The position numbers were made by a program, and so were the translations under genes. From Actinocatenispora sera (GTDB taxonomy: Bacteria > Actinomycetota > Actinomycetes > Mycobacteriales > Micromonosporaceae), in NCBI RefSeq assembly GCF_018324685.1, contig NZ_AP023354.1:4340001-4404000 (forward strand): a DNA stretch of 64,000 nt, in the 5' to 3' direction. Within the stretch, counting starts at the first letter, position 1. Every line of letters begins with the position of its first letter. Positions 1 to 64,000 of the stretch are shown in pieces. The notes below the pieces were generated by a model. That model had not been told where the DNA came from, made no database searches, and saw nothing but the letters and a program-made list of their open reading frames with translations.

Positions 1-1164
1 CGGCCGCAGCACCAGCGCGTCGTCTGCCCAGCTCGCCTCGTACTCCCGGCCCATCCACCACCAGCGGCCGGTCAGCGGCGCGACCTCCGCCGGCGGCGCG
101 AGGCCGGGCCGCCAGCCGGTGACCGGCTCCGGTTTCGGCTCGGCGTCCAGCACCGTGGTCAGCAGGTCGATGCCGAACTTACCCATGCCCGAACCGAGCA
201 TCGTGTACGCGTTCGCGAACGCCACCACGGCCGTGCGGCTGCGCCGGTGGGCGACCAGCACCGCGAGGTAGCCGGGCATCGAGCCGGTGTGCCCGAGATA
301 GACCCGCTCGCCGCGGCGCCACAGCTCCACGCCGAGCCCGTGGCCGGCGGTCCACGACTCCAGGTCGCTGATGGCGACCGGCACGGTCATCTCGGCTCCG
401 GTCGAGGCGGACAGGATCGCGCCGCCCGCCGTCGCCGGGTCGGCCAGGAACCCGGCCCACCGGGCGAGGTCGGTCACCGTGCTCCACAGCTGGCCGGCCG
501 GCGCCATCGCGCCGGCGTCGTGCCGCGGCTCCTCGCGCAGCACGCCGTCCCAGGGATGCACCACGTACCCGCGGGCGAACGGCTCGGTCGCCTGGTAGCT
601 GGTGCGCGTCATGCCCAGCGGCGTCAACAGCTGCTCGCGCACCAGCTGCCACCACGGCCGCCCGGTGGCCCGCTCCAGCAGCGCGCCGAGCAGCCCGTAC
701 GCGAGGTTCGAGTAGTGGTAGCCGGCGAACGGCGGCCGAGCCAGCTTGCCGGTGTGCAGGCCGGCCAGCAGCGCGTCCACGTCGCCGCCGGCGGAGCGCT
801 CCCACCACTCGCCGTCCGGCTCGCGCTGCAGCCCGGACACGTGCCCGAGCAGCTGGCGCACGGTGAGCGGGCCGACCGGCGTACCGGGCAGGTGGCGCTC
901 CAGCGGGTCGTCGAGTGCGAGCCCGCCCGCGTCGCGCAGCCGCAACACCAGCGTGGCGGTCAGCGTCTTGGAGATCGACCCGATCCGGTACTGGGTGTCC
1001 GCGGTCGGCGTGGGCGTCTCGCCGGCGGCGGCAACGTGCACCAGTGCGCCGTCCCGCACGACGCCGGCGATCAGCGACGGCACCCGGCCGGCGGCCTGCG
1101 CCGCGGTGACGGCGGCGTCGACCTGCGCGACGGTACCGGGGCGGATGTTCGGGTCGACAGCCAC
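1..1164 (-). CDS. Serine hydrolase, beta-lactamase/PBP-like (class C fold), 3' end cut by window
   Basis: The reverse-strand reading frame from a GTG at 1164 is open to the window edge. An AGGAGG ribosome site lies about 5 bases upstream. The protein shows the three signatures of the class C beta-lactamase/D-Ala-D-Ala peptidase family: SISK (SxxK nucleophile motif, near residue 47), YSN (YxN motif) and HTG in place of the KTG box. There is no obvious signal peptide, so it is probably a cytoplasmic esterase or peptidase rather than a resistance enzyme. The substrate cannot be told. At least 388 residues are present and the C-terminus is missing. It is divergent from the NfeD gene. Confidence 0.85.
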   Translation of the reverse strand, partial: MAVDPNIRPGTVAQVDAAVTAAQAAGRVPSLIAGVVRDGALVHVAAAGETPTPTADTQYRIGSISKTLTATLVLRLRDAGGLALDDPLERHLPGTPVGPLTVRQLLGHVSGLQREPDGEWWERSAGGDVDALLAGLHTGKLARPPFAGYHYSNLAYGLLGALLERATGRPWWQLVREQLLTPLGMTRTSYQATEPFARGYVVHPWDGVLREEPRHDAGAMAPAGQLWSTVTDLARWAGFLADPATAGGAILSASTGAEMTVPVAISDLESWTAGHGLGVELWRRGERVYLGHTGSMPGYLAVLVAHRRSRTAVVAFANAYTMLGSGMGKFGIDLLTTVLDAEPKPEPVTGWRPGLAPPAEVAPLTGRWWWMGREYEASWADDALVLRP

Positions 1165-1304
1165 GCAATCCTCCTGTATGGGGCATGATCAACGGCGGGC
1201 GGGCGGACGTTATCACGGTCGAGAACGGCACGATCGGCCAACGGTTACCGGTTCGCGGCGGGCCGAAGGTGTCATCAGGTGCGTGGGCATGTCACGATCG
1301 ACTT

Positions 1305-1745
1305 GTGGCGGCGATCATATGGTTGGCACTCGGTGTGGTCTTGGCCGTCGCCGAGGCCTTTTCTCTGAGCTTCGTGGCGATCATGGTGGCCGCGGGCGCC
1401 TTCGCGGCGGCCGCGGCGGCCGCGCTCGGTGCGCCGGTGTGGGTGCAGGGCCTGGTGTTCGCCCTGGTCACGGCGGCGACCCTGGCGGCGGTGCGACCGA
1501 TGATCGTCCGCTTCCAGCGCTCCTCGGCGGAGCGCTCGGACCACGAGCCGATGGGGGTGGCGGCGCTGGAGGGCGCCGATGCGATGGTGCTCGAGAGCGT
1601 CGACGAGCACCACGGCCTGGTCCGGATCCAGGGCGAGGAGTGGACCGCCCGGTCGTTCGACGCGACGCAGACATTCGAACCCGGTGAGCGGGTGCAGATC
1701 ATCAAGATCAAGGGCGCCACCGCCCTGGTGTGGAGGATGCCGTAA
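1305..1745 (+). CDS. NfeD-like membrane protein
   Basis: A 146-residue protein starting at GTG 1305; an in-frame ATG at 1185 would add 40 polar residues with no likeness to the family. Two hydrophobic segments (roughly residues 3-25 and 30-55) are followed by a soluble beta-rich C-terminal domain ending in VQIIKIKGATALVW, as in the OB-fold domain of NfeD proteins. NfeD partners are typically encoded beside SPFH/stomatin genes, and here the stop TAA shares its last base with the ATG of the SPFH gene (TAATG). This implies translational coupling and a joint role in membrane organisation. Family call is firm; exact function is inferred. Confidence 0.85.
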   Translation: MAAIIWLALGVVLAVAEAFSLSFVAIMVAAGAFAAAAAAALGAPVWVQGLVFALVTAATLAAVRPMIVRFQRSSAERSDHEPMGVAALEGADAMVLESVDEHHGLVRIQGEEWTARSFDATQTFEPGERVQIIKIKGATALVWRMP

Positions 1746-3067
1746 TGGACGCGGTGCTCGGCGTCATCGTCGCCATCATCGTGCTGATCGTGCTGATCGT
1801 GCTGATCCGTTCGGTGCGGATCGTGCCGCAGCAACAGGCATACATCGTGGAGCGACTCGGTAAGTACCTGAAGACGTTGGGGCCGGGCCTGAACCTGCTC
1901 GCGCCGTTCGTCGACCGGGTGCGGACCAAGGTCGATCTGCGCGAGCAGGTGGTGAGTTTCCCGCCGCAGCCGGTGATCACCTCCGACAACCTGGTCGTGT
2001 CGATCGACACGGTGCTCTACTTCCAGATCACCGACCCGGCCCGCGCCACCTACGAGATCGCGAACTTCCTGCAGGGCATCGAGCAGCTGACCGTCACGAC
2101 GTTGCGTAACGTGATCGGCTCGATGGACCTGGAGCGCACCCTGACCAGCCGGGACGACATCAACCGGCAGCTGCGCGGGGTGCTCGACGAGGCCACCGGC
2201 AAGTGGGGGATCCGGGTCAACCGGGTCGAGATCAAGGCGATCGAGCCGCCGCCGAGCATCCGTGACTCGATGGAGAAGCAGATGCGCGCCGAGCGGGACC
2301 GCCGGGCGGCGATCCTGACGGCCGAGGGGCACAAGCAGTCGCAGATCCTGACCGCCGAGGGCGAGAAGCAGTCGGCGATCCTGCGGGCCCAGGGTGACCG
2401 GGAGTCCCGGGTGCTGCAGGCCGAGGGCCAGGCGAAGGCGATCCGCCAGGTCGCCGACGCGATCCACCGGGCCAACCCGGACCAGAAGCTGCTCGCCTAC
2501 CAGTACCTGCAGACGCTCCCGCAGATCGCGGCCGGCCAGTCGAACAAGATCTGGGTGATCCCGGCCGAGCTGACCAAGGCGTTGGAGGGCTTCGGCGGCG
2601 CGTTCGGCAAGATGATGGGCAGCGACGGCATCGAGTCCAGCGCCGAGTACGTGCCGGACGACGAGGTCGCCGGCTTCGCGCCCGAGGCCGAGGCCGAGGC
2701 GGAGAAGGCGGCGCAGGCCGCCGCGGAGGCCGCAACGGAGGCGTCGGCGGAGGTCAGCGGGCCCGATCAGGGCGTCAAGAGCGAGCAGCCGGCGCTGCCG
2801 GCCGCACCGGTGCCAGCCTCCAGGCTGACCGACCCGGCGCCGGCAAGCGAGCCGGCTCCGGCTCCGGCGACTCCGCCGGGGCAGGCCACGCCGCCGGCTC
2901 CGTCGGCGCAGGCGACGCCGCCAGCTGCACCGCAGCAGCCGGCACCGCCGGCTTCGTCGGGCCCGGTGCCGCCGGCGGCACCGCAGCAGCCGGTGACCGG
3001 CCAGACCCCGCCGCCGGCAGCCGGGGTGTACCGCTCGTCCGGCCAGCCTCCGACGGCCGGACAGTAA
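1745..3067 (+). CDS. SPFH/Band 7 (stomatin-like) membrane scaffold protein
   Basis: A 440-residue protein. A single N-terminal hydrophobic helix (about residues 3-21) precedes the Band 7 domain, with the hallmark start QQQAYIVERLGKYLKTLGPG. After it comes a charged helical stretch with repeats of ILTAEGEKQS type (about residues 185-235), which forms a coiled coil in flotillin/QmcA-like proteins. The last ~120 residues are a low-complexity Ala/Pro/Gln tail, longer than in most relatives and of unknown use. ATG 1745 is preferred over the upstream in-frame ATG at 1730 because it overlaps the nfeD stop. The NfeD-SPFH pair probably forms an oligomeric membrane microdomain scaffold. Confidence 0.9.
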   Translation: MDAVLGVIVAIIVLIVLIVLIRSVRIVPQQQAYIVERLGKYLKTLGPGLNLLAPFVDRVRTKVDLREQVVSFPPQPVITSDNLVVSIDTVLYFQITDPARATYEIANFLQGIEQLTVTTLRNVIGSMDLERTLTSRDDINRQLRGVLDEATGKWGIRVNRVEIKAIEPPPSIRDSMEKQMRAERDRRAAILTAEGHKQSQILTAEGEKQSAILRAQGDRESRVLQAEGQAKAIRQVADAIHRANPDQKLLAYQYLQTLPQIAAGQSNKIWVIPAELTKALEGFGGAFGKMMGSDGIESSAEYVPDDEVAGFAPEAEAEAEKAAQAAAEAATEASAEVSGPDQGVKSEQPALPAAPVPASRLTDPAPASEPAPAPATPPGQATPPAPSAQATPPAAPQQPAPPASSGPVPPAAPQQPVTGQTPPPAAGVYRSSGQPPTAGQ

Positions 3068-3110
3068 CTCCCTCGTCGGTGCGCCGGATGCGGTGCGGTT
3101 GAATCGTCGC

Positions 3111-3947
3111 GTGGCATACGCGCAACCGCCCGCTCCGGCGCCCGGCGACAGCGCCGTCGGCGACGCCGCCGACGCGCGACTCGACGACTACCGCGAACTG
3201 ACCGACGTCGCGCTGCGCACCCGGTACGAGCCGCCGCACGGGCTGTTCATCGCCGAGGGCGAGGTCGTGCTGCGCCGCGCGCTGCGGGCCGGCTACCGGC
3301 CCAGGTCGATCCTGGTCGACACCAAGCGGTACGGGCAGGTCGCCGACCTCGCTGCGACCCTCGACTCGCCGGTGTACACCGCGGGGCAGGACGTGCTCGA
3401 GGCGGTCACCGGTTTCCACGTGCACCGGGGCGTGCTCGCCTCGTTCCACCGCCGGCCGCTGCCGCCGGCCGAGCAGGTGCTCGCCGGCGCGCGCCGGGTG
3501 CTGATCCTCGAGGACGTCAACAACCACACCAACGTCGGAGCGGTCTTCCGCGGCGCCGCCGGCCTCGGCCTGGACGCGGTACTGCTCTCGCCGTCCTGCG
3601 CCGATCCGCTCTACCGGCGCAGCGTGCGGGTGAGCATGGGCGAGGTGTTCGCCGTCCCGTACGCGCGCCTGACGCCCTGGCCCACCGGCCTCGCGGCGGT
3701 GCGGGCGGCCGGGTTCACCGTCCTCGCCCTGACGCCGGCGCCGGACGCGGTCCGCCTGCAGGACCTGACCGAAGGGCAGCGCCGCCGGCCCGCCCTGCTG
3801 TTCGGTGCGGAGGGCCCGGGGCTGTCCGGTGCCGCGCTGTCGGCCAGTGACGTGCGGGTGCGCATTCCGATGCGCGGTGGGGTCGATTCGCTCAACGTGG
3901 CCGCGTCGGCCGCGGTCGCCTGCTGGGAGCTGTGCCGCACCGACTGA
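3111..3947 (+). CDS. TrmH/SpoU-family RNA 2'-O-methyltransferase
   Basis: The protein transfers a methyl group from SAM to a ribose 2'-OH in tRNA or rRNA. It has an N-terminal substrate-binding region (residues ~20-110) and a SPOUT C-terminal domain. Motif 1 is a variant, EDVNNHTNVGAVFRGAAGLG; motif 2 is LLFGAEGPGLS; motif 3 is IPMRGGVDSLNVAASAAV, which builds the knotted SAM site. At 278 residues it is of normal length. The start is uncertain: GTG 3111 (MAYAQPP...) is chosen, while GTG 3093 would add six residues; neither has a good ribosome site. The target nucleotide cannot be told from sequence. Confidence 0.88.
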   Translation: MAYAQPPAPAPGDSAVGDAADARLDDYRELTDVALRTRYEPPHGLFIAEGEVVLRRALRAGYRPRSILVDTKRYGQVADLAATLDSPVYTAGQDVLEAVTGFHVHRGVLASFHRRPLPPAEQVLAGARRVLILEDVNNHTNVGAVFRGAAGLGLDAVLLSPSCADPLYRRSVRVSMGEVFAVPYARLTPWPTGLAAVRAAGFTVLALTPAPDAVRLQDLTEGQRRRPALLFGAEGPGLSGAALSASDVRVRIPMRGGVDSLNVAASAAVACWELCRTD

Positions 3948-4084
3948 CCGGCGCGGGGACCCGCCGACGTTGACTCGTGTCGGTCCGACCACTGCGGCCG
4001 CCGCATATGTACGTTCAGGCCGGATCGTGCACGTCGCGCGCAGTCCTTGCCAACGTCTGATCGAAAAGCGTTACGTTCGAGCAC

Positions 4085-4112
4085 TTGACATCATGAGATC
4101 GTAGATAAGAAT
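4085..4112 (+). promoter_or_regulatory. Candidate sigma-70-type promoter
   Basis: A perfect TTGACA (4085-4090) is followed 16 bases later by AAGAAT (4107-4112), four of six matches to the -10 consensus, in an unusually AT-rich patch. If used, the ngc-like operon would have a leader of nearly 600 bases. No start-site data; a promoter closer to the gene is also possible. Confidence 0.3.
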
Positions 4113-4377
4113 CGTCACAGTCCCGGCTCGGCGAACTGCTGGACACCGCGGTTCGCTCACCCCCCGTCGGGCGTGAACCGATGACGACATCGGTGGGAGG
4201 TGCTGGGTGAGGGTCGACGGTGCGGCCGTTGCGACGGCGGTCCGGTCCGCAGCGGTCCGGCGGATCGCCACGCGGCGCCGGTCTGCCGGGTGCCCAGCCC
4301 GCCCGCTCGTGGTCGGGCCGGGCACGGTTGCGCGGTCGCGGCGTCGTCGCGGGCCGGGGATCACCTCTGCGCAGGAC

Positions 4378-4410
4378 GCCGTTCGGACACAGTCGTGGCG
4401 TCCGAACGGC
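4378..4410. repeat. Perfect 11-bp inverted repeat in the ngc leader
   Basis: The arms are GCCGTTCGGAC (4378-4388) and GTCCGAACGGC (4400-4410), with an 11-base spacer. It can form a stable hairpin in the leader RNA, or serve as a binding site for a dimeric regulator. No T-run follows, so it is not a classic intrinsic terminator. Confidence 0.55.
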
Positions 4411-4553
4411 CATCGTTTCACCGATCTCACCGATCGCGTGCCGGACAACGGCATGCTGGCCGAAACTCCCCGGCCGGTGCTGCCCGGCTGCGGTGCGAAC
4501 GAAGCCAACTCTTCGCGCGTCGCGGCGTTGCCTGGGCGGTCGATTGTTGCCGA

Positions 4554-4568
4554 AGTGGTACAACGACT
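4554..4568. promoter_or_regulatory. Possible DasR-like dyad (weak)
   Basis: AGTGGT and ACGACT flank ACA, giving five of six paired positions. Half-site AGTGGT matches the DasR 'dre' half-site known from streptomycete GlcNAc/chitin genes, and the downstream genes are an NgcEFG-like importer. The centre differs from the usual CTAG and spacing is one base short, so this is only suggestive. Confidence 0.22.
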
Positions 4569-4706
4569 GCTCCGTGCCGGGGCGCAACCCCCGGTGTACC
4601 TTTCCGCCAATGTCCCCGGTGGGGAACCAGCACAACCGAATCCTTGAACAGCGGCATGCCGGCAGGATCCGGTGTGCCGCCTGAGCCAGCGAAGGCGAGG
4701 ACCATC

Positions 4707-6152
4707 ATGAGTCCCGTTTCCGACGGAAGGTCGCCTGAGACCATGGACGAGAACACCAAGCCGGTCAGTCGCCGGCGGCTGCTGCAGGGTTCGCTGGCCG
4801 TGGCCGCTGCCGCGCCACTCGGCGCGGCACTGGCTGGCTGCGCCGGGGGCGGTGGCGGCGGAGACAAGGCCAAGACCGGGAAGAAGACGTCGACCAACCC
4901 GTTCGGCGTGGCCAAGGGTTCCACGATCGACGCGGTCATCTTCAACGGCGGCTACGGCTACGACTACGTGACCTTCGCGGCCAAGGAAGCCGACAAGAAG
5001 CAGGGCACGAACTCGAAGGTGAAGCCGTCGACGAAGATCGCCCAGCAGCTGCAGCCGCGCTTCGCCGGCGGCAACCCGCCGGACCTGATCGACAACTCGG
5101 GTGCCAACGCAATCGGTTTCAGCACGATTCTCAAGAGCCTGTCGGAGCTCGACGACGTCTTCGAGGCCAACAACTACGAGGGCACGAAGATCGCCGACAC
5201 CGTGTACCCGCACGTGAAGGACCCGGGGACGTTCAGCGGCAAGTTCGTGGCGATGAACTACGCGATGACCGTGTACGGCATCTGGTACTCGGGCTCGCTG
5301 TTCTCCGCCAACGGTTGGACCCCGCCGAAGACCTGGGACGAGGCGATCGACCTGGGCGCCAAGGCGAAGAAGAAGGGCAAGTACCTCTTCGTCTGGGGCA
5401 AGGAGGCCGCGACCTACTACCAGACGCTCGCGGTCGACTCCGCCATCAAGGAGGGTGGCCCGGACGTCCGTCTGGCGCTGGAGAACCTGAAGCCGAAGTG
5501 CTGGTCGAACCCGAACATCCAGAAGGTGTTCCAGGCGCTGGAGACCTGCGTCAAGAAGGGCTACTTCATCCCCGGCGGCGCCGGCACCCAGTTCACCAAG
5601 GCGCAGGCCAAGTGGAGCAACGACCAGCAGGCGATCCTCTACCCGTCCGGTGGCTGGATCGAGAACGAGATGAAGGACGCCACCAAGTCCGGCTTCCAGA
5701 TGAAGGGCATCCCGGAGTTCACGGTCACCAGTAACTCGCAGATGCCGTACGAGACGATCCGCAGCGCCGCGGGTGAGCCGTACATCGTGCCGAGCACCGG
5801 CAAGAACCCCGCCGGCGGCAAGGAGATCATGCGGGCGATGCTGTCGAAGGACGCGGCGACCAACTTCAGCAAGACCCGGCTCGCCCCGACCATCGTCAAG
5901 GGCCTGGTCCCGGCGGACGGCTTCGGCTCGACCGCGCTGCAGTCGCAGACCCAGATGCTGGACAAGGCCGGATCGAACGTCTTCAACTACCAGTTCGTCG
6001 ATTTCTACGGCATGAACCCCGACCAGCTGGTGCCGTGGAACTCGTTCCTGTCCGGCAAGATCGACGCCGCCGGGCTGACCACCGCGCTGCAGAAGATCAC
6101 CGACAAGATCGCCAACGACAGCTCGATCAAGAAGAACAAGGTCTCTTCGTGA
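4707..6152 (+). CDS. ngcE: ABC sugar-binding lipoprotein, NgcE-like (GlcNAc/chitobiose)
   Basis: A 481-residue solute-binding protein. The N-terminus has a twin-arginine-like RRRLLQG followed by a hydrophobic stretch and the lipobox LAGC (Cys near residue 48), so it is exported and lipid-anchored. After a Gly/Lys linker, the stretch KTSTNPFGV and the body resemble NgcE, the N-acetylglucosamine/N,N'-diacetylchitobiose-binding protein of Streptomyces. That likeness rests on my memory of the family. It feeds sugar to the two permeases that follow; its TGA overlaps the GTG of the next gene. ATG 4707 is used; ATG 4743 is an alternative start. No ATPase gene is nearby. Confidence 0.75.
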   Translation: MSPVSDGRSPETMDENTKPVSRRRLLQGSLAVAAAAPLGAALAGCAGGGGGGDKAKTGKKTSTNPFGVAKGSTIDAVIFNGGYGYDYVTFAAKEADKKQGTNSKVKPSTKIAQQLQPRFAGGNPPDLIDNSGANAIGFSTILKSLSELDDVFEANNYEGTKIADTVYPHVKDPGTFSGKFVAMNYAMTVYGIWYSGSLFSANGWTPPKTWDEAIDLGAKAKKKGKYLFVWGKEAATYYQTLAVDSAIKEGGPDVRLALENLKPKCWSNPNIQKVFQALETCVKKGYFIPGGAGTQFTKAQAKWSNDQQAILYPSGGWIENEMKDATKSGFQMKGIPEFTVTSNSQMPYETIRSAAGEPYIVPSTGKNPAGGKEIMRAMLSKDAATNFSKTRLAPTIVKGLVPADGFGSTALQSQTQMLDKAGSNVFNYQFVDFYGMNPDQLVPWNSFLSGKIDAAGLTTALQKITDKIANDSSIKKNKVSS

Positions 6153-7147
6153 GTTCAACCGTTTCGACCACCTCGACCGGCCGGCCTGCCCGGCCGGCCG
6201 GCCGGGGGCGCCGGCGGCGACTCACCTTCGACCGGGTGAGCTTCTTCGCGGTGTTCCTCGGCGTGCCGCTGATCATCTTCCTGGTGTTCGTCGTGTCGCC
6301 GTTCGTGCAGGCGATCTACTACTCGCTGACCGACTGGGGCGGCTTCAGCGCGACGATGAACTTCATCGGGATCGACAACTACGTGAAGTTGTTCCAGGAC
6401 GACACGTTCCTGAAGTCGATGCGCAACAGCATCATCCTCGGCCTGGTCGTGCCGTTCGTGACGATCGTGCTCGCCCTCGCGCTGGCCACGGTGGTCACGG
6501 TCGGCGGCAGCGGTACCGGTGCGGTGCGCGGCCTGACGAAGTCGAACCTCTACCGCGTGGTCTCGTTCTTCCCGTACGCGGTTCCCGCCATCGTCATCGG
6601 CATCATCTGGGCCCAGATCTACGACCCGGGCAGCGGCATCCTGAACGCCGTGCTGACCCACCTCGGGTTCGACAGCGCGAAGAACTACGCCTGGCTCGGT
6701 GACTCGCGGACCGCGATGGCGGCGACGATCTTCGTGATCGTGTGGAGCTTCGTCGGGTTCTACATGGTGCTGTTCATCGCCGGCATCCGCGGTATCGACC
6801 CGGAAATCTTCGAGTCCGCCCGGCTCGACGGCGCCAGCCGGGTGCGCACGGCGGTGTCGATCGTCGTCCCGCTGATCCGGGACAACATCCAGACCGCCTA
6901 CATCTACGTCGGCATCGCGGCGCTCGACTCGTTCGTCTACATGGCCGCGTTGAACCCCGACGGCGGCCCGCAGAACTCCACCCTGGTGATGTCCCAGGAC
7001 CTGTACACGACGGCCTTCACGAAGGGCCAGTTCGGGTACGCCACCGCGATGGGCGTCATGCTCGCCGTCGTGACACTGGTGTTCGCGGCGGTGGTGTTCG
7101 TGGTCAACGCCGTGACCGGCGGACGCGAGAAGGGGGGACGGCGATGA
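6149..7147 (+). CDS. ngcF: ABC sugar permease, NgcF-like (MalF type)
   Basis: A 332-residue integral membrane permease beginning at GTG 6149, which overlaps the stop of the binding protein (GTGA). A basic, Ser/Thr-rich N-terminus (about 30 residues) precedes six predicted membrane helices. The EAA-loop signature is seen as ESARLDGASRVRTAVSIVVP (about residues 224-243), the contact site for the ATPase. It belongs to the MalF half of carbohydrate uptake type 1 importers. The gene order (binding protein, F-type, G-type, no ATPase) matches ngcEFG in actinomycetes, where a shared MsiK ATPase is known to drive such systems. Confidence 0.82.
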   Translation: MSSTVSTTSTGRPARPAGRGRRRRLTFDRVSFFAVFLGVPLIIFLVFVVSPFVQAIYYSLTDWGGFSATMNFIGIDNYVKLFQDDTFLKSMRNSIILGLVVPFVTIVLALALATVVTVGGSGTGAVRGLTKSNLYRVVSFFPYAVPAIVIGIIWAQIYDPGSGILNAVLTHLGFDSAKNYAWLGDSRTAMAATIFVIVWSFVGFYMVLFIAGIRGIDPEIFESARLDGASRVRTAVSIVVPLIRDNIQTAYIYVGIAALDSFVYMAALNPDGGPQNSTLVMSQDLYTTAFTKGQFGYATAMGVMLAVVTLVFAAVVFVVNAVTGGREKGGRR

Positions 7148-8037
7148 CCCAGACCGCTGTCACCGAGCCGACCGACACGCCGAGGTCCACCGGCCGGCCG
7201 CGCCGCCGCAGCAACGACCGTTCGGTCGGGTTCGACGTGGTCGCGCACATCATCCTGATCCTGTGGTCGCTGCTGGTCGTGCTGCCGCTGTTGTGGGTGT
7301 TCGTCTCCTCGTTCAAGACGACCAAGGAGGCGCTCGGCAACCCGCTCACCTGGCCGCACAGCCTGCACTGGCAGAACTACGCGAACGCGTGGAACGAGTC
7401 CGGGGTCGGCCCGGCGTTCATCAACACCATCATCGTGGTCGGCTTCTCGCTGGTCATCGTGATGGTGCTGGGCGCGATGTGCTCGTACGTGCTGGCCCGG
7501 TTCAAGTTCTTCGGCAACCGGGCCATCTACTACCTGATGCTCGCGGGATTGACGTTCCCGATCTTCCTGGCGATCGTGCCGCTGTTCTCGATCCTGAAGA
7601 ACCTCAGCCTGTTGAACACGCTGACCGGCCTGATCGTCACGTACGTGGCGTTCGCACTGCCGTTCACGGTGTTCTTCCTGCACGCCTTCTTCAAGCGGCT
7701 GCCGTTCGACGTGTACGAGGCGGCCCAGGTCGACGGCGCGGGGGAGTGGCGCACGTTCTTCCAGGTGATGTTGCCGATGGCCCGGCCCGGCCTGGCCTCG
7801 GTGGCGATCTTCAACTTCCTCGGCCTGTGGAACCAGTTCCTGCTGCCGACGGTGTTGAAGCCGGACGACTCGGTGCTGACCCAGGCGATGTCGCAGTTCC
7901 AGTCGCAGGCCGGGTACGCGGTGGACTTCGGCGCGCTGTTCGCCGCCGTGGTGATCACCGTGGCTCCGGTGCTGGTGGTGTACATCATCTTCCAGCGTCA
8001 GCTGCGCGGCTCGGTGGTTGCCGGCGCGGTGAAGTAG
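7144..8037 (+). CDS. ngcG: ABC sugar permease, NgcG-like (MalG type)
   Basis: A 297-residue permease with six membrane helices and the EAA loop EAAQVDGAGEWRTFFQVMLP (about residues 193-212). The ATG overlaps the stop of the preceding permease (ATGA), so the three genes are coupled. MalG-type partner completing the importer. A 14-bp perfect hairpin 11 bases after the stop closes the operon. No hydrolase or kinase gene for the imported sugar is attached. Confidence 0.82.
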   Translation: MTQTAVTEPTDTPRSTGRPRRRSNDRSVGFDVVAHIILILWSLLVVLPLLWVFVSSFKTTKEALGNPLTWPHSLHWQNYANAWNESGVGPAFINTIIVVGFSLVIVMVLGAMCSYVLARFKFFGNRAIYYLMLAGLTFPIFLAIVPLFSILKNLSLLNTLTGLIVTYVAFALPFTVFFLHAFFKRLPFDVYEAAQVDGAGEWRTFFQVMLPMARPGLASVAIFNFLGLWNQFLLPTVLKPDDSVLTQAMSQFQSQAGYAVDFGALFAAVVITVAPVLVVYIIFQRQLRGSVVAGAVK

Positions 8038-8048
8038 CACCGGACAGC

Positions 8049-8079
8049 GCGGCGCCCCGGCCGACGGCCGGGGCGCCGC
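8049..8079 (+). terminator. Strong hairpin ending the ngc-like operon
   Basis: Perfect 14-bp arms, GCGGCGCCCCGGCC and its complement, flank a GAC loop. It sits 11 bases after the permease stop and just ahead of the convergent small gene, so it may work on both strands. There is no T-tract, as is common in high-GC actinomycetes. Confidence 0.75.
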
Positions 8080-8096
8080 GACATGTCCCGCTTGGC

Positions 8097-8333
8097 TCAG
8101 CGCACCGCCGGGCCGGTGGCGGCCAGGTACTCGCTGATCCGGCCGAGCAGCCCCTCGGCCTCGGCGAGCAGGTCGCCGCTGGGCCGGCCGGCCCAACGCA
8201 CGCGCTCGCGCAGCGCGAACAGGTCCCGCCGCAGCTGGGCGGAGCAGGAGTGCTCGGCCCCGCACGGAAGGTTCTCCACCGCGTCGGTCACCCGCGACAG
8301 GACGCTCCTCAGGTCCGGCGACGTCGTCATCAT
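8097..8333 (-). CDS. Small hypothetical protein (78 aa)
   Basis: A reverse-strand gene with a GAGGGG ribosome site 7 bases before ATG 8333. The product is mostly helical and charged, with two cysteines spaced CGAEHSC, and has no membrane segment or family I recognise. Cys-x5-Cys could bind a metal or form a disulfide. It converges on the ngc-like operon and is separated from it by the hairpin at 8049-8079. It is a plausible real gene on codon bias and ribosome site; function unknown. Confidence 0.6.
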   Translation of the reverse strand: MMTTSPDLRSVLSRVTDAVENLPCGAEHSCSAQLRRDLFALRERVRWAGRPSGDLLAEAEGLLGRISEYLAATGPAVR

Positions 8334-8634
8334 CGCTTACCCCTCGTGCTCGTCCGATACACGATCAGTATGCTTCGCGCTCGGTTGACACGCGCGACTT
8401 CGTGGAATTCATCAGCATTCATCCGGCAGCCCGCGCGGTGAACCGGACGGGAAATGCCAGTACGTCAACACGGTGCGTGACGATCGGTTGCTGGCACGGA
8501 ACGGGGAGGGCGGCACTGGAGAGCGGGACCTATCGTGGTGCACGGCGCGGCGCGAACCGGCCGCCAACATAGGTGATGCAACAGGCCTGGTGGGGTGCAC
8601 GGCCCCGGTGGGGCCGAGTCTAGGGGGAAGCGGA
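8334..8634. other. Intergenic region between divergent genes
   Basis: About 300 bases between the small reverse gene and the Ca-binding-repeat protein. A TTGACA lies at 8385-8390 on the forward strand, with only a weak TTCATC 17 bases on. The reverse strand has a possible extended -10 (ATACTGAT) near 8360-8375. Nothing firm beyond likely promoters for both neighbours. Confidence 0.35.
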
Positions 8635-9411
8635 ATGAGCGACAGCGACGTGTGGATCGACGCGGACGGTGACGGCCAGGCCGACGACGTGACGGCCCAC
8701 TACGAGAGTGACGGCTCCGTGGAGTACACGGCCGACACGAACGGGGACGGTCAGACCGACTTCGTCGCGTACGACGAGAACGGCGACGGCATCGTCGAAT
8801 ACGCCGACTACGACCAGAACCACGACGGCAGCTTCGACGAGCGGATGGTCGACGAGAACGGCGACGGCTACCTGGACGACACCGCCAGCGGCGTCGACTT
8901 CAGCCACGACGACTCGTACGTCACCGGTGGGTCGGGCGGTGGCAGCGGCGACACCGGCGGCCACGACGGCGACGGTTCCGGTGCGGCGGCGCCGGGCGGT
9001 GCGGCGGCGCCGGGTGGCCCGTCCGCGCAGCCGCCAGCCGGTGGCTCCGGTGACGGCAGCGACTCGTCCACCTCGGGCGGTGACTCGACCTCCGGTGGCG
9101 GCTCGTCCTCCGGTGGCGACTCGTCGACCTCCGGTGGCGACTCGTCCGGCGGAGACCACGGCTCCGGCGGCCCGGCGTCGATCCCCGACCTCACCTCGGT
9201 GCCGGGCGCCGATGGGTCGGACGGCGGCGACTCCTCGGGCGGCGCGGACTCCTCCGGTGGCTCGTCCTCGACCGGCGACCAGTCCGGTTCGGACTCCACC
9301 GGCGGCTCCGGCGACGGATCGGACGGCGGCTCGGACGGTTCGGACCATGGCGGTCAGGACTACTCGGAGAGCTTCGGCGCGGTCGACGACTCCCCGTCCT
9401 ACGGCAACTGA
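8635..9411 (+). CDS. Acidic protein with five D-x-N/D-x-D-G calcium-binding-type repeats and Ser/Gly tail
   Basis: A 258-residue protein from ATG 8635, with AGGGGG 8 bases upstream. The first ~90 residues hold five spaced loops of dockerin/thrombospondin-3 type: DADGDGQADD, DTNGDGQTD, DENGDGIVE, DQNHDGSFDE and DENGDGYLDD. In known families such loops bind Ca2+. The remaining ~160 residues are low-complexity Gly/Ser/Asp/Thr and strongly acidic. No signal peptide is seen, so export would need a non-classical route, or it acts in the cytoplasm. It may be a calcium buffer or an intrinsically disordered matrix protein. Function is inferred only from the repeats. Confidence 0.78.
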   Translation: MSDSDVWIDADGDGQADDVTAHYESDGSVEYTADTNGDGQTDFVAYDENGDGIVEYADYDQNHDGSFDERMVDENGDGYLDDTASGVDFSHDDSYVTGGSGGGSGDTGGHDGDGSGAAAPGGAAAPGGPSAQPPAGGSGDGSDSSTSGGDSTSGGGSSSGGDSSTSGGDSSGGDHGSGGPASIPDLTSVPGADGSDGGDSSGGADSSGGSSSTGDQSGSDSTGGSGDGSDGGSDGSDHGGQDYSESFGAVDDSPSYGN

Positions 9412-9418
9412 GTCACAT

Positions 9419-9452
9419 CGTTCGGCGGCCCTTGCCCCGGGGTCGCCGAACG
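9419..9452. terminator. Hairpin between Ca-binding-repeat gene and crcB
   Basis: CGTTCGGCG (9419-9427) pairs with CGCCGAACG (9444-9452), with a 16-base loop. It sits between convergent genes and could end both transcripts. Confidence 0.6.
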
Positions 9453-9511
9453 CCTTCCCCGTGCCCGGGGCCGCCGCCCGGCGGCCCCACCACGGCTTCG
9501 CGGTCGGCTGG

Positions 9512-9880
9512 CTATCCCCAGATCGCGGTGGCGGCGGCGAAGCCCGCGAACGCGGCGCCGAGCCCCCCGGCCAGGCTCGCCACCACGTTGAGCACCGCGA
9601 GGCTGCGGCCGCCGGTGGACAGCAGCCGCAGCGTCTCGTAGCTGAACGTCGAGTAGGTCGTCAGCGCGCCGCACAGGCCGGTGCCCAGCAGCGCCGTGAC
9701 CCCGGGCGAGATCGCCCCCGCGCCGCCGACGACCAGGCCGAGCAGGAACGAGCCGAGCATGTTCACCGTGAACGTGCCCCACGGAAACACCGAGTCGTGC
9801 CGGGACTGCACGCAGCGGTCGACCAGATAGCGCGCCGGGGCACCCACGGCAGCGCCGATCGCGATCAGGACCAGTGTCAT
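9512..9880 (-). CDS. crcB: Fluoride ion channel CrcB/Fluc, second copy
   Basis: A 122-residue membrane protein of four helices. Family motifs present are GAAVGAPARY, NMLGSFLLG and the pore motif GLCGALTTYSTF. Fluc channels are dual-topology dimers that export toxic fluoride. Two adjacent, divergent copies are usual in actinomycetes, where they form a heterodimer of opposite topology. The start ATG 9880 overlaps the stop of the first copy by four bases, so the two are coupled. Length is normal. Confidence 0.92.
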   Translation of the reverse strand: MTLVLIAIGAAVGAPARYLVDRCVQSRHDSVFPWGTFTVNMLGSFLLGLVVGGAGAISPGVTALLGTGLCGALTTYSTFSYETLRLLSTGGRSLAVLNVVASLAGGLGAAFAGFAAATAIWG

Positions 9881-10449
9881 GCCCGCCGCCCCCCGCGCCG
9901 GGCCACGGTACGGGCCACCAGCGTCCCGGCCAGGGTGGCGAGCACCGCGCCGGCGAGGGTTGCGACCAGGTAGAGCAGGGCGATCCGGGCCGCACCCGCG
10001 GCGACCAGTTGCTGGGTGTCCACGATGGACGTCGAGAAGGTGGTGTAACCGCCCAGTACGCCCACTCCGAAAAAGGGCCGGATCAGCGGATGCGCCGGTA
10101 GCACCTCGGCGATCAGCACCATCAGCAGGCCGATCAGGAACGCACCGGACACGTTGGCCAGAAACGTCGACCAGGGGAATCCGGTGCGGGCGTGCGGTAT
10201 CGCGACGGACAGCCCGTAGCGCCCGAACGCGCCGAGCACGCCACCGGCGGCGATCGTGCCCAGCAGTACCGCGGGGTGGTGGCGCAGTTCCTGACGCTGC
10301 TGCGGGACGTGCAGGTCGATGTCCGGGTCGGTGGCGAGCGGCGGTCCCGGGTTGCCGGTCGCGCTCTGGGGTACCGGCTCGCCAGCGGGACCGGTCGTAC
10401 CCTGCGCCGACGCGTGCTCGTCCATCGCGGCGCCGTGGCCGTGTGACAT
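9877..10449 (-). CDS. crcB: Fluoride ion channel CrcB/Fluc, first copy, with N-terminal extension
   Basis: A 190-residue protein. A hydrophilic N-terminal extension of about 60 residues (His/Asp/Gln/Pro-rich) precedes the four-helix Fluc domain, with motifs GGVLGAFGRYG, NVSGAFLIG and GVLGGYTTFST. ATG 10449 has an AGGAG site 8-12 bases upstream; ATG 10425 is an alternative start. The extension is longer than in most Fluc proteins and its role is unknown. It is coupled to the second crcB copy by a 4-bp overlap. I looked for a fluoride riboswitch in the leader and could not support one. Confidence 0.9.
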   Translation of the reverse strand: MSHGHGAAMDEHASAQGTTGPAGEPVPQSATGNPGPPLATDPDIDLHVPQQRQELRHHPAVLLGTIAAGGVLGAFGRYGLSVAIPHARTGFPWSTFLANVSGAFLIGLLMVLIAEVLPAHPLIRPFFGVGVLGGYTTFSTSIVDTQQLVAAGAARIALLYLVATLAGAVLATLAGTLVARTVARRGGRRA

Positions 10450-10658
10450 CTGTGGGCTCCTCGCCTCGCCTACCGGGCATGCTGCGCACCTGGTAGGGAC
10501 CGTTGGCGACCGGGTGGTGCGGTTCTCCGGCCGATGCCGGACGGCGGGCCCCACCGCCGATGGGCCCAGGATATCCGGCCGGTGACCGCCATCGCCGCGA
10601 TCACCGGAGCGAGAAACCTCACGGCCCGGCCGGGAGACTGACGCCGGGCGCGGCGTCC

Positions 10659-10689
10659 GTCCGGGCGGGGCAAACCGCCCCACCCGGAC
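10659..10689 (-). terminator. Intrinsic-type hairpin after serA
   Basis: 13-base arms (10659-10671 and 10677-10689) around a 5-base loop. They are complementary on the reverse strand with one G-U pair, and imperfect on the forward strand. This supports a terminator read in the serA direction, 7 bases after its stop. Confidence 0.7.
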
Positions 10690-10695
10690 CGCAGG

Positions 10696-11928
10696 TCAGT
10701 CGAGCGCGCGGAGCCGGATCGTCTCCGGCATCGCGGACAGCCCGGCCAGCACCTCCGCGCTGCTGCGGGACCCGATGTCGGTGATCACGTAGCCGATCTC
10801 GCCGCGGGTACCGAGCAGCTGGCCGTCGACGTTGACGTGGTGCTCGCCGAGCAGACCGTTGATCTTCGCCAGCACGCCGGGCACGTTGCGGTGCACGTGC
10901 ACCAGCCGTCGCGCGCCGGGCCGCTCGCCGAGGTCCAGCTGCGGGAAGTTGACGCTCATCGCGGTCGCGCCGGCCTCGATGAAGTCGCGGAACTTGCCGG
11001 CCACGAACTGGCCGATGTCCTGCTGCGCCTCCTCGGTGGAGCCGCCGATGTGCGGGGTGAGGATCACGTTCGGCAGGCCCTGCAGCTCGGAGACGAACTC
11101 GTCGCCGCGGCCCTTCGGTTCGGTCGGGAACACGTCGATCGCGGCGCCGGCCAGGTGTCCCGACGTGATGTTGTCGCGCAGGGCCAGGTGGTCGACCACG
11201 AACCCGCGGGACAGGTTGAGAAACAGGCTGCCGGGCCGCATCCGGGCGAACTCGTCGGCGCCGAACATGCCGCTGTTGCCGGGCCGGCCGTCCACGTGCA
11301 GGGTGACCACGTCGACCTCGCTGAGCAGCTCGTCCAGCGAGCCGCAGCGGCGCGCGTTGCCGAGCGCCAACTTGTCGGCGGTGTCGTAGAAGTACACCGA
11401 CATGCCGAGGTTCTCGGCCAGCACGGACAGCTGGGTACCGATGTTGCCGTAGCCGACGATGCCGAGCCGGCGGCCGCGCACCTCGTGCGCGCCGGACGCC
11501 GACTTGTCCCAGACGCCGGCGTGCAGGCTCGCGTTCTTCTCGGTCAGCCGCCGGGTCAGCGCGATGATCTCGGACAGCGCGATCTCGACCACGCTGCGGG
11601 TGTTGGAGAACGGCGCGTTGAAGACAGCGACGCCGCGTGCAGCGGCGGCCGGCAGGTCGATCTGGTTGGTACCGATGCAGAACGCGCCGACCGCGAGCAG
11701 GTCCGGTGCGGCGTCCAGCACCTGCTCGGTGACCTGCGTCTTGGAGCGGATCCCGAGCAGCTGCACGCCGCCCAGCCGGCTCGCCAGCTCGTCGGAGTCC
11801 AGCGCGCGTCCCAGGGTCTCCACCTGGTAGCCGGCCTTTTCCAGCCGGCTCTGCGCGTCGGGATGAATGCCCTCCAACAGCAGGGCACGGACGGGTTGCT
11901 GGGTGGCGTTGTCGATGACCACGAGCAT
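10696..11928 (-). CDS. serA: D-3-phosphoglycerate dehydrogenase
   Basis: It oxidises 3-phosphoglycerate to 3-phosphohydroxypyruvate, the first step of serine synthesis. The 410-residue protein matches the E. coli-type short SerA in length. The NAD-binding motif GIVGYGNIGTQ lies near residue 155, the catalytic His region is PHIGGSTEEAQ near residue 295, and a C-terminal ACT domain (from about residue 335) includes HVHRNVPGVLAKINGLLG, the serine feedback site in relatives. ATG 11928 with GAAAGG upstream is chosen over longer in-frame extensions. It is a single gene with its own terminator and upstream spacer. Confidence 0.93.
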   Translation of the reverse strand: MLVVIDNATQQPVRALLLEGIHPDAQSRLEKAGYQVETLGRALDSDELASRLGGVQLLGIRSKTQVTEQVLDAAPDLLAVGAFCIGTNQIDLPAAAARGVAVFNAPFSNTRSVVEIALSEIIALTRRLTEKNASLHAGVWDKSASGAHEVRGRRLGIVGYGNIGTQLSVLAENLGMSVYFYDTADKLALGNARRCGSLDELLSEVDVVTLHVDGRPGNSGMFGADEFARMRPGSLFLNLSRGFVVDHLALRDNITSGHLAGAAIDVFPTEPKGRGDEFVSELQGLPNVILTPHIGGSTEEAQQDIGQFVAGKFRDFIEAGATAMSVNFPQLDLGERPGARRLVHVHRNVPGVLAKINGLLGEHHVNVDGQLLGTRGEIGYVITDIGSRSSAEVLAGLSAMPETIRLRALD

Positions 11929-12164
11929 CCTTTCTCGCTCGAGCGGTGGCCGTGCGTCGCTGCTCGGCATCCGGGCCGGCGACGCGGCCGACGGCCCGGG
12001 CTGATGCACCCAGCCTAGAGACCCCGCCGGGGTGCTCGACCACACCGGGTGGCCGGTACCACGATGCAGTCGTCACACCAGCCCCACCACCCGCCGGTCG
12101 ATCAAGGGATCGGCGCAGTCTCTCCTGGGCGAACGTGCGGCGATGCCTTGATCGACATCGGGGG

Positions 12165-13457
12165 TCAGGCGATCGAGAGGCCCAGCGCGGCGGCTCGGCG
12201 GCGGGCGACCCGGCTGGCCAGCGCGAGCGCCCCGACGCCGCACAGCGCGCCGATCGCGAGGCAGCCGAGCCAGGTCGCCGCCGGGCCGAGCGTGCCGTAG
12301 ACGAACGTACCGGCGGTCGGGCCGGTGAGGCTCGCGGCCGACCACCCCCAGCCGAACATCGCCTGGTACCGGCCGCGCGCCTGGGCCGGGGCCAGGTCGG
12401 CGACCAGCGCCGCGGTGAAGCCGGCGGTACCCACCTCGCCGATCGTCCACACCACCACGACCAGGCAGTACTGCCAGGCGGTGTGCGCGAGGCCGGTGAG
12501 CGCCATGCCGCCGCCGACCAGCGCCCAGGACACGGCGAGTACCTTCATCCGGTCGAACCGGGCCAGCCAGGTGGTCAGTACCGGCTGCAGCACGACGATC
12601 ACGATGCCGTTGATCGCCGCGGCGGTCCCGTAGACGGTCGCGGGCAGGCCGTGGTCCCTGATCGCCAGCGGGATCGCCACCTGCGCCTGGTTGTACAGAG
12701 TCGCGTAGGCGAGGGTGAGCAGCACCAGCGCCACCAGCAGCGGGTCGCGCAGCGCGGTGCGGTACCCGGCCCGGTCGGCCCCGGTGGCCGGCTTCGGCCG
12801 GCCCGCGGTGCCGCGCGGGATGCCGACCGCGATGATCACCGCGAACGCCAGCCCGGTGCCCGCGTCGACGGCGAACAGCAGCCAGTACCCGTGCTCGGCG
12901 AGGAAGCCGGCGAGCAGGCTCGCCACCGCGAAGCCGAGGTTCACCGCCCAGAACAGCAGCCCGTACGCCTTGGCCCGGGCCGCGGGCGGCACCACGTCGG
13001 CGACCAGTGCCGAGGACGCCGGCCGGTACAGCTCGCTGACCGAGCCGAGCAGCGCGGCCGCGGCGATCATCGCCGGCAGCGGGTGCACCGCGCCGAGCAG
13101 GACCAGCGCACCGCTGGTCGCCACCAGCCCGGTCAGCAGCGTGAACCGGCGGCCGACCCGGTCGGCGAGCAGCCCGCCGAGCGGCTGGGACACCAGCGAA
13201 CCGACGCCGCGCGCGGCCAGTACCGCGCCGATCTGGCCGGCCGACAGCCCCTGCGCACCGAGGTAGAGCACCAGGAACGCGGCGACCATGCCGCCGATCC
13301 GGTTCACCAGCTGCCCGCCGAACAGGATCCAGAAGGTACGGGGCAGCCCGCCGAGGTGGGTGTGCATCTCGGTGGCGAGGCGGGAGCGGCGCTGGGTCGG
13401 GATGGTGGCGGTACCGGTGTCGGGGCGGGAGCGTTGGTCGGTGCTGTGCGGAGTCAC
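12165..13457 (-). CDS. MFS transporter
   Basis: A 430-residue, 12-helix major facilitator protein with the loop 2-3 signature GGLLADRVGRRFT (near residue 93). A hydrophilic N-terminal tail of about 40 residues precedes helix 1. It resembles drug or metabolite exporters of the DHA1/YajR-like type; the substrate cannot be read. It is divergent from an ArsR-type regulator, with a shared 75-base gap containing an operator-like dyad, so it is probably that regulator's target. Confidence 0.85.
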   Translation of the reverse strand: MTPHSTDQRSRPDTGTATIPTQRRSRLATEMHTHLGGLPRTFWILFGGQLVNRIGGMVAAFLVLYLGAQGLSAGQIGAVLAARGVGSLVSQPLGGLLADRVGRRFTLLTGLVATSGALVLLGAVHPLPAMIAAAALLGSVSELYRPASSALVADVVPPAARAKAYGLLFWAVNLGFAVASLLAGFLAEHGYWLLFAVDAGTGLAFAVIIAVGIPRGTAGRPKPATGADRAGYRTALRDPLLVALVLLTLAYATLYNQAQVAIPLAIRDHGLPATVYGTAAAINGIVIVVLQPVLTTWLARFDRMKVLAVSWALVGGGMALTGLAHTAWQYCLVVVVWTIGEVGTAGFTAALVADLAPAQARGRYQAMFGWGWSAASLTGPTAGTFVYGTLGPAATWLGCLAIGALCGVGALALASRVARRRAAALGLSIA

Positions 13458-13495
13458 GCGGGTAACTGTCGTTGACCGCGTTCGCTCCTTTCCAG

Positions 13496-13517
13496 AGATT
13501 TAGACTGAGCTGAATCT
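13496..13517. promoter_or_regulatory. Operator-like dyad between MFS and ArsR-type genes
   Basis: AGATTTAG (13496-13503) and CTGAATCT (13510-13517) are inverted copies with seven of eight positions matching. The site lies in the short divergent promoter region, an AT-rich island, and is a good candidate for the ArsR-type regulator. Confidence 0.55.
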
Positions 13518-13532
13518 GCGATCGGGGGCATC

Positions 13533-14516
13533 GTGCTGGAGCTGGCCTTCTCCACCGAAGACGTGCTGCGCATCCGGTTCGCGTTCTCGCCGCTGTGGGA
13601 GGCGGTGGTGAGCGTTCGTGCGCTGCGTCACCCGGCCGACCGGGCGCTGCACCTGCCGTGGATCCGGCGGGCCCGGCGCGCGCTGTTCGCCGCCCGCGTC
13701 GACATCGGGCCGTTGCTGGACCTGGTGCCCACGCCGACCCACTACATCCCGGACTTCCTCACCCCGCCGCCGACCACCCCGGTGCCGGATTTCGCCGCCG
13801 AACTCGCTGCGGTCCGGGCGATCGCGCCGGAGGAGGTGCGCGCCGGGCTGCAGCGGCTAGGTACCGCGGCCGGTCCGTTCGCCGCCCGGCTGGCCGACGA
13901 CCCGGCGTCGGGGCTCGCCGAGCTGACCGACACCGTCACCGCGTACTGGGAGGTCGCGCTCGCACCGGACTGGCCGCGGGTGCGCGGCCTGCTGGAGGGC
14001 GAGATCGCCTACCGGGCCCGCCGGCTCGCCGAGGGCGGCGCGTACCTGCTGTTCGGCGACCTGCACGAGCGGGTCAGCTTCGCCGACGACCGGCTGTACG
14101 TGCGGCACACGCACTGGCACACCTCCCGCAGCCTGGACGGGTCGGGGCTGGTCCTGGTCCCGTCGGTGTTCGCCTGGCCCAGCGTGTACACGATCAGCCA
14201 GCGGCCCTGGCAGCCCACCCTGCTGTACCCGCCCCGCGGCATCGCCACGGTGTGGGAGACCGGGACCGCGGCCGGCCCGGAGGCGCTCGGCGCCGTCCTC
14301 GGCCGCGCGCGGGCGCGGCTGCTGGCCGAACTGGTCGCGCCGGCGTCCACCACCGAACTCGCCCGCCGTACCGGCCTGACCCCCGGCGCGGTCTCCCAGC
14401 AGCTCACCCTGCTGCGGTCGGCCGGCCTGGTCGCCGCGCACCGGGCCGGCCGGGTGGTCCTCTACGCCCGCACCGAAACCGCCGACGCGCTGCTCGCGGT
14501 GTCCGCGTCGCGCTGA
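13533..14516 (+). CDS. ArsR-family regulator with N-terminal DUF5937-like domain
   Basis: A 327-residue protein from GTG 13533 (GGGGG upstream). The first ~240 residues match the DUF5937-type sensor found in actinomycete ArsR proteins. The C-terminal ~75 residues hold a winged helix: TTELARRTGLTPGAVSQQLT is the recognition helix-turn-helix, followed by a wing ending VVLYARTE. It has no CxC metal motif, so it probably senses a small molecule. It is divergent from the MFS exporter and likely represses it through the dyad at 13496-13517. Confidence 0.85.
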   Translation: MLELAFSTEDVLRIRFAFSPLWEAVVSVRALRHPADRALHLPWIRRARRALFAARVDIGPLLDLVPTPTHYIPDFLTPPPTTPVPDFAAELAAVRAIAPEEVRAGLQRLGTAAGPFAARLADDPASGLAELTDTVTAYWEVALAPDWPRVRGLLEGEIAYRARRLAEGGAYLLFGDLHERVSFADDRLYVRHTHWHTSRSLDGSGLVLVPSVFAWPSVYTISQRPWQPTLLYPPRGIATVWETGTAAGPEALGAVLGRARARLLAELVAPASTTELARRTGLTPGAVSQQLTLLRSAGLVAAHRAGRVVLYARTETADALLAVSASR

Positions 14517-14538
14517 CGCGCGGACCTGCGGTGGTCGG

Positions 14539-15351
14539 TCAGGCCGGGGTCAGCTCCGGGCTGTGCGCGGTGCCGAGTACCCGGCCGAGCGTGCGGCGGC
14601 CGATCGCCAGTACCAGCCGGGTCGGCAGGAACCGGATGCCCTGCATCAGCCCGTTCGCCGCGCCGGGCACCACGGTGTGCCGGCCGCGCCGGTACCCGTC
14701 GAGCGCCGCCCGCGCCACCTGCGCCGGGGTGCGCAGCTGCCCGATCTCCGGCTGTGGGGTCCCGAGCCGGACGGCGAACCCGGTGCGTACCGGCCCGGGG
14801 CAGACCACGGTGACCCGGATGCCGGCAGACCGGTACTCGGCCCACAGCGCCCGGCTGAAGGACAGCACGAAGGACTTCGCCGCCGCGTAGACCGCCATGT
14901 ACGGGGCTGGCTGGAAGGCGGCGGTGGACGCGACGTTGAGGACGCCGCCCGAACCGCGCCGGACCATGTCGGGCAGGAACGCGTGGGTCAGGTCGACGAG
15001 CGCGCAGACGTCGAGGGCGAGTTCGGTGCGGGTGCGGGAGGCGGGGATCTCGGCGAAACGGCCGGCGCTCGCCATGCCGGCATTGTTGACGAGCAGATCG
15101 ATCCGGACGCCGCGGCGGTCGAGCTCGGTGCGCAGCGCCTCGGCGGCGCCCGGCGCGGTCAGGTCGGTGCTCACCACCTCGGTCCGGACGCCGTGCTCGG
15201 CGCGCAGCTGCTCGGCGAGGGCGGTGAGCCGCTCGGTCGAGCGGGCAACGAGGACCAGGTGGGCGCCGCGGGCGGCCAGCTGCTCGGCGAGGGCCGCACC
15301 GATGCCGCCGGACGCGCCGGTGACGAGCGCCGTCGTACCTCGGTATTCCAT
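14539..15351 (-). CDS. Short-chain dehydrogenase/reductase (SDR)
   Basis: A 270-residue NAD(P)-dependent oxidoreductase of classical SDR type. The cofactor motif TGASGGIG lies at residues ~11-18, NNAG near residue 88, the catalytic Ser is in the NVASTAAF stretch, and YAAAK carries the Tyr and Lys. Later stretches VVCPGPVRTGF fit the family. The substrate is unknown. It is divergent from a MarR gene with a perfect 21-bp palindrome between them, starting 12 bases from its own ATG, so it is very likely MarR-regulated. Confidence 0.88.
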   Translation of the reverse strand: MEYRGTTALVTGASGGIGAALAEQLAARGAHLVLVARSTERLTALAEQLRAEHGVRTEVVSTDLTAPGAAEALRTELDRRGVRIDLLVNNAGMASAGRFAEIPASRTRTELALDVCALVDLTHAFLPDMVRRGSGGVLNVASTAAFQPAPYMAVYAAAKSFVLSFSRALWAEYRSAGIRVTVVCPGPVRTGFAVRLGTPQPEIGQLRTPAQVARAALDGYRRGRHTVVPGAANGLMQGIRFLPTRLVLAIGRRTLGRVLGTAHSPELTPA

Positions 15352-15362
15352 CAGAGCTCCAA

Positions 15363-15383
15363 ATCGTCAGCAGTGCTGACGAT
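15363..15383. promoter_or_regulatory. Perfect 21-bp palindromic operator between SDR and MarR genes
   Basis: Ten-base arms ATCGTCAGCA and TGCTGACGAT around a central G, without mismatch. It lies 11 bases upstream of the SDR start and 43 bases before the MarR start. Size and symmetry fit a MarR dimer site. Confidence 0.75.
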
Positions 15384-15426
15384 CAGCCTACCTGCTCGAG
15401 CGGGGCGGGCGGAATAAGCTGGACGC

Positions 15427-15903
15427 ATGTCGATCAGCGCGCCGTCCGATGCCGAGGCCGACCTGCTCGGGCGTACCGGGTTCCGGCTCGTGGAGCTGGG
15501 CAAGGTGGCCATGGCGATGGCCGACGCCGCGCTCGCCGAACATCGACTCAGCGGCCGGCACCTGCGGGTGCTGACCCTCGCCGCCGCCGGCGTGCCGTCC
15601 CAGCAGGGGATGTCCGCACGGTCCGGCATCGACCGCACCACGATCGTGTCGATCCTCGACGACCTGGAGCGGGCCGGATACGTCCGGCGCCGGCGCGATC
15701 CGGCCGACCGCCGTCGCCACCTGGTCGAGCTCACCGACCGCGGCGCCGGCGCGCTGCGCACGGCCGCGGACGTGCTCGACCGGGCGGAGGAGGACCTCCT
15801 CGGTCACCTGTCCGCCGCGGACCGCGACCGGCTCGGCCGTACCGTCGAGAAGATCCTCGACGGCCCCGGTGCGGGCCGCGCGCTGCCGGTGGTGGACTGC
15901 TGA
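15427..15903 (+). CDS. MarR-family transcriptional regulator
   Basis: A 158-residue winged-helix protein. The recognition region reads MSARSGIDRTTIVSILDDLE (about residues 61-80), followed by the wing RRRRDPADRRRHLVELTDRG, both typical of MarR. It likely represses itself and the divergent SDR through the 21-bp palindrome at 15363-15383. Its ligand is unknown. Confidence 0.9.
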   Translation: MSISAPSDAEADLLGRTGFRLVELGKVAMAMADAALAEHRLSGRHLRVLTLAAAGVPSQQGMSARSGIDRTTIVSILDDLERAGYVRRRRDPADRRRHLVELTDRGAGALRTAADVLDRAEEDLLGHLSAADRDRLGRTVEKILDGPGAGRALPVVDC

Positions 15904-15909
15904 GCCGGG

Positions 15910-16695
15910 TCAGCCGGTGACGCCGGCGATCGACGGGAGTTCGGGGACGAGCCAGTAGCCGCCGACGAGCAGGCAGCCGGCGGCGACCAGGAAGAACACC
16001 ACGACCCAGACGATGCCCGGTACGCCGGTGAGGCGGTGCAGCTGGTCGGCGTCGGAGCTGGGTGCCTGCCGGCGCGACCGCTTGGTCTGCAGCTCGAAGA
16101 TCGGCCGCAGCCCGCCGAGCAGCAGGAACCAGGTGATCAGGTACGCGGCGGCGGCCTGCACCGTCGGCGAGGCGAACCAGGAGATGACGAACAGCGCCAC
16201 GCCGGTGACCACGACGGTGAGTACCCCGTACGCGTTGCGGATCATGATCAGCATCGCGAGCAGCAGCAACAGGGTCAGCCACAGCAGCGCGGTGAGGCGG
16301 TCCGCGGTGACCATCGCCGCCGCGCCGAGGCCCAGCAGCGACGGCGCTATGTAGCCGGCGAGGCCGGTGAACACCATGCCCGGGCCGGTCGGCTTGCCCA
16401 CCGACACGGTGACTCCGGAGGTGTCGGAGTGCAGCCGGATGCCGGTCAGTCGGCGCCCGGACAGCAGCGCGATCAGGGCGTGGCCACCCTCGTGCGCGAT
16501 CGTGATCGCGTTGCGGGCCACCCGCCAGACCGGGCCGTACCCGACGACGAGCAGCGTGATGACGCCGGTGACCAGCACCAACGCCAGCGGCGCCGTCGGC
16601 TGGGTGCCGATGACCTGATGCCAGACCTCGCTGATCGTCGAGCCGTGCACGGGGCCGCCTCTCTCGCCGGTGAGCCGAGACCGTGATGGTGCCAT
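15910..16695 (-). CDS. M50B-family membrane zinc metallopeptidase
   Basis: A 261-residue polytopic membrane protein. The zinc-binding motif HEGGH (near residue 69) is in the first helix pair. Several further hydrophobic segments follow, and LLLGGLRPIFEL may supply the third ligand region. M50B proteins are site-2-type intramembrane proteases, but few have known substrates. The first ~17 residues are polar; a GTG at 16647 is an alternative start. Its end lies seven bases from the convergent marR gene. Confidence 0.82.
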   Translation of the reverse strand: MAPSRSRLTGERGGPVHGSTISEVWHQVIGTQPTAPLALVLVTGVITLLVVGYGPVWRVARNAITIAHEGGHALIALLSGRRLTGIRLHSDTSGVTVSVGKPTGPGMVFTGLAGYIAPSLLGLGAAAMVTADRLTALLWLTLLLLLAMLIMIRNAYGVLTVVVTGVALFVISWFASPTVQAAAAYLITWFLLLGGLRPIFELQTKRSRRQAPSSDADQLHRLTGVPGIVWVVVFFLVAAGCLLVGGYWLVPELPSIAGVTG

Positions 16696-16783
16696 GCGCG
16701 TCCCACCCGGCCGGTCACGGCGCCGGCATCACGCCGTACCGTGCCGCCGCCACGCCGCACGGTCGCGGGAGCCGGTCGATACC

Positions 16784-16806
16784 GTGAAGTTCGGTGCGAA
16801 CTTCAC
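16784..16806. promoter_or_regulatory. Perfect 23-bp palindrome upstream of the Tat-exported protein
   Basis: Ten-base arms GTGAAGTTCG and CGAACTTCAC flank GTG. A degenerate third half-site (GTAAGTTTGCGA) follows at 16808-16819. It lies 108 bases before the chosen start of the exported protein and 89 bases from the M50B start. No regulator gene adjoins, so the binding protein is encoded elsewhere. Confidence 0.6.
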
Positions 16807-16913
16807 GTGTAAGTTTGCGAGATTGAGCTCCACGTACCGTTGATTTCCGTTCGTGCCGCGGTCATGCTGTGCCTGCCGCGTATCGGACGCGGCAGGTGGA
16901 TGGGAGGTCAGGC

Positions 16914-18014
16914 GTGGTCGAGACTCCTGCCGGGCACCGGCAGACCAGCCGACGGATCAGCCGACGCGGACTGCTGGCCGCCGGCGGCGTGGCCCTCGGC
17001 GCCGGCATCGGCGCCCTCGCTGTCGGTACCGCGAGCGCCGGCACCGGCGCGACCGGCACCGCGTCCGCCGCGGGCGGGCCGGCGCTGCCCCGGTCGCCGC
17101 GGTTCGCGCTGGACGCACCGGGGCACGTGCTGTGGCGCGACAAGCTGCTGTTCAACAACACCGTGCTGCAGGCCCTGGCGTTCGACAACACCCGCGACGA
17201 GCTGTACACCGTGCAGCTGATGCAGGGCGGGCAGCAACTTCCGGGCGAGGACGCGCCGGTCGCCGGCGCCATCCGCGACCTGCACGGCGACATGTGCCTG
17301 ACCCGGCTGGACAGCACCGGTACGGTGCTCGGCCACATGTTCCTCACCGGGTTCGGGCACGGCGTGCAGATCGGCGTCGAGCCGTCGCCGAACGGCGCGT
17401 ACCTGTGGACCGAGACGAAGGCGATCGCCGACGACGGCAAGCACGGCTGGGGCAGCGTGCTCGGCCGGTTCCCGTTCGTCGACGGCGCGATCCTCACCCC
17501 CGACTCGCCGAGCCTGCGGCAGTACGCCCCGGTGCCCGGCGCGGACCGCACCACCGCGTCGACCGACCCGGTGCACGACACGATCACCATGCGGCACCGC
17601 GTCGACGGCCACTTCCGGTACGCGCTGTACCTGCTGCCGCAGCTGCGCGCCGGCGTGGTCAAGCCAATCGCCGAGGTCGCCCAGCCGGACGTGCTCGCCA
17701 CTGACTTCCAGGGTTACGCCACCTACGGCCGGTACCTGTACCTGATCGAGGGCAACGCCTTCGGCCACACCGGATCGGACCGGCCGACCGGCAACACCGT
17801 GGTCACCCGGGTGCGCTGGACCGACGGTGTGGTGGAGGGCCGGCAGCTGATGACCGTGGCGAACGACATGCGGTTCCGCGAGCCGGAGGGCATGGCGATC
17901 CAGGTCGGCCGGGGCGGCGCACCGCGGCTGGCGTTCGGCTTCGCCGAGACCATCTCGGACACCGACTCGCACAAGATCGCGACCGTCTGCTACCTGGACC
18001 AGCTCACCGGCTGA
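16914..18014 (+). CDS. Tat-exported helveticin J/TagC-like beta-propeller protein
   Basis: A 366-residue protein. GTG 16914 is chosen for its GGGAGG site seven bases upstream; GTG 16869 would add 15 residues. The N-terminus has RRISRRGLLAAGG, a twin-arginine signal, then an Ala/Gly-rich cleavage region. The mature part (from ~residue 55) starts with FALDAPGHVLWRDKLLFNNT and shows repeated beta-rich units. I recall it as the family shared by bacteriocin helveticin J and TagC-like proteins, in which the domain is a beta-propeller of unknown reaction. It probably acts outside the cell, perhaps on wall polymers. A palindrome upstream suggests regulation. Confidence 0.65.
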   Translation: MVETPAGHRQTSRRISRRGLLAAGGVALGAGIGALAVGTASAGTGATGTASAAGGPALPRSPRFALDAPGHVLWRDKLLFNNTVLQALAFDNTRDELYTVQLMQGGQQLPGEDAPVAGAIRDLHGDMCLTRLDSTGTVLGHMFLTGFGHGVQIGVEPSPNGAYLWTETKAIADDGKHGWGSVLGRFPFVDGAILTPDSPSLRQYAPVPGADRTTASTDPVHDTITMRHRVDGHFRYALYLLPQLRAGVVKPIAEVAQPDVLATDFQGYATYGRYLYLIEGNAFGHTGSDRPTGNTVVTRVRWTDGVVEGRQLMTVANDMRFREPEGMAIQVGRGGAPRLAFGFAETISDTDSHKIATVCYLDQLTG

Positions 18015-18021
18015 CGATGCG

Positions 18022-18049
18022 GCCGGCCCGGGGGTACGACCGGGCCGGC
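18022..18049. terminator. Hairpin between convergent genes
   Basis: GCCGGCCCGG and CCGGGCCGGC, perfect 10-bp arms with an 8-base loop, starting seven bases after the exported-protein stop and ending ten bases before the HAD gene end. Probably bidirectional. Confidence 0.65.
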
Positions 18050-18059
18050 GGTGCGGTGG

Positions 18060-18722
18060 TCACGCCGGCCAGATCGTGTCCAGCGTCGGCGCCAGTTCGG
18101 TGAGCGAGCCGATCCGGTAGCCGGCCCGGGCCAGCACGCCGGGATCCGGCGGGAAGTGCGGGTTGGGCGCGGCGACCACGGTCATCCCGGCGGCGAGCGC
18201 GGCGCGCAGCCCGTTGCTGGAGTCCTCGATCGCCACGCAGTCGCCGGCCGGTACGTCGATGCCGGCCGCGGCGGCCAGGTACACCGCCGGGTCCGGCTTG
18301 CCGGCGCCGGCCTGCTCGGACGAGATCGCGGCGCGCACCGTCCCGGTCAGCGCGGTACCGGCCAGGAACGCGTCGATGATCCGCGGCGGCGAGGAGGTGG
18401 CGATCGCGACCGGTGCCCGCCGTGCCGCCTCCCGGACCGCCTCGACGGCGTGCGGCAGCAGTGGCGGCCCGGCCGCGTACCGGTCGGCCATCCGGTCGAT
18501 GACCGCGGCCGCGACCTGCTCCGGCGGCAGCCGTACGCCGAGCGCCTCGACCAGGTAGCGGGCCCACTCGGGGGTGGACATCCCGAGCATCGCGGTGGTC
18601 GCCTCGTCGGTCCAGCGGCCGCCGAACTCGGCGACCACGCCGCGCCGGATCTCGTCCCACCACTGTTCGGAGTCGACCAGGACGCCGTCCAGATCGAAGA
18701 TCACGCCATGCCGTGTGTCCAT
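18060..18722 (-). CDS. HAD-IA family phosphatase (beta-phosphoglucomutase-like)
   Basis: A 220-residue haloacid-dehalogenase fold enzyme. Motif I is FDLDGVLVDS (nucleophile Asp near residue 10), motif II is ATSSPP, motif III is the Lys in GAGKPDPAVY, and motif IV is IEDSSNGLRAA. The cap is of the helical C1 type. The family hydrolyses sugar phosphates or isomerises them; here a substrate cannot be assigned. It stands alone between a convergent terminator and an HxlR gene. Confidence 0.88.
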   Translation of the reverse strand: MDTRHGVIFDLDGVLVDSEQWWDEIRRGVVAEFGGRWTDEATTAMLGMSTPEWARYLVEALGVRLPPEQVAAAVIDRMADRYAAGPPLLPHAVEAVREAARRAPVAIATSSPPRIIDAFLAGTALTGTVRAAISSEQAGAGKPDPAVYLAAAAGIDVPAGDCVAIEDSSNGLRAALAAGMTVVAAPNPHFPPDPGVLARAGYRIGSLTELAPTLDTIWPA

Positions 18723-18800
18723 GCGCCCACGATGCCATCCGCCGGTCGGTACCGGCGCCGGACCGGCCCCCGCGCATCGGGTCCGGCGGCAGCGGCCCGG

Positions 18801-19232
18801 CTACCGCATCTCGTTGTCGGGATGTTCGGCGTCGTACGCCGACCGCGCGGCGGCGATGGCCTCCTTGTTGTCACTCGACCACGCGGCCAGCGCCCGGACG
18901 AGGTGCGTCAGCGAGGAACCGCGGTCGGTGAGGCGGTAGTCGACCTGCGCCGGAACCGTGGGATACACCGTGCGGATGGCGAGGCCGTCGCGCTCCAGCC
19001 GACGAACCGTCAGCGTCAGCATCCGCTGCGAGATTCCGTCGATCGCCCGTTGCAACTCGCGGAACCGTCGCGGCCCGCTGGCCAGCTCGACGATCACCAG
19101 GACCGACCACTTGTCACCGACGCGGTCGAGGACGTCTCGGATCCCGCAGTCGGGATGGTCGGCCTTGCCGCAGGGCTCCAACTGGGCGGCCGGAACCCCG
19201 GTGGGGGTTACCGCCGTGTGCGTGGGTGACAT
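18801..19232 (-). CDS. HxlR-family transcriptional regulator
   Basis: A 143-residue winged-helix protein from ATG 19232 (AAGAAGG upstream). The core IRDVLDRVGDKWSVLVIVEL and the recognition region FRELQRAIDGISQRMLTLTV are diagnostic. Two cysteines, CGKADHPDC, sit before the helix-turn-helix; relatives use a single Cys there to sense quinones or aldehydes. It is divergent from an NmrA-like reductase, a frequent target of HxlR proteins. The 92-base gap holds two copies of AGTTAC (19271-19276 and 19290-19295) that could be half-sites. Confidence 0.88.
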   Translation of the reverse strand: MSPTHTAVTPTGVPAAQLEPCGKADHPDCGIRDVLDRVGDKWSVLVIVELASGPRRFRELQRAIDGISQRMLTLTVRRLERDGLAIRTVYPTVPAQVDYRLTDRGSSLTHLVRALAAWSSDNKEAIAAARSAYDAEHPDNEMR

Positions 19233-19324
19233 CGAACTGCCTTCTTGTGCGCCCGGTGGGGCCGAATGATAGTTACCAAACAGAACCTTAGTTACTGATG
19301 AGAACCACCTGGGAGGCTCACTCC

Positions 19325-20137
19325 ATGATCCTGGTCACCGGCGCCGGCGGGCACCTCGGCTCCCGCATCCTGGCCACGCTTCGACAGCGCGATGTCCCCG
19401 CGCTCGGCGGCAGCCGCGGAACGCGCACGGGCATCCGCCCGATGGACTTCGACCGGCCGGACACCATCGATCTGTCGTGCGTCGGTGTGCTCGTCCTGGT
19501 CTCCGCCGGCTACGCCGAGGACGACCAGGTCATCGCCCGCCACGCGGCGGTGCTCGACGCCGCGCGCCGCGACGGCGTCGAGCACGTCGTGTACACCAGT
19601 CTCGTCACCGCCGGCGACCATCTCGGGTTCGCTCTCGCGCACCGGGCGACCGAGCGGCTGATCATGGACAGTGGCCTGGCGTGGACCATGCTGCGCAACG
19701 GCATCTACGCCGAACTGTTCGGCAGCCTGATGGCGTGGAACGCCGCCGGCGAGTTGGTCACCCCGTTCGGCCAGGGGGCTCTCGCCGCCGTGGCCCGAGA
19801 CGACCTTGCCCGGGCGGCGGCAACGGTGGCGGCGGCGCCGGTGCGGCACGCGCACCGAAGCTATGACCTCGTCGGTACTCCGATCACGGCGGGCGAGGTC
19901 GCCGCGGCCCTGGGCGTCCGCCACCGGTCGATCTCCCTCGGTGAGCACCGCGCCGGAGTGCTCCGTACCGACGGGCTCCTGCCGTTCCAGCCACCGATGA
20001 TCGCGTCGATCGCCACGAGCATCCGGCACGGGTTTCTCGGCACGACGACCGGCGATCTCGAAGCGCTGCTCGGTCGCGCTCCGGTCGACGCGGTGCCCGT
20101 CGCGGCGGCCAGCGCGGCGCAGAACCGGACGGCGTAG
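19325..20137 (+). CDS. NmrA-like NAD(P)H-binding oxidoreductase
   Basis: A 270-residue atypical SDR. The cofactor motif TGAGGHLG is at residues 5-12. The chosen ATG has a GGGAGG site 8 bases upstream; the in-frame ATG at 19298 lacks one. The protein resembles quinone reductases of the QorB/YtfG type, with HVVYTSLVTAG and WTMLRNGIYAE in place of a classical Tyr-Lys pair. It may reduce quinones or sense the NADP pool. Divergence from HxlR fits a redox or electrophile response. Confidence 0.85.
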   Translation: MILVTGAGGHLGSRILATLRQRDVPALGGSRGTRTGIRPMDFDRPDTIDLSCVGVLVLVSAGYAEDDQVIARHAAVLDAARRDGVEHVVYTSLVTAGDHLGFALAHRATERLIMDSGLAWTMLRNGIYAELFGSLMAWNAAGELVTPFGQGALAAVARDDLARAAATVAAAPVRHAHRSYDLVGTPITAGEVAAALGVRHRSISLGEHRAGVLRTDGLLPFQPPMIASIATSIRHGFLGTTTGDLEALLGRAPVDAVPVAAASAAQNRTA

Positions 20138-20138
20138 C

Positions 20139-20167
20139 GGTCCCGCGCCGCCGGTCGGTGCGGGACC
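20139..20167 (+). terminator. Hairpin after the NmrA-like gene
   Basis: GGTCCCGC and GCGGGACC, perfect 8-bp arms with a 13-base loop, beginning two bases past the stop. Confidence 0.5.
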
Positions 20168-20255
20168 CGGGTCGGCGGTGCGGCAAGCTGGGGGAGTCTC
20201 GAGGTCCGCAGCCCGGTGCCCGGCAGTTGCCGCGGCCCGGCGAAGGGAGAGCTTC

Positions 20256-21479
20256 ATGGCGGAACAGCTGGCGATCACCGGCGGCCGGGTCGTCCCGGTC
20301 GGGGCCGAGCCGATCGACGACGGCGTGGTGCTCGTCGAGGACGGGCGCATCACCGCGGTCGGCCCGGCCGGCGAGGTGACCGTACCGGCCGGCGCCCGAA
20401 CCGTCGACGCGACCGGCCAGTGGGTGCTGCCCGGGTTCGTCGACGGGCACGTGCACGCGGGCATCGGCGAGGAGGGCATCGGCTGGGAGGGTCGCGACTA
20501 CAACGAGATGACCGACCCCAACGGCGCCCGGCTGCGCGCGCTGGACGGCATCAACCCGGCCGACATCGGCCTCGCCGACGCCCTGGCCGGCGGCATCACC
20601 ACGGTGGTGGTCAAGCCCGGCTCGGGCAACCCGATCGGCGGCCAGACCGCCGCGATCAAGACCTGGGGGCGCACCGTCGACGAGATGGTCGTGCGCGACC
20701 CGGCCAGCGTGAAGAGCGCGCTCGGGGAGAACCCGAAGCGGGTGTACGGCGAGCAGAAGAAGCTGCCGTCCACCCGGCTCGGCGTGGCCGCGGTCATCCG
20801 AGACGCGTTCCTGCACACCCAGGACTACGTCGCGGCCCGCTCGCACGCCGCCGACGAGGGCAAGCCGTTCGACCGCAATCCCACGTACGAGACGCTCGCC
20901 CGGGTGCTGTCCGGCGAGATCCCGTGGTGCCAGCACACCCACCGGGCCGACGACATCGCGACCGCGGTACGGCTGTCCGAGGAGTTCGGCTACCGGCTGG
21001 TGGTCAACCACGGTACCGAGGCGCACCTGCTGGCGGATCTGTTGGCGGACAAGCAGATCCCGGTGATGATCGGCCCGCTGTTCATCAACCGGTCGAAGGT
21101 CGAGGTGGCCCAGCGTTCGCTGCGCAACCCCGGCATCCTGGACCGGGCCGGCGTCGAGATCGCGATCATCACCGACCACCCGGTGGTACCGATCGACTTC
21201 CTGATCTACCAGGCCGCGCTGTCGGTGAAGGAGGGGCTGGACCGCGGTACCGCGCTGCGCTCGATCAGCGTCAACCCGGCGCGGATGCTCGGCCTGGACG
21301 ACCGGGTCGGTACCCTCGCCGCCGGCCGCGACGCCGACGTCGTGCTGTGGTCCGGCGACCCGCTGGATGTCACCAGCCGAGCCCTGCGGGTCTTCGTCGC
21401 CGGCCGCGACGTGTACCACTGGGACGACACCCGCGGCGTCGGCGTCACCGCCAACCCGCACTACGACGAGACGGCCTGA
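20256..21479 (+). CDS. Amidohydrolase (imidazolonepropionase-like)
   Basis: A 407-residue metal-dependent hydrolase. The metal motif GHVHAG lies near residue 66; later ligand regions are QHTHRADD, NHGTEAHL and ITDHPVVP. The last ~70 residues return to the composite beta-domain, with GTLAAGRDADVVLWSGDP, as in the family. No signal peptide, so cytoplasmic. ATG 20256 follows a GAAGGGAGA ribosome site. It may cleave a cyclic amide or a dipeptide; no neighbour reveals the substrate. Confidence 0.87.
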   Translation: MAEQLAITGGRVVPVGAEPIDDGVVLVEDGRITAVGPAGEVTVPAGARTVDATGQWVLPGFVDGHVHAGIGEEGIGWEGRDYNEMTDPNGARLRALDGINPADIGLADALAGGITTVVVKPGSGNPIGGQTAAIKTWGRTVDEMVVRDPASVKSALGENPKRVYGEQKKLPSTRLGVAAVIRDAFLHTQDYVAARSHAADEGKPFDRNPTYETLARVLSGEIPWCQHTHRADDIATAVRLSEEFGYRLVVNHGTEAHLLADLLADKQIPVMIGPLFINRSKVEVAQRSLRNPGILDRAGVEIAIITDHPVVPIDFLIYQAALSVKEGLDRGTALRSISVNPARMLGLDDRVGTLAAGRDADVVLWSGDPLDVTSRALRVFVAGRDVYHWDDTRGVGVTANPHYDETA

Positions 21480-21489
21480 CGGTCGAGCG

Positions 21490-21512
21490 CCCGGGCGCCC
21501 AGCGCGCCCGGG
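21490..21512. terminator. Hairpin between convergent genes
   Basis: CCCGGGCG and CGCCCGGG with a 7-base loop, lying exactly between the amidohydrolase stop and the end of the small reverse gene. Confidence 0.5.
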
Positions 21513-21728
21513 TTACTCGGTGGGGTCCGGGGCTGCCGTGGGGGCCTCGGAGTAGAGGGCGACGATCCACTGCTCGGCGGTGGTGCCCTCCTCCTCGTCC
21601 GGCACCGACTCGTTGTGCAGGGTGACGCCGAAGCCGAGGGTGGCGGCGGCGTTGACCGCCTCGATGGCCTCCTCGACGGTGCCGAACCACATCCGCTGGA
21701 TCAGTTCGGCCTCGTTCGCTGCCGTCAC
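21513..21728 (-). CDS. Small acidic hypothetical protein (71 aa)
   Basis: A reverse-strand gene from GTG 21728 with a GAGGAGGG site about 5 bases upstream. The product has an amphipathic helix ([20 protein letters not shown]) then two likely strands and an acidic, Pro-rich end. No membrane helix, no known domain. The longer frame (to 21974) would run through the HAD gene start on the opposite strand and is unlikely. Function unknown. Confidence 0.6.
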
Positions 21729-21855
21729 GTGTGCCCTCCTCGGCGCCCGATCATCGTCGCGGGTCATGGTCGCACACGGGGGGCCGGCCCGATCCGCCGG
21801 CCGATCTTCATCGCGTCGGCACCCGCATGCCGGCCGCGATCGGCCAGGATGGGGT

Positions 21856-22638
21856 ATGACCACACGACGGCCCACCGAGTGCTGGCTGACCGACATGGAC
21901 GGGGTGCTCATCCACGAGGGTTCCCCGGTGCCCGGCGCGCAGGAGTTCATCAAGCGGCTCCGCGACTCCGGCAAGCGCTACCTGGTGCTCACCAACAACT
22001 CGATGCAGACGCCGCGCGACCTGCAGGCCCGGCTGGACCGGATGGGCATCGCGGTGCCGGAACAGGCGATCTTCACCTCGGCGCTGGCGACCGCGCAGTT
22101 CCTGAACGACCAGCGACCGGGCGGCTCCGCGTACGTGATCGGCGAGGCGGGGCTGACCACGGCGCTGTACCAGATCGGGTACGTGCTCAGTGACCACGAC
22201 CCGGACTACGTGATCCTGGGGGAGACCCGCACGTACAGCTTCGAGGCGATCACCCGGGCGATCCGGCTGGTCGCCGACGGGGCGCGGTTCCTCGCCACCA
22301 ACCCCGATCCGACCGGCCCGTCCGGCCAGGGGGTACTGCCGGCGACCGGATCGGTGGCGGCGCTGATCTCGAAGGCGACCGGCGTCGAGCCGTACTTCGT
22401 CGGCAAGCCGAACCCGATGATGATGCGCTCGGCGCTGAACACCGTGCAGGCGCACTCGGAGTCCACGGTGATGATCGGCGACCGGATGGACACCGACGTG
22501 CTGTGCGGGATGGAGGCCGGGCTGGAGACGGTGCTGGTGCTGACCGGCATCACCCAGCGCGACGAGATCGAGCGATTCCCGTACCGGCCGTCGCGGGTGG
22601 TGGACTCGATCGCCGACCTGGTCGACGAGATCGGCTGA
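21856..22638 (+). CDS. HAD-IIA family phosphatase (NagD-like)
   Basis: A 260-residue enzyme. Motif I is [11 protein letters not shown] (nucleophile Asp near residue 13), motif II VLTNNS, motif III Lys in VGKPNPMMM, and motif [12 protein letters not shown]. The large alpha/beta C2 cap between motifs II and III is typical of the NagD/AraL/phosphoglycolate group, which hydrolyse small phosphates such as nucleotides, sugar phosphates or pyridoxal phosphate. Substrate here unknown. Single gene; an imperfect hairpin at about 22652-22683 may end it. Confidence 0.88.
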
Positions 22639-22792
22639 GGCGGACCGGTCGGCCCGATCGGCGGATCGGGTGGGCCGGTTACCGCCAAGTAAAAAATCCG
22701 GCATCAGGGACTTGTCTGTCCTGTGTCGCGGCGCGATCATCAAACACGAGAAAATCTCGCGACCTGCCGATGACCCGTGGAGGGGATCGCGC

Positions 22793-25642
22793 ATGATTCG
22801 AATCCGCCCGTCGACCCGCAGAACGGTGTCCCTGGTCGGTGCGCTGGGCTGCCTGGCCGCGTTGCTGGTGGCCGGCCCGGCCAGCGCCGGTGCCGACTCG
22901 CCCGACGACTCCGTCACCGACTACTGCCAGGGGCACTGCAACGACATCCTGCCGCCCGGCGAGAACGGCAACGCCACGCTGGCGCAGATCCTGCTCAACC
23001 GCACCCTGGGCACCCGGCCCAAACACACCGACGACCAGCTCGGCAAGTACGCCGACCTGGTCAACGGCTACCAGCAGCTGACCGACGACAAGCTCGGCAG
23101 CTACTTCAACGACTCGTCCCTGGGCGTGCCCGGCGACCAGGTGGCGAGCAGCATCTCCCCGCGCGACGACGTGACGATCGTGCGGGACAAGGCGACCGGG
23201 GTACCGCACGTCTACGGCACCACCCGCGCCGGCACCGAGTACGGCGCGGGCTACGCCGCCGCGCAGGACCGGCTGTGGCTGATGGACCTGTTCCGGCACG
23301 TCGGCCGCGGCGAGCTGACCGGCTTCGCCGGCGGCGCGCCGGGCAACCGGGCGCTGGAGCAGCAGTTCTGGCGGCAGGCCCCGTACACCGAGCAGGACCT
23401 GCAGGACCAGGTCGACCGGGTGGCGAACTCCGGTACCCGCGGCGCGCAGGCGCTGCGGGACGTGACCAACTACGTCGACGGCATCAACGCCTACATCGAC
23501 AAGGCGTACTCGTCCCGCACGTTCCCCGGGGAGTACGACCTGACCGGACACGTCGATCCGATCACCAACGCCGGCGGGATCGACCACTTCAAGCCGACCG
23601 ACCTGGTCGCGATCGCCGCGGTGATCGGCGCGCTGTTCGGCGCCGGCGGCGGCAACGAGGTCACCAACGCGCTGGCCAAGCAGGCGTTCGACGCCAAGTA
23701 CGGGGTGGCCAAGGGCGACGCGATGTGGCAGGCGTTCCGGGAGCAGAACGACCCGGAGGCGGTGCTGACCCTGCACGACGGCCAGAAGTTCCCGTACGGC
23801 GGGGCCGGCGCCGACGCGCCCAGCGTCGCGATGCCCGATCCGGGCTCGGTGACGCCCGAGCAGCTGGTCTACGACCCGACCGGGTCCGCGGGCTCGTCGG
23901 CGGTGTCGAAGGCCGCCGTGGCGCCGAAGAAGTACCGCTCGGTCGCCGGCATGTACAACCACGGCGTGCTGCCCGCCGACCTGCTGGACTCGCCCAAGCA
24001 CGGGATGTCCAACGCGCTGGTGGTCTCCGCGGCGCACGCGGCCGGCGGCCACCCGGTCGCGGTGTTCGGCCCGCAGACCGGCTACTTCGCCCCGCAGCTG
24101 CTGATGCTCGAGGAGCTGGAGGGGCCGGGGATCAGCGCCCGCGGTGCCGCGTTCGCCGGCCTGAGCTTCTACGTCGAGCTCGGCCGCGGCCAGGACTACT
24201 CGTGGAGCGCCACCTCGGCCGGCCAGGACATCACCGACACCTACGCGGTACCGCTGTGCAACGCCGACGGGTCGCCCGCGACGAAGGCGTCCCAGTCGTA
24301 CCTGTTCCACGGCAGGTGCACGGCCATGCAGCGGCTGGAGCGCGACGACGCGTGGTCGCCGACGCTCGCCGACCAGACCGCAGCCGGCTCCTACAAGCTG
24401 GTGATGTACCGGACCAAGTACGGGCTGGTGCAGTCGCGCGCGATGGTCGACGGCAAGCCCGTCGCGTTCACCTCGTTGCGTTCCAGCTACCAGCACGAGG
24501 TCGATTCGATCATCGGGTTCCAGGAGTTCAACGACCCGGGCGCGATCCACTCCGCGTCCGACTTCCAGCACGCGGCGGCCGACGTGAACTACACGTTCAA
24601 CTGGTTCTACGTCGACTCGACCGACACCGCGTACTTCAACTCCGGTGACAACCCGGTGCGTCCGTCCGATGTGGACTTCGACCTGCCGGTCCGGGCGGCG
24701 CAGCAGTACGAGTGGGCGGACTTCGACCCGTCCGACAACACCGCGGCCTACACGGCCTTCGACGCGCACCCGCAGTCGCGTAACCAGGACTACTACGTCA
24801 GCTGGAACAACAAGCAGGCCCTCGACTACGGCACCGCGCAGCCCGGTGACGGCCCGGTGCACCGGGTGAACCTGCTCGACGATCGGGTGAAGGCGCTGGT
24901 CGACAGCGGCCAGAAGGTGACCCGGGCCGACCTGACCAAGGCGATGGAGGACGCCGCCAACGCCGACCTGCGCGGCGAGGACGTGCTGCCCCTGGCGTTG
25001 CAGGTCATCGAGACCGCACCGGTCACCGACCCGGACCTGGCCACGGTGGTGAATGCGCTGAAGGCCTGGCAGCAGGCCGGCTCGCACCGGGTCTCCGCCC
25101 GCACCGGCGACAAGTCCTATGTGGATGGTGACACCATCCGGATCATGGACGCCTGGTGGCCGCTGCTGGTCTCCGCCGAGTTCCGGCCCGGCATGGGCGA
25201 CTCGCTCTACGCGGCGCAGGCCGCGGCGCTGCAGATCAACGAGTCGCCGTCCGGCGGCCAGAACGGCGACACCGGCGGCGGTACCTCGGTCAACGAAGCG
25301 CAGGGCCACAAGGGCTCGTCGTTCCAGTACGGCTGGTGGAGCTACGTGCACAAGGACCTGCGTGCGGTACTGGGCAAGCCGGTGTCCGGCGGTCTCGGCA
25401 CCACCTTCTGCGGCGGCGGTGACCTGGCGAAGTGCCGTACCGCCCTGCTGGACAGCCTGCAGCAGGCCGCGGCCGAGCCGGCCGATCAGGTGTATCCCGG
25501 TGACGACAGCTGCGACGCCGGCGACCAGTGGTGCGCCGACTCGATCATCCAGCACCCGCTGGGCGGCGTCACCGACCCGACGATCGGCTGGCAGAACCGG
25601 CCCACCTTCCAGCAGGTGGTCCAGTACCAGTCGCACCGCTGA
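22793..25642 (+). CDS. Secreted penicillin acylase-family Ntn hydrolase
   Basis: A 949-residue precursor with a Sec-type signal (basic RIRPSTRRT, hydrophobic core, likely cut after ASAGA near residue 34). The family is made as one chain and self-cleaves into alpha, spacer and beta parts. The beta chain would begin at Ser406 in KHGMSNALVV, where Ser is the catalytic N-terminal nucleophile. The VRDKATGVPHVYG stretch near residue 133 begins the alpha domain. Members hydrolyse penicillins, acyl-homoserine lactones or other amides. Length and cysteine-containing C-terminus (four Cys in the last ~75 residues) suggest an extracellular enzyme. ATG 22793 follows GGAGGGG. Confidence 0.87.
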   Translation: MIRIRPSTRRTVSLVGALGCLAALLVAGPASAGADSPDDSVTDYCQGHCNDILPPGENGNATLAQILLNRTLGTRPKHTDDQLGKYADLVNGYQQLTDDKLGSYFNDSSLGVPGDQVASSISPRDDVTIVRDKATGVPHVYGTTRAGTEYGAGYAAAQDRLWLMDLFRHVGRGELTGFAGGAPGNRALEQQFWRQAPYTEQDLQDQVDRVANSGTRGAQALRDVTNYVDGINAYIDKAYSSRTFPGEYDLTGHVDPITNAGGIDHFKPTDLVAIAAVIGALFGAGGGNEVTNALAKQAFDAKYGVAKGDAMWQAFREQNDPEAVLTLHDGQKFPYGGAGADAPSVAMPDPGSVTPEQLVYDPTGSAGSSAVSKAAVAPKKYRSVAGMYNHGVLPADLLDSPKHGMSNALVVSAAHAAGGHPVAVFGPQTGYFAPQLLMLEELEGPGISARGAAFAGLSFYVELGRGQDYSWSATSAGQDITDTYAVPLCNADGSPATKASQSYLFHGRCTAMQRLERDDAWSPTLADQTAAGSYKLVMYRTKYGLVQSRAMVDGKPVAFTSLRSSYQHEVDSIIGFQEFNDPGAIHSASDFQHAAADVNYTFNWFYVDSTDTAYFNSGDNPVRPSDVDFDLPVRAAQQYEWADFDPSDNTAAYTAFDAHPQSRNQDYYVSWNNKQALDYGTAQPGDGPVHRVNLLDDRVKALVDSGQKVTRADLTKAMEDAANADLRGEDVLPLALQVIETAPVTDPDLATVVNALKAWQQAGSHRVSARTGDKSYVDGDTIRIMDAWWPLLVSAEFRPGMGDSLYAAQAAALQINESPSGGQNGDTGGGTSVNEAQGHKGSSFQYGWWSYVHKDLRAVLGKPVSGGLGTTFCGGGDLAKCRTALLDSLQQAAAEPADQVYPGDDSCDAGDQWCADSIIQHPLGGVTDPTIGWQNRPTFQQVVQYQSHR

Positions 25643-25646
25643 CCGC

Positions 25647-25692
25647 TGGGTCGGCGCCGTTCACCCCCCTCGCGGTGGACGGCGCCGACCCA
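25647..25692. terminator. Hairpin after the penicillin acylase gene
   Basis: Perfect 14-bp arms, TGGGTCGGCGCCGT (25647-25660) and its complement (25679-25692). Inside, CACC and GGTG can extend the stem. It starts 4 bases after the stop codon. Confidence 0.75.
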
Positions 25693-25710
25693 CCCAGCCG
25701 TTCACCGCAG

Positions 25711-25770
25711 CCTTTGCTCTGCTTTCTCATGGGAAGCAGGTGCGCTTCCTCATGGGAAGCAGAGCAAAGG
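25711..25770. terminator. Second nested hairpin with internal direct repeat
   Basis: Outer arms CCTTTGCTCTGCTT (25711-25724) and AAGCAGAGCAAAGG (25757-25770) are perfect. The spacer carries two copies of TCATGGGAAGCAG and an inner inverted repeat GGAAGC/GCTTCC. The sequence is less GC-rich than its surroundings. It lies between convergent genes, so a bidirectional terminator or a mobile repeat remnant are both possible. Confidence 0.6.
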
Positions 25771-25799
25771 GCCCGGGACGCTACTCCCGGGGGCCACGG

Positions 25800-26306
25800 T
25801 CACTGCTGGGCGACGGCGAGCGGCTGGGGAGCCGCAGTGTCGGCTCGGCGCAGGTGCCGGTAGGCGAGCAGTAGCGGGACGATGCCGACCACACCGAACG
25901 AGCAGTCGACGAACCGCCAGTACAGCGGGATGTCCCGGATCGGGCCGGCGATCATCGCGAGCGGGAGCACCGCCACGCAGGCGACCATGCCCCACTGCAC
26001 CACCCAGACGTTGCGGACCGGGTCGCGCAGCGGCCCGACGAACGCCAGCGCGATCACCAGATGCGCGAACGCGAGCCAGTCGGTCCCGTACGCCAGGTAC
26101 GGGTAGCGGACGCTGGCGTCGCGCAGCCCGTCGGCCACCGAGGAAAGGAACGCCGCCGGCCCCGGCAGCAGCGTGTCCACCGACAGCGCGTGCAGCACCG
26201 TCACCAGCAACCGCGACTCGCTGACCAGTGGAAACGCCGTCAGCCCGCTGATCACCAAGCCGATGATGAACACGATCAGATAGCCGCGCACACGCCGGAT
26301 CCGCAT
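25800..26306 (-). CDS. Four-helix membrane protein, unknown function
   Basis: A 168-residue protein with four hydrophobic segments: about residues 8-27, 65-90, 98-120 and 130-150. It starts RIRRVRGYLIVF, a basic cytoplasmic N-terminus. Conserved-looking polar spots include YPYLAYGTDWLAFAH and IPLYWRFVDCSFG. I do not recognise the family with certainty. ATG 26306 is used, though its ribosome site is weak and upstream in-frame codons exist. It is divergent from the rhodanese gene. Confidence 0.68.
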   Translation of the reverse strand: MRIRRVRGYLIVFIIGLVISGLTAFPLVSESRLLVTVLHALSVDTLLPGPAAFLSSVADGLRDASVRYPYLAYGTDWLAFAHLVIALAFVGPLRDPVRNVWVVQWGMVACVAVLPLAMIAGPIRDIPLYWRFVDCSFGVVGIVPLLLAYRHLRRADTAAPQPLAVAQQ

Positions 26307-26387
26307 GCCAGCAGTATCGAGCGCCGATGTGAAGATCCGATGGACGTCCTGCAAGCGTCTCGAACCTTCTGCGCGTACCGTCGAACG

Positions 26388-26769
26388 ATGCCAGCGGGCA
26401 GTGCGGAGGAGATCGACGTCGAGGTGGCGGCCGCGGCGTGGGCGGCAGGCGACCTGGTGCTCGACGTCCGCACCCCGGAGGAGTACGCGAACGGGCACGT
26501 CGCCGGCGCCCGCAACGTGCCGCTGTCCCGGCTGCCGGCCGCGGCCCGCGAGCTGCCGCCCGGCCAGCTGATCACCGTCTGTACCAGCGGGGGGCCGGTC
26601 CTGGCAGGCGGCGCAGCGGCTCGCCGCCCTCGGCCGTACCGCGCTGTCGGTGCGCGGTGGCACCAAGGCCTGGCGCGCCGCCGGCCACCCCGCGGTCGCC
26701 GGCCCGCTGCCCGGTGGCGCCGCCCATCCGGGGCCGCTGCGCCGGCTGCTGTCCCGCCGCCGTCGCTGA
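26388..26769 (+). pseudogene. Rhodanese-like sulfurtransferase, broken by a +1 frameshift at a G6 run
   Basis: The first frame gives a rhodanese start: LVLDVRTPEEYANGHVAGA near residue 26 and the active-site loop beginning ITVCTSGG, with the catalytic Cys. At 26589-26594 there is a run of six G. Reading on in frame gives nonsense, but dropping one G restores GGRSWQAAQRLAALG, then GGTKAWRAAGHP and a stop at 26767. Those are the expected second half of the domain. So one base is in excess: a real frameshift, a phase-variable tract or a sequencing error. Intact, it would be a single-domain cytoplasmic sulfurtransferase of about 126 residues. Confidence 0.75.
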
Positions 26770-26796
26770 GCGGCGGCCACCGGGCATGATGGCGGG

Positions 26797-27186
26797 ATGG
26801 CACGTCTCGCGCTGGTGACGATCGTGGTCGACGACTACGACGCGGCGATCACCCACTACGTCGGCGACCTCGGCTTCCGGCTCGTCGAGGACACCGACCT
26901 CGGCGACGGCAAGCGGTGGGTCGTGGTGTCGCCGGGCGAGGAGGCCGGTACCGCGCTGCTGCTGGCCCGCGCGGTCGACGACCGGCAGCGGGACAGGATC
27001 GGCGACCAGACCGGTGGCCGGGTCGGCTTCTTCCTCTACACCGACGACTTCGCCGCCCGGCACGCCCGGATGCTCGCCGCGGGGGTCCGGTTCGCCGAAG
27101 CGCCCCGGCACGAGCCGTACGGCACGGTCGCGGTGTTCGCCGACCGGTACGGCAACCGCTGGGACCTGCTGGAGCCCGCGCGATGA
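26797..27186 (+). CDS. VOC-superfamily protein (glyoxalase-like)
   Basis: A 129-residue protein with one VOC module pair: VVDDYDAAITHYVGDLGFRL at the start and VAVFADRYGNRWDLLEP at the end. The Asp/Glu/His positions typical of metal ligands are only partly visible, so it could be a metalloenzyme such as a lyase or dioxygenase, or a binding protein. Its TGA overlaps the ATG of the next gene (ATGA), so the two are made together. Confidence 0.85.
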   Translation: MARLALVTIVVDDYDAAITHYVGDLGFRLVEDTDLGDGKRWVVVSPGEEAGTALLLARAVDDRQRDRIGDQTGGRVGFFLYTDDFAARHARMLAAGVRFAEAPRHEPYGTVAVFADRYGNRWDLLEPAR

Positions 27187-27839
27187 GCGGCGCGACCGGA
27201 GGCGCCGCTGCCGCCGTTGCCGAGCGGCTGCGGCACGTGTACTGGCTGGGTGGCGGCAGCGGCGGCGCCAAGTCGACGGTCGCCCGGCACCTGGCCGCAC
27301 GGTACGGGCTGCGCTACTACGGCACCGACGACGTGATGTCCGACCACGCCGCCCGCAGCACCGCGGCGGACAGCCCGCGGCTCGCCGAGTTCGTCGCGAT
27401 GGACATGGACCAGCGGTGGCTGCACCGCAGCCCCGAGGTGATGCTGGAAACCTTCCACTGGTTCCAGGGGGAGGGGTTCGACCACATCGTCGACGACCTG
27501 CTCGCCCTGCCGGCCGCACCGGGCATCGTGGTGGAGGGGTTCCGGCTGCTGCCGCGGCTGGTGGCGCCGCTGCTCGCGGACCGGTCGAAGGCGGTCTGGT
27601 TGCTGCCGACGCCGGCGTTTCGCGAGCGCGCGCTCGATCACCGCGGCGGCACCTGGACCATCGCCGGCCGGACCAGTGACCCGCGACGGGCACTGGACAA
27701 CCTGCTCACCCGGGACCGGATGTTCACCGACCGGCTCGCCGCCGAGCTGCGCGAGCTCGACCTACCGGGAATCACCGTCGACGGCAGCGTCACCGAGCAG
27801 GACCTCACGGACCGGGTCGCCGCCGCGTTCCGGCTCTGA
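27183..27839 (+). CDS. P-loop kinase-like protein
   Basis: A 218-residue protein. The P-loop reads GGGSGGAKST (residues ~25-34), a Walker A form with Ala before the Lys. This is followed by a YYGTDDVM Asp region, and IVVEGFRLLP is a likely Walker B strand. The arrangement resembles small-molecule kinases such as shikimate kinase or uridine kinase-like proteins. The function is unknown, but coupling to the VOC gene suggests they act on one compound. Confidence 0.7.
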   Translation: MSGATGGAAAAVAERLRHVYWLGGGSGGAKSTVARHLAARYGLRYYGTDDVMSDHAARSTAADSPRLAEFVAMDMDQRWLHRSPEVMLETFHWFQGEGFDHIVDDLLALPAAPGIVVEGFRLLPRLVAPLLADRSKAVWLLPTPAFRERALDHRGGTWTIAGRTSDPRRALDNLLTRDRMFTDRLAAELRELDLPGITVDGSVTEQDLTDRVAAAFRL

Positions 27840-28235
27840 TCGCCCGCTCAACCGGCCGGTACGGGCGGGCCAGGTACACCGACAGGCCGAGCGGGGCGGC
27901 GTACGCGCGGGCCGCGCGCTGCGGCGGGACGCGGGCAGGATCTGCGTCGCAGACCAGTTCGACGGTGTCGGCGAGCCGCGCGACCTGGCCCAGCAGGCGG
28001 CGGTACGCGTCGAGCGTGAGGTACATCGAGACGCCGAGGCACGGCACGAACGTAGACCGGTCCGGGCGCAGGCCGGCCGACCCCGCAGCACCGGATGGTC
28101 GGCGTGCGCGAGCTGGTGGTCGAGCGGGGTGCGGTCGGCGGCGGCGACCAGGGGCTCGGCGAGCGGGTCGATGTCGATGAAGGGCGGCCGGTCAGTCGGC
28201 CGTCCGGCCCGGCGACGCAGGGCGCCCCGAGCCGG
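27805..28235 (-). pseudogene. Probable remnant of an LCM-type SAM methyltransferase
   Basis: Two reverse-strand frames together read like part of a leucine-carboxymethyltransferase-like (PPM) enzyme. The upstream frame ends LDHQLAHADHPVLR. The downstream frame continues GLRPDRSTFVPCLGVSMYLT, then LDAYRRLLGQVARLADTVEL, which is the typical family core after the acidic strand. The break falls at about 28085 near CGGGGT. The SAM-binding N-terminus is missing. It overlaps the end of the kinase-like gene. The family call is moderate; that it is not an intact gene is clear. Confidence 0.38.
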
Positions 28236-28245
28236 ACGACCGCTG

Positions 28246-30204
28246 TCAGGATCGGCGCCGGGAACGCAGGTAGTCGCTGACCACCGCGGCACCCAGGCCG
28301 TCCGGGTCCGGCGCGACCACCCGGCCACCGGTACGCCGGGCCACCAGGTCGACGAACGCCCGCAGGCTGGGGTCCTCGCCGAGCATGAACACGGTGACCG
28401 CGGCGCCCAGCCGACCCAGGTGGTCCAGCTCGGCGACGGTGACCCGCAGCGTCTCCGGATCCGGCGGGTAGTCGAACAGCCCCTCGCCGTCCGGGGTCAG
28501 CCGGGCCGTTGGCTCACCGTCGGTCACCACGAGCAGTACCGGCTGCGCGTCTGGGTGCTTGCGCAGGTGCCGGCCCGCGAGCAGTAGCGCGTGGTGCAGG
28601 TTGGTGCCCTGCTCGTACGCCCCGTCCAGACCGACCAGCTCCTCGGCCGACACGGTCTGGGCCAGCCGGCCGAACGTGATCAGCTCCAGCGCGTCGGTCC
28701 GGAACCTGGTCCGTACCAGCTGATGCAGCGCCAGCGCGGTGCGTTTCATCGGCACCCAGCGGCCCTCGGCCACCATCGACCAGGACGTGTCGACGCACAG
28801 CGCGACCGCGGCCCGGCTGCGCGCCTCGGTCTCCGTGATCGCCACGTCGGCCAGCGCAAACGGGGCGTCGTCGGTCGGATCGGCGGCCCGCCGCAGCACC
28901 GCGTTGCCCAGCGTGCGCGGCACGTCCCACGGCTCGGTGTCGCCGAACCGCCACTCGCGGCTGGCTCCGGTCGGCTCCCCGGCGGCGCCGGCGAGCCGGG
29001 TGTCGCGCTGACCGCCGCGGGCGGACAGCTGCCGTGCGACGTCGCGCAGGGCCGTCTCGCCGAGCCGCCGCAGCGCCCGCGGGGAGAGCCGCAGCGACCC
29101 GTCGGCGGCCCGTTCGAACAGCCCGTCCGCGCGCAGCGCCTGCTCCAGCTCGGCGAGCCGGCGGGCATCGGCCACCGACCGCGGCCCGAGGGTACGCTCC
29201 AGTGCCTCCAGGTCGATGTCGGACAGCTGGGCACCCGGGTACGCCTGGGCCAGCTGCTCCGCCAGCGCGTCCAGGTCGGCCAGCTCGCCCATCGCCCGGC
29301 TGGCCTGGCCCAACCCGAGCGGCTGGTCGCCGTCGAACTCGGCCCCGCCGGACCAGTCCAGGTCCGGCCGCAGCGCCTGCAGCTGGGCATCGAGCTGGGA
29401 CAGCGCGGCACCGATGCGCGGGTCACCGAACGCCTGCGCCGACAGCTCGGCGAGCTCGGCCCGCTGCTGCTCGGTCAGCGAGTTGAGCAGCCGGGACGCC
29501 TGCGCCGAGCGCTGCGCCAGCGACTCGATCAGCTCGTCGATGGTGCCCGGCCGCTCCGGGAAGAACTCGCCGTGCTTGTCCATGAACTCGGCGAACCGGC
29601 GGTCGATGTCCGGCTCGTTGCGAGCGTGCGCGGCGAGCAGCGCGTTCAGGTCGGCGAGCATGTCCGCCACCCGGGCCACGTCGGCGTCGGTGACCTGCCG
29701 CATCGCGTCCCGGATCCCGGCGAACCGCTGGTCCAACAGCTCACGGCCGAGCAGTCGCTGGATCTCCGCGTACGCCGCGGCTCCCTCGGCGCTGCGCCAG
29801 TCGTACCCGGCGAGCTCGCGCACCGCACCCGCGGTGTCGCTCGGCAGCGCGTCCAGTTGCATCTCCCGGAACCGCGCATCGTCGGAGCGCTCCGCGGCGA
29901 GCGCCTCCCGCTCGTCGGCCAGCGCCTGCCGCAGCAGCTCGTCGACCTGGCGCAGCGTGCCGTCCAGCCGGTACCGGGAGCGCAGCTCGCGGCGCCGCTC
30001 GTGCACCTGGCGGGACAGCTCGTCCAGGCCGGTTCGATCGCCCAGGCCGCGCCGCAGCAGCTCGCGCAGCGCCGCCGACGGGGACGCGCCGGCCAGCACG
30101 TCGTCACCGATGGCGTCCAGCGCGGCCCGCGGATCGTACGGCGGGGCGAGCGGGTCCGGCCCGCCCAGGAACCGGGAGTAACGAAACGACGGATCGGAGC
30201 TCAT
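28246..30204 (-). CDS. VWA-domain protein, partner of the MoxR-like ATPase
   Basis: A 652-residue protein. The long helical, acidic N-terminal half (residues ~1-430) has no recognised domain. The C-terminal von Willebrand A domain (from ~455) has an intact MIDAS: DTSWS near residue 472, a Thr in QGTNLHHALL and the Asp of VVTDGEP. MIDAS domains bind a divalent ion and a protein ligand. ATG 30204 has GAGGGAGGGG upstream. It directly follows the AAA+ gene, a pairing like chelatase subunits I and D or CbbQ/CbbO, used to remodel or insert metal into a target protein. Confidence 0.87.
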   Translation of the reverse strand: MSSDPSFRYSRFLGGPDPLAPPYDPRAALDAIGDDVLAGASPSAALRELLRRGLGDRTGLDELSRQVHERRRELRSRYRLDGTLRQVDELLRQALADEREALAAERSDDARFREMQLDALPSDTAGAVRELAGYDWRSAEGAAAYAEIQRLLGRELLDQRFAGIRDAMRQVTDADVARVADMLADLNALLAAHARNEPDIDRRFAEFMDKHGEFFPERPGTIDELIESLAQRSAQASRLLNSLTEQQRAELAELSAQAFGDPRIGAALSQLDAQLQALRPDLDWSGGAEFDGDQPLGLGQASRAMGELADLDALAEQLAQAYPGAQLSDIDLEALERTLGPRSVADARRLAELEQALRADGLFERAADGSLRLSPRALRRLGETALRDVARQLSARGGQRDTRLAGAAGEPTGASREWRFGDTEPWDVPRTLGNAVLRRAADPTDDAPFALADVAITETEARSRAAVALCVDTSWSMVAEGRWVPMKRTALALHQLVRTRFRTDALELITFGRLAQTVSAEELVGLDGAYEQGTNLHHALLLAGRHLRKHPDAQPVLLVVTDGEPTARLTPDGEGLFDYPPDPETLRVTVAELDHLGRLGAAVTVFMLGEDPSLRAFVDLVARRTGGRVVAPDPDGLGAAVVSDYLRSRRRS

Positions 30205-30224
30205 CGCCCCTCCCTCGGTGTCGG

Positions 30225-31646
30225 TCACGCTCCGTACACCACGGTGTCGGGGTCGGCGTCGGTCGGCTGCTTGGCCAGCCGGCGGGTCAGGTACAGGTGC
30301 TCCAGGGCCAGCTCGACGGCGGCCGCGCGGGCCCCGTCGCCGGCGTCCGCCGGCAGCCGCAGCTGGGTCACCAGCTCGTCCAGCACCGCGAGCTTCGGCA
30401 GCGCGGCGAGCACCGCACCGGCCGGTACCCGCTCGCCGGTCAGCACCTGGTGGCCGTCGGACACCGCGTCGGCGAGTTCGGTCAGATCCAGGCCCGCCAG
30501 CCGGGCCCGCCCGGTCTCGGCGACGGCGCGGCGCAGCAGGTAGTGCAGCAGCTCGTCCTCCCGGCCCTCCTCACCGGGCTCGAACTCCAGCTTGCCCCGC
30601 AGCACCCCGGGCACCGTGGTCAGGTCGACCGGCCGGGCCACGGCGGGATCCTCGCCGGTCAGCGCGGCCCGGCGCAGCGCGGCGGCGGACACCGTCTCCG
30701 CCGCGGCGATCGCGAACCGGGCCGACACGCCGGAGCGCTGGTCGATCGAGGTCGACTCGCGCAGCAGCCGGGACAGCCGGGCGACCACCTCCAGCAGCGT
30801 CTCCGGCACCTCGGCGACCAGGTGCGCCTCCTGCCGGACCAGCGCCACCTCGGCGGTCACCGTGGGCGGGTAGTGGGTACGGATCTCGGCGCCGAACCGG
30901 TCCTTGAGCGGCGTGATGATCCGCCCCCGGTTGGTGTAGTCGTCCGGGTTGGCCGAGCCGACCAGCAGCACGTCCAGCGGCAGCCGCAGGTTGTACCCGC
31001 GAACCTGGATGTCGCGCTCCTCCATCACGTTGAGCAGCGCCACCTGGATCCGCTCGGCGAGGTCGGGCAGCTCGTTGACCGCGATGATGCCGCGGTGCGC
31101 CCGCGGGACCAGGCCGTAGTGGATGGTCTCCGGGTCGCCGAGGCTGCGGCCGGCGGCGACCTTCACCGGGTCGACGTCGCCGACCAGGTCGGCCACGCTG
31201 GTGTCCGGAGTGGCCAGCTTCTCCGCGTAGCGCTGCGAGCGGTGGCGCCAGGCGACCGGCAGCTCGTCGCCGAGTTCGGCGGCCCGGCGCACCGACGCCG
31301 GCGTGACCGGCCGGTACGGGTGTTCGCCCAGCTCCGCGCCGTCGATGACCGGGGACCACTCGTCCAGCAGCCCGGTCAGGGCGCGCAGCAGCCGAGTCTT
31401 GCCCTGGCCGCGCTCACCGAGCAGTACCACGTCGTGCCCGGCGATCAGGGCCCGCTCCAACTGGGGCAGAACGGTCGTGTCGAACCCGACGATGCCGGGC
31501 CACGGGTCGTCCCCGGCGCGCAGCCGGGTGAGCAGATTGTCGCGAATCTCGGTGCGAATGCTGCGGTACCGGTGCCCCGAGGCGCGCAGCGCACCGGTCG
31601 TGCGGGGCAGTTCTTCGGGTGCGATGGGAGTCGTCACCCGCACCAC
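30225..31646 (-). CDS. MoxR/magnesium-chelatase-like AAA+ ATPase
   Basis: A 473-residue ATPase. Walker A is GERGQGKT (near residue 77). Downstream, RGIIAVNELPDL is the Walker B region, and LLVGSANPDDYTNRGRIITP carries sensor 1. Helical insertions between them are as in the chelatase I clade. The start lies in a GTG-rich stretch (31646, 31643 or 31637 are all possible). It is transcribed with the VWA gene, separated by 20 bases. The pair likely acts as an ATP-driven chaperone for an unknown target. Confidence 0.87.
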   Translation of the reverse strand: MVRVTTPIAPEELPRTTGALRASGHRYRSIRTEIRDNLLTRLRAGDDPWPGIVGFDTTVLPQLERALIAGHDVVLLGERGQGKTRLLRALTGLLDEWSPVIDGAELGEHPYRPVTPASVRRAAELGDELPVAWRHRSQRYAEKLATPDTSVADLVGDVDPVKVAAGRSLGDPETIHYGLVPRAHRGIIAVNELPDLAERIQVALLNVMEERDIQVRGYNLRLPLDVLLVGSANPDDYTNRGRIITPLKDRFGAEIRTHYPPTVTAEVALVRQEAHLVAEVPETLLEVVARLSRLLRESTSIDQRSGVSARFAIAAAETVSAAALRRAALTGEDPAVARPVDLTTVPGVLRGKLEFEPGEEGREDELLHYLLRRAVAETGRARLAGLDLTELADAVSDGHQVLTGERVPAGAVLAALPKLAVLDELVTQLRLPADAGDGARAAAVELALEHLYLTRRLAKQPTDADPDTVVYGA

Positions 31647-31704
31647 GCTACGGCGGGATCACCCGCGGCGGCCACGCCAGTGGTGGGCCGCGGGTCGTGA
31701 TCGT

Positions 31705-32697
31705 CTAGTCGTGGTCGTCGCGGACCCGGACCGCGCCGCTGCGCGCGTGCGGGTGCCGGGCGACGCGCCGGGCACCCGCGGGCCGGCGCTGCACGGGCGT
31801 GTCGGACCGGACCGGGGGACCGGCCGGCCGGGTGGTGGACCAGATCCGCGCCAGCGGACCCGGCCGCCGCCCGGCGGACAGCTGGCCCCAGGCCGCCGGC
31901 ACGAGCGCGGGCAGACTGCGTCGCGGTTCCTCGGACTCGACCGCGCTGGGCTGTTCGGCCCGCCGTCGCCAGGGTGGCAGCGGGATCGTGTCGAACGGGA
32001 TGCGGTAGAGCACCCGGCTCAGGAACAGCCCCAGCGGAATCGCCGCGACCACGTCGGTCAGCCAGTGGTAGTCGATGTACACCATGGTGACCGCGACCGT
32101 GGCGGGCGCGCCGAACCGCACCAGCCAGCAGATGACCCGCGGCAGGTACGGCCCGATCAACAGCATCAGCGCGCCGTACCAGACGATCGCGTTGCCGGTG
32201 TGCCCGGACGGGTAGGCCATGCTGTACGGCCCGGAGGGGTGGGCGAACATCTCGACCGGACCGTGATGCGGCACCGCGCGGTTGCTCCACACCTTGATCG
32301 GGCCGATCACCAGGTAGGTCAGCAGGAACGCGGTGGCCGGCACGAACACCGGCCGGATGGTGCGCCGGCGCCAGGCCAGGAACACCGCGATGGTCAGCGT
32401 GCCGTAGGTCAGCGGACCGCCCTGGCCCAGGCAGCTCAGCGCGTACCCGGTCCACCAGCTCAGCGCGTTGCGATGGTTGTCCGACCAGTTCAGCGCGGCG
32501 GTGTCGACGGCGAGGATGTGGCTGTCGTTGAAGATCAGCGGGATGGTGATCGCCACGAAGATGGCGACCAGCACGATGTCGAACCACCAGCCGGACGGCC
32601 GAACCCGCGGCGGCACGGCGCGGTGCGCACCAACGGCACCTCGCGGTCGCGGAATCTGCGTTCCCGGACTCACCAGCCGGTTGCCTCCCGTGGTCAT
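31705..32697 (-). CDS. PAP2-family membrane phosphatase
   Basis: A 330-residue protein with six hydrophobic segments up to about residue 235, then a ~95-residue basic, Pro-rich tail. The three phosphatase motifs are visible: KVWSNRAVPH as motif 1 (Lys and Arg conserved, the usual RP softened to RAVP), YPSGHTGN as motif 2 and DYHWLTD as motif 3. The family hydrolyses lipid phosphates or pyrophosphates, such as undecaprenyl pyrophosphate or phosphatidic acid. The substrate is unknown. Located next to the AAA/VWA pair but separated by 58 bases. Confidence 0.87.
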   Translation of the reverse strand: MTTGGNRLVSPGTQIPRPRGAVGAHRAVPPRVRPSGWWFDIVLVAIFVAITIPLIFNDSHILAVDTAALNWSDNHRNALSWWTGYALSCLGQGGPLTYGTLTIAVFLAWRRRTIRPVFVPATAFLLTYLVIGPIKVWSNRAVPHHGPVEMFAHPSGPYSMAYPSGHTGNAIVWYGALMLLIGPYLPRVICWLVRFGAPATVAVTMVYIDYHWLTDVVAAIPLGLFLSRVLYRIPFDTIPLPPWRRRAEQPSAVESEEPRRSLPALVPAAWGQLSAGRRPGPLARIWSTTRPAGPPVRSDTPVQRRPAGARRVARHPHARSGAVRVRDDHD

Positions 32698-33135
32698 GGC
32701 CCCTCACACGCCGTCGTGCTCCGGCCCCCGTAGCCGTCGCGGTGCCAACGGCCGCAGTCCCGGCCGTAGGCACGGTAGGACATCATCGCAAACCGGACCC
32801 GCGGGCGGCCAACCGCCGGGGCCGAGGTCACATTCATGCCCAACGAACGGTGGCGGCATCGGGACTCGCCGTGAGCGCAATCGCCCATTGCGGCCCGAAC
32901 CGCCAAAGCCACCCGGAGACGCCACGTCGCCGCTGCCGCCCCCCGGTGGCATCGCACCCCCACCATCCGGGCTGGCCGGATGGCGTCGCCGTCGACAGCG
33001 GAGCCGGCGTCACCGGCTCCGCTGGGACGCTCCCCAGCATGCCCGATCGGGCCCGGATCGACCACATCGGACGGTCCCGTGTCGCGAAGTCACAGCAAAC
33101 ACACGGCTTTCTCAGCGTGCTCCCCGTCACCCTCA
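32698..33135. other. Intergenic region with no convincing gene
   Basis: A 438-base stretch between the PAP2 gene start and the GH3 remnant. Frames present are short, Arg/Pro/Gly-rich and lack codon bias. No strong promoter or repeat was seen. It may be decayed DNA upstream of the remnant. Confidence 0.4.
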
Positions 33136-33345
33136 CTACCGGGCGACGGCCACCGAGCCGGTCAGGGGCAGCCGCTTCGCCGCGGCGACCGCGTGCACCA
33201 GCCGGTCCTGACCGCCGGGCAGGGCGAGGCTGCGCCGGTCGCTGCCCTCGCCCTGCCGGTCGCCGACCAGCACCACCGCGATGTCGGCCCGGCGGGCCGC
33301 GGCGACCGCCACCGGGGGGTCAGCGGCAGCCGGCGAGCGAGCCGG
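33136..33345 (-). pseudogene. Remnant of a GH3 glycoside hydrolase C-terminal domain
   Basis: A reverse-strand frame ending at TAG 33136-33138 reads VAVAAARRADIAVVLVGDRQ, then GEGSDRRSLALPGGQDRLVH. This is the hallmark of the GH3 C-terminal (second) domain, normally followed by VVVLNTGGPV. Here the protein instead stops about 15 residues later, and no upstream catalytic domain exists. It overlaps the end of the quinone reductase in another frame. It is a fragment of a lost beta-glucosidase-type gene. Confidence 0.6.
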
Positions 33346-34165
33346 CGTCGCGCCGCTCCGGCGCCGCCGGGTCGGTGCTCGCGTGGCCGGGGCCGCTCCG
33401 GTGGATGGCGGCGCCGCTGCGGCCCGGGGCCAGGTCGGCGCGCAACGCCAGGTCGGCGTCGTAGTCGCCGCCGGCCTCCGGCCGGTACGGCACCGGCGGG
33501 GTGTCGGCCAGCGTGCGCAACCGGTGGGTCAACTCGGCGCGCATGCCCTCGTAGCGCTCGGGGCCGACCCGGTTCGAACCGGTGAGCAGCAGCGGCGGCA
33601 GTACCTGCATACCGGTGTAGAAGAAGGTGCCGTGCAGCAGGCCGAACAGCGTCTCGGACAGCTCCCCGTGGATGCCGCGCGGCCCGACGCTCGGGCCGCG
33701 GGCGCCGACGGTGACCACGGCGAGGGCGCGGCGGCCAACGAGCGTGCCGTCCCCGTACCGCCGGATCCGGCCGGTGTCGGGATCGGTGACGCCGTAACCG
33801 AACCCCTTGACGAACACCCGGTCGAACCAGCCCTTGAGGATCGCGGGCATGCTGTACCACCAGAGCGGGAACTGCACCACGACGGTGTCCGCCCAGCGCA
33901 GTTTGTCCTGTTCGGCCCGGATCTCGGCCGGCAAGGTACCGGAGTCGTACGCGCGCTGCGACGCGCCGGCGACGTCCAGCCGGCCGTCGGGCGGCTCGGC
34001 CGGATAGTCACTGCCCCGCACCACCGGATCGAACCCCATCGCGTACAGGTCGGACTCCCGGTAGGCGTGGCCCGCCTCGGCGAGGGTGCGCAGTCCGTCG
34101 GCGCGCAGCGCACCGTTCAGCGACCGCGGCTCCGGATGCGCCGACACCCACAGGATCTTCACCAC
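33320..34165 (-). CDS. NAD(P)H:quinone oxidoreductase, flavodoxin-like fold
   Basis: A 281-residue flavoprotein of the NQO1/MdaB/KefF group. It starts VKILWVSAHPEPRSLNG, the FMN/FAD phosphate loop, and has QFPLWWYSMPAILKGWFDRV near residue 93 and VTVGARGPS. GTG 34165 follows a GGGAGG site; GTG 34162 is equally possible. The last ~35 residues are low in complexity and run over the GH3 remnant, so the natural C-terminus may have been altered. It is divergent from a GlxA-type regulator. Confidence 0.82.
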   Translation of the reverse strand: MVKILWVSAHPEPRSLNGALRADGLRTLAEAGHAYRESDLYAMGFDPVVRGSDYPAEPPDGRLDVAGASQRAYDSGTLPAEIRAEQDKLRWADTVVVQFPLWWYSMPAILKGWFDRVFVKGFGYGVTDPDTGRIRRYGDGTLVGRRALAVVTVGARGPSVGPRGIHGELSETLFGLLHGTFFYTGMQVLPPLLLTGSNRVGPERYEGMRAELTHRLRTLADTPPVPYRPEAGGDYDADLALRADLAPGRSGAAIHRSGPGHASTDPAAPERRDAGSLAGCR

Positions 34166-34261
34166 GAACCTCCCAGCTCCGTTGCGTTCACGACCCCAGC
34201 CTGGTCCGGGTCGGCCGATCCGGCGATTGGCCTGACGGCCACTATGTGCAAGGATCGGGCC

Positions 34262-35257
34262 ATGCTCTCGAACGCGCCGGCCGGCTCGGCGGCCCGGCCG
34301 CACCGGGTGGTCGTGCTGGTCCGCGACGGGGTGGAGCTGCTCGACCTCGGTCTGGTGCACCAGGTGTTCGGACGGGCCCGCTCGGCCTCCGGCACCCCGC
34401 TGTACCAGGTGGTCACCTGCGCGCTGGCGCCCGGCCCGGTGCGCACCGACACCGACATCCCGATCGTGGTCGAGCGCGGAGCGCGCACCATGCGCAGTGC
34501 CGACACGGTGGTGCTGCCCGCCGCGCACGCGCCCGACGCGACGGACGAGACCGGGCAGCTGTCGCCGGAGCTGGCCGCCGCGCTGGCCCGGCGCCGGCCC
34601 GGCAGCCGCCTCGCCTCCATCTGTACCGGTGCGTTCGTGCTGGCCGCGGCCGGCCTGCTGGACGGGCGGCGGGCGACCACGCACTGGCGGTACGCGGAAC
34701 GGTTCCGCCGGCTGTTCCCGGCGGTACGGCTCGATCCGGACGTGCTCTACGTCGACGAGGGCGACGTGCTCACCTCGGCCGGCGCGGCGGCCGGCGTCGA
34801 CCTGTGCCTGCACCTGGTGCGCCGGGACCACGGCGCCGCCGTCGCCAACGAGGTCGCCCGGGCCACCGTCGTCGCGCCGCACCGCGAGGGTGGCCAGGCG
34901 CAGTTCATCCGCCAGCCGGTGCCGGCAGCGACCGAGACGTCCACCGCGGCGGTACGCGACTGGGCGCTGGCGCACCTGGACCGGCCGCTGCCGCTCGCCG
35001 AGCTGGCCCGGCGCGGCTCGATGAGCGTGCGTACCTTCACCCGGCGGTTCCGGGCCGAGGTCGGCGTCGCGCCCGGGGAGTGGCTGCTGCAGCGCCGGCT
35101 GGAGCGGGCCCGCGAGCTGCTCGAGGGTAGCGACCTGCCGGTGGATCGGGTCGCCGCGCAGGCCGGCTTCGGTACCGCCGCGTCGCTGCGCGCCCATCTT
35201 GCCGCCACGCTGCACACCTCCCCGTCCGCCTACCGCGCCACCTTCCGCGGCCGCTGA
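34262..35257 (+). CDS. GlxA-family AraC-type transcriptional regulator
   Basis: A 331-residue protein. The N-terminal DJ-1/PfpI-like domain has the cysteine elbow SICTGAFVLAAAGLLDGRRA near residue 125. The C-terminal AraC domain (last ~100 residues) includes PLAELARRGSMSVRTFTRRF and VAAQAGFGTAASLRAHL as its two helix-turn-helices. ATG 34262 follows AAGGA; an in-frame ATG 34244 exists. Divergent from the quinone reductase with a 96-base gap, so it probably controls it. Confidence 0.88.
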   Translation: MLSNAPAGSAARPHRVVVLVRDGVELLDLGLVHQVFGRARSASGTPLYQVVTCALAPGPVRTDTDIPIVVERGARTMRSADTVVLPAAHAPDATDETGQLSPELAAALARRRPGSRLASICTGAFVLAAAGLLDGRRATTHWRYAERFRRLFPAVRLDPDVLYVDEGDVLTSAGAAAGVDLCLHLVRRDHGAAVANEVARATVVAPHREGGQAQFIRQPVPAATETSTAAVRDWALAHLDRPLPLAELARRGSMSVRTFTRRFRAEVGVAPGEWLLQRRLERARELLEGSDLPVDRVAAQAGFGTAASLRAHLAATLHTSPSAYRATFRGR

Positions 35258-35258
35258 A

Positions 35259-35288
35259 TCCGTCGCGGCGTCGCCAACCCGCGACGGA
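35259..35288. terminator. Hairpin between convergent regulator genes
   Basis: TCCGTCGCG and CGCGACGGA, perfect 9-bp arms with a 12-base loop, immediately after the GlxA-type stop and 19 bases from the LacI gene end. Confidence 0.6.
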
Positions 35289-35306
35289 CGGTGCCCGCGG
35301 GGGCGG

Positions 35307-36311
35307 TCAGCGGCGCCGCGAGCTGGCCCGGGCGTGCAACGTGGTGCGCAGGGTCGCGGTCTCGGGCGGCCGGTCCGGATCTTCGATGCGCGCCTTGAGC
35401 AGGGTGGCGGCGGTGCGCCCCAGCTCGTAGGTCGGCTGGGTGACCGTGGACAGCGGCGGCCGGATGAAGGTGGCCCACGGTACGTCGTCGAAGCCGACGA
35501 CGCCGACCTGGTCCGGGATGCGGATGTCGTTGTCCGCCAGGAATTCCAGCGCGCCGACGGTCATCAGGTTGTTGGTCACGAACACCGCGTCCGGTGCCGG
35601 GCGGGCGGCGAGCAGGGTGGCCATCGCGGCGTACCCGCCGCGCTGCCGGAAGTCGGCGTGCCGCTCCAGCGCCGGGTCCGGCTCGATGCCGGCCGCCCGC
35701 AACGCGGACCGGTAGCCGCGCAGCCGGCGGCTGGCCGTACTCAGCCGGGCCGGGCCGGTGATGCACGCGATGCGGCGGAACCCCTGCTCGATCAGGTGGG
35801 TGGTGGCCTCCCTGGCGCCGTGTTCGTTGTCGACCAGGACGGTGTCGACGGCGAGGTTGCGGGGCCGCCGGTCGATGGCCACGACGGCGCGGCCCGCCTC
35901 GTGCAGCGCGGCGAGGTTCTCGGTCCGGCTGGTGGGGGAGACGATGAAGCCGGAGATCTGGTCGGCCAGCAGCGCCTGCAGGTAGTCGGCCTCCTTGTCC
36001 GGGTTCTCGTCGGAGTTGCACAGCACCACCGAGTAGCCGAGGCCCTGGCCGACGTCCTCGACGCCGCGGACCAGCGCGGTGAAGAACGGGTTGTTGATGT
36101 CGGAGATGACCACCGCCCACAGGTTGGTGGTGCTGCGACGAAGGTTGCGGGCCAGCGAGTTGGGCCGGTAGCCGAGCTGTGTCGCCGCGGCGTTGACCCG
36201 GTCCCGCAGCCCGGCGTCCACTGTGGATCTTCCGTTCAGCACCCGGGACACCGTCGCCGGCGAGACGCCGGCACGGCGGGCCACGTCGTAGATGGTCGGC
36301 ATGGCCATCAT
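35307..36311 (-). CDS. LacI-family repressor of the GH172 operon
   Basis: A 334-residue regulator. The DNA-binding domain TIYDVARRAGVSPATVSRVL (residues ~6-25) ends in the hinge region GYRPNSLARNLRR. The ligand-binding core follows from about residue 60 with VVISDINNPFFTALVRGVED. ATG 36311 has a GGAGG site; ATG 36302 is a shorter option. It is divergent from the GH172 operon, and a classic LacI-type dyad sits on that operon's promoter at 36417-36436. It very likely senses the sugar imported by that operon. Confidence 0.92.
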   Translation of the reverse strand: MMAMPTIYDVARRAGVSPATVSRVLNGRSTVDAGLRDRVNAAATQLGYRPNSLARNLRRSTTNLWAVVISDINNPFFTALVRGVEDVGQGLGYSVVLCNSDENPDKEADYLQALLADQISGFIVSPTSRTENLAALHEAGRAVVAIDRRPRNLAVDTVLVDNEHGAREATTHLIEQGFRRIACITGPARLSTASRRLRGYRSALRAAGIEPDPALERHADFRQRGGYAAMATLLAARPAPDAVFVTNNLMTVGALEFLADNDIRIPDQVGVVGFDDVPWATFIRPPLSTVTQPTYELGRTAATLLKARIEDPDRPPETATLRTTLHARASSRRR

Positions 36312-36387
36312 CGTCCTCCATCGCGAGCCCAGGCACCCCGCACCCCGCGTCCGCCGGCCCGGACATCGAGGGAGGCCGAGCCGACCC

Positions 36388-36416
36388 TTGACTGCCGGGG
36401 AGCCTCGCCCTACCTT
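36388..36416 (+). promoter_or_regulatory. Promoter of the GH172/ABC operon
   Basis: TTGACT (36388-36393), a 17-base spacer and TACCTT (36411-36416) give a good sigma-70-type promoter. The expected start point, near 36423, lies inside the adjoining LacI operator, which explains repression. The mRNA would then have a leader of about 280 bases made mostly of tandem repeats. Confidence 0.7.
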
Positions 36417-36436
36417 ACGAGAAATCGGTTTCTTGT
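36417..36436. promoter_or_regulatory. LacI-family operator overlapping the GH172 operon start site
   Basis: ACGAGAAATCGGTTTCTTGT is a 20-base dyad with GAAA/TTTC half-sites about a central TCGG; eight of ten positions pair. GAAANCG-type cores are usual for LacI/PurR proteins. It begins one base after the -10 box and 106 bases from the divergent repressor start. Confidence 0.75.
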
Positions 36437-36442
36437 GACAGA

Positions 36443-36706
36443 GCGGACCGCGCCAGCGGGACGCCGTGCAGTTCAGCGGACCGCGTCAGCGGGACGCCGT
36501 GCAGTTCAGCGGACCGCGTCAGCGGGACGCCGTGCAGTTCAGCGGACCGCGCCAGCGGGACGCCGTGCAGTTCAGCGGACCGCGCCAGCGGGACGCCGTG
36601 CAGTTCTGCGGACCGCGTCAGCGGGACGCCGTGCAGTTCAGCGGACCGCGGCCGGCGGGACGCCGAGGACATCAGCGGACGGCCGGGGCGGGCCGCGGAG
36701 GACATC
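36443..36706. repeat. 33-bp tandem repeats (six near-perfect, two decayed) in the operon leader
   Basis: Units begin GCGGACCGCG and end GCAGTTCA. Six units run from 36443 to 36640 with only a C/T change at one position and one A/T change at the end of unit five. Two decayed units (36641-36674 and 36675-36706) reach the ATG of the GH172 gene. T-type units can form a GCGTC/GACGC stem. The array lies wholly within the inferred leader RNA. Both strands happen to be open in frames with 11-residue periods, but these are taken as by-products of the unit length. Confidence 0.9.
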
Positions 36707-37774
<1,068 letters not shown>

Positions 37775-37776
37775 CG

Positions 37777-39099
37777 ATGGGTGTCAGCCGCCGGTCGCTG
37801 TTTCGCGCCGGTGCCGGGGCGCTCGCCGCGCCGGCCCTGCTGTCCGGCTGCGGCTCGTCCGTCTCGGGCCGCAAGGAGCTGGTGTTCTGGCAGTTCTACG
37901 CGCCGACCCCGGTCGGCGGTTCGCCGGACGTGGTGAAGCAGAGCCAGTGGTTCACGAGGATGGTGAACGACTGGAACGCCCAGCACGAGACGAAGATCCG
38001 GCTGGAGTACGTCACCGTGCTCGGCAACCCGAAGCTCGCCACCGCCTTCGCCGCCGGGGAGGGGCCGGACATCTTCCTGCTGTCGCCCGGCGACTTCGCC
38101 CGCTACTACAACGGCGGCGTGCTCGCCGAGCTGACCCCGTACATGGAGCCGGAGGCGGTCAAGGACTTCTTCGCGCCGAACATGGCCACCCGCACCGCGG
38201 ACGGCAAGGTGTACGGGCTGCCGATGGAGATCGAGCCGCTCGCGATGTTCTACTCCGAGCAGGCGATGGAGTCCGCGCACCTGGCCGAGTCGGACCTGCC
38301 GCGCACCTGGGACCAGCTGCTGGACCTCGGCGACAAGCTCAGGACGCGCAAGGCACCGCCGATCATGCTGCCCAACCTGCCGGGCTACTACCAGAACTTC
38401 ACCTGGTACCCGTTCCTGTGGCAGACCGGCGCGGACGCGGTCCGCCACGGCCGGTCCGGCTTCGACTCGGCCGGCGCGAGGTCGGCGCTGCAACTGTGGC
38501 GGGACTGCATCCAGACCGGCATCGCCCCGCGTACCTCGCCGGTTCCCGACAGCGACGCGGTCGCCGGCCTCGGCGGCGGGTACGCGACGATGTCGCTGAG
38601 CGGCATCTGGACCGTGGCGGCGTTCAAGTACCGCAAGCCGAAGTACCGGTACGGCGTGATCCCGCTGCCGACGCCGGCCGGCGGAACGCCCCGTACCGCA
38701 CTGGGCGGGTGGGCGTTCGTGGCGAACGCGCGCGGAAGGGACCCGGAGACCGCGGCGAAATTCTGCGTCTGGGCGCTCGGTTCGATGGCCAAGGAGTCGA
38801 TCCAGCGGGTCGTCGACTGGTGCACGGTGGCCAAGAGCGACATCGCGCCGCGCGCCTCGGCGCTCGCCGCCGGGCGCGCCTCCGGCGGGTACGACCATCC
38901 GGTGATGAAGAAGTTCGCCGACGAGATCTTCCCGACCGGACGGGGCGAGCCGCGGTACCCACCCGTGGTGTACAAGGCGATCTCGGACGCGATCCAGCAG
39001 TGCGAGTTCGCCGGCGCCGATCCCGCCGCCCAGGCCAGGCTCGCCGGCGACACCATCGACGCGTACCTCACCAGCTACCGGGGGGTGACGATCCTGTGA
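37777..39099 (+). CDS. ABC sugar-binding lipoprotein of the GH172 operon
   Basis: A 440-residue solute-binding protein of the carbohydrate type (SBP_bac_1). The signal has RRSLF then an Ala/Gly-rich stretch and lipobox LLSGC (Cys at ~24). The body includes GEGPDIFLLSPGDFARYYNG near residue 95, as in this family. It captures the substrate outside the membrane for the two permeases that follow. It begins two bases after the GH172 stop; its TGA overlaps the next GTG. Confidence 0.88.
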   Translation: MGVSRRSLFRAGAGALAAPALLSGCGSSVSGRKELVFWQFYAPTPVGGSPDVVKQSQWFTRMVNDWNAQHETKIRLEYVTVLGNPKLATAFAAGEGPDIFLLSPGDFARYYNGGVLAELTPYMEPEAVKDFFAPNMATRTADGKVYGLPMEIEPLAMFYSEQAMESAHLAESDLPRTWDQLLDLGDKLRTRKAPPIMLPNLPGYYQNFTWYPFLWQTGADAVRHGRSGFDSAGARSALQLWRDCIQTGIAPRTSPVPDSDAVAGLGGGYATMSLSGIWTVAAFKYRKPKYRYGVIPLPTPAGGTPRTALGGWAFVANARGRDPETAAKFCVWALGSMAKESIQRVVDWCTVAKSDIAPRASALAAGRASGGYDHPVMKKFADEIFPTGRGEPRYPPVVYKAISDAIQQCEFAGADPAAQARLAGDTIDAYLTSYRGVTIL

Positions 39100-40049
39100 C
39101 CGGTCTTGCCGTAGGTGAACGCTCGGCGCGCGGTGCGTCGGCGACCCGCACGACCCGGCGGCTGTCTCGCCGCAGCCGGGAACGCATCGCGGCCGGGCTG
39201 TTCCTCGCCCCGGACGTGCTGGGCCTCGCGCTGTTCGTCGGTGTGCCGATGGTGGTCTGCATCGTGCTCGGGTTCTTCCAGGTCGACGGGTTCGGCGGCT
39301 ACACGTTCATCGGGCTGGACAACTATCGCCGGATGTTCGCCGACCCGCTGTTTCTGGGCAGCCTCAAGACCACCCTGCTGTACCTGGTGGTGCTGATCCC
39401 CGGGCTGTTCGTGGTCAGCCTGGCACTGGCGCTGCTGATCCGGCAGAAGTTCCCACTGGTCGGGTTGTTCCGCGGGGCGTTCTTCGCGCCGAACGTGATC
39501 AGCCTGGTGGTGATCGGCCTGATCTGGAAGTTCATGCTCACCGACCAGTCCGGCTTCGTGGTGCGGGTGCTGGGCTTCTTCGGGATCAGCTCGCCGAGCT
39601 GGCTGGGCAACCCGCACCTCGCGCTGTGGATGGTCGTCGCGGTCACGATCTGGTTCGCGATGGGCTACTACATGCTGATCTTCCTGGCCGGCCTGCAGGA
39701 CATCCCGCGCGAGTACTACGAGGTCGCCACGATCGACGGCGCCGGCGTGTGGCAGCAGTTCCGGCACATCACCTGGCCGCTGCTGAAGCCGACCAGCTTC
39801 TTCATCCTGCTCACCTCGACGGTCTCGATGCTTACCGGCGGCATCGACCTGATCTACGTGATGACCTCGGGCGGCCCGGCCAACTCCACCTCGCTGATCA
39901 TCTACTACATCTACGAGCAGGCGTTCGTCTACGGCGAGTACGGCTACGCGTCGGCGATCGGCGCGTTCATCGTGGCGATCCTGCTGGTGTGGTCGGTCGG
40001 CCTGTTCGCGCTCACCCGGGGAGGTCGGTTCAACGATGCCCGCGACTGA
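39096..40049 (+). CDS. ABC sugar permease (MalF type)
   Basis: A 317-residue permease from GTG 39096 (GTGA overlap). A basic N-terminal tail precedes six membrane helices; the EAA loop is YEVATIDGAGVWQQFRHITW (about residues 208-227). Works with the following permease and the upstream binding protein. No ATPase gene is present. Confidence 0.88.
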   Translation: MTGLAVGERSARGASATRTTRRLSRRSRERIAAGLFLAPDVLGLALFVGVPMVVCIVLGFFQVDGFGGYTFIGLDNYRRMFADPLFLGSLKTTLLYLVVLIPGLFVVSLALALLIRQKFPLVGLFRGAFFAPNVISLVVIGLIWKFMLTDQSGFVVRVLGFFGISSPSWLGNPHLALWMVVAVTIWFAMGYYMLIFLAGLQDIPREYYEVATIDGAGVWQQFRHITWPLLKPTSFFILLTSTVSMLTGGIDLIYVMTSGGPANSTSLIIYYIYEQAFVYGEYGYASAIGAFIVAILLVWSVGLFALTRGGRFNDARD

Positions 40050-40902
40050 CACGAGTCCCGCCGCAGACGCGCCGGTCCGGCCCGCCCGTGCCCGTACCAC
40101 CCGGCGCGGCTGGGTGCGGTTCGCCGTCGCGCTGGTGCTCGCGGTGGCGGCGGTGTTCCCGTTGGGGTGGATGCTCTCCGGATCGTTCCGCACCCCGGAC
40201 GACGTGTTCTCCCCGTCGCTGCTGCCGGCCCACCCGACGCTGCACAACTTCTCGTACGTGCTGACCCAGGTGGCGTTCCCGCGCTACCTGCTCAACAGCC
40301 TGATCGTGGCCGTGGTGGTCACCGTGGTGGCGCTGTTCTTCCACTCGATGGCCGCCTACGCGCTGGCCCGGCTGCGGTTCCCCGGCCGGGACACGATCTT
40401 CGTCCTCATCTTCTCCACCCTGCTGATCACCTTCCCGGTGATCCTGGTGCCGCTGTTCCTGATCGTGCACACGCTGGGGATCCTGGACAGTTACGCGGGA
40501 ATCATCATCCCGTCGATCTTCAACGCGTTCGGCATCTTCCTGCTGCGCCAGTTCTACCTGTCGCTGCCCAGGGAGCTGGAGGAGGCGGCGATCGTCGACG
40601 GCTGCGGCTACTGGCGGGTGTACTGGAAGGTCATCCTGCCGCTGTCCCGGCCGGTGTTCGCCGCGCTCGCGGTGCTGTTCTTCCTGGCCAACTGGAACGC
40701 GTTCCTGTGGCCGATGGTGGTCACCACCAGCACCGACCTGTCCCTGGTGCAGGTGGGCATCGCGGCGTTCCAGCAGCAGCACGCCGCGGACTGGAACTTC
40801 AGCCTGGCCGCCTCGACGATCTCGGCGCTGCCGACACTCGGTCTGTTCGTGATCTTCCAGCGCCGCATCGTGGAGTCCATCAAGACCTCCGGCTTCAAGT
40901 GA
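40036..40902 (+). CDS. ABC sugar permease (MalG type)
   Basis: A 288-residue permease with six helices and the EAA loop EEAAIVDGCGYWRVYWKVIL (about residues 180-199). It overlaps the previous gene by 14 bases. Completes the importer of the GH172 operon and is followed by a strong hairpin. Confidence 0.88.
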   Translation: MPATDTSPAADAPVRPARARTTRRGWVRFAVALVLAVAAVFPLGWMLSGSFRTPDDVFSPSLLPAHPTLHNFSYVLTQVAFPRYLLNSLIVAVVVTVVALFFHSMAAYALARLRFPGRDTIFVLIFSTLLITFPVILVPLFLIVHTLGILDSYAGIIIPSIFNAFGIFLLRQFYLSLPRELEEAAIVDGCGYWRVYWKVILPLSRPVFAALAVLFFLANWNAFLWPMVVTTSTDLSLVQVGIAAFQQQHAADWNFSLAASTISALPTLGLFVIFQRRIVESIKTSGFK

Positions 40903-40939
40903 GCTGCCCGCCGCCATCCCCCCGGTGGCGGCCACCGGA

Positions 40940-40968
40940 CCGGCGCGGGTGCCCAGCACCCGCGCCGG
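40940..40968 (+). terminator. Terminator hairpin of the GH172 operon
   Basis: Perfect 13-bp arms, CCGGCGCGGGTGC and its complement, with a CCA loop, 38 bases after the last permease stop. A smaller stem (CCGCCA.../GGTGGCGG) precedes it. Confidence 0.7.
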
Positions 40969-40980
40969 ATCCGTTGCAGT

Positions 40981-41110
40981 TCAGTCGAAGTGGACGGCGA
41001 GCTCGGCGATCGAGGTCAAGTGCTCGGCGCCGTCCGGTACGCCGACGATGCGTACCCGTCGCCCCAGGTGTCGTCGAACCGGAACGGGTAGGCGAGGTTG
41101 GTCCCGGCGT
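40981..41110 (-). pseudogene. Remnant of a discoidin-like (F5/8C-type) C-terminal domain
   Basis: Two reverse frames join to give DAGTNLAYPFRFDDTWG followed by RRVRIVGVPDGAEHLTSIAE and LAVHFD, then a stop. The end looks like the last strands of F5/8 type C/CBM32-like domains that often close glycoside hydrolases. The frame changes near 41065, in a GGGG run. No upstream catalytic domain remains. Family call is tentative; it suggests a lost glycosidase beside the GH172 operon. Confidence 0.32.
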
Positions 41111-41195
41111 CGGCCGAGTTGGGAGGTGCGACGGTCGCCCGGGCCCGGCTGCGTTGTCGGACGAAGATGCGCTGTGCGTCGTCGGCCCGGTCGGC

Positions 41196-41612
41196 CTAGC
41201 TTGCCGCCGCGGCGATCCGGCCCACGGGTTCGGCCCAGCGGCGCGCCATCCGCATACGAACCGACTGGGCCGCGGCGACCAGGGCGACGGTGACGACCGC
41301 GAGCAACGGATCGGTCCAGAGCAGGTAGTGGACGATGACCGCCGGCCCGGCGACCGCCGAGTACAGCTCGCCACGGGCGTGCACGATGGCGTGGTGCAGC
41401 GCCGCGACGTCGTCCTGGACCGGGGTCCTGACCCGGCCCGCCACCCAACGGCGAACCAGCCCAGCGGCGTACGGCGAGATGTCGGCCAGCCGTAGTCGCA
41501 GCTGGCGGGACAGCTCCGCGTCGGCCAGGTGGCTGACCAGCGCGGCGACCAGGTAGAGCACCACCGTTCGGTGTTCGCCCGGCCACCGGGGCTCGTCGTG
41601 GCTTGCCCGCAT
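41196..41612 (-). CDS. Hypothetical membrane-associated protein
   Basis: A 138-residue protein from ATG 41612. Two hydrophobic segments are present, VVLYLVAALVSHL (about residues 17-29) and LLAVVTVALVAAAQ (about 106-119), around a helical, Arg-rich middle. I do not recognise a family. It is divergent from and overlaps the upstream region of the Hsp70-like gene, so they may share a regulatory region. Confidence 0.55.
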   Translation of the reverse strand: MRASHDEPRWPGEHRTVVLYLVAALVSHLADAELSRQLRLRLADISPYAAGLVRRWVAGRVRTPVQDDVAALHHAIVHARGELYSAVAGPAVIVHYLLWTDPLLAVVTVALVAAAQSVRMRMARRWAEPVGRIAAAAS

Positions 41613-41659
41613 CGCCGATGATGACGATGGCTGGGCAAGCGGTGCCCGCCGGTGGCCAG

Positions 41660-43546
41660 ATGGTGGTGCGGATGGCGGACGTGCTGGCGATCGACTTCGG
41701 TACGTCGAACACGGTGGCCGTGGCGGCGCGATCCGGCGAGCCGGCCGAGCCGCTGCTGTTCGACGGCTCGCCGTTGCTGCCCTCCGCGGTGTACGCACAG
41801 CCCGACGGCACGCTGGTGACCGGCCGGGACGCGGTGCACTCGGCGCGGCTCGCGCCGGAGCGGTTCGAACCGAACCCGAAGCTGCGCATCGACGACGGCG
41901 CCGTACTGCTCGGCATCGAGGTCACCGTGGTCGACCTGTTCGCCGCGGTGCTTCGCCGCGTCGCGGCCGAGTCGGCATCGCGGGCGAGGCGACCGGACCG
42001 GGTCGTACTGAGCCACCCGGCGAGCTGGGGCCCGCGGCGGCAGCAGACCCTGCGTTCGGCCGCCGGGCTGGCCGGGTTGGCCGACGCGACGCTGGTACCC
42101 GAGCCGGTGGCCGCGGCGATGCGGCTCGCCCGCGCGCGTCGGGAGCAGGACCCGGCGCCGGTGATCGTCTACGACCTCGGCGCGGGCACCTTCGACGTGT
42201 CCGTGGTCGACGGCAGCACGGTGGCCGCGACCGAGGGCCTCGCCGACGTCGGCGGCCTGGACATCGACTCCACCCTGGTCGCGTACGTGCAGGCGACCTA
42301 CCGGGACCGGGACCCAGCGGCGTGGGACCGGCTGCGCCACCCCGGCACGGCCGACGACCGGCGGGCCTGGCGACAGCTGACCGACGACGTACGGGCGGCG
42401 AAGGAGATGCTGTCCCGCACGGCGCAGACGTTCGTGCACATCCCGCTCGTCGGGGTGGACGCGCCGATCACCCGCGAGCAGGTGGAGGCGATCGCCGAAC
42501 CGTTGCTGGCCCGTACCGTCACCGCGACCCGGGCCGCGATCGTGGCCGCCGGGCTGCGGCTGCCGCCGCCCGGGCCGCTCTGCCTGGTCGGTGGCGGCAG
42601 CCGGATGCCGCTGGTCGCGACCATGCTGCACCGCCGGTTCGGTACCGCACCGACCCCGGCCGAGCAGCCCGAACTCGTGGTCGCCCGCGGCGCGCTCGAG
42701 ATGCCGTCCGCCGGGCCGGCGCCCGGCATCGCGGCCCCGGTCGCCCCCGCGCGCGCCGCACCGGCCGCACCGCCGGCCGCCGCGGGCGCCACACCGGGCG
42801 GCACTTCGCGGTCGCTGGCCGGCGCCGCGCTGCAGTCTCCCGCGGGTGCCGCGGAGGTGTCGGGGTCCGGTGTGGTTGCGGCGCCGTCACCTGGTGCCGA
42901 TCCGGCGTTGGGGGCCGGGGCGGCCGGGCCGGGGTTCAGCGGCACCGCTGGGCCGGCCGACCCGAGCGGGTCATCGCCGGGTACCGGGGGTTCGCAGCGC
43001 AGCTTCCGCAAGCATCCCGCCGCGGTGGCGGCCGAGTACGCGCTCTACGGGGTGGTCGCCGGCGTCGTCGTGGTCGCGTTCGTCTCGATCCCGACGTGGC
43101 TGGCCGACGGCCTGGGCCCGGACCAGGTCGGCGGGGCGCTGTTGATCGCGCTGCTGATCGCGCTGCTGTTCGGCGTCATCGTGCCGACGCTGGAACTGGT
43201 GTTCGGCGGCGACCACACGATCACCGTGTCGGCCGCCGGCATCGCCGCCACCGAGCGCACCCGCCGGGGCCGGCTCAAGACCTCGGTGACGGTGCGCTGG
43301 TGCGACGTCCGAACGGTGACGATGTCTCGGGGCCGCGACGCCAACGTCTCGCTGCAACTGCGCGCGGCCCGGCGGCCCGATCCCGCCATCGACCAGGACC
43401 GGCGGTACTCCGACGGGCGGATCTCCTTCCCGCTCGAACCGGTGGTCGCGATGCCGTTGCGGGTCGGCCCCTGGCGGGCGCCCCAGCTCGACGCGGTCGA
43501 ACGGGCCCTGGTCGCCGCCGCCGGCACCCGCTACCGACGCGCCTGA
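41660..43546 (+). CDS. Hsp70-like ATPase fused to membrane anchor and C-terminal domain
   Basis: A 628-residue protein. The first ~350 residues are an Hsp70/actin-type ATPase: phosphate-1 LAIDFGTSNT, phosphate-2 VYDLGAGTFDVSVVD and adenosine motif CLVGGGSRMPLV. There is no Hsp70 substrate-binding domain. An Ala/Pro/Gly-rich linker (~residues 355-450) follows, then two membrane helices (about 456-480 and 488-512) and a ~115-residue cytoplasmic, beta-rich end. Start ATG 41660 is used; ATG 41672 (ADVLAIDFG) is an alternative. Function unknown; perhaps membrane-linked signalling or assembly. Confidence 0.82.
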   Translation: MVVRMADVLAIDFGTSNTVAVAARSGEPAEPLLFDGSPLLPSAVYAQPDGTLVTGRDAVHSARLAPERFEPNPKLRIDDGAVLLGIEVTVVDLFAAVLRRVAAESASRARRPDRVVLSHPASWGPRRQQTLRSAAGLAGLADATLVPEPVAAAMRLARARREQDPAPVIVYDLGAGTFDVSVVDGSTVAATEGLADVGGLDIDSTLVAYVQATYRDRDPAAWDRLRHPGTADDRRAWRQLTDDVRAAKEMLSRTAQTFVHIPLVGVDAPITREQVEAIAEPLLARTVTATRAAIVAAGLRLPPPGPLCLVGGGSRMPLVATMLHRRFGTAPTPAEQPELVVARGALEMPSAGPAPGIAAPVAPARAAPAAPPAAAGATPGGTSRSLAGAALQSPAGAAEVSGSGVVAAPSPGADPALGAGAAGPGFSGTAGPADPSGSSPGTGGSQRSFRKHPAAVAAEYALYGVVAGVVVVAFVSIPTWLADGLGPDQVGGALLIALLIALLFGVIVPTLELVFGGDHTITVSAAGIAATERTRRGRLKTSVTVRWCDVRTVTMSRGRDANVSLQLRAARRPDPAIDQDRRYSDGRISFPLEPVVAMPLRVGPWRAPQLDAVERALVAAAGTRYRRA

Positions 43547-43713
43547 GCGATCGCACCGGACCGGCAGCGATCGGGCCGGCCGTACCGGGCCGGGATCGTC
43601 GGGCCGGTGGCAAGGGATCGGGCGCACCGGCACGGGATCGTCGGGCCGGGGGCGCCGGGCCGGGATCGCTCGGTCGCGAGTCCCGGCGCGCGGCGGGCAT
43701 CCGGCGCCGGCGG
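43547..43713. repeat. Imperfect GGGATCGTCGGGCCGG-type repeats in a convergent gap
   Basis: Between two convergent genes, the segment CGGGATCGTCGGGCCGG occurs twice (43590-43606 and 43632-43648), with looser copies before and after. The irregular spacing is not CRISPR-like. It may act as terminators or simply be slippage-derived. Confidence 0.5.
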
Positions 43714-44904
43714 TCAGGCCGCGGGCTCGTAGTCGGGCAGGCCGGCGTCGGTGGCGAGCGACTGGGTGCTGGACAGCATCATCTTGCGCACCATCCGGTT
43801 GGCGAACATGCCGTTGCGCAGCGCCAGCCCGTACCCGGTCGCCGGGGCGAGGAACCGCCCCGGGTGGGCGCCGCGCTGCCAGCGGCCGGCGAACCGCCGC
43901 ATCCGCTGCTCGTACGCGGCGAGCGCCGGGGCGTGTGCCCCCCGCGCCGCGGCCAGCTCGCCGGCCAGCACGTACGCGCCGACCACGCCGGTGCCCACGC
44001 CCATTCCCCCGAGGGTGACGCCCCAGGCGGCGTCACCGAGCAGCGCGACCCGCCCGGCGGTCCAGTGCGGCGCGTGCACCCGGGCGATCGCGTCGAAGTA
44101 CAGCTCGTCGGCGTCGGCGAGGCCGGCCAGCAGCCGGGGCACGTGCCAGCCCATCCCGTCCAGCGCCGCGGTGACGAACGCCTTCTGCGCGTCCTGGTCG
44201 TGCCACCCCACGCTTGCGGCCCCCGACCGGAAGACGGCCATCGCCCCGGCGGTGTTCGCGACCCGCAGGTCGGCCGCGACACTCACCATCCGCCCGGGCT
44301 GGTTGAACTGCCGCGAGGTGCGGTCGGCGCCGATGTCGTTGGGCAGTTCCCACCCGGCGATGTGGTAGCCGAGGTGCCGCACGAACCGCGACTCGGGCCC
44401 GAACGCGAGCCGGCGCACCGCCGAATGCAGCCCGTCCGCGCCGACGACCAGGTCGTACCGCTGGGTGTCGCCGCCGGCGAAGCTGACCCGGACGCCGTCG
44501 GCGGCGTCGGTCAGCTCGACGATCTCGTCACCGAACAGGTACCGGCAGCTGCCGCGGCTGTGCTCGTAGAACACCCGGGACAGGTCGCGCCGGTACACCT
44601 CGAGCTCGCCGCCGGTGAACTCGGCCGGCAGGGTGAAGATCTCCCGGCCCTGCTCGTCCACGCTGCACATGGCGTTGCCGTGGGTCTGGATCTCCCGCAG
44701 CTCGTCCAGCACGCCCATCTTCGCCAGCACGCCGAGGTGGGTCGGGCCGCGGAAGTCGACCGCGAAGCCGCTCTCCCGCAGCGCCCGCGCCTTCTCCACC
44801 ACCGTGACCTCGGCGCCGTGGTGGGCGAGCCACCAGGCGAGAGCGGGGCCGGCGACGCCGCCGCCGGAGACGAGGACCCGATAGCCGTTCAGCGTCGCTG
44901 CCAT
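43714..44904 (-). CDS. FAD-dependent monooxygenase (PHBH fold)
   Basis: A 396-residue flavoprotein. The FAD motif VSGGGVAGPALAWWL is near residue 11, DLVVGADGLHSAVR near residue 150, and the second FAD motif is GDAAWGVTLGGMGVG near residue 280. The group hydroxylates aromatics or inactivates antibiotics such as tetracyclines. ATG 44904 has AAGGAG upstream. It is divergent from a TetR gene with a shared operator-like dyad, so it is likely induced by its substrate. Confidence 0.88.
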   Translation of the reverse strand: MAATLNGYRVLVSGGGVAGPALAWWLAHHGAEVTVVEKARALRESGFAVDFRGPTHLGVLAKMGVLDELREIQTHGNAMCSVDEQGREIFTLPAEFTGGELEVYRRDLSRVFYEHSRGSCRYLFGDEIVELTDAADGVRVSFAGGDTQRYDLVVGADGLHSAVRRLAFGPESRFVRHLGYHIAGWELPNDIGADRTSRQFNQPGRMVSVAADLRVANTAGAMAVFRSGAASVGWHDQDAQKAFVTAALDGMGWHVPRLLAGLADADELYFDAIARVHAPHWTAGRVALLGDAAWGVTLGGMGVGTGVVGAYVLAGELAAARGAHAPALAAYEQRMRRFAGRWQRGAHPGRFLAPATGYGLALRNGMFANRMVRKMMLSSTQSLATDAGLPDYEPAA

Positions 44905-44916
44905 GACCGCTCCTTC

Positions 44917-44939
44917 ATCTGTTTCCTTTGGATACAGAT
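44917..44939. promoter_or_regulatory. TetR-type operator between FAD monooxygenase and TetR gene
   Basis: ATCTGTTTCC and GGATACAGAT flank TTT with nine of ten paired positions. A further half-site ACAGATC follows at about 44951-44957. It lies in an AT-rich island 12 bases upstream of the monooxygenase start. Confidence 0.65.
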
Positions 44940-45022
44940 TACTATAGACACAGATCTGGCCCGCGGGCAAGCCGGATGGGCGGAACTGGTTGAGTGGCAG
45001 TTCGACGGCAGGGAGGAAGCCG

Positions 45023-45730
45023 ATGGCCGTACGCAAGGACGCGCTCGCGTTGCTCTGGGACCAGCCGCCGGCCGGCCGGCGCGGCCCGAAGCCAACGCTC
45101 ACGCACGCCCGGATCGCCGCCGCCGGTATCGAACTGGCCGACGCCGAGGGGCTGACCGCGGTCACCATGCAGCGCGTCGCCGAGGCGCTGGACGTCACCA
45201 AGATGGCGCTGTACCGGTACGTTCCGGGCAAGGCCGAGCTGATCGCCCTGATGACCGAGGCCGCGCTCGGCGCCGCGCCCGAGCTGCCGGCCGCGCCCTG
45301 GCGGCAGGCGCTGGGGGAGTGGGCGCGGCAGATCTTCGCCGGGTACGTGCGGCATCCCTGGGCGCTGGCCACCACCGTCGGTCCGCGGCCGGTCGGTCCG
45401 AACGAACTGTCCTGGATGGAGGTTGCCTGTGCCCGGCTTGCCGGTACCGGCCTGACCGGCAGCGAGATGCTCGATGTCGCCGCGACCCTGATCGGCCACG
45501 TCCGCTCGATCGCCCAGCAGGACGTGGCGGCGGGCTCGGCGGGCCCGGAGCAGGACCTGCAACAGGGCATCGCCACCGTGCTGCACGAGCACCGGGATCG
45601 CTACCCGGCGCTCACCGCCGCGCTCGACGCCACCGTGGAGCAGGGCGGCAGCGACCAGGCGCTCGACTTCGGGCTGGCCCGCATCCTCGACGGCGTCGAA
45701 CTGCTCATCACCCGGCGCACCGGCGCCTGA
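45023..45730 (+). CDS. TetR-family regulator
   Basis: A 235-residue protein. The N-terminal helix-turn-helix includes LTAVTMQRVAEALDVTKMAL then YRYVPGKAELIALM. The C-terminal ligand domain resembles TetR_C of the class that controls tetracycline-type resistance monooxygenases. ATG 45023 has a GGGAGG site. It probably represses itself and the divergent FAD monooxygenase through the dyad at 44917-44939. Confidence 0.9.
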   Translation: MAVRKDALALLWDQPPAGRRGPKPTLTHARIAAAGIELADAEGLTAVTMQRVAEALDVTKMALYRYVPGKAELIALMTEAALGAAPELPAAPWRQALGEWARQIFAGYVRHPWALATTVGPRPVGPNELSWMEVACARLAGTGLTGSEMLDVAATLIGHVRSIAQQDVAAGSAGPEQDLQQGIATVLHEHRDRYPALTAALDATVEQGGSDQALDFGLARILDGVELLITRRTGA

Positions 45731-45771
45731 CCGTCCACCCGCACCGGCACCGCGTTGTCCACAGTGGACGG
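45731..45771. terminator. Possible terminator after the TetR gene
   Basis: CCGTCCAC (45731-45738) can pair with GTGGACGG (45764-45771). Alternatively GTCCAC-A-GTGGAC (45757-45769) forms a short palindrome. Lies between convergent genes. Confidence 0.35.
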
Positions 45772-45776
45772 ATCGA

Positions 45777-46262
45777 TCAGAGCCACACCGCGACGCCGCC
45801 ATGGCCGGAACAGGTACCCCGGCGGTGCTGGCTGTAGCTGTAGGTACCGTCGTTGCACTTGGCGGTGGCACCGGGTGGTGCCGCTGGTGCGCTGACCGGC
45901 CGGTGCACGCAGCGACCGTCGGAGTTGCGGTAGTAGTCCCTGCCGCAGGCGGCGGGGGTGTGCGGTGCGGTGGGCCGGGCCGCCGCCGTGGTGGTCGGCG
46001 CCGCCGAGGCGGGGGTACGGGCGCGCTGCGACGCGGCTGGCGAGGTCGTCGCCGGTGCCGGCGAGCTGGAGGTCGTGGTCGAACCGGTGGCCGCTGCCGT
46101 GCTCGGGGCCGGGTCCGGCGCGGTGCTCGCGAACATTCCCGGCTGGTTCCCCGCGGCCGGACCGCAACCGGCGAGGCCCAGGGCGAGCGTGAGAAGGAGC
46201 GCCCGCATCATCGGTCGGAGGCGGCGGTGTCGCGGGCCGGTGCGGGCAGTCTGTGGCGTCAT
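45777..46262 (-). CDS. DUF3761-containing lipoprotein
   Basis: A 161-residue lipoprotein. ATG 46262 has GGGAG upstream; a shorter start is ATG 46211. The signal MMRALLLTLALGLAGC has its lipobox Cys near residue 33. After a Thr/Ala/Pro linker, the C-terminal DUF3761 domain has CGRDYYRNSDGRCVHRPV and CNDGTYSYSQHRRGTCSGHG, with four Cys that probably form disulfides. Role unknown; relatives are small exported proteins of actinomycetes. Confidence 0.8.
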   Translation of the reverse strand: MTPQTARTGPRHRRLRPMMRALLLTLALGLAGCGPAAGNQPGMFASTAPDPAPSTAAATGSTTTSSSPAPATTSPAASQRARTPASAAPTTTAAARPTAPHTPAACGRDYYRNSDGRCVHRPVSAPAAPPGATAKCNDGTYSYSQHRRGTCSGHGGVAVWL

Positions 46263-46437
46263 GGCCATCTCCCGGGGTCGGTGGTCGCTCAGTCAGATGT
46301 GAGCGGCCGACTCCGGAACGTTAGGACGTGGCGTGATTGGTCACCATCGTCCGGTTGATTGGTTGCCACCGACCGTTCGTCCCGATCTCGGGTCGACTCG
46401 GCGGACGCTCGCCGGCCCGATCGGTGGTGCCGGCCCG

Positions 46438-47334
46438 TCAGCGGGTTTGCAGGAGTTGCTGGACGGACTGGGCGAGAAGCAGGACCGCCGGGTCGGGGCT
46501 GTCGGCCGACCAGGCGAGCCGGAACCGCAGCGGTGGCGGCGGATCGGCCAGCGGCACGAACCGGACGTCGGGGCGCCGCACGGTGTCGGCGACCAGGCTC
46601 GGTAGCGGCAGCAGCGCGATGCGGGCGGCGACCAGATCCAGCGCCGCGGACGGGTCCTCCAGATCATCGGTCACCGGGTACGGCGAGCGCGGCGGCAACG
46701 CCGCCACCAGCGCGGGCCACGGGCCGCCCGGCGGGCGCCGGGCCGGTACCAGCACGCGGCGGCCGGTCAGGGCCGCCAGCCCGAGCGCGCGACGGCCGGC
46801 GAGCGGGTCGCCCGCGGGCACCGCGAGCCGGTCGATCACCACCGTGAACAGGGGGATCGCGGTCAGCTGGATCGGCACCGGTGCGGTGAGGATCGCCGCG
46901 GTGACGCTACCGGCGGCGGCCAGTTCGGCGGCCTCCCGCTGGCCGGCCGAGCGCAGCACCACCTCGGCGCCGGGCTGCCGGCGGGTCAGCCGGCGGGCGA
47001 TCCGGGCCGCGAACGTGCCGAGGATCGATGGATAAGCAAGAGTAATCGTCGGGCCTGCCGGCGCCGCCCACCGGTCCGCGGCGGCGAGTAGCGCGCCGGC
47101 CTCGGTCAGTACCGACCTGGCCGGTGCCAGCAGCGCCTCGCCGGCGGCCGACAGTCGCACCGACCGGCTGCTGCGCTCCAGCAGCCGGCAGCCGAGCACC
47201 CGCTCCAACCGGCCGACGGCCTGGCTGATCGCCGGTTGGGACAGGCCGAGCGAGCGGGCCGCGGCGGAGAAGGAGCGCAACTCGGACACGGTGACGAAGC
47301 AACGCACGTCCCGCAGCGCCGGCAACCGCTCCAT
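46438..47334 (-). CDS. LysR-family regulator, divergent from metE
   Basis: A 298-residue regulator. ATG 47334 has a GGAGG site. The winged helix-turn-helix SFSAAARSLGLSQPAISQAV (about residues 20-39) is typical of LysR, followed by a periplasmic-binding-type effector domain. Its position beside metE mirrors MetR-metE in other bacteria, but the effector (homocysteine in MetR) is inferred only from context. The 113-base gap contains TATCGCTATCCATAAGCAT, a possible LysR site. Confidence 0.87.
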   Translation of the reverse strand: MERLPALRDVRCFVTVSELRSFSAAARSLGLSQPAISQAVGRLERVLGCRLLERSSRSVRLSAAGEALLAPARSVLTEAGALLAAADRWAAPAGPTITLAYPSILGTFAARIARRLTRRQPGAEVVLRSAGQREAAELAAAGSVTAAILTAPVPIQLTAIPLFTVVIDRLAVPAGDPLAGRRALGLAALTGRRVLVPARRPPGGPWPALVAALPPRSPYPVTDDLEDPSAALDLVAARIALLPLPSLVADTVRRPDVRFVPLADPPPPLRFRLAWSADSPDPAVLLLAQSVQQLLQTR

Positions 47335-47447
47335 CGTTCCTCCAGGCCTATCGCTATCCATAAGCATCGTAAATCAGTCCACCGTGCTGGCGTCCCGGGT
47401 CGTTAGCCTGCCCGGACCCGTACCTCGCAAGGCCCGAGGAGATCTCC

Positions 47448-49745
47448 GTGCCCCAGCCAGCCGTGCCGCAGCCAGCCGTGCCCCAGTCAGCCGTGCCGCA
47501 GCCAGTCGCACCACCGGTACCCGAGCCGGGCACCCGCGCGCCCCGGTTCCCGGCGGCGACGATCCTCGGGTACCCGCGGATCGGGCCGCGGCGGGAGCTG
47601 AAGCGGGCGATGGAGGCGTACTGGGACGGGCGCATCGACCTCGCCGGGCTGCGCGAGACCGGCCGCCGGCTGCGCGCAGAGACCTGGGCCGACCTGGCCC
47701 GGCGCGGCCTCGACGGCCAGGTGTCCAACACGTACTCCGACTACGACCACGTGTTCGACGCCGCGCTGCTGCTCGGTGCGGTGCCCGAGCGGTACCGGCG
47801 GGGCACGCCGGAGGACACCGCGTTCGCCGCCGGTCGCGGCGGCGACGGGCTGGCGCCGTTGCGGATGACGAAGTGGTTCGACACGAACTACCACTACCTG
47901 GTACCGGAGATCGGGCCGGACACCGGATTCCGGGCCGACCCGAGCAAGCCGCTGGCCGAGCACGCCGAGGCGCGGGCGCTCGGCGTCGAGACCCGCCCGG
48001 TACTGCTCGGGCCGGTCACGTTCCTGCTGCTGTCCGAGCCGAGCGCGGATGCGCCGGCCGGGTTCGCACCGCTGTCCCGGCTCGATGCCGTGCTGGAGGC
48101 GTACGAGCAGATCCTCGGCACGCTGGCCGATGCCGGGGTCGGCTGGGTGCAGCTGGACGAGCCGGCGCTCGTCGCCGACCGCACCGCGGACGAGCTCGCC
48201 GTGACGGCCACCGCGTACCGGCGGCTCGGCGAGCTGGCGCACCGCCCGGCGCTGTTCGTCGCCTCGTACTTCGGTGCGCTGCGCGAGGCGCTGCCGGTGC
48301 TGGCCGCCACGCCGGTCGAGGCGATCGGCCTGGACCTGGTCCGCGGCGAGCTGCCGGACGAGCTGGATACCTTGCGGGGCAAGGTGATCGTCGCGGGTGT
48401 GGTGTCCGGCCGGGACGTCTGGCGCACCGACGCGGGGCACGCCGCCGGGCAGCTGGAGCGGCTGCGCGGGATGGCGGCGACCGTCGCGGTGAGCACGTCG
48501 TGCTCGCTGCTGCACGTGCCGTACGACCTGGCCGCGGAGACCGAGTTGCCGGCCCAGCTGGCCGGGCGGCTCGCGTTCGCGGCGCAGAAGGTCGACGAGG
48601 TGGTGGCGCTGGCCGCCGGCGACACCGGTACCGCGCCGGCGCCGGCACCCGTCGCCACGCCGGCCGAGCCGCCGCCGGTGACGGAGCGCTCGCCGTACCC
48701 GGTGCGAGCGGCGGCGCAGGCGGCTCGGCTGGGCCTGCCGGACCTGCCGACCACCACGATCGGCTCGTTCCCGCAGACCGGCGAGCTGCGGGCGGCGCGC
48801 GCCGCGCTGGCTGCGGGCCGGCTCGACTCCGACGGGTACGACCGGATCATCGAGACCGAGATCGACCGGGTCCTGGCGCTGCAGCAGGAGCTCGGCCTGG
48901 ACGTGCTGGTGCACGGCGAGCCGGAACGCAACGACATGGTGCAGTACTTCGCCGAGCACCTGGACGGCTTCGCGGTCACCCGCAACGGCTGGGTCCAGTC
49001 GTACGGGTCGCGCTGCACCCGGCCGCCGATCCTGCACGGCGACGTGCGCCGCACCGAGCCGATCACGGTGCGCTGGGCGCGGTACGCGCAGTCGCGGACC
49101 GACCGGCCGGTGAAGGGGATGCTGACCGGGCCGGTGACCATCGTGGCCTGGTCGTTCGTGCGCCGCGACCTGCCGCTGCGCACGGTCGTGCACCAGGTGG
49201 CGGACGCGATCCGGGGCGAGGTCGCCGACCTGGAGGCCGCCGGGATCGGCATCGTGCAGGTGGACGAGCCGGCCCTGCGCGAGCTGCTGCCGCTGCGCGC
49301 CGAACAGCGCGACGACTACCTGGACTGGGCGGTCGCCGCGTACCGGCGGGCGACCTCCGGTGCCGGGGACGCCACCCAGATCCACACCCACCTGTGCTAT
49401 TCCGACGCCGATCAGGTGCTCGCCGCGATCGACGCGCTGGATGCCGACGTGACGAGCGTCGAGTCGGCCCGCTCGCACGGCCGGATCCTGGCCGAGCCCG
49501 CGGTGCGCGCCTTCGCCCGCGGCCTCGGCCCCGGCGTGTACGACATCCACTCGCGCCGGGTGCCGGCGACCGCCGAGATCGCCGCCGGGCTGCGGGCCGC
49601 GCTCGCCGCGCTGCCCGCCGGCCGGGTGTGGGTCAACCCCGACTGCGGGCTGAAGACTCGTGGTTATGCCGAGGTGACCGCCGCGCTGCGCAACCTGGTC
49701 GCGGCCGCCCACGAGGTGCGCGCCGCCGATCCGGTACGGCGTTGA
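47448..49745 (+). CDS. metE: Cobalamin-independent methionine synthase
   Basis: It transfers a methyl group from 5-methyltetrahydropteroyl-glutamate to homocysteine, the last step of methionine synthesis. The 765-residue protein has the two barrels of MetE. The N-terminal barrel starts ILGYPRIGPRRELKRAMEAY; the C-terminal catalytic barrel has TTTIGSFPQT, the zinc ligands His and Cys in HTHLCYSD, and the final Cys in NPDCGLKTR. The first ~30 residues are an added tail with four VPQPA-type repeats of 15 bp (47448-47507). GTG 47448 is preceded by GAGGAGA. Under LysR control, probably. Confidence 0.95.
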   Translation: MPQPAVPQPAVPQSAVPQPVAPPVPEPGTRAPRFPAATILGYPRIGPRRELKRAMEAYWDGRIDLAGLRETGRRLRAETWADLARRGLDGQVSNTYSDYDHVFDAALLLGAVPERYRRGTPEDTAFAAGRGGDGLAPLRMTKWFDTNYHYLVPEIGPDTGFRADPSKPLAEHAEARALGVETRPVLLGPVTFLLLSEPSADAPAGFAPLSRLDAVLEAYEQILGTLADAGVGWVQLDEPALVADRTADELAVTATAYRRLGELAHRPALFVASYFGALREALPVLAATPVEAIGLDLVRGELPDELDTLRGKVIVAGVVSGRDVWRTDAGHAAGQLERLRGMAATVAVSTSCSLLHVPYDLAAETELPAQLAGRLAFAAQKVDEVVALAAGDTGTAPAPAPVATPAEPPPVTERSPYPVRAAAQAARLGLPDLPTTTIGSFPQTGELRAARAALAAGRLDSDGYDRIIETEIDRVLALQQELGLDVLVHGEPERNDMVQYFAEHLDGFAVTRNGWVQSYGSRCTRPPILHGDVRRTEPITVRWARYAQSRTDRPVKGMLTGPVTIVAWSFVRRDLPLRTVVHQVADAIRGEVADLEAAGIGIVQVDEPALRELLPLRAEQRDDYLDWAVAAYRRATSGAGDATQIHTHLCYSDADQVLAAIDALDADVTSVESARSHGRILAEPAVRAFARGLGPGVYDIHSRRVPATAEIAAGLRAALAALPAGRVWVNPDCGLKTRGYAEVTAALRNLVAAAHEVRAADPVRR

Positions 49746-49955
49746 CCCGCCGTCGAACGGACCACGCCCGCGGCGGCGACCACCCGGTCGCCGCCGCGGT
49801 TCGCTGCGTGCTGCCGAGGGTCGCGGCGAGCGACGATGACGCACGGTAGTTCGCGATCGGGCGCGTACGGCGGCGTGCCGCGCCGCGTCCGCCGGTCGTC
49901 CCTCCGGTCGCCGGATACCCGCCGCAACCTGCATGTTCTACCGCAGAATCGACCG

Positions 49956-49984
49956 TTGACGCGCCCGGAGGCGTGCGGTAGCTT
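49956..49984 (+). promoter_or_regulatory. Promoter of the LacI-ABC-DraG operon
   Basis: TTGACG (49956-49961), a 17-base spacer and TAGCTT (49979-49984). The expected start is near 49991, 50 bases before the LacI gene, with the repeat-type operator immediately after it. Confidence 0.65.
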
Positions 49985-49995
49985 GCCGCTGTAGT

Positions 49996-50016
49996 CGTTT
50001 ACAAGAACGTTTGCAA
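49996..50016. promoter_or_regulatory. Repeated operator-like element for the LacI regulator
   Basis: CGTTTACAA (49996-50004) and CGTTTGCAA (50008-50016), direct repeats 12 bases apart differing at one position, just downstream of the start point. CGTTTNCAA resembles LacI-family half-sites. Being next to the regulator's own gene suggests self-regulation. Confidence 0.5.
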
Positions 50017-50042
50017 CTGACCGTCCGGAGGGGAGCGGTGGG

Positions 50043-51062
50043 TTGACGCTGTCCGCACGCCCTACGCTCAGTCAGGTCGCCGACCTGGCCGGGGTGTCCG
50101 TCGCCTCGGTCTCCCGGGTCCTGAACGGACTGCCGGCGAGCCCCGAGATGACCACCCGGGTCCGCGCCGCCGTCGACTCGCTCGGGTACACCCCGGACGC
50201 GCGGGCCCGGTCGCTCAAGGTCGGCCGCACCGAGCAACTCGTCCTTGTGGTTCCCGACGTCGGCAACCCGGTCTACACCGGCCTGATGCGCGCGGTCGCC
50301 GCGGTGGTCAAGGACGCCGGGTACCGGCTGCTGCTGTCCACCGGCAACTCCGAGGTGGCCGAGGAGATCGCCATCCTGGACGGCCTGTCCAGCGGCTACG
50401 CCGACGGGGTGATCATCAGCCCGCTGCGGATGACCGAACCGATCCTGGACGCGCTGCAACGGCTGCGGCACCCGGCCGTGGTCATCGGTACCCCGCCCGC
50501 GGCGGTACCGGTGGACGCGGTGCAGGCCGACTCCGCCGCCGGGGTCGAACTGGCGATGCAGCACCTGGTCAACACCGGCCGGCACCGGATCGCGTTCGTG
50601 AACGGTCCGGTCGACACCGTGCCGGGCGTCGCCCGCCAACGCGGGTTCGACCGGGCGGACACGCGGCTGCTGGCCGGCGCCGGCCGGCGCCACGCGGCGG
50701 CCGCCTTCACCGTCGACGCCGGCCGCGAGATCGCCGGACGGGTACTCGACGACCGGCCGGACGCGGTGCTGTGCGCCAACGACCTGCTCGCCTTCGGCGT
50801 GATGCGGGTGGCGCACTCGCGCGGCATCCGGGTGCCCGACGACCTCGCCGTGGTCGGCATCGACGACACCGACCTGGCCGCGGTGGTCTCGCCCGGCCTC
50901 ACCAGCGTCAACCTCGGCTCCGGCGAGCGCGGCGCGGCGGCCGCCCGGCTGCTGCTGGCCCGGATCGCCGACCCGGAGCGGCCGGCCGAGCGGGTCGTCG
51001 TCGACCCCTGGCTGACCGTGCGCGAGTCGTCCACGCCGGCACGGCAGGAAGGAGTCCGATGA
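50043..51062 (+). CDS. LacI-family regulator, first gene of the DraG/ribokinase operon
   Basis: A 339-residue regulator from a TTG start (50043) with GGAGGGGAG six bases upstream. The DNA-binding domain is TLSQVADLAGVSVASVSRVL then a hinge. The ligand core includes VLVVPDVGNPVYTGLMRAVA (residues ~67 onward). It sits inside the operon it probably controls; its stop overlaps the ATG of the permease gene. The inducer is presumably the imported compound or a breakdown product. Confidence 0.92.
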   Translation: MTLSARPTLSQVADLAGVSVASVSRVLNGLPASPEMTTRVRAAVDSLGYTPDARARSLKVGRTEQLVLVVPDVGNPVYTGLMRAVAAVVKDAGYRLLLSTGNSEVAEEIAILDGLSSGYADGVIISPLRMTEPILDALQRLRHPAVVIGTPPAAVPVDAVQADSAAGVELAMQHLVNTGRHRIAFVNGPVDTVPGVARQRGFDRADTRLLAGAGRRHAAAAFTVDAGREIAGRVLDDRPDAVLCANDLLAFGVMRVAHSRGIRVPDDLAVVGIDDTDLAAVVSPGLTSVNLGSGERGAAAARLLLARIADPERPAERVVVDPWLTVRESSTPARQEGVR

Positions 51063-51985
51063 GCCAGCACGCGACGCTGGACCCGCCGGTGCCGGCACCG
51101 ACGGCGCCGGCCGCACGACGGCGGCGGCGCGACCGCGGCGGCACCATCCTGGTACTGCCGGCGCTGATCCCCGTCGCGCTGCTGTCGGTGTGGCCGCTGC
51201 TGCAGGGCATCTACCTCGCGTTCACCGACACCACGGCCGGGCGGCCGGGCGCGTTCGTCGGGTTGGCCAACTTCGCCGACCTCGGCTCGTACGGACTGTT
51301 CTGGGACTCGTTCACGATCGGGCTGATCTGGGCGGTCTCGGTGACGGTGCTGCAGTTCCTGCTCGCCCTCGGCCTGGCCGTGCTGCTCAACATGCGGCTG
51401 CGCGGGGCCGCGTTCGCCCGGGTGCTCGCGCTGATCCCGTGGGCGATGCCGCCGGTGATCATCGCGATCATGTGGAAGCTGATGTACGACCCGCGGTCCG
51501 GCCCGGTGAACGGGATCCTGTCCACGCTGGGCATCATCGACCACAACGTCAACTGGCTGGGCGACTTCTCCACCGCGCTGCCGGCGGTCATCTTCGTCGG
51601 CGTCTGGGTCGGAATGCCCGCCACCACGGTGGTACTGCTCGCGGGGCTGCAGTCGGTCGACCCGGCCGTACTGGAGGCCGGTTCGGTCGACGGGGCCAGC
51701 AGCTGGCAGCGGTTCTGGCACATCGTCCTGCCGTCCCTGCGTCCGGTGATCGTCGCCATCACCACGCTCGACTTCATCTGGTCGTTCAACGAGTTCGGCC
51801 TGGTGTACGTGCTGACCGCGGGCGGGCCCGGCGGCAAGACGATGCTGCCGATGCTGTTCGCCTACAACGAGGCGTTCAAGTACGGCAACTTCGGGCTGGC
51901 GGCCGCGATGGGCGTCGTCACCGTCGCGGTGATCGTGCTGCTGATGTTCGTGTACCTGCGTGCGCAAAGGCGGGCCGCCTCATGA
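51059..51985 (+). CDS. ABC sugar permease (MalF type)
   Basis: A 308-residue permease with six helices and the EAA loop EAGSVDGASSWQRFWHIVLP (about residues 207-226). The N-terminal tail is Pro/Ala- and Arg-rich. Overlaps its neighbours on both sides by ATGA. Confidence 0.88.
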   Translation: MSQHATLDPPVPAPTAPAARRRRRDRGGTILVLPALIPVALLSVWPLLQGIYLAFTDTTAGRPGAFVGLANFADLGSYGLFWDSFTIGLIWAVSVTVLQFLLALGLAVLLNMRLRGAAFARVLALIPWAMPPVIIAIMWKLMYDPRSGPVNGILSTLGIIDHNVNWLGDFSTALPAVIFVGVWVGMPATTVVLLAGLQSVDPAVLEAGSVDGASSWQRFWHIVLPSLRPVIVAITTLDFIWSFNEFGLVYVLTAGGPGGKTMLPMLFAYNEAFKYGNFGLAAAMGVVTVAVIVLLMFVYLRAQRRAAS

Positions 51986-52821
51986 CCTCACGTCGGCTCA
52001 CCCCCGGCCGGGCGCTGTCCTACCTGGCGCTCGCCGGCTACGTCGTCCTGCTCGGCTTCCCGCTCGTGTGGCTGCTGTCCACGTCGTTCAAGACCCCGCG
52101 CGAGCTGGCTTCGCTGTCGCCGAGCCTGCTGCCCGAGGAGTTCTCGCTGACCAACTTCCGGGCCGCGATCGAGCAGCAGGACCTGCTTCGCGCCGGCGCG
52201 AACAGCCTGATCGTGGCCGGCTGCACCACGGTGCTGGTGGTGCTCGTCTCGGTGCCCGCCTCGTACGCGCTGGCCCGGTTCCGCAGCCGGCTGCGCGGTG
52301 TGGCGATGGGCTGGATCCTGGTGTCCCAGGTGTTCCCGATCATCCTGATCGTGGTCCCGCTGTTCCTGATCCTCAAGCAGTTCGGCCTGATCGACTCGCT
52401 GGCCGGCCTGGTCCTCGTCGACCTGGTCTGGTCGCTGCCGTTTGCCCTCTGGATGCTCCAGGGGTACGTCGCGAAGATTCCCGCCGAGCTGGAGGAGGCG
52501 GCGGCCACCGACGGCGCCAGCCGGCTGCGCACCCTGACCCGGATCGTGTTCCCGCTGCTGCTCCCGGGCATCGCGGCGACCTCGATGTTCGCGTTCGTCC
52601 TGTCCTGGAACGAGTTCTTCTTCGCGCTCGTGCTCATCCAGGACCCCCAGCTCAACACCCTGCCGTTGGCGCTCGCCCGCTTCGTCGGCCAGGAGGGGCA
52701 GGTGCAGCTCGGCCCGCTCGCCGCGGGATCGCTGCTGTCGATGATCCCCAGCCTGGTCTTCTTCGCACTGATGCAGCGCCGACTGACCTCCGGCCTGCTG
52801 GCCGGCGCGGTCAAGGGCTGA
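51982..52821 (+). CDS. ABC sugar permease (MalG type)
   Basis: A 279-residue permease with the EAA loop EEAAATDGASRLRTLTRIVF (about residues 172-191) and six helices. It pairs with the preceding permease. No ATPase is encoded in the operon. Confidence 0.88.
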   Translation: MTSRRLTPGRALSYLALAGYVVLLGFPLVWLLSTSFKTPRELASLSPSLLPEEFSLTNFRAAIEQQDLLRAGANSLIVAGCTTVLVVLVSVPASYALARFRSRLRGVAMGWILVSQVFPIILIVVPLFLILKQFGLIDSLAGLVLVDLVWSLPFALWMLQGYVAKIPAELEEAAATDGASRLRTLTRIVFPLLLPGIAATSMFAFVLSWNEFFFALVLIQDPQLNTLPLALARFVGQEGQVQLGPLAAGSLLSMIPSLVFFALMQRRLTSGLLAGAVKG

Positions 52822-52852
52822 CCCCGCCACAGGTGAAGGAAGGAAACCCCTC

Positions 52853-54148
52853 ATGCAGAGAAGGACGGCCCTGACCGCGATGCTCGCGGCCACGGCGGCG
52901 ACGCTGACCGGCTGCGCGACCAGCGGCGGCGGCAGCAGCTCCGACGACACCGACGCCAACGGTACGGTGCACCTGAAGTTCCAGTCGCTGGCCTTCGCCG
53001 ACACGACCGTGGCGCAGACGAAGAAGGCGGTCAAGGACTGGAACGCCAAGCACCCCAAGGTGCAGATCCAGCTGATCCAGGGCAGCTGGGACAACGTGCA
53101 CGACCAGCTCGTCACCCAGCTGGCCGGCGGTACCGCGCCGGACATCATCCACGACGAGAACGCCGACATCATCGGCTTCGGCCAGCAGGGCTACTTCGCC
53201 GACCTCAAGCCGTACGTGTCCAGTGCGCTGCGCGGCAACGTCGCCGACGGGGTGTGGAACTCGCTGACCGTCGACGGCAAGCTGATCGCGGTACCCACCC
53301 TGCAGCAGACGTACGTGGTGTTCGCCAACACCACGGCGCTGGGCAAGGCCGGTGTCTCGGTGCCGACCGGAAAATCGCTGTCCTGGGACGACTTCCGGGC
53401 GATGGCGAAGAAGCTGACCGGCAAGGGCAGCCACGGCGTCGGGTGGGGTCTCAAGCAGCCGGCCGCCACGGTGCTCAACCTGTCCGCGAACTTCGGCGGC
53501 ACCTGGTTCCACACCAGCGGAGACGACGCGAGCCTCACCGTCGGTACCGCCGAGATGCAGGTGCCGCGGCGCATCCACGCGATGGCCTACGACGACAAGT
53601 CGATCGACCCGACCAGCCTGACCCAGTCCGGCGGCGACGTACTGCCCGGCTTCTACGCCGGGAAGTACGCGATGATGGTCGCCGGATCGTATGTGGCACA
53701 GCAGATCCAGGAGCAGGCTCCCAAGGGATTCAGGTGGGCGGTGCTGCCCCCGCTGGCCGGTACCAGCAGCGCCCAGCCGGCCAGCTCGCAGACGCTGTCG
53801 GTGTCCAAGGCGACCAAGCACGTGAAGGAGGCGGCGCAGTTCATCGACTACTTCGTCGCCGACGCGAACCTGGCGAAGCTGGCGCAGAGCGACTGGCTGA
53901 TCCCGGCGACCGCGAGCGCCCGCACCGCGGTGCGCGAGCAGACCGGCGGCAAGGACGGCTGGGACCAGATCCTCACCTCCGGTGAGAACCTCGTGGATGC
54001 ACCGTTCCTGCACGTCAAAAACTACCCGCAGTGGAAGGACCAGATCGCCACCCCGTCGCTGCAGCGGTACCTGGCGAACGACATCGCCGCCAGCAAGCTC
54101 GCCGACCAGCTCACCAGCGGGTGGAAGCAGGTCGGGGGCGGACACTGA
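52853..54148 (+). CDS. ABC sugar-binding lipoprotein of the DraG/ribokinase operon
   Basis: A 431-residue solute-binding protein. A short signal with lipobox LTGC (Cys ~20) is followed by a Ser/Gly/Asp linker and the body, including GGTAPDIIHDENADIIGFGQ (about residues 91-110), as in carbohydrate-binding proteins of importer family 1. Ribosome site GAAGGAAA. Family members bind mono- to oligosaccharides or nucleoside-like compounds. Confidence 0.88.
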   Translation: MQRRTALTAMLAATAATLTGCATSGGGSSSDDTDANGTVHLKFQSLAFADTTVAQTKKAVKDWNAKHPKVQIQLIQGSWDNVHDQLVTQLAGGTAPDIIHDENADIIGFGQQGYFADLKPYVSSALRGNVADGVWNSLTVDGKLIAVPTLQQTYVVFANTTALGKAGVSVPTGKSLSWDDFRAMAKKLTGKGSHGVGWGLKQPAATVLNLSANFGGTWFHTSGDDASLTVGTAEMQVPRRIHAMAYDDKSIDPTSLTQSGGDVLPGFYAGKYAMMVAGSYVAQQIQEQAPKGFRWAVLPPLAGTSSAQPASSQTLSVSKATKHVKEAAQFIDYFVADANLAKLAQSDWLIPATASARTAVREQTGGKDGWDQILTSGENLVDAPFLHVKNYPQWKDQIATPSLQRYLANDIAASKLADQLTSGWKQVGGGH

Positions 54149-55299
54149 ACCGCGACGCCGACGCGCCGGCCGGGCACCCCGAGCCCGGCCGGTCATCCGC
54201 GCCCGAACCCGGCCCGGTCGCCGCCGGCGATCCCGCCCGGGACCGGGCTCGGGGCTGCCTGCTGGGCCTGGCGATCGGGGACGCGATGGGCGCACCGGCG
54301 GAGAACATGACCGCCGCCGCCATCGCCGAACGGTGGGGCCCGGTGACCGGGTTCCTGCGCGACGAACCGGCCGGTACCGACGACACCGAGTACGCCGCGT
54401 TCAGCGCGCTGCTGCTGATCGAGCACGGCGCGGCGCTCACCAGCGAGCAGGTCGCCGACGCGTGGGTACGGCACCTCGCCGGTCGAGCCGGCGGCTTCCC
54501 CGGCGCCGGCTTCAGCGAACTGGGCACCGTCGAGAACCTGCGAGCCGGGCTGCGACCGCCCGCGTCCGGCCAGCACCTGCACTCGTGGAGCGACGGCCTC
54601 GCCATGCGTGCCGCGGTACACGGCGTGTACGCGGCGGGCGACGTCGCCCTCGCGGCCCGGCTGGCCGCCGTGGACGGCGCGGTCAGCCACGACGGCGAGG
54701 GCGTGTACGCCGGTCAGGCGGTCGCCGTGGCCGTCGCCGCGGCCCTGGCCGGCGCCGGCCCCGTCGAGGTGCTCGCGGCCGCCCGCCGCTGCGTACCGGC
54801 CGAGTCGTGGACGGCGGCCGCGCTCGCCACCGCCGGTACCGCCGCCGGGCCGGACGCGCTGCTCGATGAGCTGGTGGTGCGCGCGTACCCGTGGACCGAT
54901 CTCGCCCCGGAGGCGGTCGGGCTGGCGTTCGGTGCCTTCCTTGCCGCCGGCGGCGAGCTGCGCCGGGCCGTACCGGGTGCGGTGGCGATGGGCCGCGACG
55001 CGGACACCACCGCGGCGATCGCCGGCGCGCTGTGCGGCGCGAGCCAGGGCATGGCGGGCATCCCCGCCGACTGGGCGGCCGCGGTCGGCCCGGTCACGGG
55101 CCGCTGCCTGGGCGAGGTCGTCGCCGGACTGACCATGACCGACCTGGCCGACCGCCTCGTCGCGGCGCGGTCCGAGGCGGCGCGGCCTGAGGCGGCGCGG
55201 TCCGAGGCGGCGCGGCCCGGGGCGGCGCGGCCGGAGGCGGCGCGGTCCGAGGCGGCGCGGTCCGAGGCGGCGCGGCCGGAGACGAGGACCGGACGATGA
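54121..55299 (+). CDS. ADP-ribosylglycohydrolase (DraG) family protein, paralogue 1
   Basis: Up to 392 residues. In-frame starts are GTG 54121 or a CTG at 54145 that would overlap the previous stop; the true start is unclear. Domain from about residue 42: LGLAIGDAMGAP, the metal motif GTDDTEYAAF, a middle HDGEGVYAGQAV and the second metal motif AMGRDADTTAAIAGALCGAS. All expected Mg-binding Asp/Thr positions are present, so it should be active. The C-terminus has eight SEAAR/PEAAR repeats (55162-55281). The substrate is probably a ribosyl compound rather than ADP-ribosylated protein. Confidence 0.85.
   Translation: MEAGRGRTLNRDADAPAGHPEPGRSSAPEPGPVAAGDPARDRARGCLLGLAIGDAMGAPAENMTAAAIAERWGPVTGFLRDEPAGTDDTEYAAFSALLLIEHGAALTSEQVADAWVRHLAGRAGGFPGAGFSELGTVENLRAGLRPPASGQHLHSWSDGLAMRAAVHGVYAAGDVALAARLAAVDGAVSHDGEGVYAGQAVAVAVAAALAGAGPVEVLAAARRCVPAESWTAAALATAGTAAGPDALLDELVVRAYPWTDLAPEAVGLAFGAFLAAGGELRRAVPGAVAMGRDADTTAAIAGALCGASQGMAGIPADWAAAVGPVTGRCLGEVVAGLTMTDLADRLVAARSEAARPEAARSEAARPGAARPEAARSEAARSEAARPETRTGR
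55162..55281 (+). repeat. 15-bp tandem repeat encoding AAR[S/P]E, inside DraG paralogue 1
   Basis: Eight units of GCGGCGCGG followed by a variable six-base part. They encode a charged, helical-looking tail of alternating AARSE/AARPE and AARPG. Such repeats change in number by slippage, so allele length may differ between strains. Confidence 0.8.
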
Positions 55300-56513
55300 C
55301 CGAACCGATCGACCGTACCGGCGCGGATCGTCGCCGCGGCGCGATCCTGGGGCTCGCGATCGGCGACGCCGCCGGCTGGCCGGCACGGGTGCACCGGTCC
55401 CGGGTGCTGCCGGGGTGGACCCGCCGGCTGCGCCGGGAGCTGGACACGTTCGCCGAGACCGAGGCGGTCACCACGCTGCCGGTGCCGTTCGCGCTCAACC
55501 AGGACCCGACAGCGCTGCGGCTCGGTCCGGGCGACGACGCGGAATGGGTCGCCTGGACCCTGGCCGGGTTGGCCCCGCTGCCGACCGACCGCGCGGCGAT
55601 GCACGCCCGATGGTCGACCGCCGTGGCGGCGGGCACTGTCCCGGCGGGCCGGATCGCCGTGGCTGCCGCGGTCGACAACCTGCGGCGCGGGGTGCTGCCG
55701 CCGGACTCCGGGCGGCGCAACCCGCACCACTTCGACGACGCCGCCGCGATCCGGGCCGTGGCGTTCGGCATCCTCGGCGCCACCCCGGCACACGCGGCGA
55801 CGCTGGCGGAGTGGGACGCCGAGGTGACCCACGCCGGCGACGGGGTCGCCACCGCGCGCGCGGTCGCCGTCGCGATCGCCACAGCGGTTTCGCCACGGCC
55901 GGCCCAGCGCCCGGATCCGGACCGGCCCGCCGGTGCCCCGGCACTGGCGGACGGGTCGGCCGGTGCCCCGGCCCCGCCGTACGGGGCCGGTGCCGCGACA
56001 GCGCCGGACGGAGCGGCCGGTGCCGCGGTGCCGGTGGGCCGGGCCGGCGCCGGAGCGGGTTCCCCGGCACCCGAGTCGAAGCTGCTCGCCGCGCTGGAGG
56101 CCGAGCTGCCGATCGATCGGCTGGCCGGGCGCACGCTGCGCCGGGCGCTCGCGCTCGTGGCCGGCGCGGGTACCCCGGCGCAGGCCGTACCGCTGCTCGA
56201 CGAGCTGGTGGACCGGGTGTACAGCTACGGCTGCGCCGCGGCCCAGACCGTACCGGTCGCGGCGGCACTGACCGCGGTGGCGCTGCGCAGCGGTACTCCG
56301 ACGATCGACGCGATCCTCGCCGCGGCCGCGCTGCCGTCGCTCGCCGACAGCGCCCCGGCGCTGACCGGCGCCCTGCTCGGCGCGGTACGCGGCGCCGCCG
56401 AACTACCGCCGTCCTGGGCCGAGACGTGTCGGACCCTGGCCGGCTGTTGCGACCCCACCCTCGCCGGGGTCGATCTGCTCGACATCGTGGAAAGGACCAC
56501 CCGTGGCCAGTGA
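55296..56513 (+). CDS. ADP-ribosylglycohydrolase family protein, paralogue 2 (degenerate metal site)
   Basis: A 405-residue protein; ATG 55296 overlaps the previous stop. It begins LGLAIGDAAGWP, but the TDDT box is replaced by GPGDDAEWVAW, and the second metal motif reads SLADSAPALTGALLGA in place of DADT, so the first Asp is lost. A variable Ala/Pro/Gly insert (about residues 208-262) is unlike its paralogues. It may be a catalytically weak or regulatory partner of paralogues 1, 3 and 4. Confidence 0.78.
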   Translation: MTEPIDRTGADRRRGAILGLAIGDAAGWPARVHRSRVLPGWTRRLRRELDTFAETEAVTTLPVPFALNQDPTALRLGPGDDAEWVAWTLAGLAPLPTDRAAMHARWSTAVAAGTVPAGRIAVAAAVDNLRRGVLPPDSGRRNPHHFDDAAAIRAVAFGILGATPAHAATLAEWDAEVTHAGDGVATARAVAVAIATAVSPRPAQRPDPDRPAGAPALADGSAGAPAPPYGAGAATAPDGAAGAAVPVGRAGAGAGSPAPESKLLAALEAELPIDRLAGRTLRRALALVAGAGTPAQAVPLLDELVDRVYSYGCAAAQTVPVAAALTAVALRSGTPTIDAILAAAALPSLADSAPALTGALLGAVRGAAELPPSWAETCRTLAGCCDPTLAGVDLLDIVERTTRGQ

Positions 56514-57651
56514 GAGCCTCGAATCGCGTGCGATCGGCTGCCTCGTCGGCGCCGCCGTCGGTGACGCGCTGGGCGGCGCGACGGAGGGCTGGAGTCCGGC
56601 GCAGATCGCGCAGCGCTGGGGCGGGTGGGTGGACGGCATCGTTCCGCCGTACTACCCCGACTGGCGCAACGCGCGGCCGATCGCCCCGTACCACAAGGGC
56701 GACGGGCACATCACCGACGACACGTTGATGACCCACCTGCTCGTCGAGGTGTACGAGCAGGCCGGCACCCACCTGACCGCCTACGACGTGGCGAACCGGC
56801 TGGTACCGCTGATGCTCGGCGAGCGCCGCTGGGTGCCGGAGCTGGAGGAGGCCGCGCTGCCGCTGCAGCGGGTGTTCCTCGCCGAGAAGTACCTGGCGCT
56901 GCGGCTGCACTGGGCGCACGCCGACCCGCGCGAGGCGGGCGTCGGCAACGCCGTCAACTGCGGCGCGGCGATGTACATGGCGCCGGTGGGCATCGTCAAC
57001 GCCGCCGACCCGGACGCCGCGTACGCGGAGGCGATCGACCTCGCCGGCGCGCACCAGGCCTCGTACGGCCGGGAGGCGGCCGGGGTGCTCGCCGCCTGCG
57101 TCGCCGCCGCGGCCACCCCCGGCGCCACGGTCGACGACGTCGTGGCGGCCGCGCTGCGGCTGGCGAAGGACGGTACCCGGGCCGCCCTGGATGCGGTGAC
57201 CACCGCCGCCGGCACAGTGACGCACTGGACCGAGGCGATCGAGTCCGGCGCGCTGCGGGCCGCGATCCGCCCGTACGACACCGTCGGCGACGACTACCGC
57301 GACCAGGGGCTCGGCGCCCGCCGGCCGAGCCGGGTGCACAGCATCGAGGAGCTGCCGCTCGCGCTGGGCATGCTCGTCGTGGCCAAGGGAGACTGGCGGG
57401 AGGCGGTGCTGGGCAGCGTCAACTACGGCCGGGACGCGGACTCGATCGCGTCGATGGCCGGCGCGATCGCCGGTGCGCTGCACGGCCGGGACGCGGTCGA
57501 CGCCGACCTCGCCGCCGCGGTCGCGACCGCGAGCCGTACCGATCTGGTCGGGCCGGGGGAGCGGCTGGCCGCGGTGACCCGGCAGATCCGTACCGCGGAC
57601 CGGGCCGCGCGCGCCGCGGCCGACGCCGGGTACGACGGGTTGCTGTCGTGA
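56503..57651 (+). CDS. ADP-ribosylglycohydrolase family protein, paralogue 3
   Basis: A 382-residue protein from GTG 56503 (GGAAAGGA upstream), overlapping paralogue 2 by 11 bases. Motifs: GAAVGDALGGATEG, the metal box ITDDTLMTHLL and YGRDADSIASMAGAIAGALH. All metal ligands look intact. The middle ACVAAAATPG and VNCGAAMYMAPVG regions are typical of the family. Predicted soluble, cytoplasmic hydrolase. Confidence 0.87.
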   Translation: MASESLESRAIGCLVGAAVGDALGGATEGWSPAQIAQRWGGWVDGIVPPYYPDWRNARPIAPYHKGDGHITDDTLMTHLLVEVYEQAGTHLTAYDVANRLVPLMLGERRWVPELEEAALPLQRVFLAEKYLALRLHWAHADPREAGVGNAVNCGAAMYMAPVGIVNAADPDAAYAEAIDLAGAHQASYGREAAGVLAACVAAAATPGATVDDVVAAALRLAKDGTRAALDAVTTAAGTVTHWTEAIESGALRAAIRPYDTVGDDYRDQGLGARRPSRVHSIEELPLALGMLVVAKGDWREAVLGSVNYGRDADSIASMAGAIAGALHGRDAVDADLAAAVATASRTDLVGPGERLAAVTRQIRTADRAARAAADAGYDGLLS

Positions 57652-59033
57652 TGCGCCTGACCTGGGTCCAACCCGAGGATCTGGTCGGGCACGGCCTGGC
57701 CCAGGCGGTACTCGACGGGGTCGACGTCACCGACCTGTGCGCCGCCTGGGTGGCCGCCGGCGGCGACCCGGAACCGTTGCACGCCGGCGCCTCCGACCGG
57801 CCGGCGCCTGCGCCCCTGCGGGTGCTCGCCGGCGACATCCTGGACGAGCTGGACCGCCGCCCCGCCGACCTCGACGGCACCGAGCCGACCGAGCTGGCCG
57901 CGATCCGCCGGTTGCGCACCGGTGCGGTACCGGACCGAACGGCGCCGCCGGCCGGCGGGTCCGACCACCACGACCGGGTGCACGGGGCGTGGCTCGGCCG
58001 GGCGGCGGGGTGCCTGCTGGGCAAGCCGGTGGAGAAGATTCCACGGGCCGGGATCCGGGAGATCCTCGAGGCGACCGGCCGGTGGCCGCTGGCCGACTGG
58101 TTCACCGCCGACGGGCTGCCGCCCGAGGTGGCGCGGCGCTGGCCGTGGAACCGGCGCAGCGCCCCCACCAGCCTGGCCGAGAACATCGCCGGGATGCCCG
58201 AGGACGACGACCTCAACTTCGCGCTGCTGGCGCTGGAACTGCTGGAGCGCCACGGCGTTGCCCTGTCCACCGAGGACGTCGCGCAGGCCTGGCTGTCCGA
58301 GCTGCCGGCGGGCCGGCTGTTCACCGCCGAGCGGGTGGCCTACCGCAACCTGCTGCTCGGCCAGGTACCGCCGGCGACCGCCACGGTTCGCAACCCGTTC
58401 ACCGACTGGATCGGGGCGCAGATCCGCGCCGACGTGTACGGCTGGGCGAACCCCGGCGCACCAATCGCCGCCGCCGACCTGGCCTGGCGCGACGCGGTGC
58501 TCAGCCACACCCGCAACGGCGTGTACGGGGCGATGTTCGTCGCCGCGGCCTGTGCCACGGCGACGGTCGCGGACACCGTCGAGGAGGTGCTCGATGCGGG
58601 ACTGGCCGCCGTACCACCGGAATCCCGCTACGCGCGGGCGGTCCGGTTCGCCCGGGCGCTGCCCGCCGAGCACGCCGACTTCGAGGACGCGGTGGACGCG
58701 ATCGCCGGGGAGTACGGGCAGCTGCACTGGGTGCACGTGCTCAACAACGCGGCGCTGCTGACCGCCGCGCTGGTCTACGGCGCCGGCGACTTCACCGCCA
58801 CCATCAGCTACGCGGTACGCGGGGGCTGGGACACCGATTCCAACGGCGCCACCGCCGGCTCGATCGCCGGTGCGCTGACCGGGGCCGCGGCGCTGCCCAC
58901 CCGCTGGGTCGCCCCGCTGCGCAACCGGCTCGCCTCCACCCTGCCCGGCTTCGACGGCATCGGCTTCGACGAGCTCGCGGGCCGCACCGTCACGATCACG
59001 AAATCCCTTGCCGCGCAACGGAAGGAAATCTGA
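57651..59033 (+). CDS. ADP-ribosylglycohydrolase family protein, paralogue 4
   Basis: A 460-residue protein; the stop of paralogue 3 shares its last base with ATG 57651 (TGATG). An added N-terminal ~110 residues of unknown fold precede the domain WLGRAAGCLLGKPVE. The metal box reads MPEDDDLNFALLA, and the second motif is GGWDTDSNGATAGSIAGALT, with metal Asp and Thr/Ser kept. Farthest in sequence from the other three. Confidence 0.85.
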   Translation: MRLTWVQPEDLVGHGLAQAVLDGVDVTDLCAAWVAAGGDPEPLHAGASDRPAPAPLRVLAGDILDELDRRPADLDGTEPTELAAIRRLRTGAVPDRTAPPAGGSDHHDRVHGAWLGRAAGCLLGKPVEKIPRAGIREILEATGRWPLADWFTADGLPPEVARRWPWNRRSAPTSLAENIAGMPEDDDLNFALLALELLERHGVALSTEDVAQAWLSELPAGRLFTAERVAYRNLLLGQVPPATATVRNPFTDWIGAQIRADVYGWANPGAPIAAADLAWRDAVLSHTRNGVYGAMFVAAACATATVADTVEEVLDAGLAAVPPESRYARAVRFARALPAEHADFEDAVDAIAGEYGQLHWVHVLNNAALLTAALVYGAGDFTATISYAVRGGWDTDSNGATAGSIAGALTGAAALPTRWVAPLRNRLASTLPGFDGIGFDELAGRTVTITKSLAAQRKEI

Positions 59034-59929
59034 TGGCCGATGTCGTGGTGCTCGGCAGCGCCAACATGGACCTGGTCGTGACCACCGACCGGCTGCCCGG
59101 CCGGGGCGAGACGATCGCCGGTGGCACGTTCCGCCAGGTACCCGGCGGCAAGGGCGCCAACCAGGCGATCGCCGCGGCGCGCGCCGGCGGTACGGTCCGG
59201 TTCGCCGGTGCGGTCGGCGACGACGACCTCGGCCGGCGGATCGTCGCCGCGCTCGCCTCCGCCGGCGTCGACACCACCGCGGTCGGACGTGCCGGCGTAC
59301 CCACCGGCACCGCACACATCACCGTGGCGGCCGGCGGCGACAACACGATCGTGGTGGTACCCGGTGCGAACGGGACGCTGACCGACCTGCTGCCGGCGCA
59401 CGCCTACGCGATCGCCACCGCCGACACCCTGCTGCTGCAACTGGAGCTGCCGTTGCCGGTGGTGCAGGCGGCGGCGACCCACGCGCACGCACTCGGCGTG
59501 CGGACCATCCTCACCCCGGCGCCGGCCCGCCCGCTGAGCGACGACCTGCTCGCCGCGGTGGACCTGCTGGTACCCAACGAGCACGAGGCGACGCTCATCG
59601 CCGGCGTCGACGACCCGTACCGGGCGGCGCAGCTGCTCGCGAAGCACTGCGACGTGCTGCTGACCCTCGGCGAGCGCGGCGCCGTCCACGTCACCGCCGA
59701 CGCCGAACCCGTTGCAGTACCGGCGTTCCCGGTCACCGCGGTGGACACCACGGCGGCCGGCGACACGTTCGTCGGCGTGCTCGCGGTCGCGCTCGCGGCC
59801 GGCGCCGCGATGCCGGACGCGATGCGCCGGGCATCGGCCGCCGCGGCGCTGTCGGTCCAGCAACCCGGCGCGTCCGACTCGGCGCCCACCGCAGCCCGGA
59901 TCGACGCCTTCCTCGGCGGCGCGGCATGA
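59033..59929 (+). CDS. rbsK: Ribokinase
   Basis: A 298-residue PfkB-family sugar kinase. It phosphorylates ribose at O5 with ATP. Motifs: VLGSANMDLV at the start, GGKGANQAIAAAR (about residues 36-48) binding the sugar, and DTTAAGDTFVG (about residues 239-249), with the catalytic Asp as in E. coli RbsK (IAAGDTF). ATG 59033 overlaps the previous stop; GAAGGAAA site. Its place after the DraG genes suggests it uses the ribose they release; a related pentose or nucleoside is possible. Confidence 0.88.
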   Translation: MADVVVLGSANMDLVVTTDRLPGRGETIAGGTFRQVPGGKGANQAIAAARAGGTVRFAGAVGDDDLGRRIVAALASAGVDTTAVGRAGVPTGTAHITVAAGGDNTIVVVPGANGTLTDLLPAHAYAIATADTLLLQLELPLPVVQAAATHAHALGVRTILTPAPARPLSDDLLAAVDLLVPNEHEATLIAGVDDPYRAAQLLAKHCDVLLTLGERGAVHVTADAEPVAVPAFPVTAVDTTAAGDTFVGVLAVALAAGAAMPDAMRRASAAAALSVQQPGASDSAPTAARIDAFLGGAA

Positions 59930-61272
59930 CCCCCGAGGCCCGCCCGGAGCCGTCGACCTCCCGCCGCGTCAACCGCCCCGGAGACGCCAGCCGCCCCGGG
60001 GACCAGGGGATCGTGCCATCGGCTCCCAGCACGTCGTCGCCGGATCCCGGGCTCGACGCCGGCGTCGGCGCGGCGGCGCGGCCGGGGCGCGGGCCGCTGG
60101 CCGGGCTGCGGGTGGTGGACGCGTCGACGCTGTTCGCCGGGCCGCTGACCGCGATGCACCTCGGGGACCTCGGCGCCGACGTGGTCAAGGTCGAGCACCC
60201 GCGCCGGCCGGACCCGGCCCGGGGCCACGGTCCGGCCAAGGACGGCCACAACCTCTGGTACAAGACGCTCGGGCGTAACAAGCGGACGATGACCCTCGAC
60301 CTGTCCACCGACGGCGGCCGGGACGTGTTCCGCCGCCTGGCGGGTACCGCCGACGTGGTGGTGGAGAACTTCCGCCCGGACACGCTGGAGCGCTGGGGCC
60401 TCGGCTACGCCGAGCTGTCGGCGGGCAACCCGGGTCTGGTGCTGGCCCGGATCACCGGTTTCGGTCAGGTCGGCCCGTACCGGCGCCGACCCGGGTTCGG
60501 CACCCTCGCCGAGGCGATGAGCGGGTTCGCCGCGATGACCGGTACCCCCGATGGTCCGCCGACGCTGCCGCCGTTCGGCCTGGCCGACGGCATCACCTCG
60601 TTCGCCGCCGCGTACGCGGTGCTCGCCGCGGTGCATGCCCGGCACGCCACCGGATCCGGCCAGGTCGTGGATCTGTCCATCGTGGAACCGATGCTCGCCG
60701 TGCTCGGTCCGCAGATCACCCAGTGGGACCAGTTGCACACCGTCCAGCCGCGCACCGGCAACCGGTCGGCGAACAACGCCCCGCGCAACACCTACCGGTG
60801 CGCCGACGGCCGCTGGGTCGCGGTGTCCACCAGCGCCCAGAGCATCGCCGAACGGGTGATGCGGCTGGTCGGCCGGCCGGACGTGGTGAGCCAGGACTGG
60901 TTCGCCACCGGCGCCGGCCGGGTCGCGCACGCCGACGAGCTGGACTCCGCGGTCGCCGCCTGGATCGCGCAGCGCACCCGGGACGAGGTGGTCGCCGCGT
61001 TCGAACGGGCGCAGGCCGCCGTCGCACCCATCTACGACGCATCCGACATCGCGGCCGACCCGCAGTACGCGGCGCTGCACACGATCGTGCGGGTCGACGA
61101 CCCCGACCTCGGCCCGACCGCGATGCAGAACGTGCCGTTCCGGCTGTCCGCGACTCCCGGCTCGATCCGCTTCACCGGGCGGCGACAGGGCGCCGACACC
61201 GACGAGATCCTCGCCGAACTCGGCTACCCGGACGACGAGATCGCCGCGTTCCGCGCCGCCGGGGTGATCTGA
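59926..61272 (+). CDS. Class III CoA-transferase (CaiB/BaiF family)
   Basis: A 448-residue protein with an extra ~60-residue Pro/Ser tail at the N-terminus. Domain start LAGLRVVDASTLFAGPLTAM; KVEHPRRPDPARGHGP and ENFRPDTLERWGLGYAEL match the family. The usual nucleophile Asp region appears as RRPGFGTLAEAMSGFAAMTG, where Gly stands at the Asp position; a different subfamily or altered mechanism is possible. It would move CoA onto a carboxylic acid. Overlaps rbsK by ATGA. Confidence 0.87.
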   Translation: MTPEARPEPSTSRRVNRPGDASRPGDQGIVPSAPSTSSPDPGLDAGVGAAARPGRGPLAGLRVVDASTLFAGPLTAMHLGDLGADVVKVEHPRRPDPARGHGPAKDGHNLWYKTLGRNKRTMTLDLSTDGGRDVFRRLAGTADVVVENFRPDTLERWGLGYAELSAGNPGLVLARITGFGQVGPYRRRPGFGTLAEAMSGFAAMTGTPDGPPTLPPFGLADGITSFAAAYAVLAAVHARHATGSGQVVDLSIVEPMLAVLGPQITQWDQLHTVQPRTGNRSANNAPRNTYRCADGRWVAVSTSAQSIAERVMRLVGRPDVVSQDWFATGAGRVAHADELDSAVAAWIAQRTRDEVVAAFERAQAAVAPIYDASDIAADPQYAALHTIVRVDDPDLGPTAMQNVPFRLSATPGSIRFTGRRQGADTDEILAELGYPDDEIAAFRAAGVI

Positions 61273-61324
61273 TGCCGTGCGCCGAGGCGGAGGGCGGCAA
61301 TCCGCTCCCGGACCGGGGCGTCGG

Positions 61325-62125
61325 ATGCTGACCGCGCTGTACGTGCCGGCCGATCGGCCCGACCGGATCGGCAAGGCCCTCGCCGGCCCCGCCGATGTCG
61401 TCCTGGTCGACCTGGAGGACGCGGTCGCCCCGGACCGCAAGGACCACGCGCGCGAGCAGGCCGCCCGGCTGCTGGCCGAGGTCACCGACCGCGCCGTGCA
61501 GGTACGGGTCAACGACGTGCGGACCGGTGCCGGCGAGGCGGACCTCACCATGCTCGGCGACCTGCCGGCCACCATCGGGGTACGGCTACCCAAGATCGAG
61601 GACCCTGCCACGGTACGGGCGGTTGCCGAGCGGCTGCCCGGCCGGGCGCTGCATCCGTTGCTGGAGTCGGCGTTGGGCGTGGAGGCGGCGTACCGGATCG
61701 CGACCGCGGACCCGGCCGTCGCCTCGATCGGGCTCGGTGAGGCCGATCTGCGCGCCGACCTCGGCCTGCCCGCCGACGCCGACGACGGCCTGGCCTACCC
61801 GCGCTCCCGGGTACTGGTCGCGGCCCGGGCGGCGGGCCTGCCGGCACCGGCCCAGTCGGTGTACGCCAACGTCAAGGATCTGGCCGGACTCGCCGCCTCC
61901 TGCCGGGCCGGCCGGCGGCTGGGGTTCCACGGCCGTGCCGCGATCCACCCCGCACAGCTGCCGGTCATCGCCGCCGAGTACGCCCCGACCGAGGCGGAAC
62001 TGGCCGCTGCCCGCGCCGTACTCGCGCTCGGGACCACGGGCGCAGCGGCGCTCCCCGACGGCCGCTTCGTCGACGAAGCCATCCTCCGCACCGCCCGCAA
62101 CACCCTCCGCGAAGCCCGCGACTGA
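61325..62125 (+). CDS. CitE-like CoA ester lyase (HpcH/HpaI aldolase superfamily)
   Basis: A 266-residue protein. VDLEDAVAPDRKDHAR (about residues 26-41), PLLESALGVEAAY with the Glu metal ligand, and GLGEADLRADLGLP with the Asp ligand show an intact active site. Relatives cleave malyl-, citramalyl- or methylmalyl-CoA to acetyl-CoA plus glyoxylate or pyruvate. It follows the CoA-transferase by 52 bases, so they are likely successive steps. The substrate acid is unknown. ATG 61325 is used; GTG 61277 would add 16 residues. Confidence 0.85.
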   Translation: MLTALYVPADRPDRIGKALAGPADVVLVDLEDAVAPDRKDHAREQAARLLAEVTDRAVQVRVNDVRTGAGEADLTMLGDLPATIGVRLPKIEDPATVRAVAERLPGRALHPLLESALGVEAAYRIATADPAVASIGLGEADLRADLGLPADADDGLAYPRSRVLVAARAAGLPAPAQSVYANVKDLAGLAASCRAGRRLGFHGRAAIHPAQLPVIAAEYAPTEAELAAARAVLALGTTGAAALPDGRFVDEAILRTARNTLREARD

Positions 62126-62539
62126 CCGCCGCCACCCGTCCGACGGAGTACGGCTCGCTGGCCGGACCTGCGCACCGATCGGGTTCTGCGGCTGGCTTCT
62201 CGGCCCACCCGCCTGCCCTGACGGTGTGCCGGCAGCCGCCCACCCGGCAGCCCACCATCCACGGTTCGGCGCAGGCGGTCGGCCGCCCGACCGATACCGT
62301 CAGTCACCATCAAGAACACACTGAGTAGCGGATCCTTCGTCCGTGATGGTGGCGACAGCCAACAAGACCGGACTTCGGCACGGCTCGAAGCGACCGTGCC
62401 GCCTGCCTTCCGTGTTCTGTCCCCCGCAGATCGAGCGGATCTGGGTGGCCGATTGCCGAGCCGATCCCTTTGCTGTCGCTCGAATGCAGTCGCTCTGCCT
62501 CTCCGCGGTCGAAGGCTCCTGTCCATCGGGGAGGAAAAG
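62126..62539. other. Intergenic region before the MmpS-like gene
   Basis: 414 bases after the lyase stop. Open frames are short and Arg/Pro-rich. GC is a little lower than elsewhere. No clear promoter, repeat or terminator was found. Confidence 0.4.
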
Positions 62540-63127
62540 ATGTCACAGCAACCACCTACACCACCGCCCGGGTTCTATCCGTACCCGCCGCAGCAACCAC
62601 CGAAGAAGAAGCACACCGGGCGAACCGTGTTGATCACCCTGTCCGCAGTCTTCGTCGTGCTGATAGGTGCCATCGCCGGTTGCACCGTCCTGGTCATGGG
62701 CGGCGGTAGTGATGGCAGCGGCGGCAACGACAACGGTGCCCCGCCTCCCCTCGGTAGCGCCAAGCAACAAGCGCAAAAGAAGGGCGCCGCCGCGCCCACG
62801 AAACAGAAGGCCCATGCGGCATCGAAGCCGACCGTCACGTTCCGGGTCGAGGGGACTGCGTCCAGTGTGGACACCACGTATGGCTCCGACTCGGACAACC
62901 GCCAGGCGCCGGACAAGGTGCCCTGGCAGACCACGCTGTCCCGCGACGACTCCGGCGACACCCTGTACTACTTCGTGAACGCACAACTCAACGGCGGCGG
63001 AGACATCACGTGTGAGGTGCTCGTCGGTAGCAAGGTGGTCGCGACCGGACACGCGTCCGGCAGCTACAACATCTGTTCGGCGCAGGTCGGTCAGGACCCG
63101 TTCACCGACAAGTGGGAGAAGGAGTAA
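62540..63127 (+). CDS. MmpS-like membrane protein
   Basis: A 195-residue protein from ATG 62540 (GAGGAAAAG upstream). Pro/Gln/Tyr-rich N-terminus, one membrane helix (TVLITLSAVFVVLIGAIAGC, about residues 29-48), a Gly/Lys linker and a beta-rich exported domain. This ends with GGGDITCEVLVGSKVVATGH and YNICSAQ, typical of MmpS-type accessory proteins; two Cys could form a disulfide. No MmpL partner is nearby. Alone in the window. Confidence 0.8.
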   Translation: MSQQPPTPPPGFYPYPPQQPPKKKHTGRTVLITLSAVFVVLIGAIAGCTVLVMGGGSDGSGGNDNGAPPPLGSAKQQAQKKGAAAPTKQKAHAASKPTVTFRVEGTASSVDTTYGSDSDNRQAPDKVPWQTTLSRDDSGDTLYYFVNAQLNGGGDITCEVLVGSKVVATGHASGSYNICSAQVGQDPFTDKWEKE

Positions 63128-63203
63128 CGACGTACCGGTGCCGGCCGCTCGCACGTCCGGGCGGTCTGCGCCTTCTTCGCCGAGGCTACTGTGGGTACGA
63201 ACA

Positions 63204-63229
63204 AGGCCCGGAGCTGGAGCTCCGGGCCT
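63204..63229 (-). terminator. Terminator downstream of tRNA-Val
   Basis: AGGCCCGGAGCT and AGCTCCGGGCCT, perfect 12-bp arms around GG, starting 8 bases after the tRNA 3' end on the reverse strand and followed there by TTGTTCG. Confidence 0.75.
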
Positions 63230-63236
63230 GTGGCGG

Positions 63237-63308
63237 TGCGCGATACTGGGATCGAACCAGTGACCTCTTCGGTGTGAACGAAGCGCTCTCCCGCTGAGCT
63301 AATCGCGC
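63237..63308 (-). tRNA. tRNA-Val (anticodon CAC)
   Basis: On the reverse strand, GCGCGAT at the 5' end pairs with ATCGCGC at the 3' end (7-bp acceptor), with discriminator A. D-arm GCTC/GAGC, anticodon stem CTTCG/CGAAG with loop TTCACAC (anticodon CAC, reading GUG) and T-arm ACTGG/CCAGT with loop TTCGATC all fold. Length 72 bases with a 5-base variable loop (AGGTC). CCA is not encoded. Confidence 0.93.
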
Positions 63309-63360
63309 CCGGGACGTGGAGAACTGTACCCGACGGTGCCGGCAGGGGTGCAGGGCAGGG

Positions 63361-63810
63361 TCAGGTGTTCAGATACGCCCAGGCAGCGGTGGCGAGGTCG
63401 ATGCCGAAACTGACCCGTACGGATGCCCACACCACGGCCGCTACCAGGACGAAACCCGCCACACCGACCAGGGCGCGGACCGGCCAGGAGCGGCGCAGCA
63501 GCCAATCGGTCCAGCGGCGTAGCTGGCGCCGGGTGAAGCGCAGCACGTGACGGGCCCAGGCGTACTCGACGGCGAGCACCGCGAGGCCGGCGAGCACGAT
63601 CAGCCATCCCGGGCCTGGCAGCGGCACCAGGATCAACCCGAGGACCACGAGCGCCCCGCCCAGCACCCCGGCGCCGATCTTCAGCGCGAGCCGACCGCCG
63701 GGCGTGGCGCGGATCCGGTCGAGCGGATGCGGTCGGTGCAGTTCCCGGCGCGGGTGTCCGGGCGCGGTCGTCGCCGGCTGCTGATCGTGTTGCTGCATCT
63801 CCGCCGGCAC
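63361..63810 (-). CDS. PGPGW-family transmembrane protein
   Basis: A 149-residue protein from GTG 63810, with GAGGTG about 8 bases upstream. A hydrophilic, His/Gln-rich N-terminus (~40 residues), then two close helices with VPLPGPGWLIVLAGLAVLAV (PGPGW motif, about residues 62-81), an Arg-rich loop and a third helix (about 113-135). The family is common in actinomycetes and of unknown role. It is read towards the tRNA gene, with 52 bases between them. Confidence 0.82.
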   Translation of the reverse strand: MPAEMQQHDQQPATTAPGHPRRELHRPHPLDRIRATPGGRLALKIGAGVLGGALVVLGLILVPLPGPGWLIVLAGLAVLAVEYAWARHVLRFTRRQLRRWTDWLLRRSWPVRALVGVAGFVLVAAVVWASVRVSFGIDLATAAWAYLNT

Positions 63811-64000
63811 CGCTCACCTCGCTTCACCGATCGCCGGCGGGTCGCCGGCACTGTCTCGACGGTACCGGGATGGCGGCGGCACACTGCCGCTTTTGTCCCG
63901 ACCGCAGATGGGTCGTCCGGCGAACTTCTGCCAGGTTGTGGCCAACGGCGTATGCGCCGGCCGGAGACGGGGTATCACCTGAACAGAGCGACGATCGGGA
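63811..64000. other. Window end; upstream region of the PGPGW gene
   Basis: 190 bases with no complete gene. Presumably holds the promoter of the PGPGW gene on the reverse strand, but no clear boxes are seen. Confidence 0.35.

Follow-up and report, generated by a model that had tools for sequence, protein, structure and literature searches.

Which compound could an operon feed on, if it brings together four DraG-family paralogues, a sugar-type importer, a ribokinase, a CoA-transferase and a CoA-ester lyase? The question is raised by a locus of Actinocatenispora sera contained in the 64,000-nucleotide stretch of DNA that was analysed here (the window). An earlier note on this DNA had proposed an operon of eleven genes, and reading of the ORFs of the window and Pfam comparison bear this out: all eleven lie nearly contiguously on the + strand at 50043-62125 and belong to the families named. 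Only SBP, by 31 bp, and CE, by about 50 bp, are set apart from the gene that precedes them. The features are as follows:

49995..50018, + strand: probable LacI operator, containing GAACGTTTGC, upstream of the operon
50043..51062, + strand: LacI-family regulator (PF00356, PF13377); TTG start, preceded by GGAGGGG
51059..51985, + strand: CUT1 permease 1, P1 (PF00528, 84 bits)
51982..52821, + strand: CUT1 permease 2, P2 (PF00528, 77 bits)
52853..54148, + strand: solute-binding protein, SBP, probably a lipoprotein (PF01547, SBP_bac_1, 139 bits)
54121..55299, + strand: D1, DraG-family hydrolase (PF03747, 171 bits, scan begun at 54145)
55296..56513, + strand: D2, divergent DraG-family protein (PF03747, 73 bits, weakest of the four)
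56503..57651, + strand: D3, DraG-family hydrolase (PF03747, 169 bits)
57651..59033, + strand: D4, DraG-family hydrolase (PF03747, 173 bits)
59033..59929, + strand: ribokinase, RK (TIGR02152, 297.5 bits; PDB ribokinases)
59926..61272, + strand: class III CoA-transferase, CT (PF02515, CoA_transf_3, 405 bits)
61325..62125, + strand: CitE/RipC-like CoA-ester lyase, CE (PF03328, HpcH_HpaI, 110 bits)

The start of D1 is uncertain (an in-frame GTG at 54121 or a non-standard CTG at 54145), and CE has an alternative GTG start at 61277. Chance ORFs are ruled out by the conservation seen in the paralogue alignments, and since the same order recurs in the actinobacterial loci retrieved with D4, the operon itself is not a product of chance. 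A promoter and terminator scan returned nothing exceeding shuffled sequences.

The 80 actinobacterial loci compared are the best D4 matches, and are thus related rather than independent events, biased toward close relatives. On the same strand and within 9 kb of D4, D3 is found in all 80, RK in 75, P1, P2 and SBP in 67, LacI in 65, CT in 63 and CE in 62. Where more than 8 kb of downstream sequence is available (68 loci), CT is absent from 12, all in records titled Nonomuraea, and in all five such CT-lacking genomes tested an adjacent CT-CE pair lies elsewhere in the genome. Similarly, the nine loci without the importer, among 70 with more than 7.6 kb upstream, are all titled Streptomyces; an SBP homologue occurs elsewhere in two of the three tested, with both permeases adjoining in the two viewed. 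In a family sample of 101 genomes, in which coordinates were compared by hand, 32 have a D4 match of at least 400 bits and 31 of these have CE within 7 kb; the remaining one (G046, L138) lacks an adjacent CT-CE pair. Hence, while the earlier note had taken a lack of synteny beyond this genome as grounds for giving up its proposal, the gene order recurs across actinobacteria and its core also in rhizobial loci, and the co-occurrence of DraG-family proteins with ribokinase and CUT1 importers, which it had suggested searching for, is seen in several lineages.

A palindrome, AAACGTTT, was discovered via 10-mer counts. Counting the window, 65 upstream regions were compared, and 46 of them carry the form AAACGTTTAC, versus 1.9 expected; the window's own upstream region has only a variant of it. 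A LacI-box pattern derived from the window alone was discarded, being found in merely 7 of the 65 upstream regions with the window counted. The LacI repressor would govern the operon through this operator, which is identified by conservation in relatives. AAACGTTT was not found in the three Nonomuraea CT-CE loci and the two Streptomyces importer loci situated away from the operon, and shared control of these detached loci is therefore unsupported.

The claim of an ABC importer holds for SBP and two carbohydrate-type permeases (PF01547, PF00528), which define a CUT1-type system; no ATP-binding subunit is encoded among the eleven operon genes. Four UgpC-like ATPase genes lie elsewhere in the same genome, and SBP with the two permeases and a shared ATPase would import the proposed ligand. 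The best NCBIfam relatives of the importer are sugar and glycerol-3-phosphate importers, all under cut-off, and of 71 SBP rows at least 95% retain the N-terminal cysteine.

All four DraG-family proteins score above the PF03747 gathering cut-off of 26.2 bits. Their alignments, filtered by length, retained 37 of 42 D1, 39 of 39 D2, 77 of 79 D3 and 78 of 80 D4 sequences, plus the window. D1, D3 and D4 each have the metal-site glutamate, a (T/S)DD or DDD motif and a DxD(T/S) motif, which we take to be the metal ligands, and these are conserved across rows: at least 95% of rows retain GTDDTEY and GRDADT in D1 (38 rows), TDDTLMT and GRDxDS in D3 (78 rows) and PEDDDLN and GWDTDS in D4 (79 rows), with the D1 glutamate seen in at least 70% of rows, some of which have short called starts. 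In the D2 alignment the metal-site glutamate and DxD[TS] are missing. The notion of four DraG-family hydrolases is thereby reduced to three with metal motifs, D2 probably being not a catalyst on these sequence grounds and having perhaps a non-catalytic or structural role. At its N-terminus D4 carries about 100 additional residues, largely helical, and its model (pLDDT 88.5) finds DraG, ARH3 and MJ1187 as closest folds by Foldseek, with TM-scores of 0.70 to DraG (2woc) and 0.81 to MJ1187 (1t5j) by target length, or 0.46 and 0.55, respectively, by query length. Thus, the D4 fold and the metal-site motifs of D1, D3 and D4 are like those of the DraG/ARH family; however, D4 is only 16-18% identical to 2woc and 1t5j in the structural matches, and several paralogues here share one catabolic operon without a transferase partner. 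D3 and D4, plus D1 in this lineage, may hydrolyse ribosyl bonds via the DraG metal site, their substrates probably being alpha-ribofuranosides. D1 and the glycosidase-like protein GHF of other loci are rarely found together (both in 6 loci, D1 only in 34, GHF only in 32, neither in 1; Fisher 2e-13), a pattern in keeping with cleavage of a glycosidic bond by D1. By position and locus numbering, D1-D4 are probably Streptomyces coelicolor SCO2028-SCO2031.

The operon context suggests a nutritional role for these DraG-type proteins, with a ribose-containing compound as the food source, and release of ribose is likely. RK reaches 297.5 bits against TIGR02152, where the cut-off is 299.65, and its closest solved structures by sequence are ribokinases (best 1e-58, PDB); it would turn ribose into ribose 5-phosphate. 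Further support for ribose as the sugar comes from another DraG operon of this genome, in which a long DraG protein is accompanied by LacI, RK, a D-ribose pyranase (122.4 bits, cut-off 93) and a CUT1 importer. The pyranase was seen beside DraG in this genome only: the long DraG protein has one close relative among 150 genomes of the order, with an RK-like gene nearby and no pyranase within the 4-5 kb examined. The eleven-gene operon is reminiscent of the Bacteroides thetaiotaomicron rus locus, a DraG-sugar kinase-transporter cassette, and of E. coli yegTUV, both of which likewise contain a DraG-family protein, a PfkB-type kinase and an importer; the present operon differs from them in its ABC importer, its four DraG paralogues and its added CoA-transferase and CoA-ester lyase.

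It is the latter pair that points to an acid. The best NCBIfam model for CT is succinate-glutarate CoA-transferase (244 bits, cut-off 750) and that for CE is RipC_Ccl (167.7 bits, far under the equivalog cut-off of 375). In itaconate/mesaconate degradation, the acid is activated by a CoA-transferase and then undergoes retro-Claisen cleavage, a sequence of steps that RipC/Ccl and CE might share. Nevertheless, that pathway is rejected here, as the lyase scores below the cut-off and no hydratase is found among the eleven operon genes, nor among the annotated genes of a Sinorhizobium operon; additionally, CT presumably belongs to another CoA-transferase class than that of the itaconate/mesaconate pathway. 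The absence of a hydratase fits an acid with a pre-existing hydroxyl, perhaps the one bearing the sugar. CT could then transfer CoA to the freed acid, probably from succinyl-CoA, and CE could split the hydroxyacyl-CoA by retro-Claisen cleavage to give an oxo acid together with acetyl-CoA or a similar product, roles predicted from family membership. Outside DraG operons, CE directly follows CT in all seven alphaproteobacterial loci opened: in three the pair comes after TctABC, in another three it is accompanied by RraA, ABC genes and a hydroxyacid dehydrogenase, and one has a different setting. The TctABC operons share the adjoining CT-CE pair but have a free-acid transporter and, in the stretches opened, no DraG or kinase. 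Inspection of an off-operon actinobacterial module (L210-L213) gave no identity for the acid. The setting of sugar-type import and catabolism seen in the earlier note is thus upheld by a conserved operon, whose CT-CE pair also recurs beside organic-acid transporters.

On balance, we lean toward an operon that imports and catabolises a riboside with an inferred acid component, either the aglycone or an attached group, that would be a hydroxy-di/tricarboxylic acid; citramalate, malate and hydroxymethylglutarate exemplify the class. Counted against this reading are the five of 80 actinobacterial loci missing RK, the five rhizobial loci carrying CT in which no RK was found, the single family operon without adjacent CT-CE, the low CE score, the sighting of the ribose pyranase beside DraG in this genome only and the other gene settings of D4-like proteins.

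Its strongest competitor, possible but a good deal less probable, is oligosaccharide catabolism, wherein the acid would be an ester or ether substituent, DraG proteins (GHF elsewhere) would cut sugar-sugar bonds, and an esterase would free the acid for breakdown by CT-CE. A CUT1/LacI signature is typical of oligosaccharide import, and 39 of the 80 loci encode GHF, in which a glycosidase-like TIM barrel is joined to an FGE-like domain (model pLDDT 72.5, middling, with the rough fold alone used), while 18 of the 80 encode EST, an esterase-like protein matching PF00756 in the one tested (L051). D4 relatives also adjoin GH32, or GH36 and GH38, and one D4-like protein (L134) has no importer or kinase nearby, suggesting that the clade may act on other compounds as well. 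However, the window operon retains CT-CE despite having neither GHF nor an esterase, and ribokinase is its only sugar-degrading gene.

The nucleoside-like compound entertained in the earlier note, here taken as an N-riboside whose base is acidic (a nicotinate- or imidazole-acid riboside, for example), is improbable here because the importer is of the CUT1 type, not a usual nucleoside importer, and the operon has no nucleobase gene: none of the eleven encodes ring-opening or base degradation, and CT-CE cannot open an aromatic base. The idea draws on a D4 relative in the archaeon Halostella, whose neighbours, read by eye, appear to be a BMP-type nucleoside importer, a nucleoside hydrolase and a PfkB kinase, and on E. 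coli yegTUV, which passages of one source present as a predicted nucleoside symporter, a DraG-family protein and a sugar kinase with no clear function (PMC10819704).

Least probable is that D1-D4, in line with the role presumed for Streptomyces homologues, reverse the ADP-ribosylation of proteins, nucleic acids or small molecules while the catabolic genes salvage the ribose, for although the D4 fold and metal motifs are of the DraG/ARH type and passages of two papers list SCO2028-SCO2031 (PMC9411070) and SCO2028-2030 (PMC5087735) as DraG/ARH homologues, uncharacterised in the former, no operon gene matches an ADP-ribosyltransferase family in Pfam or NCBIfam, the CUT1 importer, CT and CE would have no role, D1-D4 match no PADLOC model, and SCO2028 and SCO2030 had no detectable activity on U-alpha-ADPr, the single substrate concerned (PMC13036486). 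A defence role was likewise discarded, with no PADLOC family for D1-D4.

The earlier note knew of no described pathway with such a gene set, and none was found in the full-text literature, judged from titles, abstracts and passages, with subscription papers mostly outside it. If the riboside reading is true, the operon would represent a whole new catabolic route whose first and last steps can be tested, the ribosylated acid would be common enough in soil for many actinobacteria to keep the genes, several bacterial DraG/ARH proteins would leave the ADP-ribosylation count, and purified D1, D3, D4 and SBP would be direct tools for finding the natural compound. More tentatively, widespread, undescribed hydroxy-di/tricarboxylic acid ribosides of soil and plants might feed bacteria of at least two phyla, and much of the bacterial DraG/ARH fold, including four of the eight S. 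coelicolor DraG/ARH-type proteins, might be ribofuranosidases unrelated to ADP-ribosylation.

Among 20 rhizobial-type plasmid records with a D3 match, nine loci all contain LacI, P1, P2, SBP, D3 and UgpC, with D4 in eight, CT in five and CE in four. A CT tree was built from 16 operon CTs (the window's and every fourth one in the 381-419 aa length range), four of the five rhizobial CTs (the broken L128 omitted) and 29 off-operon rows, excluding matches covering 330 or fewer query residues. The actinobacterial operon CTs do not form a clean clade: a branch sets them apart in 50% of bootstrap trees. A single ancestral CT-DraG link was rejected, as the tree does not unite the rhizobial and actinobacterial operon CTs; instead, the four rhizobial operon CTs adjoin an off-operon CT of a tricarboxylate-transporter operon, a placement suggesting that the CT-DraG link was made separately in the rhizobial loci.

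The eleven adjoining genes that the earlier note had read as one unit are all present with the families it named (Pfam and NCBIfam): a LacI regulator, two CUT1-type permeases (P1, P2), an SBP_bac_1 solute-binding protein (SBP), four DraG-family PF03747 proteins (D1-D4, in gene order), a ribokinase (RK), a class III CoA-transferase (CT) and an HpcH/CitE lyase (CE). They overlap or touch, with gaps only ahead of SBP (31 bp) and of CE (about 50 bp). The window spans 4.34-4.40 Mb of a single-contig genome of 7.04 Mb, in which two of the six PF03747 matches are placed elsewhere, outside the operon.

46438-47367: LysR gene, upstream of the operon
47448-49745: metE, upstream of the operon
50043-62125, + strand: the eleven-gene operon

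The operon is real and conserved, and the co-occurrence of its families beyond A. sera, on which the earlier reading depended, was found. With D4 as query against named bacterial and archaeal genomes, the best 80 of at least 569 related stretches were used, a sample skewed to close relatives and including some loci that end at contig ends. On D4's strand and no more than 9 kb from it, D3 was present in 80/80, RK in 75/80, P1, P2 and SBP in 67/80 each, LacI in 65/80, CT in 63/80, CE in 62/80, D2 in 47/80 and D1 in 43/80, while genes for a glycosidase-like protein (GHF) and an esterase-like protein (EST) occurred in 39/80 and 18/80. The commonest gene order is LacI-P1-P2-SBP-[D1-D2]-D3-D4-RK-[GHF]-[EST]-CT-CE. 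Upstream of LacI, AAACGTTTAC is found in 46 of 65 regions as against 1.9 expected, and in the window the variant GAACGTTTGC precedes LacI by about 30 bp.

Where more than 8 kb of downstream sequence is available (68 loci), CT is absent from 12, all titled Nonomuraea, and in each of the five of these examined (three loci viewed) an adjacent CT-CE pair lies elsewhere in the genome, with identities of 60-67% for CT and 50-53% for CE. Similarly, the importer is absent from 9 of the 70 loci with more than 7.6 kb upstream, all titled Streptomyces; two of the three examined have an SBP homologue (41-42%) elsewhere, which in both cases adjoins both permeases. D4 matches at 1e-30 occur in 34 of 101 genomes sampled from the window's family, and CE lies within 7 kb of D4 in 31 of the 32 with a match of at least 400 bits (coordinates compared by hand); in the exception, G046, the operon extends to GHF and is followed by unrelated genes. 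Since CE-like genes are common as such, being found anywhere in 82 of the 101 genomes at 1e-10, only the close position of CE to D4 is telling.

The operon's role is probably catabolic, and its DraG proteins very likely serve catabolism rather than ADP-ribosylation signalling. The latter has been considered for Streptomyces homologues. In the Streptomyces locus L080, the operon is flanked by gltB and by lgt, trpA and trpB genes, a setting which by S. coelicolor gene numbers would be the SCO2026-SCO2037 stretch; on this position and numbering, SCO2028-SCO2031 are therefore probably D1-D4. These four are among the eight uncharacterised S. coelicolor DraG/ARH homologues mentioned in PMC9411070. 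PMC5087735 names seven homologues, SCO2031 excluded, and interprets these and three macrodomain proteins as pointing to lively ADP-ribosylation metabolism, and SCO2028 and SCO2030 are given as inactive on U-alpha-ADPr in PMC13036486.

Analysis of the DraG proteins themselves, by comparison with a stand-alone DraG-family protein of A. sera and 38 (D1), 78 (D3) and 79 (D4) rows, window included, indicates that D1, D3 and D4 retain three features: a glutamate that follows the first glycine-rich motif, (T/S)DD or DDD, and DxD(T/S). DraG and ARH3 structures suggest that these residues are metal ligands. In D1 the glutamate is kept in at least 70% of rows, a figure lowered partly by short called starts. 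D2 is without the corresponding glutamate and has LADSAP in place of the GRDADT of D1; ADSAP is conserved in at least 95% of 40 D2 rows, and one of three D2 relatives aligned, that of L048, also departs from this motif. The predicted structure of D4 (pLDDT 88.5) has DraG, ARH3 and MJ1187 as its ten best solved folds; TM-scores are 0.67-0.81 when normalised to target length and 0.46-0.55 when normalised to query length.

D1 and GHF avoid one another: in 73 loci with enough sequence, both occur in 6, only D1 in 34, only GHF in 32 and neither in 1 (Fisher 2e-13, a p-value not to be taken literally as the loci are related). We read them as two alternative ways to what may be the same job, probably the removal of a sugar. 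GHF, of about 655 aa, is encoded at L048:12268-14280 and 38 other loci and joins a glycosidase-like TIM barrel to a formylglycine-generating-enzyme-like domain. In the single model, that of the L048 protein, the N-terminal region is similar to TIM-barrel alpha-glycosidases and the C-terminal region to the FGE/EgtB fold; Pfam finds the FGE-sulfatase domain in both proteins checked. The one EST scanned (L051) combines a PF00756 esterase domain with a beta-propeller repeat.

That ribose is released is likely. The window RK scores about 2 bits under the NCBIfam ribokinase cut-off, and its best PDB matches are ribokinases. A. sera also has a second DraG operon:

G000:C1:6071000-6090900 (L140), genes at 4968-12611: LacI, RK, D-ribose pyranase, 686-aa DraG protein, SBP, two permeases

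Its importer is of CUT1 type, its RK scores 249.5 bits and its pyranase is above the cut-off; the next genes appear sulfatase-like. A pyranase adjoining a DraG gene was found at L140 only. Across 150 genomes of the order, a single further close relative of the long DraG protein was found; an RK-like gene accompanies it, and the short stretch examined contains no pyranase. Separately, a second CUT1-type system lies in the window at 35307-40902, with LacI on the - strand followed by DUF2961 (PF11175, 307 bits) and, as read by eye, a binding protein and two permeases; we take DUF2961 to be glycoside hydrolase family GH172, and therefore this system may handle another furanoside. Regarding the anomeric form, PMC13036486 describes the human hydrolases examined as inactive on a beta-linked uracil-ADP-ribose probe and three as active on the alpha-form, ARH3 weakly, and we therefore guess that alpha-ribofuranosides might be the substrates of the D proteins.

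For the acid, the evidence comes from the CT-CE pair. In a CT tree, four CTs from rhizobial operons group together (support 100/99), with an off-operon Nitratireductor CT as sister; this CT and its CE lie directly 3' of the three genes of a tripartite tricarboxylate transporter. Of 39 plasmid records with a close CT, six more were examined, all picked outside DraG operons, and in each CE directly follows CT; the setting is TctABC in two, ABC genes together with an RraA-family gene and a hydroxyacid dehydrogenase in three, and another in the last, with a tricarballylate dehydrogenase gene about 4 kb off. The nearest off-operon actinobacterial CTs (60-66%) are found at four loci (L210-L213), alongside CE and genes for an amidohydrolase, PF04199 and MmgE/PrpD (Pfam on two amidohydrolases and one full set, the remainder by similarity). 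The PDB relatives of CT include succinate-hydroxymethylglutarate CoA-transferase (1e-47), which is outscored by a CaiB/BaiF protein and formyl-CoA transferase. These settings and relatives suggest that CT-CE is a transferable module for hydroxy-di/tricarboxylic acids. We infer that here a riboside carries the acid as its aglycone, and lean slightly towards the whole route, in which such a riboside would be imported, its ribose passing to RK and its acid to CT and then CE. DraG-kinase-transporter cassettes are already known, and what is new is that a CoA-transferase and a lyase are joined to one; no description of the present gene set was found in the literature searched, and no yegTUV gene has a clear function according to PMC10819704. 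Among the actinobacterial organic-acid modules, the L210-L213 loci named above, in which PF04199 is a cyclase, also carry an IclR-like regulator, and L131-L133 have CE with MmgE/PrpD-type neighbours (Pfam run on L131 and L133).

Beyond the actinobacterial operons, tblastn against plasmids returned D3 relatives in 21 records, 20 of them from rhizobia and kin, and D4 relatives in 28. The nine loci examined from these 20 rhizobial-type records (L117-L119, L123-L128) all have LacI, P1, P2, SBP, D3 and a UgpC ATPase, with a D4 relative in eight, CT in five and CE in four; a full RK is present in one, L118, itself without CT and CE, and L123 has a partial RK-like match on the opposite strand. The neighbours of D4 relatives are LacI, CUT1 genes and RK in both Mycolicibacterium and Deinococcus and include an RK-like gene in Subdoligranulum; in the archaeon Halostella they look, by eye, like genes for a nucleoside importer, a nucleoside hydrolase and a PfkB kinase. 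The Subdoligranulum plasmid cluster (L129) encodes a ribokinase and two DraG-family proteins, alongside genes that look acetyltransferase-like and glycosidase-like by eye, and may be a gut form of riboside use. In other genomes of the window's family, four D4-like genes of 37-46% identity were placed: the one at L135 is accompanied by D1, D2, importer and RK, that at L136 by GH32 and that at L137 by GH36 and GH38, while L134 has no such neighbours; at L136:9405-12109 the GH32 gene directly follows the D4-like gene in a LacI/CUT1-type operon.
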